From a virus, in the IMG/VR virus record IMGVR_UViG_3300030333_005140, positions 1-31,095 of that record: DNA of 31,095 nucleotides; one strand, 5' to 3'. The first letter of the stretch is position 1. Each line of letters opens with the position of its first letter. This document shows positions 1-31,095 of the stretch, piece after piece. Under the pieces are notes generated by a model. That model was not told where the DNA came from and did not search any database. It saw only the letters and a program-made list of their open reading frames with translations. The translations under genes were made by a program, and so were the position numbers.

Positions 1-506
1 GAAACATCTCCACCACCACCAATTCTTGTTCGTCTATTGTCAGAAGCATCATCTGATGTTTGATGTATGTCAAAGTTTGAAGCATTTCCTTTTATACCTG
101 CCTTGGGAACAATAGCACCATTAAACTCAACATCGTCATCTTTGATACGCATTGCAATATCACCACCAGTATAGACATCTATCATGTCATTGTGATTATA
201 ATGAAAATATGTATTACCACTTAAACCATCTAAATACAAATATGAATCAGCTTGACCGCCTATACCCACTTTGACATTTGTCGTGTCTACAACAAATACA
301 TCACCACCATCACCATTCTTGCGTACTAGTAAGGCTTCTGTACTGGTTACATCTATTACTTGTGTACCTTCTATTATCTCATCAAAACTAAGACTACCAC
401 CGCCATCTACCTGGAGATCACCATTGATGACCAAATCTCCTGTGATGGTTCCGCCAGATGATATCTGGGCAGAGGTATTGCTAATTAAATTCTTGAATGA
501 TGCCAT
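1..506 (-). CDS. Fibre-like virion protein, N-terminal part (cut by window edge)
   Basis: The ATG is at 504-506 and the frame stays open to base 1, giving about 168 residues. The start MASFKNLISN and the beta-rich, Gly/Asp-rich repeats (for example GDLVINGDLQVDGGGS) are typical of trimeric tail-fibre or tail-spike shafts in marine phages; this is a family-level inference. The leftover two bases at the left end plus one base at the right end make a codon, and the frame continues exactly into the open frame ending at 30444. The full protein would be about 385 residues. It lies downstream of the capsid genes in the late operon. The adsorption role is inferred. Confidence 0.7.
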   Translation of the reverse strand, partial: MASFKNLISNTSAQISSGGTITGDLVINGDLQVDGGGSLSFDEIIEGTQVIDVTSTEALLVRKNGDGGDVFVVDTTNVKVGIGGQADSYLYLDGLSGNTYFHYNHNDMIDVYTGGDIAMRIKDDDVEFNGAIVPKAGIKGNASNFDIHQTSDDASDNRRTRIGGGGDV

Positions 507-515
507 ATTGCGCTC

Positions 516-848
516 CTATGCTAGAACGATGCGTACGGTTGATGTCGCACCTTTGCCAAGCAAATGTAAATAAACTGTTGATCCTATGCCGTGTGGTACA
601 TTAAGCTCATAAATAGTATCTCCGCCTGCTAAGTAAAGGCTATTTGACGCGCTTATCATATCACTAGCACTACTACTGAATCCATAATAAACATCGCCAT
701 TAGGTTGTAATATTACGCTGTGGACAGCAGTAACATTCAAATTATATTCTGTTCCTGTGGTAACGCTTTGTGCGGATTGTACTGAATGAGTTGCAGAACT
801 GCTGATATTCAGCGACTCAACCACTGAATGTTTGGAAAGATCAGCCAT
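516..848 (-). CDS. Small putative virion protein (110 aa)
   Basis: This is a 110-residue protein beginning MADLSKHSVVESL, with a good Shine-Dalgarno (AAGGAG) upstream of the ATG at 846-848. It is rich in Ser, Thr, Val and Gly with alternating polar and hydrophobic residues, suggesting an all-beta fold. There is no signal peptide or membrane segment. It sits between the Zn-ribbon gene and the fibre gene in the structural operon, a common place for head-decoration or fibre-adaptor proteins. I do not recognise the family, and the virion role rests on context alone. Confidence 0.7.
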   Translation of the reverse strand: MADLSKHSVVESLNISSSATHSVQSAQSVTTGTEYNLNVTAVHSVILQPNGDVYYGFSSSASDMISASNSLYLAGGDTIYELNVPHGIGSTVYLHLLGKGATSTVRIVLA

Positions 849-865
849 CTTGTTTCTCCTTTGTG

Positions 866-906
866 AATGCCTTACCGAGCGTGACTACTCTCATGGGCAT
901 TTCGGT
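866..906 (-). repeat. Two interleaved inverted repeats, possible RNA pseudoknot in a leader
   Basis: On the + strand the order is AATGCC (866-871), ACCGA (874-878), GGCATT (896-901), TCGGT (902-906). The two perfect inverted repeats are interlocked (a-b-a'-b'), which is pseudoknot topology. The element lies in the 61-base gap between two late genes, just upstream of the Shine-Dalgarno of the 110-aa protein. The loop of only two bases next to the 5-bp stem makes simultaneous formation of both stems uncertain. Confidence 0.35.
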
Positions 907-909
907 TAT

Positions 910-1095
910 TTAATCTATGATGCCTTGATCACGTAAACTGGCATCGCTTATTCCTTTCATATGGATGATAGGACTTGCTATCAATTTGCGTACCTTATTG
1001 GATTTGCATTTTGGGCAAGTTATTATATCATCCTTGGACCATAATAGTTCCCACTTATAGTTGCAACGATGACACAAAAAATCGTTGGTTTTCAT
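910..1095 (-). CDS. Zinc-ribbon protein, FmdB-like (61 aa)
   Basis: Two CxxC pairs, CHRC near residue 8 and CPKC near residue 27, form a four-cysteine zinc ribbon of the FmdB/rubredoxin-like kind, followed by a basic stretch. Such small zinc ribbons are common in phage late operons and may bind nucleic acid or proteins; no function is established. The start ATG overlaps the stop of the upstream 53-aa ORF (ATGA), indicating translational coupling. Confidence 0.75.
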   Translation of the reverse strand: MKTNDFLCHRCNYKWELLWSKDDIITCPKCKSNKVRKLIASPIIHMKGISDASLRDQGIID

Positions 1096-1253
1096 TTTTT
1101 CTTTTTTAGACTTATCTTACGTTTCGGTTTTTTTACTTGACCTTTTTCATCGCAAGGCTCACATCCATCCTTAATGTATGCATCAATTTGTTTTTTGCTG
1201 ATTGAGTCTTGTTTACCAAAAACAGAACCATCTTTTCTTTTAAAGTATTTCAT
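1092..1253 (-). CDS. Small lysine-rich protein (53 aa)
   Basis: The ATG at 1251-1253 opens a 53-codon frame, MKYFKRKDGSVFGKQD, with a CEPC motif in the middle and a Lys/Arg-rich C-terminus. The stop TGA overlaps the next ATG by four bases, which supports it as real despite its size. It follows the capsid-gene terminator. I do not recognise the family. The basic tail suggests nucleic-acid contact, but this is inference. Confidence 0.6.
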   Translation of the reverse strand: MKYFKRKDGSVFGKQDSISKKQIDAYIKDGCEPCDEKGQVKKPKRKISLKKKK

Positions 1254-1265
1254 ATTATTTCCTTA

Positions 1266-1293
1266 AAACTGGGTGGGCCATAAGACCCACCCA
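1266..1293 (-). terminator. Intrinsic terminator after the major capsid gene
   Basis: Reading leftward, TGGGTGGG (1293-1286) and CCCACCCA (1277-1270) form a perfect 8-bp GC-rich stem with an 8-base loop, followed by GTTTT. It starts 12 bases after the capsid stop codon. The T-run is short, so it may only attenuate and set a high capsid-to-downstream ratio. Confidence 0.7.
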
Positions 1294-1304
1294 ATCATCA
1301 TCGC

Positions 1305-2404
1305 TTACGGATTAGCGAAATTAACTACCCCAAGTGAAGTGCTAGATGCACCATGTGATAAAGACGCACCGAACAAAATGTCCGCGACCACAGAAGTCGC
1401 TAAATGGTCTATATCATAAGCTGATTGCACTCTAGGAGAAATCTGCATCGCCATGTACACTGCTTCTTTCTTAAAGACAGTCGCAGTTTCATCGCCAGTA
1501 CCACCATCATCATCCCAATCTGTTGAGATGTATGTTGGCATACCATAGATCATTCCTACGCCACCAGAGACATTCGGATTCTGCTCATCACCTCTGCGAG
1601 ATGAATCATAGAAGTCCTGCAAACTCAAGAGGTACATATACGCAGCAGGAGAAGCATATAAGTATGTTTCACCATCTGCGTAGTCAAAACCAGCATCAAG
1701 CAGTTTTTGTAAACCAGTTCTCAATAATGCTGAAGTGACTTGGTTATCAGTTGACAAAGTAACATCATTACCAGTCGCAGATTGAAGTACATCCACCGCC
1801 AAGTAGTTTTCAACCTTTTTAGCCAGGGCATAACCCATAGATTGTGCATAAGCTCCAAAAAGATTTGCTGACTCCTGGACACGAACAATATCTTCAATAC
1901 GTTTCAATCGTTATCGCCTAGCTCTTTATCTAGGCTCTCCACATTTCTATGGAGTATCGGACTATCTCTTCACCCAGTATGGGTGTCGCGGTCTCGTGGG
2001 TAGATTATTTCACTACCTAGTCTCTGCGGCTGGCTTACGCCTTCACCTCTGATTGCCTTATCTTTCGACTTAGGTTTCCAGTTTTTTTCCGCAATCATAA
2101 TAAGCATAATTACTTATGCAAACGCCAAATTAATAGCTTCGTAATGATGTTGGTCCACACTAATGGTGACCTCACCATCGGTGTTATTTGTGTAAGTTAC
2201 CGCACTTCCTGCGGATTTTGCTGCAGCCGTCTCCTCAGTGACTTTTGGGATATGTAAAGTATCTCCAGAAGGCATCTCGGATGAAAAGTCCATCACCTGA
2301 TTACGTAAGACAAACTTACGTTCTGCATAGTCTAATATAGCGTCACGCCATAACTCAGGGATGAACTTGGCCGCGGTGGTTGTTGTGACATTACCGTCTG
2401 CCAT
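1305..2404 (-). CDS. Major capsid protein, gene split by a group I intron
   Basis: Exon 1 (2404-2120) encodes 95 residues, MADGNVTTTTAAKFIPELWR to the phenylalanine of INLAF. Exon 2 (1904-1305) encodes 199 residues beginning KRIEDIVRVQESANLF. Joined they give about 294 residues, usual for short HK97-fold capsid proteins of marine phages. Without splicing, exon 1 ends one codon later at TAA and exon 2 lacks a proper ATG (only a TTG). The order scaffold, capsid, small virion genes is canonical. A terminator hairpin follows at 1266-1293. The exact splice junction is inferred from frame, the required U before and G at the end of the intron, and protein continuity. Confidence 0.88.
1905..2119 (-). 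ncRNA. Self-splicing group I intron, 215 nt, no ORF
   Basis: Read leftward, the insert has the conserved group I core: GGAAACCUAAGUC, then AAGGCAAUC, a GGC-GUAA-GCC hairpin, GCAGAGACUA (P7 5' strand), a CACCC/GGGUG hairpin (P8-like) and GAGAUAGUCC (P7 3' strand). Two further hairpins (CUCCA/UGGAG and GCCUAG/CUAGGC) fit P9 elements. The core resembles the cyanobacterial tRNA intron class (IC3-like). The first bases form a GCAUAA/UUAUGC hairpin. The last base is G (1905), and the exon before the intron ends in U. P1 may pair GCGUUU of the exon with GAUUGC of the intron with one mismatch. It encodes no endonuclease. Confidence 0.93.
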
Positions 2405-2418
2405 TTTTTATTCCTTTT

Positions 2419-2967
2419 TTAAGTTCCTTTGCGTTTGTAGGATTCCAGTATATTGCTCCAGTTCAAACGCCTGTCACTATCTTTTATCTTCTTTAGATCG
2501 ATATTACTATCATTGACTGGCGCAGATGGTGCGCTGGAAACCGCTACGCGTTGGGTTTTTAGTTTTTTTACTACAGCACGCAATGCTTCTAGAGGTAACT
2601 CTCCAAATGTAGCATGCTCTTCCTCTGGTATCTCCAATAGAAGCTCTGCGCGAAGCGATGCTTCCTGCTTCATTGCAGCTTCAACAATGGGTTCGAGTTC
2701 TGCGAGCTTGTTTGCGCGCTCCTCGGCAAGATTCTTCCATTGTTCCTGCTCTTCCATTTGAGATATTCGAGTATCCTCGATCTCTTTGCGGAGCTTAGAG
2801 AGTTCCTGTTCGGCAGCTTGTGCGCGTCCACGATACTTCTTTGACTCCGCGATCAGGTTTCCAACTTCGAGGTTTTGTTGTTCCTGTTCTTGTTCAACCT
2901 CTGGTCCTACAGGGTCAAGTGTAGGTTCAGGCACTGACTGTGCAACTTGTGTTTGTTCTTCGGACAT
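2419..2967 (-). CDS. Capsid scaffold protein (182 aa)
   Basis: The protein is acidic and Glu/Gln-rich, with a long predicted coiled coil (about residues 25-120, many Glu, Lys, Ala and Leu) and a basic C-terminal tail with KKIKDSDRRLNWSNIL. This is the usual design of phage scaffold proteins, which line the prohead and bind capsid protein through a basic helical tail. It lies directly upstream of the capsid gene with a 14-base gap. No protease domain is visible, so capsid maturation without a dedicated protease, or by another route, is implied. Confidence 0.8.
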   Translation of the reverse strand: MSEEQTQVAQSVPEPTLDPVGPEVEQEQEQQNLEVGNLIAESKKYRGRAQAAEQELSKLRKEIEDTRISQMEEQEQWKNLAEERANKLAELEPIVEAAMKQEASLRAELLLEIPEEEHATFGELPLEALRAVVKKLKTQRVAVSSAPSAPVNDSNIDLKKIKDSDRRLNWSNILESYKRKGT

Positions 2968-2976
2968 CCTGTCCTC

Positions 2977-3441
2977 CTATATGTTTACTTTAACGTGTGT
3001 CTTGCTCATACGTGATAGGTTCTTGCCAATTATATTGGCGAAGTCTTTGACGATACCTTCTTCTACTTTATCGCCTAATTCTTGATTTTCAGCAATGGAA
3101 CGCTTTGGTAATCCTTTTTCTGGAACACCTGTATTATGCTCCATCATTTTCGTTCCTTGCTTATTTTTCTTAATACCATATAAAAATTGTATTTCCTGGT
3201 TCTTTTTTACCGTGGTGCGCTGCACCTGAAATGCATTTAACATTTTACCAGTTAGTTTTAAATTAACGCTATCTCTACTAACGCCTTTGCGCTTTGCATA
3301 TTTAGGTGAATATTTCTCAAATGGTTTGTTTGAAAAATCTTTCCCACTCGCAATTTGTTGCTTCGTGCGCCTGACCGTATTCTCTGCCATCTTTTTGACA
3401 TCGACTTCCTTAAATTTCATTATATCCTGCAATTTAAACAT
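2977..3441 (-). CDS. Virion morphogenesis protein, gpG/HK97-gp10-like (154 aa)
   Basis: Residues 15-75 hold a basic segment, SNKPFEKYSPKYAKRKGVSR, then KLTGKMLNAF, and near residue 110 GLPKRSIAENQEL. This pattern (S-x-K-Y-x-x-x-K, L-TG-L, P-x-R-x-x-G/L) is that of phage virion morphogenesis and HK97 gp10-like tail-completion proteins. The start ATG (3441) overlaps the end of the MuF-type gene by 8 bases. Its position between MuF and scaffold fits head or head-tail joining assembly. The exact step is unknown. Confidence 0.65.
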   Translation of the reverse strand: MFKLQDIMKFKEVDVKKMAENTVRRTKQQIASGKDFSNKPFEKYSPKYAKRKGVSRDSVNLKLTGKMLNAFQVQRTTVKKNQEIQFLYGIKKNKQGTKMMEHNTGVPEKGLPKRSIAENQELGDKVEEGIVKDFANIIGKNLSRMSKTHVKVNI

Positions 3442-4105
3442 TCACAGGACTCCAATAGTGCCTACAGCGATGCCCGCCACCGTGTTCAAATCCATCTGAT
3501 TTTACCTGTCTTATCTCACTAATGGTAAGTGGATCACTAGATAAATAAGTTCTGCATACAGGACGATTCTTTTCATCATCTGGACCAATATACTCATATA
3601 GCGTATCTTCTGGTAGATCCATGGCCATTGCACCGATCACCGCACGTCTATAATCACCAAGCATTGTATATATTGTATTTTCTATACGTGGAGTGTTTGT
3701 GCGAACCGCAGTGCGCATTATATTCTTTAATTCATCGCCTTTTAGGCCACTACTAAGTCCAGATACCATTGCATTCTGCATCACGTTGCTAATTTGTCTG
3801 GTGACACCTTCAATACCTTGGCGTTGGAGAGTCTGGAGAGCCACGAGTTGTATCTCGCTTGTACGCCCAAAACTCGGCAGATCAGCAAGAATATCTTCCG
3901 TTGTAGCCATAAAGGAGTTGACTGCGGTAGAGAAGCGTAACTCTTCAATAAAGTAGGTCGCAAAGTCAATTGCAGCGACAATTCCCAAAATTTCACCTGT
4001 AGATAGACCTTCCTCTTCCAATTCTTCCACATCTTGCTGAAATCCATTGATGGCATCCTCGATACTATTCTCATATGAATTAACTGTTTGGTCTATTGTT
4101 GGCAT
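3434..4105 (-). CDS. MuF-type head morphogenesis protein (223 aa)
   Basis: The N-terminal two thirds are helical. The C-terminal third carries the MuF/SPP1-gp7 signature: YIGPDDEKNRPVCRTY around residues 171-186 and GGGHRCRHYWSPV around 208-220, with the conserved Asp/Arg/Cys and GHRC residues. Proteins of this type are minor head proteins bound to the portal. The gene overlaps the end of the portal gene by 26 bases, as usual for portal-MuF pairs. No toxin or enzyme domain is fused to it. Confidence 0.85.
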   Translation of the reverse strand: MPTIDQTVNSYENSIEDAINGFQQDVEELEEEGLSTGEILGIVAAIDFATYFIEELRFSTAVNSFMATTEDILADLPSFGRTSEIQLVALQTLQRQGIEGVTRQISNVMQNAMVSGLSSGLKGDELKNIMRTAVRTNTPRIENTIYTMLGDYRRAVIGAMAMDLPEDTLYEYIGPDDEKNRPVCRTYLSSDPLTISEIRQVKSDGFEHGGGHRCRHYWSPVNV

Positions 4106-5441
4106 TTAAGATATTTAGTAGTCTGTTTTGTGGCGCAGGTTCTTCCAACTGCTCCTGTTGCTGTTCAAATCTTACTCTATCCTCTGCACTTGCGTCAGGA
4201 TTATGATAATCAAACCAATCCAGTGGAGTGCTAAGTTTACGATCAAATCTCCAGCTCCATAGCATAATTTCTGCTTCTGGAGTGAGTGCGTAATTTGGCT
4301 CCAGGAAGTCCACACTATATTCATCACCCACATTCACATTCGCTTCCACCTCGATAATTCGCTTATCTACCTGATATCTGCGCTGTTCCCATGGTCTCCA
4401 TGTGTCTTCGGTCATTGCGCTGCGCTCGTCCATGTTCTCCATTTCAATAATGGATAGACTTGCAGCACTCGGTGCGTTGCCTGAGTCATCTCTTGCATAT
4501 TTTGCGCGGATATGATTGTTATTCAATGTGGTTTCTACTAAGAATCTAGTCGAGTCCACTATATCGTTTAAATTACCACCGCTTGAAGTTACGCCAAAGT
4601 TTGCCTGTTCTGGCAGGTATAATATCTTATCTGTGCCAATCGATATGCGTGATGGATCATCAACACCGCTAATAAACTTAATTCCTAGACAACCATAACG
4701 GATCGCAAGATTCAACTCCAATAACGCGACATTGACCGCAAGGTCGGTCTGTGCTACATCGATTGCGTTTCCTACGTGGTAGTCGCGGATAGGTGGATAG
4801 CGATGGCAAAAGGTTACTGGCAACATGCCATATGGATTAATGTCGTTTTCGTTGACACTCATCACTTTACCTTCTTCATCGACAAGGAAATGTCTTCCTG
4901 GTACGCCATAGCGTTCCTCGGTCCATACTGCATGCATCACTTCCGAACTTCTTGCATTTCCTTGATTTTCTATCGGGTACATAACACCAATTGGTTTCTC
5001 TCGTGAGTCACCTGCCAAGAATAGTGGCGTAAAATGCGATAGTATCTCATATTCTATCTTTTGATCAACTTCATTCCACTTGCTCCGAAATGCCATTGTA
5101 CCAAGTAGAAATGTCAAACGCTCCAGTATTCTGCGCTGCGCATTGAGTCCATGCTTGTCAATAATGGACAAGTAAGCTTCGCTAGTGCGTATACGCGGTG
5201 GACGTTTGTATGTCATGGAACGTAGACTACAGACCCGCCTAGTGAGATTATTTTGTGGGATGACCGTTTGACGCAGTGTCTCTGGGCCAAAGTAATCGCT
5301 CACATAATGTTCTAAATTGATGCCTTCGTAGAAGTCCATCAAATAGTCACGTTCGCGAGTACGCTCATCCTCGATATATTTTAACTGTTCTTGTAATGCG
5401 CTAAGTATCGCGCCTTCAGATTGATCTTGAATTGTAAGCAT
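4080..5441 (-). CDS. Portal protein (453 aa)
   Basis: Length and composition fit the SPP1/HK97-type portal: an early Asp/Tyr-rich helix (YLMDFYEGINLEHYV), an arginine-rich segment near residue 70 (NLTRRVCSLRSMTYKRPPR), a central DLAVNVALLELNLAIRYG helix and a long C-terminal helical domain with the acidic tail EQQQEQLEEP. The portal forms the dodecameric DNA gate at the capsid vertex and docks the terminase. It sits 8 bases downstream of terL, and its end overlaps the MuF-type gene. Family call is by pattern and context. Confidence 0.85.
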   Translation of the reverse strand: MLTIQDQSEGAILSALQEQLKYIEDERTRERDYLMDFYEGINLEHYVSDYFGPETLRQTVIPQNNLTRRVCSLRSMTYKRPPRIRTSEAYLSIIDKHGLNAQRRILERLTFLLGTMAFRSKWNEVDQKIEYEILSHFTPLFLAGDSREKPIGVMYPIENQGNARSSEVMHAVWTEERYGVPGRHFLVDEEGKVMSVNENDINPYGMLPVTFCHRYPPIRDYHVGNAIDVAQTDLAVNVALLELNLAIRYGCLGIKFISGVDDPSRISIGTDKILYLPEQANFGVTSSGGNLNDIVDSTRFLVETTLNNNHIRAKYARDDSGNAPSAASLSIIEMENMDERSAMTEDTWRPWEQRRYQVDKRIIEVEANVNVGDEYSVDFLEPNYALTPEAEIMLWSWRFDRKLSTPLDWFDYHNPDASAEDRVRFEQQQEQLEEPAPQNRLLNILNANNRPNS

Positions 5442-5449
5442 ATCTACCT

Positions 5450-6757
5450 TTAAAAGAAATCGATGACACCAGCGTGTCGGTTTTTCATTGGAAAAAGATT
5501 TGTCAATAAGAATCGAAGCGCATCGCAGGCATGGTCGAACTTACCATCCTTTTTTGGCTCATGGCGTAAGGTCTGGTCCTCGCGATGCTCTGGATAATGA
5601 TAATTCTCGTAGGCTTCGATGCTTTTTTCACACTTAGGATGTATAAAAAAATGTGGTTTGCCATTTGCATCCTCGAACCATCTGCGTACATGAGATACTC
5701 CAGATACTACGTTTCTGGTCACTGCATCGCGCTTGATGTTGACACGCAGACCTTGGTTGGCAAATACCTGTATATCACTGATCCCTGACTGCAAATTTGT
5801 ACCACTTCCCGCAGGATCGCCCCATATACCAGTAAATTCGTAGCCAAGTGACTTAAGCTTTGTCGCAAACTCCTCTGTACGCGTGTTTTGTAGGCTGACC
5901 TCATCTATTTGATGCACATCAGCGAAATTCTTATCCTGCGCATGCAACTGTACAATATTTGCATGACTATGACGATAACCAAAGTCTAGACCAACATACA
6001 CTGGCTTGGATGGGTCATACGTAATATCCTCACGCACTTGCGTGGTGCGGTCTAATGGATATACCTTTCCTGCGTAGCTTTGAAATTCGCAGAGAATCTC
6101 CTGAAGATATGTTTCTTTGGTCAGTGTGCGCTTTAATTCTTCATGGTCATCTTTGAAATATGGTGATAAGGTACTAGGAAAACGCCAAGACTCCCAATCT
6201 GGGTGTTCATCGCTCTTTCCAAACTCATATAACTTGTGTAAATAGTTAAATCCACGTGGAGTGGAGCAGAATAACGCCCAACCTTCACGGTCTGATAGCG
6301 TTGGGCGCAGGTACATCTCAAATGTATTTCTAGGTATCAAGGCCATTTCGTCACATACCAGGTAGTCAATTCCTTCTCCGATCAAACTATCTGGTGCATC
6401 CGCTGATTTTACCACTAATTCACTTTGTAAACCTGCGAGTTTCATGTAGTACAGGTCACCAGATATTTCTTTTTTACTTTCTAATGGAAGTCGAAGCTCG
6501 GTCATTACAATACGCTTGACCTCACGCGCTATCTTATTTGCCAGTGAATAGTTAGGTCCTACGATCCAACCACGAGTTCTGGGCGTTAATAACCATGGCA
6601 GTATCTCGTGCGCTGCCATGTAAGATTTTCCAGATCGTCTGCCCATCAGGCAAACGCGCCAACGCTTTTTGCTGTTATGAACTTCCAACTGCTGTGGAGT
6701 CGGGTCGTATCCCAAGATCCTCCAGAGCTTTTGCTTGTTCACTATTTGCTTTATCAA
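5450..6757 (-). CDS. terL: Terminase large subunit (ATPase and nuclease)
   Basis: This motor packages DNA into proheads and cuts genome ends. Walker A GRRSGKS lies near residues 39-45, Walker B LVCDEM near 133-138, the coupling motif CSTPRG near 164, and the RNase H-like nuclease aspartates in VGLDFG (about 258) and GIWGDP (about 314), with KFDHACDAL near the end. The frame is open up to a GTG at 6778, but no RBS serves it. A TTG at 6757 has GAGGAA seven bases upstream, so I chose that; the protein is then 435 residues. Either start overlaps terS (by 83 or 104 bases). Confidence 0.93.
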   Translation of the reverse strand: MIKQIVNKQKLWRILGYDPTPQQLEVHNSKKRWRVCLMGRRSGKSYMAAHEILPWLLTPRTRGWIVGPNYSLANKIAREVKRIVMTELRLPLESKKEISGDLYYMKLAGLQSELVVKSADAPDSLIGEGIDYLVCDEMALIPRNTFEMYLRPTLSDREGWALFCSTPRGFNYLHKLYEFGKSDEHPDWESWRFPSTLSPYFKDDHEELKRTLTKETYLQEILCEFQSYAGKVYPLDRTTQVREDITYDPSKPVYVGLDFGYRHSHANIVQLHAQDKNFADVHQIDEVSLQNTRTEEFATKLKSLGYEFTGIWGDPAGSGTNLQSGISDIQVFANQGLRVNIKRDAVTRNVVSGVSHVRRWFEDANGKPHFFIHPKCEKSIEAYENYHYPEHREDQTLRHEPKKDGKFDHACDALRFLLTNLFPMKNRHAGVIDFF

Positions 6758-7079
6758 TCGGATTTTCCTCGAAACCACACTGTTGTAGTACGGTTTGCAG
6801 GTTGCCTGTCATATCCACTGCTGTCTTATCACTCATGCCGAGATAGTTCTTGGATAAGAATATCTGCATTGCGATCGCATTGTTCTCGATCGCTGATACC
6901 CACATTGCGCGTCTGAGCTTGAACTTCATCTCTTCGCGTCCAGCTTCATACTTCTCTTTGAAGTTATTGCGTATATAACTCTCACCAACCTCAAAGTATT
7001 TTCCGATCTCTGCGTACTTACACCCAAAGGATGCAAGCATCTTGACCTTATCTGGGTCTACTTTACTCTTCTTCTTCAT
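6675..7079 (-). CDS. terS: Terminase small subunit-like DNA-binding protein (134 aa)
   Basis: An N-terminal helix-turn-helix (KMLASFGCKYAEIGKYFEVG, about residues 12-35) is followed by helices with AIAMQIFLSKNYLGMSDK. That string is a recurrent signature of small terminase subunits in marine siphophages (NxxxxIFLxKNxLGxxDK). The protein recognises the packaging site and hands DNA to TerL. The ATG at 7079 is preferred over the TTG one codon earlier. It overlaps both neighbours, upstream by 17 bases and terL by at least 83. Confidence 0.8.
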   Translation of the reverse strand: MKKKSKVDPDKVKMLASFGCKYAEIGKYFEVGESYIRNNFKEKYEAGREEMKFKLRRAMWVSAIENNAIAMQIFLSKNYLGMSDKTAVDMTGNLQTVLQQCGFEENPIDKANSEQAKALEDLGIRPDSTAVGSS

Positions 7080-7401
7080 CAATATTAGCCTTTTCGATGA
7101 CAGCGTGTATCTTCTTCAGTGTTCTACGCCAGTATTCCTTTACGCTGGACTCGGTGATCTCCATCTCTACTGCGATGTCAACAAAGGTGTGGCCAAGCGT
7201 GCGCTGCTTGAATACACGCAGTTCCTGCGGAGACATGAGATCATAGAATGCATGTGCGCTTATTTGCAGGTGGCGCAGGTCTGGGTCTATCAGTCCGCTG
7301 CGGAATACTAGCATCTGTACGTGGTAGCGGTCTGCGCGGTCTATTGCATGTAGCCATTTATCTGTATTATCATCAGTTAGATTAGACCAAACCTCTTCCA
7401 T
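7063..7401 (-). CDS. HTH protein with sigma-region-4-like domain (112 aa)
   Basis: The C-terminal half (LMSPQELRVFKQRTLGHTFV, then DIAVEMEITESSVKEYWRR) reads as the four-helix arrangement of sigma-70 region 4 or RinA/ArpU-type phage late regulators, ending in an acidic DEEEE tail. The N-terminal half is helical and unrecognised. It is the first gene of the late operon, about 115 bases from the strong promoter at 7517-7544 and 20 bases from an AGTGTTGACAA site. A late transcription activator or a packaging accessory factor are both possible. Confidence 0.65.
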   Translation of the reverse strand: MEEVWSNLTDDNTDKWLHAIDRADRYHVQMLVFRSGLIDPDLRHLQISAHAFYDLMSPQELRVFKQRTLGHTFVDIAVEMEITESSVKEYWRRTLKKIHAVIEKANIDEEEE

Positions 7402-7420
7402 TACTTGAATTTACGCAGGG

Positions 7421-7431
7421 AGTGTTGACAA
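7421..7431 (+). promoter_or_regulatory. AGTGTTGACAA operator-like motif, copy 1
   Basis: This is a perfect copy of the 11-mer also found at 9656-9666 and, as an inverted pair, at 18047-18057 and 18071-18081. It lies between the late promoter and the start of the first late gene. It contains TTGACA on the + strand, but no acceptable -10 box follows, so I read it as a protein binding site rather than a promoter. Confidence 0.55.
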
Positions 7432-7502
7432 AAACGAAAGTAAAAATTCTAAGACGCGGTAAGTAGGCGAAATCGCGATCCGCCTTGGTATAACCGACTA
7501 AT

Positions 7503-7523
7503 TATACATAATGTATATTATAC
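7503..7523. promoter_or_regulatory. Overlapping palindromes at the late promoter
   Basis: TATACAT-A-ATGTATA (7503-7517) is a perfect 15-bp odd-centred palindrome. GTATA-T-TATAC (7513-7523) overlaps it and includes the leftward -10 box. The first shares its core CATAATG with the palindrome at 7618-7632. Position over the -10 and start region suggests repressor or activator binding. Confidence 0.5.
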
Positions 7524-7544
7524 GCAAGATTGAAAACGTGTCAC
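7517..7544 (-). promoter_or_regulatory. Leftward late promoter
   Basis: Read leftward, GTGACA (7544-7539, five of six matches to the -35 consensus) and a perfect TATAAT (7522-7517) are separated by 16 bases. A start near 7510 would transcribe the whole late operon (HTH, terS, terL, portal and onward). A second perfect TATAAT lies at 7506-7501 without a good -35. Confidence 0.6.
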
Positions 7545-7617
7545 ATTCTGTTATATTCAAATATTATTGAACTTAGCAGATGATGTAATTTCACCTGGTT
7601 AGATATGCGCGGGCTTT

Positions 7618-7632
7618 GTGTCATAATGACAC
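7618..7632. promoter_or_regulatory. 15-bp perfect palindrome, candidate operator
   Basis: GTGTCAT-A-ATGACAC is an odd-centred perfect palindrome in the 372-base divergent region between the late operon and the rightward module. Its core CATAATG equals that of the palindrome at 7503-7517, 115 bases away, so one dimeric regulator may bind both. Confidence 0.5.
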
Positions 7633-7690
7633 GGTGCGTTTGCTTTCTTTTTTAGTTTGGTTGGATACAAATATTTTATTTTGATAAGTA

Positions 7691-7719
7691 TTGACACGTA
7701 TATATATATCAACTAAATT
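7691..7719 (+). promoter_or_regulatory. Rightward promoter for the GP88-like module
   Basis: A perfect TTGACA (7691-7696) is followed after 17 bases by TAAATT (7714-7719, four of six matches), with an alternating TA tract between. It lies about 55 bases upstream of the rightward start codon at 7774 and is the best candidate for the only rightward transcription unit. Confidence 0.5.
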
Positions 7720-7773
7720 TAAACGCGTTTTGAGAGAGCGCATTAAACACTAAACAATAAAAGAGAGAGTACA

Positions 7774-8481
7774 ATGAAAGAAACCAAGTTATTAACATAT
7801 CCGCACGGATCAACCAAGACTAATAAATCAATGGCCTATGGATACGCGAATTTTATTATGTATCTTGCTCCGCATAAATTAAGCGGTCATAACGTTTGTC
7901 CAGGTGCAACCATAGGCTGTATTGAATCATGTTTAAACGAGAGCGGGCGCGGCAATTGGGTCGAAAAGAACGGTAAAATTAACCCAATACATCAAGCGCG
8001 TTTAAACCGTACATTACTTTATTTTAATGACCGCGCACGGTTTTTTGAACAACTAACAAAAGAGATCAAGAGCGGTATAACGTGGGCAAAAAAACGCGAT
8101 CTGATACCTGTTTTTAGGTTAAACGGTACATCTGATTTACGATGGGAAAACGACTGGCAGAATTTCAATATCATTAAATATTTTAGTGATATTCAATTTT
8201 ATGACTATACTAAATTATGGAACCGTAGAAATTTACCCGCGAATTATCATTTAACATTTAGCCGCGCGGAGTCAAACCAGGAGCAAACATTAAGCGCGAT
8301 TGTTAATGGTTTAAACATTAGCGCAGTGTTTCGTAGTGAGTTACCTAAACAATATCTTGGTTTAAATGTAATTAACGGTGATAAACATGATTTAAGATTT
8401 TTGGACCCGCTGCGATCATGTGTGGGCCTAATAGCTAAGGGCAAAGCAAAACATGATACAAGCGGGTTTGTTATTAACTAA
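7774..8481 (+). CDS. GP88-like cysteine-motif phage protein (235 aa)
   Basis: The motif NVCPGATIGCIESCLNESGR (Cys42, Cys49, Cys53), then HQARLNRT and FRLNGTSDLRW (about residues 114-124), matches a phage family related to gene product 88 domains (CP-x5-C-x3-CL, RT, RLNGTSDxxWE). Its biochemical role is, to my knowledge, not established; the spaced cysteines suggest a metal or Fe-S site. It heads the only rightward module, with an AGAGAGAG ribosome site. It uses CGC/CGT arginine and AGC serine codons far more than the following gene, hinting at separate acquisition. Confidence 0.75.
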   Translation: MKETKLLTYPHGSTKTNKSMAYGYANFIMYLAPHKLSGHNVCPGATIGCIESCLNESGRGNWVEKNGKINPIHQARLNRTLLYFNDRARFFEQLTKEIKSGITWAKKRDLIPVFRLNGTSDLRWENDWQNFNIIKYFSDIQFYDYTKLWNRRNLPANYHLTFSRAESNQEQTLSAIVNGLNISAVFRSELPKQYLGLNVINGDKHDLRFLDPLRSCVGLIAKGKAKHDTSGFVIN

Positions 8482-8498
8482 AAAGGAGAGAATACAAG

Positions 8499-8786
8499 AT
8501 GGAATTCAGAAAAAAAATGTTTGATAAAATAGTCAAAGCTATGAAAGACTTAAAGTTTAAAGCTACAATACACTTAAGTGATAAAGACAGAATAACAATT
8601 GGTCTAGGTAGAGATTATTTTAAAAAGAAAAATCCACACGGAATTGGTGCATTAGATGATGAGATAGATAACAGACTTAGAAAGATAGGTTTACAAAATG
8701 CAAACATTGAGATAGCTGCAGATTCATCAGAGTTTAACGATAAAAAATATACTAAAGCACAACACGATATTCGTGGTGGTGTGTAA
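8499..8786 (+). CDS. Unknown small protein of the rightward module (95 aa)
   Basis: The ATG follows AAAAGGAGAG with good spacing and lies 17 bases after the GP88-like stop, so both are co-transcribed. The protein is mixed alpha/beta and Lys/Asp-rich, beginning MEFRKKMFDKIVKAM, and has no cysteine, signal peptide or membrane segment. Arginine is almost always AGA, unlike the gene before it. I do not recognise it. Linkage to the GP88-like gene is the only clue to its job. Confidence 0.6.
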   Translation: MEFRKKMFDKIVKAMKDLKFKATIHLSDKDRITIGLGRDYFKKKNPHGIGALDDEIDNRLRKIGLQNANIEIAADSSEFNDKKYTKAQHDIRGGV

Positions 8787-8856
8787 GGAGAGAAGTATAT
8801 CCATACTCAGGGAATCACGTAACAATTAAAACATAATAAAAAAGATAGGTTAAATA

Positions 8857-8931
8857 ATGATAACTAAAATACTTGATACATATGTAAAAATATGCGCTTT
8901 AACCTGGGTCCTTTTATGGTTATTGAATTAA
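8857..8931 (+). CDS. Tiny hydrophobic ORF (24 aa), tentative
   Basis: ATG at 8857 opens MITKILDTYVKICALT followed by WVLLWLLN, a short peptide with a hydrophobic end. It overlaps the next tiny ORF. No strong ribosome site is seen. It could be a membrane micropeptide or chance; it is listed because it lies inside the transcript before the terminator. Confidence 0.25.
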   Translation: MITKILDTYVKICALTWVLLWLLN

Positions 8932-8984
8932 TCATATATGGTATATTAGCGCTCTTTTTTATGATGTTATTTGAAAGCGAATAA
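8916..8984 (+). CDS. Tiny membrane peptide ORF (22 aa), tentative
   Basis: ATG at 8916 opens MVIELIIYGILALFFMMLFE, which is one complete hydrophobic helix ending in acidic residues, 19 bases before the terminator stem. It overlaps the preceding tiny ORF in another frame. Such a helix could be a holin-like or membrane-anchoring micropeptide. Size makes it uncertain. Confidence 0.3.
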   Translation: MVIELIIYGILALFFMMLFESE

Positions 8985-9003
8985 AATCATAAATAAAACA
9001 ATT

Positions 9004-9029
9004 AAACCCGCTTAAACGCGGGTTTTTTT
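9004..9029 (+). terminator. Intrinsic terminator of the rightward module
   Basis: AAACCCGC (9004-9011) and GCGGGTTT (9018-9025) form a perfect 8-bp stem with a six-base loop, followed by four further T bases. It closes the rightward transcript just before the 19-bp repeats and so would shield them from transcription. Confidence 0.9.
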
Positions 9030-9039
9030 GTGTCCTGCT

Positions 9040-9115
9040 GCGCACATAAGCGTAACCTGCGCACATAAGCGTAACCTGCGCACATAAGCGTAACCTGCGC
9101 ACATAAGCGTAACCT
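9040..9115 (+). repeat. Four perfect 19-bp tandem repeats (iteron-like)
   Basis: The unit GCGCACATAAGCGTAACCT occurs four times without a mismatch at 9040, 9059, 9078 and 9097, and a fifth partial copy (GCATAA) follows. Each junction contains TGCGCA. The repeats are directly followed by an AT-rich tract and lie between convergent transcription ends, the classic setting of an origin with initiator-binding iterons. No spacer structure of a CRISPR is present. Confidence 0.9.
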
Positions 9116-9356
9116 GCATAATTGACATAGCAAAATAAACGTTTTTTTTGCTTTAATTCACTAGGTTTTTAAGTGTCTAAAATCGATACAATCATTTTGT
9201 TATTAGACATAATACGAATTATAATCAAAATATTTTGATCAGTGTTTTGTCATTTTTTGACCAAAATATGATCCGAAATATGAACAAATATGCTCTAATT
9301 ATATTATACTGGCAGGGTTTTTATATCTATTACGCAGGGTTTGGTTGCCAATTATA
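9116..9356. other. AT-rich non-coding tract, candidate replication origin
   Basis: This 241-base stretch has no convincing gene. It holds a perfect 16-bp palindrome ATCAAAATATTTTGAT (9224-9239), a related half-copy (ACCAAAATATGATC near 9260) and two of three copies of CAGGGTTT (9313, 9335; the third is at 9366). With the adjacent 19-bp repeats it resembles a DNA-unwinding element of an iteron origin. No initiator protein is recognised in the genome, so the function is inferred from layout. Confidence 0.45.
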
Positions 9357-9566
9357 TTATTGCTTCAGGGTTTTTAGCATTCGGTTTCGCCATGCCAATT
9401 TGTCACGCGATAGCATGCGCAACCAACACCGATCTAAATTGCAAACTCGCATGTCTTCATGCCACTCAAACACCAGCGCACAACGCTCACCATCACTAGC
9501 GATCTGCACGAATTCGCAAGACTTATCATCTTTTTTGGAAAGTGGGCATTTTTCAGCGAAAATCAC
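9357..9566 (-). CDS. Possible cysteine-rich small protein (69 aa), doubtful
   Basis: The frame starts at a GTG without a ribosome site and encodes a protein with normal composition, five cysteines and VFEWHEDMRVCNLDRCWLRM near the middle. It lies leftward of the primase-helicase, 150 bases beyond its stop, so it could be the last gene of the early operon. The reading frame opposite encodes a less protein-like 140-residue ORF. A real gene is plausible, but nothing identifies it. Confidence 0.35.
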   Translation of the reverse strand: MIFAEKCPLSKKDDKSCEFVQIASDGERCALVFEWHEDMRVCNLDRCWLRMLSRDKLAWRNRMLKTLKQ

Positions 9567-9581
9567 TAGAGGTGCTGAGAC

Positions 9582-9701
9582 AAAGAATTTGAAGAATTTG
9601 AAGAATATCTCTCTCTCTCTCCTCTATAAATATTTTTTCTCAAATTCTCTTTTTTAGTGTTGACAAGAATTTGAAATTCTTCATATTCTTCATATTCTTC
9701 G
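9582..9701. repeat. Mirrored 9-nt repeats flanking a CT tract
   Basis: On the left are two AAGAATTTG units and a variant (9582-9609); on the right are three ATTCTTCAT-like units (about 9676-9701). They are near reverse complements of each other. Between them are a CT-repeat (9609-9625), an A/T run and an AGTGTTGACAA site. The + strand right arm also contains a perfect odd-centred palindrome AAGAATTT-G-AAATTCTT (9665-9681). Confidence 0.6.
9656..9666 (+). promoter_or_regulatory. AGTGTTGACAA operator-like motif, copy 2
   Basis: This perfect copy of the 11-mer is joined to a 17-bp palindrome (9665-9681). It lies just past the end of the primase-helicase gene, in the non-coding side of the origin region. 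TTGACA with TATTCT 18 bases later could be a weak rightward promoter antisense to the primase gene. Confidence 0.5.
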
Positions 9702-9716
9702 TTTTCTTTGCACGCG

Positions 9717-11567
9717 CTAATCATCAATAATGTCAAGTTCTGTCTCCATTTTCCTATAAATTCCATGCGATATCTTACGCATAAGACCCTGATTTATCAT
9801 ACGATTCATCCAATTCGATACCGCAGCATTACTACTAACACCCACCACGGAATCCAACGCAGCAACAAATGCGTCACGACTAAAGTTATGCCCATCTGTC
9901 AGTATTGCCTGAAGCACCTTTTCTTCTAGTGACTCCTTTGGGTCCGTATACCAGAACATCTCATTCTTTGGCAGTGGCTTTAAATATTCAAAGTACAGAT
10001 GGCCACCATTCACATTGTGCAGTTTGATACCGACTGGCACGCCATGCAGGTCATTCTGACTGCGCACCTTCGTGATCTTCATTACCTTTAGACCAGGCAT
10101 ACGGCTACTACTTGCAAGCTGTACGATACCATCCAAATGATTCGTATATGCGCTACCACCTAGCATATGACTTACGTCCAATGGACTCGCTTCACCCATC
10201 TTTTTATGATGCGACACCATCACGATCGCAACTTTATGTTTGTTCTTCAGATTCACCATGGTACGCAATAGGTCCATCACATCATCGTTCTTGCTCACAT
10301 TCTTATCGGTACTCGTATACAGATTATCCACCACCAACACTTCGCATGGATCAAAGGTAAGATTATTATCGATCGCTTCCCACTTATCCGCGAACACATC
10401 CCGCTGCCCATCGGACAATATTCTAAAATTCTTTTCAAACCTGCCCGCTTCTACTGGATAATCGTTTAACACACGCCCTGCGGTTCGCTTTAAAAGCTGC
10501 GTGAAACTCTCGTCCTTTAACTCGAACTGCACATGCATCACCTTCCTGGCCTTTGGTACGCGAAAATTCAGGAACGGCACTCCCATACTCAAACAGGTCG
10601 CAAGTTGCAGACTGATCACCGATTTACCCACATTCGTACCACCTGCAATGCCAAGTATATCTTTTTTAAAGAACAGATCATCAATGATCGGTTCAGGCAT
10701 ATGCACAAAAGTACTAGTGAACTGCGCAGGACTAAAACTACGCATCCCGCCAAGGTCTTCTGGCTTATCACCAAACCGCACACAACATGCAAGCAGTTCT
10801 TCCATGGTATTTCCATCATTGAACCAGTCTGTTATATCGTAGCTGGAAGGTTTTTGGTTCCACTGCATGATATACAACTCCACCTGCGCACCAAATAGCC
10901 TTTTGGCGAGTTTTTTCGCACCTTCCTCGCCTTTTTCATCGTTATCGTACACTATGTATACCTTATTATATCTATCGTCCAAGGTTATTTTCGCAGGCAG
11001 CGCACCCGCACCTGACGTAAATGTCAGAGCGGATGCGCCATTGCAGTATGCGGTGACCACGTCCTTTTCACCTTCACAGATCACAAGGCTGGAGAGAGAT
11101 AGATGCGGAGTCTCGAACGACTTGCAACCTGCGTCACCGAACTGCGGACCTTTATGAAATTTTACATGATCGTCATTGATCTGGAACACCAACTGCGCAT
11201 TTTTCTTTTCATCACGCCTAACGCCCACAGGCATGTCCAGGCACTTCTCATTCCACGGCAACTCTAACTCCTCGACCGCTTTTTTCCAATGCGCAACAAA
11301 CGTTGCCCGCGCAGCAGCATAGCCACTTTTCTTTACCTCTTTTGACTCCACTTTGACCTTGGTATTGGTCAGTTTATATTCTACCCGCGGGGTTTTTACT
11401 GTCTTTTCTGAAAAATCCCAATGTGCATTGCATTTATGACAATAGGCATACTCACCATTGATCTGCACCGTGCCTTGCTTGCGTGATGTACCATCGTCAC
11501 ACTTAGGACACCAAGCACGCTTACCATTATGAGTTATCCGTGAGAAGACATCTGCTGCACTGCTCAA
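9717..11567 (-). CDS. Bifunctional primase-helicase (616 aa)
   Basis: The domain order is that of T7 gp4-like proteins. An N-terminal zinc ribbon has Cys20, Cys23, Cys43 and Cys46. A TOPRIM primase domain has ICEGEKD (about 163-169) and YDND (207-210). A RecA-type helicase/ATPase domain has Walker A GGTNVGKS (309-316) and Walker B EVLVVDN (about 409-415). A winged-helix-like C-terminus follows (about 560-610). It primes and probably unwinds DNA at the fork, with polymerase supplied by the host since none is encoded. The start is a TTG overlapping the previous stop (TTGA), with AGGAAG upstream. It is the last clear gene of the early operon. Confidence 0.9.
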   Translation of the reverse strand: MSSAADVFSRITHNGKRAWCPKCDDGTSRKQGTVQINGEYAYCHKCNAHWDFSEKTVKTPRVEYKLTNTKVKVESKEVKKSGYAAARATFVAHWKKAVEELELPWNEKCLDMPVGVRRDEKKNAQLVFQINDDHVKFHKGPQFGDAGCKSFETPHLSLSSLVICEGEKDVVTAYCNGASALTFTSGAGALPAKITLDDRYNKVYIVYDNDEKGEEGAKKLAKRLFGAQVELYIMQWNQKPSSYDITDWFNDGNTMEELLACCVRFGDKPEDLGGMRSFSPAQFTSTFVHMPEPIIDDLFFKKDILGIAGGTNVGKSVISLQLATCLSMGVPFLNFRVPKARKVMHVQFELKDESFTQLLKRTAGRVLNDYPVEAGRFEKNFRILSDGQRDVFADKWEAIDNNLTFDPCEVLVVDNLYTSTDKNVSKNDDVMDLLRTMVNLKNKHKVAIVMVSHHKKMGEASPLDVSHMLGGSAYTNHLDGIVQLASSSRMPGLKVMKITKVRSQNDLHGVPVGIKLHNVNGGHLYFEYLKPLPKNEMFWYTDPKESLEEKVLQAILTDGHNFSRDAFVAALDSVVGVSSNAAVSNWMNRMINQGLMRKISHGIYRKMETELDIIDD

Positions 11568-12220
11568 AACTTCCTACGTAGGTCATACAACGCACAGCAA
11601 TGCCTGAACACCTGCGCACCTGCATCGAGTTTTTCTCTATCGATCACATGTTTATGGAACTTACCATCTTCTTTGCCAAAGCGCATTATGATGCCATATT
11701 TTACATCTGCTCTTGGCTGCGCAGCTTCGTACATCATGGTGTATGCACCTAACTGCACCATCATTTCAGGGTATGGTCCACCTTTAGATGTCTTCCAATC
11801 CACTAGTACCAGATCACCATCTATCTTTCCGATACAATCTACCGTACCACCTACGCGTAATTCCTCATTGACCAAGGCGAATTCACTGGCGAGTGCTTTG
11901 AACTTTGCTTTATCATACCAGTTCTTAAAACCAAAGAATGCTTTTAATGCCTGCTCTTCCTGGTTAGGCGTAAAATCCCGCGTATCTACGTCAAATCCTT
12001 GAAGATAACCTTGTATCAATAAATGTGTCAATGTACCCACGTCACCTGCTTCTCGCATGACCGCATCTGCATCCTCACCCTGCGCGGTAATACGCTTTGC
12101 CCATGCGATCAGTGTGTTCTTGTTCCATCCCAACTGATTGTTGATAATGGTGGTCACACTTGCTGCGCGTCTGCCATCCTTTAGTACATAGTTTTGTCCA
12201 TGTAACTTGGTTTTACTCAT
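11564..12220 (-). CDS. Cas4/RecB-like PD-(D/E)XK exonuclease (218 aa)
   Basis: The central motif GGTVDCIGKIDGDLVLVDWK (Asp near 128, then D-x-K in VDWKTSK near 140) and the following QLGAYTMMYEA helix (about 158) are the RecB/Cas4 nuclease signature (D, DxK, QxxxY). An upstream GTLTHLLIQGYL supplies the usual His-bearing helix. Likely role: 5'-3' exonuclease in phage recombination or host DNA degradation. It overlaps the primase-helicase by four bases. No four-cysteine Fe-S cluster like that of true Cas4 is evident. Confidence 0.85.
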   Translation of the reverse strand: MSKTKLHGQNYVLKDGRRAASVTTIINNQLGWNKNTLIAWAKRITAQGEDADAVMREAGDVGTLTHLLIQGYLQGFDVDTRDFTPNQEEQALKAFFGFKNWYDKAKFKALASEFALVNEELRVGGTVDCIGKIDGDLVLVDWKTSKGGPYPEMMVQLGAYTMMYEAAQPRADVKYGIIMRFGKEDGKFHKHVIDREKLDAGAQVFRHCCALYDLRRKF

Positions 12221-12344
12221 CTATTTTCTCCTTTAATTCAAATATGATCAGGAATGTCACTGCAATGGTCAATGCCCAAAAGAACATTCCTAATCCTAAC
12301 ACTAATACATTTGCTACCCATTCTGCTATATCGAACATGATCAT
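12213..12344 (-). CDS. Small membrane protein (43 aa)
   Basis: ATG at 12344 overlaps the stop of the 56-aa gene (ATGA), and its TAA overlaps the start of the nuclease gene. One hydrophobic helix covers about residues 10-34, followed by FELKEKIDE. The tight overlaps on both sides support a real gene. Function is unknown; with its neighbour it forms a pair of co-translated single-span proteins inside the DNA operon. Confidence 0.6.
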   Translation of the reverse strand: MIMFDIAEWVANVLVLGLGMFFWALTIAVTFLIIFELKEKIDE

Positions 12345-12511
12345 GATATCACCTCATCATATATTTTCATTAACACTTCTTCTATCTCTTTTATCTTCTT
12401 TGCTAAATACCATCGTTGTAAATAATGGTATGCAATGATAGATACAATGACTATGGTCACAATGAACACATCAAATGCATTCTCTTGTAATGACTCTAAC
12501 CAATATCTCAT
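12341..12511 (-). CDS. Small membrane protein (56 aa)
   Basis: ATG at 12511 overlaps the stop of the methyltransferase gene (ATGA). A short polar N-terminus leads into one transmembrane helix (VFIVTIVIVSIIAYHYL, about residues 15-31), followed by a charged helical tail rich in Lys and Glu. It may sit in the inner membrane with a cytoplasmic coiled tail. I do not recognise the family. An early membrane role such as superinfection exclusion is possible but unsupported. Confidence 0.6.
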   Translation of the reverse strand: MRYWLESLQENAFDVFIVTIVIVSIIAYHYLQRWYLAKKIKEIEEVLMKIYDEVIS

Positions 12512-13776
12512 ATTATCTCCTTTTGTTTTATGATCGTGGCAACTGCTTGGACCACATCCACGGTCACTGCGTTGCCTGCCTGCTTATATCTTTGTGTGTC
12601 GCTCATCTCAACCACCTTACCATCCATCTCACCATACTTATTATGGTCATCGCTGAAACCTTGTAAACGATTACATTCACGAGGTGTGAGTCTGCGAATG
12701 TTTGTATTTATTTTCACCATACTATCTTTCATAGCACTATTCAATGCATTGGATACATTATCATCTCGTTCTTCTATCTTGGCTGGTTGACCAGCATAGG
12801 TTCTTGTTCTATGAGCAACGCTTTTTGCTTGTATCGTATACTGCTGCATACCAGTATCCAATGTCTGTGCTTCACCTTTACCTACTCTACCTCGCCTGGT
12901 CTTACTATTCGGCACAGAAAGATTGATGGAATCACCAACCTCTGCTTCTGCGTAGCCTTTCTTCGTGGCTTCTGGAATCTTATACAACCCAGTTTTCGCT
13001 CTCATACCGCCACCATCGGTTAAGGTTCTTGAGATTCCATTGGCATCATACACTCGTGTGGCTTCGCTGTCTTTACCTATTGTGCCGATTTGTTTAAGAC
13101 CTTTAACTACATAGGTTTCACCACAAGCATGAACACCTTTTCTATAATCAGCAGTTATTGTTGTACTAATTTTACTGACCTTCCCCGATCCTCTGCTCTC
13201 TCCAAGTATCGTAGAGCTTTCTCCGATAGGAAATACTTGTGGTCCACTTCGGTTTCCAATATATCCGACAATGTATATCCGCTCTCTATTTTGGGGTAGC
13301 CACCAGCGAGTATTAAGTAGTTGGAACTCAATGGTATACCCAAGGTCACTAAGAATTCTGTAGATGACAGCAAATGTGCGTCCATTGTCGTGACTAAGTA
13401 GGCCTTTAACATTTTCGAGAACCAGACATCGGATCGGTCTTTTGTTTTCGACATAATGAGTGAGAAGCCGTGCGATTTCAAAAAAGAGAGTACCTCTGGT
13501 GTCATCAAACCCAAGTCGCTTTCCAGCCACGCTGAATGCTTGGCACGGAAATCCTGCACAAAGGATGTCAATGTTATCTGGTGTATCTCTCCCTGGTCGA
13601 ATAGTTGTAATGTCACCTAACTCCTCACTTTCTTTATAATTATATCTATACACCGCGCTGGCATATTTGTCTATCTCGCTAAAACCTACCCAGTCAAATT
13701 CATAACCTGCGCGCTTAAAACCTTCGTGGAATCCACCGATACCACTAAATAGATCAAGCATTTTCACACCCGACAT
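12508..13776 (-). CDS. C5 cytosine-specific DNA methyltransferase (422 aa)
   Basis: The Dcm/M.HhaI-type motifs are in order: I DLFSGIGGF (about residue 8), IV catalytic PCQAFS (Cys near 78), VI ENVKG (about 121), VIII QNRERIYIVG (about 162) and X QAGNAV near residue 400. The protein is long, with an extended target-recognition region (about 190-350). It transfers methyl from SAM to C5 of cytosine, probably hiding phage DNA from restriction. No cognate restriction enzyme is obvious next to it. I chose ATG at 13776; an in-frame GTG at 13791 and ATG at 13761 are alternatives. Confidence 0.92.
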   Translation of the reverse strand: MSGVKMLDLFSGIGGFHEGFKRAGYEFDWVGFSEIDKYASAVYRYNYKESEELGDITTIRPGRDTPDNIDILCAGFPCQAFSVAGKRLGFDDTRGTLFFEIARLLTHYVENKRPIRCLVLENVKGLLSHDNGRTFAVIYRILSDLGYTIEFQLLNTRWWLPQNRERIYIVGYIGNRSGPQVFPIGESSTILGESRGSGKVSKISTTITADYRKGVHACGETYVVKGLKQIGTIGKDSEATRVYDANGISRTLTDGGGMRAKTGLYKIPEATKKGYAEAEVGDSINLSVPNSKTRRGRVGKGEAQTLDTGMQQYTIQAKSVAHRTRTYAGQPAKIEERDDNVSNALNSAMKDSMVKINTNIRRLTPRECNRLQGFSDDHNKYGEMDGKVVEMSDTQRYKQAGNAVTVDVVQAVATIIKQKEII

Positions 13777-13809
13777 GGTAGCGTCCACCAAGCCAACAGA
13801 TTCAAATGT

Positions 13810-14064
13810 TTATCCATTTTTACCTTTCGCACTTTTGTCGGATGCGCATTCTTTACATATCTTTCTTTGCTTACCATAGGTAACAAAATTCTCATAATAT
13901 TCAATTTTCCTATTCCACCGCGCTTTTGTCTTTTCCCAACAACGCATACAAATATTACAATAAAAAATGCAGCGATCTGCAAGTTCCGCATCTAGATTCT
14001 TTCGCTCATTATGTTTACGAATAATATGTTGTTTCCTTCCACCAAACACTGTGTAATTAGCCAT
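13810..14064 (-). CDS. Small Cys-rich protein, possible zinc finger (84 aa)
   Basis: The protein is basic. CIFYCNICMRC (about residues 32-42) and KICKECASD (about 68-76) give paired CxxC motifs as in zinc-ribbon or degenerate HNH proteins, but the His-Asn-His residues of an HNH nuclease are not clear. Its start overlaps the end of the 71-aa gene upstream by 8 bases, and it precedes the methyltransferase. A nucleic-acid-binding accessory role is a guess. Confidence 0.6.
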   Translation of the reverse strand: MANYTVFGGRKQHIIRKHNERKNLDAELADRCIFYCNICMRCWEKTKARWNRKIEYYENFVTYGKQRKICKECASDKSAKGKNG

Positions 14065-14272
14065 GAATGCTCCTTTTTAGTTCCTCGGTCATATCTTTCT
14101 CTTTCTCATTATCATCGACATACACACCAAACAAGACCTCTGCGCTCCTGCGCCTTTGCATCAGTTCACTAAGGTCACAGATCAGGTCGCTCCAGGTTGG
14201 TCTTTGAATATAGGTGTCTTCCATCTCACCATGGTCATTATCATATATGATACCACCTGCGTAATGTTTCAT
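14057..14272 (-). CDS. Unknown small acidic protein (71 aa)
   Basis: It begins MKHYAGGIIYDNDHGEMEDT and continues with helical segments carrying Asp, Glu and Arg (LICDLSELMQRRRSAEVLFG). There is no signal peptide, cysteine or membrane segment. It overlaps the next gene by 8 bases and lies 21 bases from the previous one, consistent with operon membership. I do not recognise it. Confidence 0.55.
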   Translation of the reverse strand: MKHYAGGIIYDNDHGEMEDTYIQRPTWSDLICDLSELMQRRRSAEVLFGVYVDDNEKEKDMTEELKRSIHG

Positions 14273-14293
14273 TAACTAAATCTAAAAAATCCT

Positions 14294-14893
14294 TTATCTA
14301 TTTTTAACATTACAAAATTCAGTTGCTTTTTGTTTTTTACATTCAAAAGCAATTCTCCAAATTCGTTTAATTTTTTTCACATCTTTTAATGAAAGTAAAA
14401 ACCAATATCTCAAAGCCATGTCAGTTAAAACACCTGTTATGTCTCCTATCGTTGGTCTATGTGAACGCCAGAAGTTGATAAAGTGTTGTTCCGTTATACC
14501 ATTTAGACAGTTTACACCTACTATTGGAAAAGTAAAAATCAACAATGACTTATCGCGCATTAAATCAAAAACTATTGGAAAAAAATGGTCTGGATAACCA
14601 TAGCTATCTATATCTATCACATCCCACTTTTTCTTATCTGCGCGCATTTGATAGATATAATCAAAACTACTTCCAAATTTTTCCTTTGTCATAGACGTAA
14701 CAGAACCATATTGTTTATAATAAGCAGATAAATTGCCTTGTCCACCAAATACTTCTAATATCTCTTTATTTTTAAAAAATGATTTAAATAAATCTAACTG
14801 TTGTATTTTTTCTTTTGGGTGATGATATTCATCATCATTATTTTTTTGCTTTTGTCTGATCAATATATGACTTTTTTTTGTATGTCCTGTCAT
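14294..14893 (-). CDS. Class I SAM methyltransferase-like protein (199 aa)
   Basis: ILEVFGGQGNLSAYY (about residues 45-59) has the glycine-rich SAM-binding motif I, and DVIDIDSYGYPDHFF (91-105) is the acidic catalytic-edge strand. This recalls the D-x-D-P/S-Y/F-G segment of Trm1-type (N2,N2-dimethylguanosine) methyltransferases and related nucleic-acid enzymes. The target (DNA, tRNA or nucleotide) cannot be told. The N-terminus is unusually basic and Gln-rich. Its start touches the end of a PD-(D/E)XK nuclease gene. AT content is higher than in neighbouring genes, hinting at recent transfer. Confidence 0.6.
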   Translation of the reverse strand: MTGHTKKSHILIRQKQKNNDDEYHHPKEKIQQLDLFKSFFKNKEILEVFGGQGNLSAYYKQYGSVTSMTKEKFGSSFDYIYQMRADKKKWDVIDIDSYGYPDHFFPIVFDLMRDKSLLIFTFPIVGVNCLNGITEQHFINFWRSHRPTIGDITGVLTDMALRYWFLLSLKDVKKIKRIWRIAFECKKQKATEFCNVKNR

Positions 14894-15279
14894 CAGCTAA
14901 ACTCAGGAAACCGATCATATGAATAGAACCATTTCCTGCCTTTTGTTTGATTGTTCTTGCCAGTTGTGATCGCCAAACTCAATGCATGCGAATTATCGTA
15001 TGGATAATATGCAATTATATCTTTTGGCAAATAGTATACTGCTACCACATCAATTCGATTCCTATTCTTATATTTGGTTAGATTTACCTCGATCGCAGTA
15101 CCTCTTTTTAATTGCATCACTGTTTTGACCTGCACCCGCTTCATTGCGCCACTATTCAACTCCACCACCAGATCTACTTGATCAACATCTACAACTGGCG
15201 CATAAATATTATATCCTTGCCGTATCAAATCTTTTTGCACCGCAAGTTCACCCAATGCGCCTTTGTTCAAGCTATGCAA
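14893..15279 (-). CDS. PD-(D/E)XK nuclease of the I-Ssp6803I-like type (128 aa)
   Basis: KGALGELAVQKDLIRQGYNI (Glu11), QVDLVVE (Asp36) and KRVQVKT (Gln50, Lys52) give the E, D, QxK active site seen in the PD-(D/E)XK homing endonuclease I-Ssp6803I and its relatives. A longer open frame extends upstream to 15615 but only as a shadow of the previous nuclease gene. I place the start at TTG 15279 (GGCGGA upstream) or TTG 15270, right at that gene's stop. Possible roles: Holliday-junction or mismatch-type cleavage, or homing endonuclease acting in trans on the intron site in the capsid gene. Confidence 0.7.
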   Translation of the reverse strand: MHSLNKGALGELAVQKDLIRQGYNIYAPVVDVDQVDLVVELNSGAMKRVQVKTVMQLKRGTAIEVNLTKYKNRNRIDVVAVYYLPKDIIAYYPYDNSHALSLAITTGKNNQTKGRKWFYSYDRFPEFS

Positions 15280-15739
15280 ACAGATCCGCCATAGAACTAA
15301 GTTGGCTTTGCTGCATCGTGTACTTAGGACCATACCCCATGTCTTGCAAGTTAACATCTTGTAGTAATTGCGTTGATGTTGCTCCGCCAAGGATAGTAAA
15401 GGTTGGAAACGATACATGCACCAAAATGAATATATCGCAGTCGTTTGGATTCTTCTTTGTTTTCGCTTGTAAGTATCCAGGGTTATAGGAAGTGGTTTTA
15501 ACATCGACCTTTTTACCTTTAACTTTAAGATCGTATCCACTATAGTGCGGTCCAATACTAAGGTCGGGATACCTGTTGAAGTATTTACATACTGCGATCT
15601 CACCACCTGCACCATTTATGTCAGGTTCTATCTTGCGTGGTCCGTGAGAGATCACTCCATTGGTCTGGTTCTGTAGCATCCTCGCTGCTCCCGTCTGCAC
15701 TGCTATCTGCGCTTCCAGGTGGTTCAGTTTTATTTGCAT
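15272..15739 (-). CDS. PD-(D/E)XK nuclease-like protein, restriction type (155 aa)
   Basis: NGAGGEIAVCKYF (Glu47), SGYDLKV (Asp70) and KKVDVKT (Asp79, Lys81) form a textbook PD-(D/E)XK core, distinct from the QxK type of its neighbour. The start at 15739 is preferred because GAGGAA lies seven bases upstream; an earlier start at 15868 would be only a shadow of the preceding gene. It still overlaps the disordered tail of that gene by 119 bases. Likely a DNA endonuclease; whether it serves recombination, host DNA breakdown or restriction with the nearby methyltransferases is open. Confidence 0.7.
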   Translation of the reverse strand: MQIKLNHLEAQIAVQTGAARMLQNQTNGVISHGPRKIEPDINGAGGEIAVCKYFNRYPDLSIGPHYSGYDLKVKGKKVDVKTTSYNPGYLQAKTKKNPNDCDIFILVHVSFPTFTILGGATSTQLLQDVNLQDMGYGPKYTMQQSQLSSMADLFA

Positions 15740-16049
15740 GTGGTTGTTCCTCGTGATCAAGTGCGGCATATAATACCATATAGTTCGCCACATCAAGACA
15801 TCTTTGATATGTGGTCTCATCACTATAGGTCTTGCCAGTTTTAGCATCGTTGCATAGTGCATCGACATGTTTTAAGATATAAACCATCATTGACTGCTTT
15901 GCCGTATTCCCAAGTCGTTCCGCAACGTGCTTGAAATTGTAGAATTTATCTTCATTGCTAATGGTATATTCTATTGATTTACTGTCGCTGATATGCGATG
16001 CGGTTTCAAAGAAATTCTCTCTAAATCTATTAAAGTCATCATACTTCAT
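15621..16049 (-). CDS. Nmad1/DUF1599-like protein (142 aa)
   Basis: EYTISNEDKFYNFKHVAERL, then QSMMVYILKHVDALCND, and DVANYMVLYAAL match a common phage family (EYxxxEDRxxNFxxxAxxLG, KHxxSI, DxxNYxxLxxAL) known as DUF1599 or nucleotide-modification-associated domain 1, an all-helical MazG-like fold. It may bind or process nucleotides in base-modification pathways. The C-terminal 45 residues are a Ser/Asp/Glu-rich disordered tail whose DNA doubles as the start of the next gene. It begins directly after the stop of the 44-aa ORF (TAAATG). Confidence 0.7.
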   Translation of the reverse strand: MKYDDFNRFRENFFETASHISDSKSIEYTISNEDKFYNFKHVAERLGNTAKQSMMVYILKHVDALCNDAKTGKTYSDETTYQRCLDVANYMVLYAALDHEEQPHANKTEPPGSADSSADGSSEDATEPDQWSDLSRTTQDRT

Positions 16050-16184
16050 TTATCTACTCCCAAGCATTCCACCATTAGACCAACCTTTACATATTCTCTT
16101 TCTGCGACCAGGATGCTTTAGCTCTGGTAGGCCTTTACCAGTAGCGTCTAATCTTCTTTTATTTTTCTTACGCGTCAGCTTCAC
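16050..16184 (-). CDS. Small basic protein with GTG start (44 aa)
   Basis: A GTG at 16184 overlaps the stop of the previous gene (GTGA), is preceded by AGGAGAGGAAG, and the frame ends in TAA abutting the next ATG. The product, starting (M)KLTRKKNKRRL and including HPGRRKRICKGW, is strongly basic. The precise packing in the operon makes it credible. Nucleic-acid binding is likely from charge alone. Confidence 0.55.
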   Translation of the reverse strand: MKLTRKKNKRRLDATGKGLPELKHPGRRKRICKGWSNGGMLGSR

Positions 16185-16471
16185 TCTTCCTCTCCTTTAT
16201 CCCAATCAACCATTTCATTTAAAACATCTAAATTTATTTTTAACGAAGCGATCTGCGCATCCATCTCAACGATAGCGTTTGTGATATTACCATGCATTTT
16301 TATGCGCTCCTTGACTATTTTTTCTGAGTACTTTGGCCAATTATATTCCTCGTCGATCACTTCAATAGAAGCACGTTTTGCTTCAACAACATCTGTATGT
16401 TCGCTACAACATGAACATATTGGTGTTTCATATTCTTTTAATTGCGCACCGCAACAACTACTCACCTGCAT
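16181..16471 (-). CDS. Zinc-ribbon protein with helical tail (96 aa)
   Basis: The start QVSSCCGAQLKEY and ICSCCSEH give a CC-x-C-x-C type zinc ribbon (about residues 6-24) like those of many small phage proteins. It is followed by a helical, acidic C-terminus (IVEMDAQIASLKINLDVLNE) that could form a coiled coil. It is co-transcribed with the genes on both sides and overlaps each. Function unknown. Confidence 0.65.
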   Translation of the reverse strand: MQVSSCCGAQLKEYETPICSCCSEHTDVVEAKRASIEVIDEEYNWPKYSEKIVKERIKMHGNITNAIVEMDAQIASLKINLDVLNEMVDWDKGEEE

Positions 16472-16667
16472 TTTTCTCTCCTTTTTTATCTATTGCTCTT
16501 AATATCTCATCGCAAGTGTCCATTGCTACTTGTATGCGAAAATTTTCGTTTAATACGATTTTACTGGTTTCTGTAACTGCATGTTCTTTTAAAACCTTAT
16601 CGATACATTTACTTATTAGCGAAACCATCGCTGCTCTTGGATTTCTCTTTCTCATTGGATATGGCAT
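16458..16667 (-). CDS. Unknown helical protein (69 aa)
   Basis: The protein begins MPYPMRKRNPRAAMVSLISK and continues as a mixed-charge helix, ending KKGEKNAGE. A second ATG four codons in is an alternative start. It overlaps the zinc-ribbon gene by 14 bases and has GGAGAG upstream. No motif is recognised. Confidence 0.55.
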   Translation of the reverse strand: MPYPMRKRNPRAAMVSLISKCIDKVLKEHAVTETSKIVLNENFRIQVAMDTCDEILRAIDKKGEKNAGE

Positions 16668-16676
16668 ACTCTCTCC

Positions 16677-17054
16677 TTATAGTTTAGCGGAGCCATGACT
16701 ATCACGATCATTAGACACGCCATTTTCTGGTTTATGGGTTTCTAAGGCTCCGCTATTAAATAAATCTTTCATCCACTCATGCTTGACTATCCATAGCCAA
16801 GGCTTTCTATCCTGGCGCACCATAACTACATCCGCATTCTTAAATGATAAAAAATCTGCCAGTTTCTTTCTTCTTTTTACTTGTACACGTATTGTCAGGT
16901 CACCTTTGGTTGCTTTCACATCAATGTCGCTCTTTTCTCCAAAACTACGACCATCACTTCCCCAACTACGCTCGGCTGTGAAGCCGAGGTCGCGTAATAA
17001 CTCCACGACCTCGACCTCACCTTTATAGCCTTTTCGGGATGCGGAAGAAGGCAT
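16677..17054 (-). CDS. Holliday-junction-resolvase-like PD-(D/E)XK nuclease (125 aa)
   Basis: RKGYKGEVEVVELLRDLGFT (Glu13), KSDIDVKA (Asp43/Asp45) and RVQVKRRK (Gln58, Lys60) follow the archaeal Hjc-type resolvase pattern, in both order and length (about 120 residues). It would resolve recombination or packaging branch points. It shares its ATG region with the stop of the SSB-like gene (ATGA-type overlap). The QxK variant instead of ExK, as also seen in the nuclease at 14893-15279, makes the catalytic metal site slightly atypical. Confidence 0.75.
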   Translation of the reverse strand: MPSSASRKGYKGEVEVVELLRDLGFTAERSWGSDGRSFGEKSDIDVKATKGDLTIRVQVKRRKKLADFLSFKNADVVMVRQDRKPWLWIVKHEWMKDLFNSGALETHKPENGVSNDRDSHGSAKL

Positions 17055-17548
17055 CAGAAAGGTAAGTCTTCTTCCTCTGCGGGCGTACTCTCGAAGACCT
17101 TATCTGGTTCATAGTCCTTCTTAAATTCTGCCAACGCTTCTTTAACATCATCGGTCAAAGGTGACTTCGGACACGGTGTGGTAGTATAAGTAGTATCCAT
17201 TCCATCACCACTACGCGTCACAATGACATCATATTCTGATAGATTTCCCCATTCAGAATTGCGATCCAGCTCAGTCAATTGCTTCTGCACCGTAGATTGT
17301 GTCACATCTAGTATCTTGACACCGTGGCCATCCCATACTGGTACTTGCCAAAAATGCTTTGGCTTCTCACCAGATGGTGCTTCTGCTGCGGTTTTGATAC
17401 GCACTGGCACTTTATCATCCTGCCAATATTGGTAACCCATTATCGGTGTATCTAATATTCGGAATCGATTTTCACCTTTGGCAAATTTCATAAAGCTACT
17501 CTCGCCAGTACTAGGTACATCATAGGTAGGCTCTAATAGTCCACTCAT
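17054..17548 (-). CDS. Single-stranded DNA-binding protein, phage type (164 aa)
   Basis: The protein starts with a segment FMKFAKGENRFRILDTPIMG, typical of phage SSB-like proteins. A beta-rich middle with aromatic residues (FWQVPVWDGHGVKIL) follows, and it ends in the acidic tail TPAEEEDLPF. That tail parallels the conserved acidic C-terminal tip (DDDIPF) of bacterial SSB, which recruits partner enzymes. It coats ssDNA during replication and recombination. Position upstream of the resolvase and the primase-helicase fits. No OB-fold comparison could be run. Confidence 0.75.
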   Translation of the reverse strand: MSGLLEPTYDVPSTGESSFMKFAKGENRFRILDTPIMGYQYWQDDKVPVRIKTAAEAPSGEKPKHFWQVPVWDGHGVKILDVTQSTVQKQLTELDRNSEWGNLSEYDVIVTRSGDGMDTTYTTTPCPKSPLTDDVKEALAEFKKDYEPDKVFESTPAEEEDLPF

Positions 17549-17550
17549 CG

Positions 17551-17769
17551 TTACTCCTTTATTATGTTATATGTATATCCACGGCGATCGATCAAGGCAA
17601 GTATCTTTTTATAAGTAGCATCATCTGTATTAGCCTTCACACCAATGTCTGCTCTATAGACTTTTCGCGCCCTTGGAATGTATGTTTGGGATTCGCCCAA
17701 AAGTTTGCGCACATCTTGTGCAAATTTGAATCTCTCTTCTTTCTCAGGTATGTGGATGGTGAGGAGCAT
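17551..17769 (-). CDS. Unknown small protein (72 aa) with a hairpin leader
   Basis: It begins MLLTIHIPEKEERFKFAQDV and is basic, alpha/beta and without cysteines. Its stop lies two bases before the SSB start, so both are co-transcribed. Directly upstream of the ATG is a long inverted repeat (17770-17840), and there is no free Shine-Dalgarno, so translation may be controlled by RNA folding. I do not recognise the family. Confidence 0.6.
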   Translation of the reverse strand: MLLTIHIPEKEERFKFAQDVRKLLGESQTYIPRARKVYRADIGVKANTDDATYKKILALIDRRGYTYNIIKE

Positions 17770-17840
17770 GGGCAGTGCCTAGTGACGCAAAAGAGAGAGA
17801 GAGTGTAGTTGTGGCAACGTCATTTCAGGCAGCACTGCCC
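17770..17840 (-). repeat. Inverted repeat abutting a start codon, possible translation control
   Basis: GGGCAGTGC (17770-17778) and GCACTGCCC (17832-17840) are perfect complements. Inside them CGTCA and TGACG, and GTTG/CAAC, extend the fold imperfectly. In the leftward transcript the 3' arm ends exactly at the ATG of the 72-aa gene and would hide the AGG that could serve as ribosome site. It is not followed by a T-run, so it is no terminator. Confidence 0.5.
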
Positions 17841-17856
17841 CAGTATAGTACAAAAA

Positions 17857-18045
17857 TTAAAAAGGCCATTCAATAAACTCCATCTTGATTCCCAAGACTC
17901 GTGCAATATTGACCTTATGTTCGTAACGAAACTTACGTTTGCCGCGCATCATTAAAGAAAGCATACTTTTGTCTAAAGCGATCTGCCTAGCTAATTGGTT
18001 TTGTGAAAAACCACACTCTCTCATATGTTGATGTAAAGGCTTCAT
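17857..18045 (-). CDS. Cro/CI-like repressor, XRE family (62 aa)
   Basis: A helix-turn-helix spans about residues 13-33 (FSQNQLARQIALDKSMLSLM), followed by MRGKRKFRYEHKVNIARVLG, the usual XRE layout. At 62 residues it is Cro-sized, with no dimerisation/cleavage domain. The frame extends to a TTG at 18057, but ATG at 18045 is the better start. Its 5' region carries the inverted pair of AGTGTTGACAA sites, so autoregulation is likely. It is the first gene of the early operon. Confidence 0.8.
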   Translation of the reverse strand: MKPLHQHMRECGFSQNQLARQIALDKSMLSLMMRGKRKFRYEHKVNIARVLGIKMEFIEWPF

Positions 18046-18046
18046 A

Positions 18047-18081
18047 AGTGTTGACAAAGTTTAATGCGCCTTGTCAACACT
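18047..18081. promoter_or_regulatory. Paired AGTGTTGACAA operators at the repressor gene
   Basis: AGTGTTGACAA (18047-18057) and its exact reverse complement TTGTCAACACT (18071-18081) are separated by 13 bases. The left arm ends two bases from the repressor ATG. An AT-rich stretch at 18082-18100 (TATAAA, TAATAC on the leftward strand) could supply the -10 box. The pair sits where a repressor would block its own transcription. Confidence 0.65.
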
Positions 18082-18100
18082 AAGCAAGTATTATTTTATA

Positions 18101-19198
18101 TTAGAACTCTTCTTCGATGCGCATTGCTACATTGTATACGTCAGGTGCAACCTGTTGCATATCCAAACTATTTTGGGCAAATCTAGCAAAAATATGTTCA
18201 CTCTCCGCATTACCTGCGGAGCTGTCCTTATCAATAGAAAAAATAAAAGGTAGGTGTTGTCCGTTGGTTAAGTTCCAGATATCTTCCACAACCGCATCAT
18301 CATCAAAGTCTTTTATATGGTACTCGTCTGGCATTACATCGGTTGATGCTAAATAACTAAAGTTCATATCATAAACTAATCGGCCACCATATAAATGTCT
18401 ATTCGATGATGAAGTAGTAAATGGAGATTTAGATGTAGACGATCCTGTTCTGCCGTGACTTGTCATATTAGAAAATCTTTGACCACCTATAGATTGCTGA
18501 AGTGTTACCTGGTCAAACATAATAGACCTTTTTACATTTAAATCTGGACTATGGGGCATATCATAATACTCACCTACCATTATTTGACCTACTGTAAAAT
18601 CTGTGCTACCCCATGTTCCATCTGTTGTGCCTGTAGATGTTTGATCAATAGTTCCTTCAAACTGAATCCCCCAGTATCTTAGGTCTTGCTCATCAAAAAT
18701 TATAATTGTGCTTCCGTCTGCATCTGGTTTTATGGCCACGCTTTTATTATCACTAGCAGAAACTATCGAGTCAGCATTCACTATCTGCGTGACATTCTGA
18801 CTGCCCCAACTAACATCCGATGTATTGGCATTACCAGCATCAACCGCAGTAACACGACTAGATGCACTTCCAGCACTTATTCTTATTTTGCCATTTGAAC
18901 TATTCAAATTATGATTTAAGATAGCAACAAATGATTGCTTCGGGTTCGCACTTTGCATATCTAGAGTTACTAATACTTGGCTATCTGTATCCCCAGATGT
19001 GTCAAATGAAACAAGATTCAAAGGTCTGCCATCAAATAACTCTGCCTCTGAACCTGTTTGAATTCCTCGAAATGCAGATGCTCCCGATCCGCCTGTTGCA
19101 GTTACATCAAATTCTCCATTCTGTGCCACACCTCTACTTAATAGATATTGTATATAATCCACATAAAATCTTGGTGTGCGTATATTCATGTTTGCCAT
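18101..19198 (-). CDS. Tail tip or fibre-associated structural protein (365 aa)
   Basis: This protein is Ser/Thr/Gly/Asp-rich and beta-structured, beginning MANMNIRTPRFYVDYIQYLL. It contains a jelly-roll-like stretch (YWGIQFEGTIDQTSTG, about residue 174) of the kind seen in receptor-binding or baseplate proteins. It is the last gene of the late operon and its start touches the end of the 725-aa tail protein. Its place after tape measure and hub protein suggests a distal tail or host-contact role. The family is not firmly recognised. Confidence 0.65.
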   Translation of the reverse strand: MANMNIRTPRFYVDYIQYLLSRGVAQNGEFDVTATGGSGASAFRGIQTGSEAELFDGRPLNLVSFDTSGDTDSQVLVTLDMQSANPKQSFVAILNHNLNSSNGKIRISAGSASSRVTAVDAGNANTSDVSWGSQNVTQIVNADSIVSASDNKSVAIKPDADGSTIIIFDEQDLRYWGIQFEGTIDQTSTGTTDGTWGSTDFTVGQIMVGEYYDMPHSPDLNVKRSIMFDQVTLQQSIGGQRFSNMTSHGRTGSSTSKSPFTTSSSNRHLYGGRLVYDMNFSYLASTDVMPDEYHIKDFDDDAVVEDIWNLTNGQHLPFIFSIDKDSSAGNAESEHIFARFAQNSLDMQQVAPDVYNVAMRIEEEF

Positions 19199-21375
19199 TA
19201 GCCTACCTCACGTGCTGTTATACTCACTTTTCCTAATGAGCGTTTTAAATCTGTAATCATGTAATAATCTGCCCAATTATCTCCAAAAGGTTCAATAGGC
19301 ATATCACCCGCTGTATTAGAGAATTGAATAATATCACCAGTTTCTAATGCATAACCTTTTGCTGGGTTTACTATATCGCATGAAATAATTTTTTTAATAT
19401 CACCGTATATATTCATGTAATAATCTGCAAAGCCATCATTGGGATTTCCACCACCTGGATCTGCATTACCTGGTTTATTCACATTATAATCTAAATTAAC
19501 CTGTTTAATATTTTCTTTTGCTCCAATATTTAAATTAGAACGAGTTGAGTTCGTGGAATCCTCTGCTGTGACACTGCTCATATAACTACTTTGCGCAGGA
19601 TGTTTTTCGTAACCAATTTCCATTTTTGTTATTAACTCAGAAAATGGTGTAGTAGATATTTGTAGTTTATCTATATCATGCGCATTTAAGGTTGTCGCAA
19701 CATCACCAGAGCTATATGAATTTTTTATGTACCAATAAGACCCAACGCCATCTGCTCTAAACTTGAATATAAATCCAAATTCATATTGAATCTTTTCTAA
19801 AATCTTTCTTAATGAAGATGGTTGTAGCACCCAGGCTCGTATGTTCCATGCACTACTATCAATCCTAGCGTCCTCTATGTCTAGATTACTATTCCAATTA
19901 TAAATATTTCCATCTGTATCATCGTAACCAGTAAACCGAACCAACAAATCTCTATGAGCTTCTAATCCACAGGCTGCAGTACCACTACCACCATTATAGC
20001 TCTTATCTAAACCATCACCACCACAATATAAATATTCAATACTTTTTAAGGCTTGATAACCTTGATCTTTATCTGTAAAGGCTATTTCAGTAGATACTGA
20101 AGCTCTTATATCATATAAACGCGGTGTAAAGGTACATTCACCAGCATCAACACCAGAGTTACTAATTGTGCATTGAATTTGCGTTAAATCAGACCAACCA
20201 TTTGCACTGTCAAAAGACGATAACATGCTTGCACTTGCATCGCTGGTTACAGATATAGACGTTGTTCCAGAGGTTGTAGAGTTAGTTGAATTATCTGTGG
20301 TATTAAATGTATCACTAAAAGACCATGTATTATTAACAAATGTACAAGATTGTGATCCGCTTGAGCCTAATATTCTCGTAATCGTCCAAGAAAACGAAAC
20401 ACCCATACTAACACTATCAACTTTATGATCTGGTCTTAACCATTTTGCCTTATAAGTTTTAGTTGTAGTGCCTACACCTGTTCGATTAATTACTATTTGC
20501 GCAAAACTGCTTGTATCATCTGCCAATGAACTATCAATAACATTGTCACCATTAGTCCAAGTATCGGTCGAAACATCCTCAACAGGTTTCATTTTAAATT
20601 TTTTAGGCATCTTATGATATGCACGCACCGCATAACCATTTTTATAACTTTCATTGGCAGTATCAAAACTTGAAAAGTCATCCATATATACTGGCAAAAA
20701 TCTATCTAAGTTGCGATCGTAATAGTGTGGATAAGCAGTGCTAGAAATGCTATGTATACCAGTTAATGCAAACACTTCATCACCTCGTATTTCATTAACA
20801 GGTATAGGAAATACAGTCATATTAGCTCTATAATCCTGCGAAGTGCTATTAGCGGTATAATTACCATAAGATACTGGAAAATATTTGTTTGTATCTGATG
20901 CTTTAGTTTGTGGTATATCTATATTATCCCAAGGTGATCTCTCTACAATCATTAAATTTATTTGATCATTCGTATGAGATATGTCAACTAATCTACCATT
21001 ATATATCTGCAAGCAATTTGACAGCGTACTGTCTCCATTCAATTGGCTATATATTTTCACAGTACGATTTAAATAGTTATTAGAGCCACTAAAAATTTCA
21101 GCAGAAAAGTCATCACCTTTATATTGAAAATTTGCTAACGTTATAGAAATATTACCTGTTTTAGCAGTGCTATTAGCTAAATTGATCGAGCTTCTTATTG
21201 TTAAATTACTATTAGTTACAACACCATGATAAAATACATTTCCTACAGTAGTGTCACTTAATGCAATTGGAGTAAAGTTACTTTCATCTCCATAGTATAA
21301 TTGAATTATCCAATTTTCAACAATGTTACTTGCTTTCGCTGCTGCGCTATATACTGCTGGTAAGGTAAGACTCAC
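19198..21375 (-). CDS. Large tail tip/hub protein (725 aa)
   Basis: This is the largest protein of the genome. It begins with GTG (MSLTLPAVYSAA), overlapping the tape-measure stop (GTGA). The N-terminal 170 residues resemble distal-tail/baseplate domains (WIIQLYYGDESNFTPIALSD, then NGRLVDISHTNDQINLMIVE). The middle is Ser/Thr-rich and the C-terminal part (LITKMEIGYEKHP, GDIIQFSN) looks like a tail-hub assembly domain. Directly downstream of the tape measure gene is where tail hub proteins lie in siphophages. No peptidase or lysozyme motif was seen. Confidence 0.7.
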   Translation of the reverse strand: MSLTLPAVYSAAAKASNIVENWIIQLYYGDESNFTPIALSDTTVGNVFYHGVVTNSNLTIRSSINLANSTAKTGNISITLANFQYKGDDFSAEIFSGSNNYLNRTVKIYSQLNGDSTLSNCLQIYNGRLVDISHTNDQINLMIVERSPWDNIDIPQTKASDTNKYFPVSYGNYTANSTSQDYRANMTVFPIPVNEIRGDEVFALTGIHSISSTAYPHYYDRNLDRFLPVYMDDFSSFDTANESYKNGYAVRAYHKMPKKFKMKPVEDVSTDTWTNGDNVIDSSLADDTSSFAQIVINRTGVGTTTKTYKAKWLRPDHKVDSVSMGVSFSWTITRILGSSGSQSCTFVNNTWSFSDTFNTTDNSTNSTTSGTTSISVTSDASASMLSSFDSANGWSDLTQIQCTISNSGVDAGECTFTPRLYDIRASVSTEIAFTDKDQGYQALKSIEYLYCGGDGLDKSYNGGSGTAACGLEAHRDLLVRFTGYDDTDGNIYNWNSNLDIEDARIDSSAWNIRAWVLQPSSLRKILEKIQYEFGFIFKFRADGVGSYWYIKNSYSSGDVATTLNAHDIDKLQISTTPFSELITKMEIGYEKHPAQSSYMSSVTAEDSTNSTRSNLNIGAKENIKQVNLDYNVNKPGNADPGGGNPNDGFADYYMNIYGDIKKIISCDIVNPAKGYALETGDIIQFSNTAGDMPIEPFGDNWADYYMITDLKRSLGKVSITAREVG

Positions 21376-23240
21376 GCAAGATTCCGATTTGTAGCCTTAT
21401 TAATAGCAGGAATGATATGGTCTATCACTGTTTCATCTACTAGTGGTGCTGATATATTAACCGTTACACCACCTGCATCGCCAGTACGATTCATCTGCGC
21501 AAGATTCTGTACGCCAATATTCTGTACCGCTTCCCTGCGCATTACAAATTCTCCTGCTTGCGCCATGATAGGTACGTTATCTTGACCTTGGACCACACCG
21601 CCATTTGCGAAGCGTTGTATTCCTCGATTAGTGATCAATCCGCCAGTATGAGCAAAAAAACCAGAAAATAAATTCAATAATGCTCCGCCAGTAGCACCTT
21701 GTGGTGATAAAGCAATTAATGAACCAACTGTACGCAAAAATATTGAAAACATTTGACTTGCATTTTTAGTTCCGCCTCGCAATTGATTCATTGCATTAGA
21801 TAATGCATTAATGGAACGAACGCCATTATTATTAACTGTAATCGCTTCTTCACCTTTATCTATCAACTGCAAGCGAGCATTAACTAATTTCATGACAGCT
21901 TCCGCTTCTTTTATTTCAGCCTCTGTTGTTAATCCACTTACTTTAGCAACAAACTCTCCCGCCACCGCAGCTTCTCTATCAATAACTAATTTACCTTGCA
22001 ATACTTTACTTAAATTCTGCTCTGCTTGAAAAATAGTCGCAGCTTTTTGTATTCTTTTTTCATCAACATCGTTTACCTGCATAGTAGCCAACGCTAAATC
22101 TGCCATAAGTTTTGTTAATTGTTGATTGTCTTCTATTGATAGACCCAGCGCAATGTTTTGATTCTGTAGCGTACCAATATATCTGTTCATAGCAGATGTA
22201 GCGTTTTGTGTAGATGTAGTATTGTTATTTATTTGTGTATTTAAAGATTGAAACGAATTTGTTGCTTGTAAAAGACGATCCAGTAACGCTACACCAAATA
22301 ATGCACCTAATACCTTTACTAGCGTAGTAACACCACCTGTCATTAAGGTAACAGTTGCGGCCATAATCTTAGCTCTACGATTAAATATCATAATAGCACC
22401 CGATACAAAACCTACCGCAGTTCCAAATTGTGCAATGCGCTGTAGATTTGCTTCACGAAATGCTTTCTCTATTGATTGCGCAGTTTCTGTTAACGCAGGT
22501 AGTAGCTTTTCTCCAATAGATGCTGCAAACCTTGTAATGGCATCATTCATATTACTTACTGCACCAGTAAAGGTTTTAGATAATCTTTCACTACTACCTT
22601 GTATACCTGCTACTGGGTCAACCATTGCACTTAACAATGCTCTTCTAAACTCAGGTAGTGTTATTTTACTTAAATCTTGTATACCTTGCGAATCTTTAAT
22701 TAATTGTAATATACCTCTTTCTCTTAGTATGTCTGCTGCGCCTGCTCCCCCAGCGAAGGCACGACCTAAAGAACTTGCCGCTTCAGTAGCGGTTGTACCC
22801 ATAAACGCAGCTAGGTCGGTAACAGCACTTAATGTAGCTTCTGAATCAACTCCAAACGCTTCTAACTGCGCACCTGCGTTTACAACATCTTGCAACTGAA
22901 ATGGTGTAGTAGCTGCAATTTGATTGAATGTTTCAAAAGCCTTTTCTGCTTCAGCTACGCTACCAGTTAAACCAACAAGTCTGGTTTGTACATCTTGGAA
23001 GCCAGATGCTGCGGATATGAAGCGATTCATTGCACCTACCGCTCCACCAATCGCAAATGTATAGACTAATATTTTATTACGTAATGCACCTAACTCAGCA
23101 AGTAAACCTTTAGTGCTATTGCGCATTCTATTTTGCGTATTATGAACTTTCTTTGAGCTTTTATCTAAATTATCAAAATCTCTAGTAGCGCGGGAAAATC
23201 CTTTGGTGCGTACTTCAATTATAAATCTTTTTTCAGCCAT
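21372..23240 (-). CDS. Tail tape measure protein (622 aa)
   Basis: The N-terminus (MAEKRFIIEVRTKGFSRATR) and the segment FQDVQTRLVGLTGSVAEAEK with TPFQLQDVVNAGAQLEAFGV are typical of siphophage tape measures. Long Ala/Gln/Leu-rich helices and hydrophobic stretches (about residues 50-75 and 290-325) follow, and a Gly-rich C-terminus contains FANGGVVQGQDNVPIMAQAG EF-type residues common at tape-measure ends. Using the usual 0.15 nm per residue, the tail would be about 90 nm. It lies right after the frameshifted chaperone genes, as expected. Confidence 0.92.
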   Translation of the reverse strand: MAEKRFIIEVRTKGFSRATRDFDNLDKSSKKVHNTQNRMRNSTKGLLAELGALRNKILVYTFAIGGAVGAMNRFISAASGFQDVQTRLVGLTGSVAEAEKAFETFNQIAATTPFQLQDVVNAGAQLEAFGVDSEATLSAVTDLAAFMGTTATEAASSLGRAFAGGAGAADILRERGILQLIKDSQGIQDLSKITLPEFRRALLSAMVDPVAGIQGSSERLSKTFTGAVSNMNDAITRFAASIGEKLLPALTETAQSIEKAFREANLQRIAQFGTAVGFVSGAIMIFNRRAKIMAATVTLMTGGVTTLVKVLGALFGVALLDRLLQATNSFQSLNTQINNNTTSTQNATSAMNRYIGTLQNQNIALGLSIEDNQQLTKLMADLALATMQVNDVDEKRIQKAATIFQAEQNLSKVLQGKLVIDREAAVAGEFVAKVSGLTTEAEIKEAEAVMKLVNARLQLIDKGEEAITVNNNGVRSINALSNAMNQLRGGTKNASQMFSIFLRTVGSLIALSPQGATGGALLNLFSGFFAHTGGLITNRGIQRFANGGVVQGQDNVPIMAQAGEFVMRREAVQNIGVQNLAQMNRTGDAGGVTVNISAPLVDETVIDHIIPAINKATNRNLA

Positions 23241-23637
23241 TTTGTTTCTTTATATCTTCTTGTTGGAGTGCATTAAATTCTTCATCTATAGCCGAAAAGA
23301 TGACTAAGCGATGATAGTCTGCATCGTCAATAGTATTTGCCAATGAAAGATTAAATCTCTTCATAGCCATATACTCCTCAAGCGCAAATATGGTCTCAGG
23401 AGTTAGAAAGTACGTTGAGTCAGCACAGAATACTAATGAATGATATAACGCAGCACCAAGCGTAAATTTTCCATCCATATCATTATTTATGATGCGCTCT
23501 ATCTCTGCCCATAACTCATTTTCATCATAAGTAATGGTCTTCTTTAACGTGGGAGACTTCGCCTGGTATGGAAAATGCAAGTTGCGACTAGGTTGGTTTC
23601 TATAACTCATCCACATCGCAACGCGGTGCATTATTAC
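23233..23637 (-). CDS. Tail assembly chaperone, T part (made by -1 frameshift)
   Basis: The frame has an internal ATG at 23631 (MHRVAMWMSYRNQPSRN) and is open back into the slippery site, so it is best read as the T extension of a G-T fusion: 134 residues added to 87, about 221 in total. Residues YDENELWAEIERIINNDMDG and helices after it suit a tail-chaperone T domain, which binds tail tube protein. The end overlaps the tape measure start by 8 bases. No convincing ribosome site precedes the ATG. It might still be translated independently to some extent. Confidence 0.7.
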   Translation of the reverse strand, partial: VIMHRVAMWMSYRNQPSRNLHFPYQAKSPTLKKTITYDENELWAEIERIINNDMDGKFTLGAALYHSLVFCADSTYFLTPETIFALEEYMAMKRFNLSLANTIDDADYHRLVIFSAIDEEFNALQQEDIKKQNG

Positions 23638-23897
23638 TTTTTTTGATTTACGTCCTTATACGCATTATAGATACTCATTAACACGGTATCTATATCATTA
23701 TCATCAAGCTTACCTAGTGACTTTTCTGGATCGGTAAATGCGTAGTTCAATATCCAATCTAATACATCAAAAAATTTAGCAGTGTCAATATCACCTTTTT
23801 TGGTGATGGCTTTTACTTCTAACTGATGTAACTCTCTACGCGCTTTAAAGGTTATATCTGGTACATCAAATGTACCATTATCTGTTTTTACTTTCAT
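23634..23897 (-). CDS. Tail assembly chaperone, G part (87 aa)
   Basis: MKVKTDNGTFDVPDITFKAR starts a small alpha-helical protein, with FDVLDWILNYAFTDPEKSLG in the middle, similar in size and composition to G-type tail chaperones that hold the tape measure during tail assembly. It ends KDVNQKK at a TAA directly after the heptamer A AAA AAG. The gene lies between tail tube and tape measure, where gpG/gpGT are found in nearly all siphophages. Confidence 0.75.
   Translation of the reverse strand: MKVKTDNGTFDVPDITFKARRELHQLEVKAITKKGDIDTAKFFDVLDWILNYAFTDPEKSLGKLDDNDIDTVLMSIYNAYKDVNQKK
23637..23643 (-). promoter_or_regulatory. -1 ribosomal frameshift site A AAA AAG
   Basis: Codons CAA AAA AAG TAA end the G gene. 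The heptamer A AAA AAG in the correct phase is a standard -1 slippery sequence. After slipping, the next codons GTA ATA ATG CAC enter the T frame without a stop. A small stem (CACCGC with GCG-AT-GTG) follows about 9 bases downstream and could stimulate the shift. Confidence 0.8.
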
Positions 23898-23942
23898 TGT
23901 TCATCCTAGAAAGATGAAAATGGCGTGCGATCGTGATGAAAT

Positions 23943-24959
23943 CTATGCTGTGTGTATATCTACCACTGAATTTGATGTTGCTGCTGCATCATAAGTACAA
24001 CGAAATGGTATTGCAGTTTTAAAACCATCTTCATCAAAATTAATAGACGCCTGGTCAATAATGGCCTTTGGTGCTTCAATTTGAAATGTTCCATCTGAAA
24101 TACTAACTGCGCAAACTGGTTCAGCGGTGTCAGCGTAGGTGATCGCTGCATCAGACTCAGCATCACGTTTAACCACCACACTGCCAGTAACTTCATATCC
24201 ACCAATAACATATCCTAATGGTGCAAATCCATTTGCAGCAGTATCAAAACCAACTCGATTCACTGCTCGTGCAATATTTAGCTCAAAAGAAAATAAAACT
24301 AAATCTTCTGCACTGCCACCAGAAGGAGTTATAGTGGTAGCAGAAAGATCGTGCATATTAAAATAACTTGTCTGTGCGGTTATGGTAGTTTCAGTGCCGC
24401 CACTAAAAGCAATGTTTGCCTTATCTGGATTAAAGCCAGTGACAAAGGTAGCTGAACCCATAATTACACCACCATTACTTCCAATATCTCCAGACAATGT
24501 AAATGATGTGACCAAACAACTTTTAAAAGAAATTGCAGTGTCTGCTGCGCTTGCACTACCTTTATCAAAATATATGGTGACTGGCACTGCGGTACTACCA
24601 CTTATATTACTCACAGTAGGCATAGAACCTATTAATGCATGAGGATTACTACTATCTCCATATAATGCTTCACAAATACGACTGATTGCTTGAGGTGACC
24701 CCATAAACTCTAAGGTAATTTCATACATTCTATCATGTCGTTGTGCTTTTACCATTTCTGTTGATTGAGTTGCGCCACCTGCGCCCTGCCTAAATGGAGC
24801 AACTGCTAATGTATGATTAGCAACCTCACTAAAACTATAACTGGTCACTGGCATATGAATCCTTGTAGCATCGGTAGCTGCCTTTGTGCCAAATGTAGCT
24901 TCAGTGCCTATAATAACATTGGTTTGTTGGCTAGTTTGAAATAGTGCGCTTTTAGCCAT
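23943..24959 (-). CDS. Major tail tube protein (338 aa)
   Basis: The protein is beta-rich, abundant in Ser, Thr, Ala and Gly, beginning MAKSALFQTSQQTNVIIGTE. It has the common tail-tube opening (GTEATFGTKAATDATRIHMP) and a long central segment with alternating strands. An inner region near residue 85 (SPQAISRICEALYG) and VTGSVVVKRDAESDA fit tube proteins of long non-contractile tails. Location before the G/GT genes and after the tail-completion gene supports the call. No Ig-like terminal domain is evident. Confidence 0.85.
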   Translation of the reverse strand: MAKSALFQTSQQTNVIIGTEATFGTKAATDATRIHMPVTSYSFSEVANHTLAVAPFRQGAGGATQSTEMVKAQRHDRMYEITLEFMGSPQAISRICEALYGDSSNPHALIGSMPTVSNISGSTAVPVTIYFDKGSASAADTAISFKSCLVTSFTLSGDIGSNGGVIMGSATFVTGFNPDKANIAFSGGTETTITAQTSYFNMHDLSATTITPSGGSAEDLVLFSFELNIARAVNRVGFDTAANGFAPLGYVIGGYEVTGSVVVKRDAESDAAITYADTAEPVCAVSISDGTFQIEAPKAIIDQASINFDEDGFKTAIPFRCTYDAAATSNSVVDIHTA

Positions 24960-25150
24960 TATTTGTCCTCACTTTTAAGTTTTTTAGTTTCTAATGCTTT
25001 TAATAATTCTTTTGGTAAAGGCAACTTATCTTTATGTATCTCTACCTCTAAACCATCTAATAAACGCAAATGGGTTGATAAATGCCCAAGAGAAATGAAA
25101 TTCTTATCGTCTGATAGCTTTTTATATTCTGAGTTTGCTTTAACTTTCAT
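24959..25150 (-). CDS. Small protein before the tail tube (63 aa)
   Basis: The ATG at 25150 overlaps the stop of the upstream gene (ATGA), so it is preferred to one at 25171. It reads MKVKANSEYKKLSDDKNFI and ends KALETKKLKSEDK, a Lys/Leu/Glu-rich helical protein. It lies tightly between the tail-completion gene and the tail tube gene. A tail assembly helper is a reasonable guess, but I do not recognise it. Confidence 0.6.
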   Translation of the reverse strand: MKVKANSEYKKLSDDKNFISLGHLSTHLRLLDGLEVEIHKDKLPLPKELLKALETKKLKSEDK

Positions 25151-25569
25151 ACTAACTCCAACGTTTGACATGTAAATGTAGTAATACTTCTAATTTTGTC
25201 ATCTTCTTGCTCATACTCAACACTGCCTACGCTTCCATTGCGAAACTGATTTTCGCCACTTACGCTATATGTGTTATTGTTGAACAACAACCTTTTCAAT
25301 CTTTCTGTTATACTCATTACCTGTTTAAATGAACTTTTTGTTATGTTATTACTTAAATCTAATTCGTATTGTATGTTGACGGTCACTTCTCTTATTTGTC
25401 CATGTGAAAGCGTGTCAAGAACCTCATCGGCAATAGGTTGTAAAAGAAAACTCTGATTGCCTTGATGCTCATCATAAAATATTTGTATCCCAAATTCATT
25501 TGCAATAATACTATTGAGGTTATCAATAATTCTATCAAAGATGACATTCTCAAAAGTGATTGCCATCAT
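25147..25569 (-). CDS. Tail terminator/completion-like protein (140 aa)
   Basis: The sequence MAITFENVIFDRIIDNLNSI, then a mixed alpha/beta body with VTVNIQYELDLSNN and a C-terminal strand region (VEYEQEDDKIRSITTFTCQT), has the size and fold pattern of tail terminator (gpU-like) proteins, which stop tube growth and join tail to head. It sits between the connector-type protein and tail tube. The identification is by length, order and strand pattern, not by a signature motif. Confidence 0.55.
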   Translation of the reverse strand: MMAITFENVIFDRIIDNLNSIIANEFGIQIFYDEHQGNQSFLLQPIADEVLDTLSHGQIREVTVNIQYELDLSNNITKSSFKQVMSITERLKRLLFNNNTYSVSGENQFRNGSVGSVEYEQEDDKIRSITTFTCQTLELV

Positions 25570-25589
25570 TTATACCTTTAAGGATGACA

Positions 25590-26561
25590 TCATCTATAGA
25601 TCTGCCCACTGCGCACAGTTCCCATTTGTATTTCATCAGATTGAAAGGTAATGGACCACTCATCATTAAGTGTATAAACACCAGCTTGAAATCTTATTAG
25701 TGCGCCATATGCAAGTGCTTGATAATCTCCATTCATTACTTCCGCATCTACTGATTTATGTCTACGTAAACCAGTATCGTCTTTCGTAAAGACATCATAC
25801 TTAACTGTACTGGCAGTTCCAGGAGAAAATGTACCTGCTGTGCTGATCACAACGCGAACCTCATCATAATCAGTGCTTGGTGGTCCATACATTTTAATAT
25901 CTTCTATGTATCCAGTGGTTGACCCATTGACACTAATTTCTCTTATAACACCAGATTCACTGCGAAATGATGTTTCATTCCACATGACATAATCGCGTCT
26001 TTTTAACTTGGTTAGTAATCCTTCATCACCTAGAACACGTTCTTCAAGCTCATCTGCTTTCTCTGGGTCTTGGCTGCGCACTAGGTCAGCGCAGGCCAAT
26101 AATGCGTTGCAACGGATCACAATAAAATCATATGGTCGATCACTAGCTCCTTGGTAATTGGAATTACCGCGCTTGTAGATTGGTCTATTTAAATAACTGC
26201 GCATATGATCTGCCTGTTCTTTTACGACACGATTCTTGAGGTCTTCCCAGTCCTGACCTGCTTCAAATACGCTAGAGTTAAGTGCAGATACTGAGCTAGA
26301 TGCTAAAAAGAAATCAACAGAATCAGTGGATTCAGTATATTTAAATTCGTTATCTGCGTTTGGAGTATCAGTAACCTTGGTCATTTCAACTCCATCCTTG
26401 TATAAATTTTCTATATATCCTGTATTGCTTAATCTATATAGATTAGAACTAGGACTACTCCAATTAGACATTAACACTCTCTTACGATCATAACGATCTA
26501 TATCACTAATTATTGCTTGTAAATCGGTGGTTATGTTGCAGAATGCTGTTAAGTAACTCAT
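25590..26561 (-). CDS. Head-tail connector-like structural protein (323 aa)
   Basis: The first 20 residues (MSYLTAFCNITTDLQAIISD) and a helical segment with MRSYLNRPIYKRGNSNYQGA, CNALLACADLV and ELEERVLGDEGLL resemble head-tail adaptor proteins. A beta-rich C-terminal half (GTFSPGTASTVKYDVFTKDD) follows. It lies between the lysozyme-like region and the tail-terminator-like gene. A neck or connector role fits the order but the family is uncertain. Confidence 0.55.
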   Translation of the reverse strand: MSYLTAFCNITTDLQAIISDIDRYDRKRVLMSNWSSPSSNLYRLSNTGYIENLYKDGVEMTKVTDTPNADNEFKYTESTDSVDFFLASSSVSALNSSVFEAGQDWEDLKNRVVKEQADHMRSYLNRPIYKRGNSNYQGASDRPYDFIVIRCNALLACADLVRSQDPEKADELEERVLGDEGLLTKLKRRDYVMWNETSFRSESGVIREISVNGSTTGYIEDIKMYGPPSTDYDEVRVVISTAGTFSPGTASTVKYDVFTKDDTGLRRHKSVDAEVMNGDYQALAYGALIRFQAGVYTLNDEWSITFQSDEIQMGTVRSGQIYR

Positions 26562-26755
26562 GCTTGTGCTATCTCATTTATATTACTACTAGTAGGTAAA
26601 ATGGTTACATCAGGTATATCAGCGCATATGATCAATGCTATCATTGTACCGATCGCAATATCAATATCAGTACGCGGGTCATCTAATGTATGTGCCAATG
26701 CTTTTAATTCGCTCATTAACGTGATCAAATTATCTATTCTTTCTGCTTCATCCAT
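26558..26755 (-). CDS. Unknown small protein (65 aa)
   Basis: It begins MDEAERIDNLITLMSELKAL and contains a hydrophobic stretch (IDIAIGTMIALIICADIPDV) that may be a buried helix or a short membrane segment. It overlaps the lysozyme-like gene by 8 bases and the connector-like gene by four. No family is recognised. Position next to the lysozyme leaves a lysis accessory role possible. Confidence 0.55.
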   Translation of the reverse strand: MDEAERIDNLITLMSELKALAHTLDDPRTDIDIAIGTMIALIICADIPDVTILPTSSNINEIAQA

Positions 26756-27224
26756 ATTTTTGCACTATTTCACAATATTTCTCTGGAGTACCTTTGCCTT
26801 TTGCAGTATTGTAGTAAACCTTCCATTGAGTGGCCTGCTCCTCTAATGTTTTGGGTAATCTTTTTGGTATTCTGCGTAGGTGTAATCTGCAAAACACTAT
26901 TTGCGCTGCTATGTTGGTGGTTAGAATATACTCCCAGTCCTTTTCTTTTGGAGCAGTAAAATGTGACCAATCTAAATAACAAGCACTAGAAACCAACTTC
27001 ATCAAGTCCTGGCGGTATTGTAAATAGTTTTCAATAATATCTACCGCTACCCAAGGTTCGCACTGATATACACCGCGAGCTGGTCCTTTTATCTGCTCCA
27101 AATAAACATATTTTGACTCTACCAAACCTATGTTATAAATAAACTCTGCTGCTTCAGAAGAATATAGGTCTATCTTCTGCAAGACACGCTTGATGAGTCC
27201 TTTCATTTGATCTGGGTTTATCAT
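26748..27224 (-). CDS. Lysozyme-like muramidase (158 aa)
   Basis: FIYNIGLVESKYVYLEQIKG with GPARGVYQCEPWVAVDI (about residues 28-62) is the lysozyme-superfamily pattern in marine phages: a catalytic Glu36 in VES, followed by GPAxGxYQxEPxTxxD. Near the end WKVYYNTAKGKGTPEKY gives the conserved closing helix. It should cleave peptidoglycan glycan strands and be the endolysin. It has no signal peptide, so release would need a holin. Start ATG overlaps the tiny poly-lysine gene (ATGA). Confidence 0.7.
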   Translation of the reverse strand: MINPDQMKGLIKRVLQKIDLYSSEAAEFIYNIGLVESKYVYLEQIKGPARGVYQCEPWVAVDIIENYLQYRQDLMKLVSSACYLDWSHFTAPKEKDWEYILTTNIAAQIVFCRLHLRRIPKRLPKTLEEQATQWKVYYNTAKGKGTPEKYCEIVQKYG

Positions 27225-27295
27225 TTGCGTTTACGCTTCATTTTATTTTTTTTCTTTTTACCTTTTTTCTTTTTCTTTCCATAATGATATGGCAT
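27221..27295 (-). CDS. Poly-lysine micro-protein (24 aa)
   Basis: ATG at 27295 overlaps the stop of the preceding gene (TAATG) and the TGA overlaps the next ATG. The product, MPYHYGKKKKKG followed by KKKKNKMKRKRK, has 16 Lys/Arg of 24 residues. Neat overlaps on both sides suggest it is translated. Charge suggests DNA or RNA binding. Such MPYHYG-Lys starts recur in marine phage genomes. Confidence 0.6.
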   Translation of the reverse strand: MPYHYGKKKKKGKKKKNKMKRKRK

Positions 27296-27543
27296 TATCT
27301 TGCACTCCTTACTTTACTTCTTGTTCTTTTACTATATCTAGCGCGTTGCCTACCTCGTTTGCTCGCAGCACGCTTTAACCTGTTCTCATAAGCTTTTTGT
27401 GATTTAGACAAACCTTTACGTACACTCTCAGGTAAATATCGACCACGCTTTCTTCGCGGTTTCTTTGCATCACCTTTTGTAACATAACCCCAGTTTTGCT
27501 TGGTCCACTTTCGTAAACTTTTCTGTGATTTTTTAAGTGCCAT
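27295..27543 (-). CDS. Small basic protein (82 aa)
   Basis: The sequence has SQKSLRKWTKQNWGYVTKGD and RGRYLPESVRKGLSKSQKAY, and ends in a long Arg/Lys-rich tail. Proteins with this RGRYLPxSVRxxLSxxQK pattern are frequent in marine phages and some algal giant viruses. Function is unknown; the charge suggests DNA binding or virion DNA packing. It directly adjoins the next basic gene (one-base overlap). Confidence 0.7.
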   Translation of the reverse strand: MALKKSQKSLRKWTKQNWGYVTKGDAKKPRRKRGRYLPESVRKGLSKSQKAYENRLKRAASKRGRQRARYSKRTRSKVRSAR

Positions 27544-27731
27544 TATTTGTAGCCACCACCTGCGCGTTTATATGCCAAAGCGAGCATCTGCGCTTTTCTT
27601 GCGGACCATTGCCCAGGTCTGCCACCTTTATTACCTGCCTTAATGCGATTAAAGATACGCTTTCTCAACGCAGGCTTTGTATAGTTACCTGCTTCATTAA
27701 CTCGCGACTTTCTTCTTTTCTTCTTCTTCAT
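27543..27731 (-). CDS. Small basic protein, GGRPGQWSARKAQ family (62 aa)
   Basis: VNEAGNYTKPALRKRIFNRI then KAGNKGGRPGQWSARKAQML and YKRAGGGYK match a short domain (YTxPxLRxxIxxxIKAGxKGGxPGQWSARKAQxLAxxYxxxGGGY) that I recall in cyanophages, pelagiphages and giant viruses, possibly filed as DUF5872. The role is not known to me; conserved Trp, Gly and basic residues suggest nucleic-acid or protein docking. It is translationally coupled to neighbours. Confidence 0.75.
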   Translation of the reverse strand: MKKKKRRKSRVNEAGNYTKPALRKRIFNRIKAGNKGGRPGQWSARKAQMLALAYKRAGGGYK

Positions 27732-27901
27732 TTCCCCACCTTCCTCATAGCACTTGTATGTGATTGACCAAAGGTTGCTCCTTTGCGCATTGCTGCAACC
27801 ATAGATCGTAAATGCTTTGCAGTGTGATGCCTTGCATGCCTGCGCATTGCAGCTACCTGACGTTTACTTAATCCTGTTACACTTACACCTTTTACTTTCA
27901 T
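27728..27901 (-). CDS. Small basic His-rich protein (57 aa)
   Basis: ATG at 27901 opens MKVKGVSVTGLSKRQVAAMR and then RRHARHHTAKHLRSMVAAMR, ending GATFGQSHTSAMRKVGK. Both ends overlap neighbours by one or four bases. The pattern GLxKRQxxxMxxHxxHHTxKHxxxM is one I recall from several marine phages, function unknown. It is the fourth member of the basic protein run. Confidence 0.65.
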   Translation of the reverse strand: MKVKGVSVTGLSKRQVAAMRRHARHHTAKHLRSMVAAMRKGATFGQSHTSAMRKVGK

Positions 27902-28197
27902 TACCATTTCACCTTATTTGCCCAATACGCAGCACTCATCTTACCTTTTGCAATGTTTTTGGCGTGACGAGCTTTAAATGACCTACGCTTGGCTTTCATT
28001 CGCGCTGACTCACCTTTACGTGGTTTGCCTGCTGTTTTAGCACCTTGCTGACCAAAGCGTATCAATTTATATTTATCACCAGATTTAGCCATAACAACAT
28101 GAGATTTTGTCTTGTGAGAAGGTGTACGCTTTGGTTTATTTACTCCGCGTAGGTTTAATCTACGCATGGTCGCTCTAACTCGTGCAGGCACTGCCAT
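27901..28197 (-). CDS. Small basic protein, SFKARHAKNIAKGK family (98 aa)
   Basis: KSHVVMAKSGDKYKLIRFGQ with QGAKTAGK, then RRSFKARHAKNIAKGKMSAA and YWANKVKW form a recurrent phage domain (possibly DUF6321; not verified). The protein is highly basic and has a conserved aromatic C-terminus. It may bind DNA inside the capsid or act in RNA binding; no function is established. It is one-base overlapped with the next gene. Confidence 0.75.
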   Translation of the reverse strand: MAVPARVRATMRRLNLRGVNKPKRTPSHKTKSHVVMAKSGDKYKLIRFGQQGAKTAGKPRKGESARMKAKRRSFKARHAKNIAKGKMSAAYWANKVKW

Positions 28198-28394
28198 TAT
28201 TTACTTCCGAAGACCTTTGAGAAAAAGCCTTTCTTCTTCTTTTTACCTTTTTGAGATAATTTCTTACCTTTCTTCTTTTTCTTTTTTACCTCATCCATAT
28301 TGTAGGCCATAACATTGTAACTAGGATGAGTTGTTTTCTCTACCTTTATACTATCTGCGCTACAAAGAGTTATTGTTAATAATATTGATAACAT
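28197..28394 (-). CDS. Lysine-rich protein with N-terminal signal-like helix (65 aa)
   Basis: MLSILLTITLCSADSIKVEK looks like a short signal or anchor sequence with a possible cleavage after a Cys-Ser-Ala. The rest has two poly-lysine runs (KKKKKKGKKLSQKGKKKKKG) and ends FFSKVFGSK. A secreted polycation could bind the outer membrane or cell-wall polyanions, but this is inference. The gene adjoins the basic cluster. Confidence 0.6.
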   Translation of the reverse strand: MLSILLTITLCSADSIKVEKTTHPSYNVMAYNMDEVKKKKKKGKKLSQKGKKKKKGFFSKVFGSK

Positions 28395-28395
28395 T

Positions 28396-28623
28396 CTACT
28401 TTCCTTTAAATAATCCTTCTAAAACATCTGTTACAACATCTACTATCTTTTCAAAAAAAATCTGTTCTTTATCTTCTGAGACAAATGGGATGTCAATTTT
28501 TTTATTGATTGCCGATGCTATTTTTTCTGTCATTTCATCAGAACCTAAATGAGCAACCGCTTCTTCTTTCATCTTATCAGCTTGTTCTTCTGCTATTTTA
28601 ACAAGCATTGCTTTTATATCCAT
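28396..28623 (-). CDS. Unknown helical protein (75 aa)
   Basis: The sequence begins MDIKAMLVKIAEEQADKMKE and ends DVVTDVLEGLFKGK, an amphipathic helical protein with balanced charge. It has AAGGAAAG upstream. The stop codon of the 45-aa membrane gene lies two bases upstream of its ATG. No family is recognised. Confidence 0.6.
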   Translation of the reverse strand: MDIKAMLVKIAEEQADKMKEEAVAHLGSDEMTEKIASAINKKIDIPFVSEDKEQIFFEKIVDVVTDVLEGLFKGK

Positions 28624-28624
28624 A

Positions 28625-28762
28625 CTACTTTCCTTTTTTTATATTCATTACTAATAAAATAATTGACAACAATGCCACAATAACCTGCAATAATTCATGT
28701 ACCTGAGTCAATCCAATTGCATAATTACTAAAGCTAATTGCGGCTATCTTTAAACTGTCCAT
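28625..28762 (-). CDS. Single-span membrane protein, holin candidate (45 aa)
   Basis: ATG at 28762 opens MDSLKIAAISFSNYAIGLTQ, followed by a transmembrane helix LLQVIVALLSIILLVMNIKK. It overlaps the 66-aa membrane protein gene in another frame and ends two bases before the next ATG. Small single-span proteins of this shape are common beside phage lysis genes; it could be a pinholin or tail-related membrane factor. Not tested. Confidence 0.55.
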   Translation of the reverse strand: MDSLKIAAISFSNYAIGLTQVHELLQVIVALLSIILLVMNIKKGK

Positions 28763-28934
28763 TTACCTTCAATCCTTGTATCTGATCTCTTAATAATGCC
28801 ATCTTTTCATTGTGTTCAATTTTCATTTCTAATGCAGTAACGCGCAGTTCCATCTGATACCATCCCCAACCAACAGCACCCAAAACAGATAGTATGTTGA
28901 ATATGAATTTAATATCAATTTTTACCTGACCCAT
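28734..28934 (-). CDS. Membrane-anchored coiled-coil protein (66 aa)
   Basis: The N-terminal hydrophobic helix FIFNILSVLGAVGWGWYQME (about residues 10-29) is followed by a charged helix RVTALEMKIEHNEKMALLRD. This is the layout of an inner-membrane anchored coiled coil. It lies among membrane proteins upstream of the lysozyme and overlaps both neighbours. A lysis accessory role such as an i-spanin or antiholin is possible. Confidence 0.6.
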   Translation of the reverse strand: MGQVKIDIKFIFNILSVLGAVGWGWYQMELRVTALEMKIEHNEKMALLRDQIQGLKVNGQFKDSRN

Positions 28935-29250
28935 TTAACCTTCCAGACATATAGCTAATTTTATCACTCAGGTCATCTACTTCTTTCATTAATGATTCGT
29001 GCCGTCTATCCATTTTATCATTTGTACTGGTTTTAAATGAGTTAACAGAATCAATAAGTTTCACAGATATAGAATAACACGAATTAATTTCAGTTTGCAT
29101 TTTACTAATATCTTTTTTTATATCATCTAAGTCCTCAGACTGGTCTTTCTGTGACACTACAAGGTTATTTAAGAGATATAAGAATCCCAATGTCATGATC
29201 CCCATAGCTCCGAGCTGACCATACAATTCTATCATCTGTGCAATATCCAT
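28915..29250 (-). CDS. Membrane protein with long coiled coil (111 aa)
   Basis: Residues about 10-31 (YGQLGAMGIMTLGFLYLLNN) form one transmembrane helix, and the remaining 80 residues form a Lys/Asp/Ser-rich coiled coil (DDIKKDISKMQTEINSC, then DKMDRRHESLMKEVDDL). This could be an inner-membrane spanin or a holin-associated protein. Start overlaps the end of the 91-aa gene by one base. Confidence 0.6.
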   Translation of the reverse strand: MDIAQMIELYGQLGAMGIMTLGFLYLLNNLVVSQKDQSEDLDDIKKDISKMQTEINSCYSISVKLIDSVNSFKTSTNDKMDRRHESLMKEVDDLSDKISYMSGRLNGSGKN

Positions 29251-29525
29251 CAGTCATTCTTTCCTAAAACTTTATCTAGTAAACTTTTATTCATTTCTGT
29301 TAATCGCTGTTCGCGTTCCGCTTCTAAAGGATACATCCTTTCATCTAAATTCTTTTCAAACTCTATCAATGCTGCTTTAATATGTTCTATTTCTTTAGTG
29401 TTATCATTGATATTCGCATTTAATGTGTACCATGCGCCAGTTAAGGTAAAGACCAGGAAAAGTATCTGCACTGCCCACTTAACTGATATATGTATCTGTA
29501 ATTCATCATTCAATGGTTTGCTCAT
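29250..29525 (-). CDS. Inner-membrane spanin candidate (91 aa)
   Basis: The N-terminal 13 residues are polar, then VQILFLVFTLTGAWYTLNAN (about residues 19-38) forms a membrane helix, followed by a periplasm-facing coiled coil KEIEHIKAALIEFEKNLDER. This N-in, one-span, coiled-coil shape is that of i-spanins. It overlaps the small lipoprotein gene (ATGA), the likely outer-membrane partner, although the order is o-spanin then i-spanin, opposite to lambda Rz/Rz1. Confidence 0.5.
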   Translation of the reverse strand: MSKPLNDELQIHISVKWAVQILFLVFTLTGAWYTLNANINDNTKEIEHIKAALIEFEKNLDERMYPLEAEREQRLTEMNKSLLDKVLGKND

Positions 29526-29629
29526 TTAACTTCCCAGCCACAAACAGACCAACCAGAATCACAACCTGTCAATATAAATATAACTAAAAGAAATATTATA
29601 AGATGTCGATATTTCATAATTGATCTCAT
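29522..29629 (-). CDS. Small lipoprotein, outer-membrane spanin candidate (35 aa)
   Basis: ATG at 29629 (or at 29617) opens MRSIMKYRHLIIFLLVIFIL, and the lipobox L-T-G-C (Cys23) follows directly. The mature peptide CDSGWSVCGWEVK has only 13 residues. A signal peptidase II lipoprotein of this size next to a one-span coiled-coil protein suggests a two-component spanin that fuses inner and outer membranes at lysis. This also implies a Gram-negative host. Confidence 0.6.
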   Translation of the reverse strand: MRSIMKYRHLIIFLLVIFILTGCDSGWSVCGWEVK

Positions 29630-29638
29630 ATTCTATAT

Positions 29639-29929
29639 TCATAATACCATCCACCAAGCAATAGCTGTTTCAACAAATAGATCTGATGCTGTGTTATATG
29701 CCCATCTGCGCTTAGAACCGTATGGTCTCCAATCCTCAATGACCCATTCAAATATTTCCCATAGCACACCAATAATAAAGACACCCATCACACACCAGAA
29801 ATCACTCCAATTCAACCATTGAAAAATCTTGCATAAAAAAGCACCTGCTGCAATGTGATAACTGGTCCACCCATCTAATTGACCAGTACTTAATTGCCAT
29901 GATACTAATCTTGATAAAGGACTATTCAT
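29639..29929 (-). CDS. Multi-span membrane protein, VanZ-like (96 aa)
   Basis: DGWTSYHIAAGAFLCKIFQW, then FWCVMGVFIIGVLWEIFEWV and a C-terminal SDLFVETAIAWWMVL form two or three membrane helices. Conserved His, Trp-Glu and Asp residues are shared with a membrane family of marine phages (DGWxSYHxAAG, GxxWExFE, DLxVE). A holin or a membrane-protection role is possible. Its stop lies nine bases from the lipoprotein start. Confidence 0.6.
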   Translation of the reverse strand: MNSPLSRLVSWQLSTGQLDGWTSYHIAAGAFLCKIFQWLNWSDFWCVMGVFIIGVLWEIFEWVIEDWRPYGSKRRWAYNTASDLFVETAIAWWMVL

Positions 29930-30204
29930 CTAGAAACAACTTTGTTATTAATTATTTTATGTTTAACAATATCGATGCGCCCATGACCATCGTTGCGTTT
30001 TTTCGCAATTTCTTTTACATACTCTTCTTCGATGGTTTTAAAAGAGTCTGATCTTTTTACAATTTCTCCGTCTACCCATAAAAAATAATCCTTTGCAGCG
30101 CTTGGATAGGTCAGCGTAGACATATCACCATTTGCTAGTTGAATTGTTTTCTTCATTCTATGAATGACCACATCATGGCCTTGGGCGCATCGTCTTACGA
30201 TCAT
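29926..30204 (-). CDS. Unknown protein (92 aa)
   Basis: The sequence MIVRRCAQGHDVVIHRMKKT continues as an alpha/beta protein with YPSAAKDYFLWVDGEIVKRS. It starts in a four-base overlap with the previous gene and overlaps the membrane protein gene likewise. Cysteine and histidine near the start are not in a metal motif. No family recognised. Confidence 0.55.
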   Translation of the reverse strand: MIVRRCAQGHDVVIHRMKKTIQLANGDMSTLTYPSAAKDYFLWVDGEIVKRSDSFKTIEEEYVKEIAKKRNDGHGRIDIVKHKIINNKVVSR

Positions 30205-30428
30205 TCTACTACTTCGACCTCTTCTTCCAATGATGCACGGAGCAAATTAATAAATGCTTCTTTGCCAACAGCTAACTGGTCAGCCATAAACTGATTTGTA
30301 TTCTGCTTGTTTTGTAAATCATTTATATGGTTTACCATCATTTTCTGTTCATCAGTCATATCTTCAATAACATATTCTTTATCATCGAGATTCAAGACTG
30401 GCTTCTGTTCTTTTTCTTTTTTAGCCAT
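30201..30428 (-). CDS. Small helical protein, DUF6447-like (75 aa)
   Basis: MAKKEKEQKPVLNLDDKEYV with IEDMTDEQKMMVNHINDLQN and an acidic end SLEEEVEVVE follow the pattern of a short phage family (basic start, VxxxDGxEY/EDLTDEQKxxVxHIxxLQ) that I recall as DUF6447, common in cyanophages; the number was not verified. Role unknown. It is the first small gene after the fibre-like protein. Confidence 0.65.
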   Translation of the reverse strand: MAKKEKEQKPVLNLDDKEYVIEDMTDEQKMMVNHINDLQNKQNTNQFMADQLAVGKEAFINLLRASLEEEVEVVE

Positions 30429-30443
30429 TATTGACTCCTTGTG

Positions 30444-31095
30444 TTAGTTAATTATTTTTTCTGGTTCAACTATTACTTTTCCGTTTTCATCTGTCCAATT
30501 AACATCTATCATGTGCTGGTCTTGTCTTTCGCCTATAACTAGCCAAGATACATTCGCAGTTGAATTTGTATTTTGACAAGATATAGTTAATATATTTCCA
30601 TTTACAGAGCCTTTTACAGCATCCCAATCTGATTCATTTGATGTAAAACATTGTATATCTGTATTTAACAAGACAAATGTACCTTCTGACATTCCAGAGG
30701 ATGTGTCAAGGTTTATTTCAATAGTACCATTTGAAAGAGTTGCTTTTCCTCGGTATATATTGTCTGCTTGTGGAGCTTCAACAAAACTATGAACCAAGTA
30801 ATGAGTGTCTTTTTTAGACGTTAGTGGATGGTCTATTTTAAATGAACCACTACTTTTTGATAACGCACCAGCAACATCTATACCAGCATCATCTATAGTA
30901 AGTTTCTTAACCTCATCTACATAAAATTCCATTTTACCAGCATCAGTAGATGTCAATGATGATTTTGTTGTGAATGTAACATAATTCAATGTTTGAGCAG
31001 AACTTGTATATACAGTTTGAATATGTAGTTTATTTGTATCAGAAGAACCCATATGGAATTCTGGATTCCCACTATTAACTGCCCTGAAATAATCA
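30444..31095 (-). CDS. Fibre-like virion protein, C-terminal part (cut by window edge)
   Basis: From the first ATG at 31052 the protein has 202 residues, but the frame stays open upstream to base 31095 (DYFRAVNSGNPEFHMGSSDT), so the ATG is internal. Residues FYVDEVKKLTIDDAGIDVAG are typical of fibre shafts. The C-terminal half (EINLDTSSGMSEGTFVLLNT, ISCQNTNSTANVSWLVIGER) is the segment seen at the ends of many phage fibre or neck appendage proteins. It joins the N-terminal part at 1-506 in frame across the window ends. Confidence 0.75.
   Translation of the reverse strand, partial: DYFRAVNSGNPEFHMGSSDTNKLHIQTVYTSSAQTLNYVTFTTKSSLTSTDAGKMEFYVDEVKKLTIDDAGIDVAGALSKSSGSFKIDHPLTSKKDTHYLVHSFVEAPQADNIYRGKATLSNGTIEINLDTSSGMSEGTFVLLNTDIQCFTSNESDWDAVKGSVNGNILTISCQNTNSTANVSWLVIGERQDQHMIDVNWTDENGKVIVEPEKIIN

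Follow-up and report, generated by a model that had tools for sequence, protein, structure and literature searches.

The window analysed here is the whole 31,095-base record of an uncultured virus. A sequence-only reading had placed a candidate iteron-type origin at 9004-9373. The features of this interval and of the DNA adjoining it are the following.

9004-9025, no strand assigned: GC-rich hairpin with a T-run, probable terminator of the plus-strand unit
9038-9117, plus strand: four 19-bp repeats, real and lineage-specific
9118-9298, no strand assigned: AT-rich tract with a 16-bp palindrome (9224-9239) and 11-12-bp A-rich repeats, possible unwinding element
9299-9371, minus strand: three ACCCTG-N8-ATATAA boxes, from a pattern scan
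9357-9566, minus strand: conserved Cys-rich gene of 69 aa with a GTG start
9583-9609, plus strand: iteron array B, facing array A
9610-9664: AT-rich spacer
9641-9649, minus strand: single direct 9-mer within the spacer
9665-9673, plus strand: single inverted 9-mer
9673-9699, minus strand: iteron array A, three direct 9-mers
9717-11567, minus strand: primase-helicase gene of 616 aa (phrog_239, Toprim, AAA_25), proposed initiator
9747-9929, minus strand: C-terminal winged helix of the primase-helicase (residues ~547-607), from structure models

The neighbourhood is a replication module and encodes an SSB-like protein, a RusA-like resolvase, a PD-(D/E)XK exonuclease and a methyltransferase. Among the scanned window proteins no DNA polymerase family was found beyond primase/polymerase profiles that match the primase-helicase itself, and a host polymerase is therefore assumed. 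No known RNA or tRNA was found in the window. The main plus-strand gene of the window belongs to the GP88 family (7774-8481, Pfam PF17338). On the minus strand, the gene of a small protein that weakly matches a phage family of sigma factors (7063-7401, phrog_1190, E 2e-5) adjoins the terminase genes. The minus-strand ORFs 1305-1907 and 2114-2404, about 200 nt apart, seem to be two pieces of one capsid-type protein, possibly through an assembly frameshift or an interrupted gene. Five consecutive short, very basic Lys/Arg-rich ORFs at 27295-28394 (minus strand) perhaps encode DNA-condensing or virion proteins.

Repeats and boxes of the intergenic zone

The hairpin with its T-run is present at 9004-9025 as claimed, and analogous hairpins are seen by inspection in aligned relatives. 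Taken alone it does not stand above chance, with seven terminator-type hairpins found against 7.2 expected from shuffles of 7300-18300. Next to it, four perfect tandem 19-mers CTGCGCACATAAGCGTAAC are confirmed at 9038-9113, in an array that runs to 9117 (TRF score 160). A fifth copy within three mismatches was found nowhere in the 31,095-base record. The sequence-only reading had taken these repeats for origin iterons to which an unknown early protein may bind, and the four perfect copies do adjoin the AT-rich tract. They are, however, not kept in close relatives. Of the 65 relatives whose sequence extends 750 nt or more beyond the 3' end of the primase gene, one (L005) has the unit within four mismatches, in a single copy. 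In this same relative, whose primase is 99% identical, the place is taken by degenerate 19-bp copies and a second terminator. Other tandem repeats occupy the position elsewhere, with units of 17 bp in L014, 18 bp in L038 and 8 bp in L025. The last consists of about 21 tandem copies of GTGAGCAG beside the terminator, about 484-655 nt into the stretch downstream of the primase. Given their absence and degeneration in relatives, the 19-bp repeats were rejected as iterons, and we regard this version of the origin as hardly credible.

The description of the AT-rich tract holds, with 77% AT over 9118-9310 and the perfect 16-bp palindrome ATCAAAATATTTTGAT at 9224-9239. Likewise, the boxes CAGGGTTT are found at 9313, 9335 and 9366 and are the sole three in the window, where 0.63 are expected; three were reached by 3 of 100 shuffles. 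In the form ACCCTG-N8-ATATAA, which is the same set of boxes on the other strand, this gapped pattern occurs three times in the window, all within 9299-9371, against 0 expected. The boxes are found where the Cys-rich gene ends and beyond it, next to the A-rich 11-bp repeats; the third CAGGGTTT box is inside the 3' end of this gene. A loose form of the pattern is present at least twice in 41 of 70 loci, so that the boxes represent a second, older feature of the region. Many relatives have kept both the boxes and the A-rich tract, which might serve the origin in an accessory capacity, for instance in unwinding, or act as promoters. GC skew, suggested as a check of the origin, follows the gene strand in the window and gives no origin position.

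The zone had been called gene-poor, and it is not gene-free. The 69-aa gene on its minus strand (9566-9357) is found in nearly all relatives, and its coding nature is supported by the changes by codon position (544/193/1507 in 15 close sequences) and by the codon differences in 105 pairs, of which 1370 are synonymous and 480 non-synonymous. The protein follows the pattern CPLS...DKxCxF...C...RCW...RDKLAWRNRM and gave no Pfam, PHROG or phage-record match.

Facing 9-bp arrays downstream of the primase-helicase gene

Directly after the stop of the primase-helicase gene, and outside the flagged interval, lies a conserved element at 9583-9708. A repeat search identified two sets of three 9-mers that face each other, array A with AAGAATATG, AAGAATATG and AAGAATTTC, and array B with AAGAATTTG, AAGAATTTG and AAGAATATC. 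The spacer at 9610-9664 is 71% AT, carries the conserved stretch TTATAGAGGAGAGAGAGAG on the minus strand and contains the single direct 9-mer GAGAATTTG. A further single 9-mer, AAGAATTTG, is inverted and, together with the final 9-mer of array A, makes up a palindrome, an arrangement also present in aligned relatives. The 9-mer type in the window is AAGAATWTG, with the general form NNGAATWTG. This pair of facing arrays is the only one in the window, and none was obtained in 300 first-order Markov simulations of the window. A second iteron site was considered and rejected; elsewhere in the window there are just two single 9-mer matches.

By DNA, the search for cultured relatives returned none. 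At the protein level, the primase gave one weak match in phage records (21% identity over 39%), while the terminase matched 1523 phage records, all below 60% identity, and the capsid-region ORF and the ORF in the portal position matched none of these records. Pelagibacter phage HTVC111P, which was considered because of its terminase, has no primase-helicase annotated. A search for a host or prophage yielded 76 pattern matches in genome contigs, none of which is a relative. No description of this phage family was found in the open-access literature, which as the sole literature covered gives weak evidence of absence.

The comparison is with related loci in three sets. Relatives of the first set (42 fetched with the window's primase-helicase as query, 41-99% identical) have facing arrays directly 3' of the primase gene in all 41 testable cases; L026 was left out of this count, its sequence stopping at the primase. 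In the second set of 72 loci, 20 were examined, namely the new contigs with a complete primase end, and all 20 contain the facing arrays. From the 84 loci of the third set, the distant L165-L197 and partial rows were set aside; the 14 new contigs with a primase end were examined and 13 show facing arrays, by inspection where one arm has just two copies. Over all sets, 74 of the 75 relatives have such facing arrays after the primase gene. The one relative that departs from this, L160, is 35% identical and shows a degenerate arrangement. The distance from array start to array start is mostly about 90 nt (range 67-119). The 9-mer itself varies between phages, with AAGAATATG, CGGAATATG, GAGAATATG, TAGAATATG, AGGAATAAG, GAGACTTTG, TAAAAAAAG and others observed.

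Tandem short repeats thus adjoin a replication-protein gene, and an AT-rich candidate unwinding region is adjacent, as expected for iteron origins. There is good support for an iteron-type origin in this intergenic stretch. The earlier proposal was right about the neighbourhood and the kind of element and wrong about the repeats, the iterons being the 9-bp arrays within 9583-9708, beyond the interval it had delimited.

Two further observations concern the same DNA. One clade (L041, L042, L043) has an extra direct 9-mer array 3' of the primase, before the usual facing pair. A 66-aa open frame on the minus strand (9566-9766) starts in the primase gene and crosses both iteron arrays. The TAG that closes it shares bases with the GTG start of the Cys-rich gene, so that the two could be translationally coupled; by inspection the frame is apparently broken in several relatives.

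The two arms are 87% complementary, and the 141-nt strand folds better than 200 of 200 shuffles (z -3.2, DNA parameters). The arms could thus be read as an mRNA 3' end or as an extruded stem-loop of the kind proposed for pRN1, which requires a stem-loop of similar size (PMC4234260, as far as the cited part describes it), and the 9-mer periodicity would be incidental. A plain stem, however, needs neither tandem 9-mers nor extra single copies in the loop, and it needs no coupling to the winged-helix residues 580-582 and 601 described below. Moreover, the arms differ at variable bases in several phages (CGGAAT against AAGAAT in L006, CAGAAT against AAGAAT in L012). We consider a pure hairpin function very unlikely. 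By analogy with what was argued for pRN1, the hairpin may add to a protein-binding function of the arrays.

The winged helix of the primase-helicase and the iteron bases

The primase-helicase has a Zn-type N-terminus (by inspection), a TOPRIM domain at about 160-240, a RecA-type helicase domain at 290-458 and the winged helix at about 547-607. Pfam assigns the helicase to AAA_25, which is RecA-type, with 62.9 bits against a cut-off of 27, and finds no SF3 helicase family in the protein. The TOPRIM domain matches T7 gp4 chains (E 7e-7). The last 77 residues model as a winged helix with a mean pLDDT of 80.9, and the same elements are present in the full-length model. The recognition helix is predicted at 580-592 (SNAAVSNW motif at 579-586) and the wing hairpin at 596-606, with His601 at its tip. 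Fold matches are largely winged helices, among them the C-terminal domain of the archaeal MCM helicase (VIA Z 7.6, the highest) and the DNA-bound winged helix of DpnI. The scores are modest, with a best Foldseek E-value of 0.02 and VIA Z values that, below 8, are not decisive. MCM_C and HTH models match distant family members weakly. The origin-binding domain of P4, whose structure we take to be 1KA8, is not among the matches listed in the fold searches, which excludes nothing.

Each variable primase column was compared with the iteron bases across 50 distinct loci, with correction for divergence over residues 1-540. This set derives from 62 aligned primases (window included) by removal of four partial sequences (L032, L038, L039, L046) and eight near-duplicates. 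For residue 601 at the wing tip and base 8 we observe 37 loci with His and T, 12 with Arg and A and one with Arg and T. The pairing holds in 49 of 50 loci, and in the exception, L040, the register is ambiguous. For base 8, column 601 ranks first of 505 variable columns with a partial correlation of 0.90 (next 0.55), and it also leads when only pairs below 12% divergence are considered (0.96, next 0.58). Base 1 is best tracked by residue 581, which again ranks first of 505 and occupies position four of the xSNy motif, where the recognition helix begins. Among pairs below 12% divergence, residue 580 ranks first of 224 for base 5 (0.98, followed by 565 with 0.91), and residues 577 and 582 lead for base 2. 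When all pairs are taken, some of the top-ranking columns for base 2 and base 9 are outside the winged-helix domain. For bases 3 and 6 the highest ranks go to columns such as 322 or 411; these bases differ only between deep clades, and hence no statement is possible on them. Within the domain, L019 and L016 differ at just four positions (597, 599, 601 and 616), and the main iterons of the two, taken as array consensus, are GAGAATAAG and GAGAATATG.

Shared ancestry was tested on a tree built without the winged helix. On this tree base 8 changes at least seven times and residue 601 at least eight times. Four independent pairs are available on well-supported branches (seven on all branches), of which on average 3.9 of 4 are concordant and none is opposite. 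The sign test gives p 0.125, four pairs being too few to reach 0.05. For G at base 1 against Asn/Lys at 581, seven pairs are available and 6.4 are concordant (p 0.016-0.03), and for G at base 2 against Thr/Gln at 581 five of seven are concordant (p 0.06). Base 5 has two independent pairs, one of them concordant; for bases 5 and 2, independent changes are few or the association is non-significant.

Two recognition rules were applied to new loci. The rule for bases 1 and 2 was set down before the second locus set was looked at. It predicts base 2 correctly in 17 of 18 covered loci, nearly all of which have A (the evenly split L097 is counted as right), and base 1 in 7 of 13, the six misses forming one clade. 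Its success is moderate and the rule partly right. The wing rule, by which His at 601 goes with T at base 8 and Arg with A, was set down before the third set. Scored by eye, it is right in 8 of 9 scorable loci, all nine with Arg at 601. Base 8 is clearly A in L125, L133-L137 and L199 and mixed with A in the majority in L158, and the miss, L127, has G. Four loci with Lys at 601 are not covered by the rule, and L160 (His) is unscorable. Five of the nine loci belong to one clade, so that the outcome is support, not proof.

In the loci compared, the 9-mer is seen to vary together with the primase-helicase's C-terminal winged helix, and from these sequence data the winged helix very likely pairs with the 9-mers. 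With the iterons covarying with the DNA-reading tip, the primase-helicase very likely recognises the start site itself. The idea of an unknown early binding protein, put forward when no initiator was recognised, gives way to a candidate encoded directly beside the arrays, the winged helix of the primase-helicase, whose residues covary with the 9-mers. The Cys-rich protein is tied to the candidate origin. As a reader of the iterons it was rejected, since its core is identical in phages with different iterons, for example in L071, L075, L077, L079 and L081, and it therefore does not set specificity. This control left out L028, L097, L106 and L124, in which the small-ORF picks were in wrong frames.

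Proposed initiation at the arrays and comparison with known initiators

Covariation shows that the protein is paired with the 9-mers and not what the pairing is for, and the 9-mers might just as well form an operator to which the primase-helicase binds. The winged helix would then control the Cys-rich gene or its own operon, with the origin elsewhere. Array B closely precedes the Cys-rich gene's start, and both arrays lie within the same transcription direction, which would fit such a role. The anatomy of facing sets with an AT-rich spacer 3' of a replicative primase-helicase, however, resembles that of SaPI and pRN1 origins as far as the cited parts of the sources describe them (PMC7581432, PMC4234260), and a consensus scan predicted no minus-strand promoter inside the array. 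We therefore consider the operator unlikely. On the evidence of sequence and its conservation, the facing-array element is probably the replication origin of this uncultured marine phage. The origin would occupy the ~130 bp immediately 3' of the primase-helicase gene, whose product probably acts as its own initiator.

For initiation at this origin, each 9-bp iteron would be bound by a C-terminal winged helix. Reading of base 8 would fall to the wing tip (601), and that of the core and of the variable 5' bases to the recognition helix (577-583). With two three-iteron sets facing each other across an AT-rich spacer, two primase-helicase rings could sit head to head. These rings may open the spacer, and a hairpin or the A-rich tract downstream might assist. 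Priming and unwinding would then proceed both ways and give two forks and bidirectional replication, with a polymerase supplied by the host.

Several known systems are of this self-initiating kind. The helicase of P4 alpha is SF3, and its winged helix is C-terminal. P4 alpha joins a TOPRIM-type primase and a helicase in one chain, and the winged helix binds origin repeats (described in part of PMC4234260). Primase, helicase and winged helix are in one chain here too, but the helicase is AAA_25/RecA-type, and immediately 3' of the gene lie units of 9 bp, grouped into two facing sets. SaPI Rep and SCCmec Cch2 are described as self-loading helicases whose C-terminal domain reads short iterons directly downstream of the own gene, apparently as two hexamers (PMC7581432, cited part). 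Compared by Pfam domains only, they differ in their helicase families (DUF927, D5/Primase_Cterm), and the SaPIs in having AEP primases. For pRN1 ORF904 and phage BIP-1, the cited part of PMC4234260 describes a C-terminal winged helix and an origin of ~100 bp just 3' of the gene, with a 21-nt stem and a 58-nt loop whose structure is kept while the sequence diverges. These proteins differ by an archaeo-eukaryotic primase and an SF3 helicase, and no iteron structure is recognised in pRN1/BIP-1. An origin directly 3' of the helicase gene is common to SaPIs, SCCmec and pRN1, in the parts of the sources cited (PMC4234260, PMC7581432), and to the phages studied here. What is shared with the self-initiating kind is a helicase with a C-terminal winged helix, modelled in our case, and repeats directly downstream. 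Lacking an SF3 or D5-type helicase domain, the protein is not filed with the families of P4 alpha, SaPI Rep or pRN1.

The T7-gp4-related TOPRIM domain and the RecA-type helicase place the protein closer to T7 gp4 and Twinkle. To our knowledge, T7 gp4 is without an origin-reading winged helix. Loading of T7 gp4 on single-stranded DNA is described as taking place via the primase domain, and the same route is given for Twinkle (PMC3401641, cited part). A TOPRIM/RecA primase-helicase with an origin-reading winged helix was not found in the open-access literature covered, which is weak evidence of absence. RepA of the Vibrio PLEs is an initiator of another kind and not a primase-helicase. In the PLEs, the DNA-binding domain of the initiator covaries with the origin (PMC8263062, cited part); there whole modules covary, whereas here it is single residues and bases. 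What appears to be new is the combination, a RecA-type primase-helicase that probably reads its own origin, together with the residue-by-base resolution. In its full form, the proposal is that a T7-gp4/Twinkle-type (RecA-fold) primase-helicase is its own origin-recognition protein. Its fused winged helix would set two rings face to face on inverted 9-bp arrays, through a family-wide, fast-changing code of single wing and helix residues to single iteron bases. Superinfecting relatives, or parasites that target the origin, may be what drives the change. We consider this full form about as likely as not.

From sequence analysis, an origin together with its reader can be proposed for a group of uncultured phages. 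The logic of a helicase that reads its own origin would be extended from SF3/D5 helicases to a T7-gp4-like RecA-type primase-helicase. The comparison with pRN1 suggests that the stems of pRN1-type stem-loop origins may hide protein-binding units, and it would be worthwhile to re-examine them for tandem binding units. The ~50 distinct natural protein-DNA pairs represent a ready test of winged-helix recognition, in which a swap of His and Arg at 601 should swap T and A at base 8.

Follow-up and report, generated by a model that had tools for sequence, protein, structure and literature searches.

The systems closest to the one described here are the scattered operators of phage L5 and TipsytheTRex, the Cro protein of lambdoid phages, and the controller (C) proteins of restriction-modification systems, such as C.BclI and C.AhdI. 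In L5/TipsytheTRex, a repressor monomer binds each of the asymmetric 13-bp stoperators that are scattered over the genome; L5 has more than 20 of these sites, located in promoters and short intergenic spaces, and its repressor is a larger protein of two domains (PMC9283540). Here we analyze the whole of a 31,095-base IMG/VR virus record (the window), in which a 9-mer, GTGTTGACA, marks, by sequence comparison, the predicted promoters of the early genes, the late genes and gp88, both in an uncultured marine phage and in about sixty of its relatives. A phage operator network is a known kind of arrangement, and what we consider worth testing in this one is its evolutionary twist.

An earlier note on this DNA had reported an 11-mer, AGTGTTGACAA, at four intergenic places. 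Exact search of the full record returned the same four copies, at 7421-7431 (+), 9656-9666 (+), 18047-18057 (+) and 18071-18081 (-), all outside plausible genes, and found no fifth exact copy elsewhere in the 31,095 bases. The copies at 18047 and 18071 do form, as had been claimed, a perfect inverted pair, with 11-bp arms 13 bp apart, that abuts the ATG of a small helix-turn-helix (HTH) gene. The comparison with shuffled sequence that the note had proposed came out both ways: this particular 11-mer is expected only 0.00-0.05 times in Markov simulations of order 1-3, but some non-low-complexity 11-mer reaches at least four copies in 12-18% of simulated windows once the choice of word is allowed for (a look-elsewhere test), so that the in-window statistics are weak and no more than suggestive. 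With two mismatches allowed, the window holds 14 copies against 12.8 expected, an ordinary number. A chance origin of the repeats is ruled out by their conservation in relatives, not by the in-window counts. The 9-mer GTGTTGACA forms the motif's core and is probably an asymmetric operator; on this comparative evidence the repeats are a real, conserved set of putative regulatory sites.

The inverted pair lies before a 62-aa Cro-type HTH gene (17857-18045, minus strand; Pfam HTH_3, 2.4e-5), the first gene of the leftward early/replication operon, and stops one base short of its ATG at 18045. Arm 1 of the putative operator (AGTGTTGACAA, 18071-18081, minus strand) falls in the spacer of a predicted promoter, between a -35 box TTGCTT at 18082-18087 and a -10 box TAAACT at 18058-18063 (both minus strand); arm 2 (18047-18057, plus strand; TTGTCAACACT when read along the HTH gene) comes after the -10 box and 1 bp from the ATG. 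Both arms are exact repeats in the window. A search with the HTH protein yielded 59 usable loci with a full-length gene, and all 59 carry GTGTTGACA and, after a gap of 12, 14 or 15 bases, TGTCAACAC, with 0-2 bases left before the ATG. The loop between the arms varies freely in sequence among these loci, and arm 2 has two single-base variants, one in L043/L044 and one in L100/L101. A scan for the pair in DNA only, with no protein used, over 2.9 million viral contigs found 62 stretches, 58 of them the HTH locus (56 scored by script, plus contigs L145 and L146, which end inside the gene) and four unrelated.

The promoter itself is recognizable across the relatives. A sigma-70-type -10 box lies between the arms, which flank it in 59/59 loci; its form is TAnnnT (TAATAT, TATACT or TAATTT, for example), and the position of the -35 box is conserved. 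In most unique upstream sequences a TTGCNN box upstream of the pair is followed 17-18 bp on by TAnnnT, and L021 has a consensus TTGACA at exactly the -35 place. Transcription would then begin inside arm 2, some 5-7 nt ahead of the ATG, with one arm in the promoter spacer and the other over the predicted start site. Such a placement in the spacer and at the start site is usual for an autorepressor, and putative operators that overlap the gene's own promoter are a Cro-type feature. Since the spacing of the arms varies and the sites found elsewhere (below) are single, each 9-mer is probably a separate unit that binds its protein on its own; variable spacing and single sites may likewise count against a dimer that binds a palindromic site of fixed spacing. 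The pair could also be read as an RNA hairpin that blocks translation of the HTH gene from late read-through transcripts, given its perfect 11-bp stem and variable loop directly before the ATG and 55 bp after the stop of a late gene. However, single copies elsewhere could not form a hairpin, and the arm change in L100/L101 breaks a terminal pair with no compensation, and we regard this reading as extremely improbable.

Two further sites lie around the start of the late operon. The copy at 7421-7431 (+) is a single putative operator that lies 20 bp ahead of the first late gene's ATG; it occupies the same place in every lineage examined, which bears out the earlier placement of one site at the start of the late operon. 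A degenerate putative operator, GTATTGACA, at 7688-7696 (+), was missing from the earlier list; most relatives have GTGTTGACA there. It precedes a GP88-family gene (7774-8481, plus strand; Pfam GP88, 4e-41), and its TTGACA at 7691-7696 doubles as the -35 box of a predicted rightward gp88 promoter whose -10 box is at 7714-7719. The first late gene (7063-7401, minus strand) encodes a 112-aa HTH protein resembling NarL and sigma region 4, here called lateHTH (Pfam GerE, 1.8e-5); 9/9 members match phrog_1190, 'RNA polymerase sigma factor', and the PDB profile matches are NarL and GerE. Upstream of the late operon, the putative operator is included in a near-invariant block, CTTACCGCGTCTTAGAATTTTTACTTTCGTTTTTGTCAACAC (7422-7464, minus strand). 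Near-invariant blocks CTTACCGCGTCTTANAATTTTT and ACCAAGGC were noted at 7422-7464 and about 7490-7530, together with a palindrome, ATACATTATGTAT; these may possibly be the late promoter or a cos/pac site. Elsewhere in the window, homology to a major head protein (phrog_267) at 1907-1305 seems to carry on from an ORF in a different frame (2404-2114) that resembles an N-terminal part, a split that a frameshift or an assembly error could possibly explain.

Across 17 records of the window's clade (497 kb), 55/55 exact copies of GTGTTGACA fall at four orthologous places: the two arms at the HTH gene, a site that precedes the first late gene by about 20-29 bp, and one 225-267 bp further upstream beside gp88. 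The reversed pattern, used as a control, gave one match in the same records. Outside the clade, the L037/L039 lineage has two exact 9-mer copies inside small ORFs. Additional lineages, brought in by a search with the lateHTH protein, show that the late and gp88 copies shift type jointly, between GACA, GCCA and CGCA types: 49 loci pair TGTC with TGTC, five pair TGGC with TGGC, and five pair TGCG with either TGCG or AGCG, with three loci partly discordant. Because the two sites change together, one trans-acting regulator per genome would appear to read both.

TTGACA is the sigma-70 -35 consensus, and the motifs might therefore be nothing but host -35 boxes. The gp88 site, whose TTGACA stands 16-17 bp before a -10-like box, would suit this reading. 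The HTH promoter, however, has its own TTGCNN -35 box and its TTGACA is too near the -10; the late-operon copy is in the wrong orientation; the flanking GTG is conserved equally; and other lineages use GTGTTGCCA and GTGTTCGCA. We consider it very unlikely that the sites are -35 boxes rather than operators.

The earlier note had also proposed that a site beside the origin belongs to the network. The copy in question (AGTGTTGACAA, 9656-9666, plus strand) sits within the loop of an inverted-repeat element; this element follows the gene for a Toprim primase/AAA helicase (9717-11567, minus strand), with which the early operon ends. It has one mismatch in the near-identical nearest relative, L001, and L023/L024 show CGTCAACAC instead; in L036 and in G024 (L216), a relative of L036, two differently placed copies follow the primase gene, a region where the L037 group carries copies of the TTCGCA type. 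Most relatives have none, and 9656 was dropped from the core set because of this sporadic presence, for which reason the link to the origin is recurrent but not conserved, and weak. The idea that one repressor joins early, late and origin control thus holds in part: the early-late link stands and gp88 is tied in as well, but the link to the origin is weak, as 9656 is not conserved. Just after the primase gene (9580-9710), and at the corresponding position in almost every relative, is an inverted array of 9-bp units (xxGAATATG) in which the letters xx are lineage-specific yet match across all units and both arms, as if homogenized; it is a candidate for an origin or a structured RNA. A terminator-like hairpin at 9004-9025 is followed, within 9004-9113, by four 19-bp tandem repeats, CTGCGCACATAAGCGTAAC.

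The history of the HTH gene can be read from its temperate relatives. In the window, a 365-aa gene of the late (tail) region, tail365 (18101-19198, minus strand), ends 55 bp before the HTH ATG, and the gap between the two genes is 7-56 bp throughout the window's clade. In the temperate L039, L037, L211, L214, L392 and others, the space between tail365 and the HTH gene holds a gene for a tyrosine integrase (L039 matches Pfam Phage_integrase at 1.3e-8) as well as a divergent gene for a CI-like HTH protein; in L215/L216 the integrase gene has two small ORFs, both unclassified, next to it; and G031 has an integrase and a CI-like gene before its contig ends at the expected position of the HTH gene. 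Neither the window nor 23 loci of its clade gave an integrase or CI match. The CI-less members form one clade in the tree, with support of 100/99, and the temperate L030 falls on the same side as this clade under midpoint rooting only, a placement that fits one loss of the cassette. As the window's clade is without the integrase-CI cassette that its sister lineages carry, the HTH gene is probably a Cro ortholog, left without its CI partner after a single loss of that cassette. It is still the first gene of the early operon, as a cro gene would be, with no divergent CI partner. In L393 (6768-8183) an integrase lies directly beside the Cro ortholog and our searches detected no CI gene, so that L393 may represent a stage between temperate and CI-less phages. 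In temperate relatives, tandem 11-bp repeats with TGTTGACA occur between a tRNA-like attP sequence and the end of the integrase gene (L039 2231-2249, L347 1522-1540, L037 6016-6035) and recur in the late/gp88 intergenic region; they are possibly integrase arm sites.

The 62-aa HTH protein is the best candidate for the reader of GTGTTGACA. Its AlphaFold2 model (pLDDT 94) has an all-helical core, and its nearest folds are C.BclI, HipB, SinR, C.AhdI and P22 c2; this resemblance to autoregulatory repressors of the Cro and C-protein type favors it as the reader. It is a small, single HTH_3/XRE domain (HTH_3 above cutoff) with no C-terminal dimerization domain, as expected of a Cro-type protein. A further point in its favor is that TGTTG, the core of the GTGTTGACA site, is enriched in the Cro-leader regions of temperate relatives (18 occurrences versus 6.6 expected, a level reached in 0/300 shuffles), in a set of ten sequences some of which are close kin. 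Other observations count against it. L021 keeps all four sites despite a change in the HTH recognition helix from DKSMLSL to SPSMLSR, and the motif is absent at the temperate cro gene but present at the late and gp88 sites: there is no exact GTGTTGACA or GTGTTCGCA in the CI-Cro region of temperate relatives, whose late and gp88 sites keep the motif. We looked for the Cro of the GCCA-type lineage, which would be the most informative for co-variation, and did not find it. G031, which has the late site and no HTH match, was considered as a disproof and set aside, its record ending between CI and the position of cro.

The reader could instead be a different protein of the phage or a factor from the host, such as one involved in replication or in the nucleoid, and the HTH gene would be just one of its targets. 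In line with this, there are lineages that have the late and gp88 sites but none at the cro promoter, and several have copies near the presumed origin; the inverted pair, on the other hand, occurs only in the clade without the integrase-CI cassette and always abuts the HTH gene. We hold such a reader to be doubtful, though somewhat less so than lateHTH. The temperate side adds a complication of its own, in that its late ATG has an extra element like the Cro-leader motif (AAGCAACAA in L026/L033, as in L210/L211/L213, and TGTTGCATATGCAA in L040, as in the Cro leaders of L217/L219, the three late loci being tied to those cro lineages by similarity only), and the two signals may therefore have different readers.

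lateHTH, the main rival that we considered for the HTH protein, would control its own operon, gp88 and, in the window's clade, the early promoter; early genes would then be switched off as late genes start. The site stands 20-42 bp before the lateHTH gene start in every lineage, temperate or not, and the homology to NarL and sigma region 4 is apt, as a sigma-4-like domain, acting as a monomer, can recognize sequences similar to TTGACA; monomer reading would fit an asymmetric site. The type of site, however, changes while the reading helix stays identical: helix VTESSCKEYWRR is found with both TGTC-type (three loci) and TGGC-type (one locus) sites. For this reason we disfavor lateHTH; that it controls these operons is unlikely, and that it times the early shut-off is equally so.

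We favor a model in which the HTH protein, as an orphan Cro, represses its own early operon as well as the late and gp88 promoters, an account that we judge somewhat more probable than its negation. Bound to the arms between the -35 and -10 boxes and over the start site, the protein would shut off its own operon by negative feedback, and from the single copies at the late leader and the gp88 -35 box it would keep those promoters down. Late and gp88 transcription would be released once the repressor falls or replicated genomes titrate it, timing and titration being a proposal only. As to its evolution, an operator confined to late and gp88 sites in temperate ancestors may have been taken over by the cro promoter in the form of an inverted pair, making orphan Cro the master regulator of early, late and gp88 genes; this step we put forward tentatively, leaning slightly against it. 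If true, it would be a natural case of a temperate switch turned lytic timer.

The phage group is itself little represented in annotated collections. Primase and HTH profiles found no prophage in 84,980 species genomes, and we therefore name no host. INPHARED (50,697 annotated phage records) contains no close relative: the primase, HTH and lateHTH proteins have at most one remote or partial match each, and TerL has only remote matches, at about 30% identity. For this uncultured group of phages, which has no close annotated relatives, the sites define a regulon that can be tested. They also provide a comparative series, from temperate lineages with integrase, CI and Cro to a clade that looks lytic and has only Cro, along which one can trace, base by base, what becomes of a repressor and its operators once lysogeny is lost.

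Set against known systems, the locus resembles each in part. C.BclI and C.AhdI have the closest predicted fold and are likewise small autoregulatory HTH proteins; here, however, no restriction-modification pair lies beside the gene, whose neighbors code for the tail-region protein, a 72-aa protein and an SSB-like protein (a C5 methylase gene lies at a distance of about 4 kb, with no partner restriction enzyme recognized), and the sites reach phage late genes. With L5/TipsytheTRex it shares a set of asymmetric sites scattered over a phage genome (PMC9283540). The L5 type has more than 20 asymmetric sites oriented with transcription, whereas the window has four exact and one degenerate, one of them after the primase gene; these 4-5 sites are nearly all at promoters or leaders, and the protein has only 62 aa. 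The likeness to lambdoid Cro (HTH_3/XRE) lies in a small one-domain HTH protein that heads the early operon, with putative operators across its own promoter, and in temperate sister lineages that have a divergent CI-like gene and an integrase beside the HTH gene. Unlike lambdoid Cro, the protein described here has no CI partner, and its putative operators are asymmetric 9-mers at variable spacing, with single copies that extend its possible reach to the late operon and gp88.
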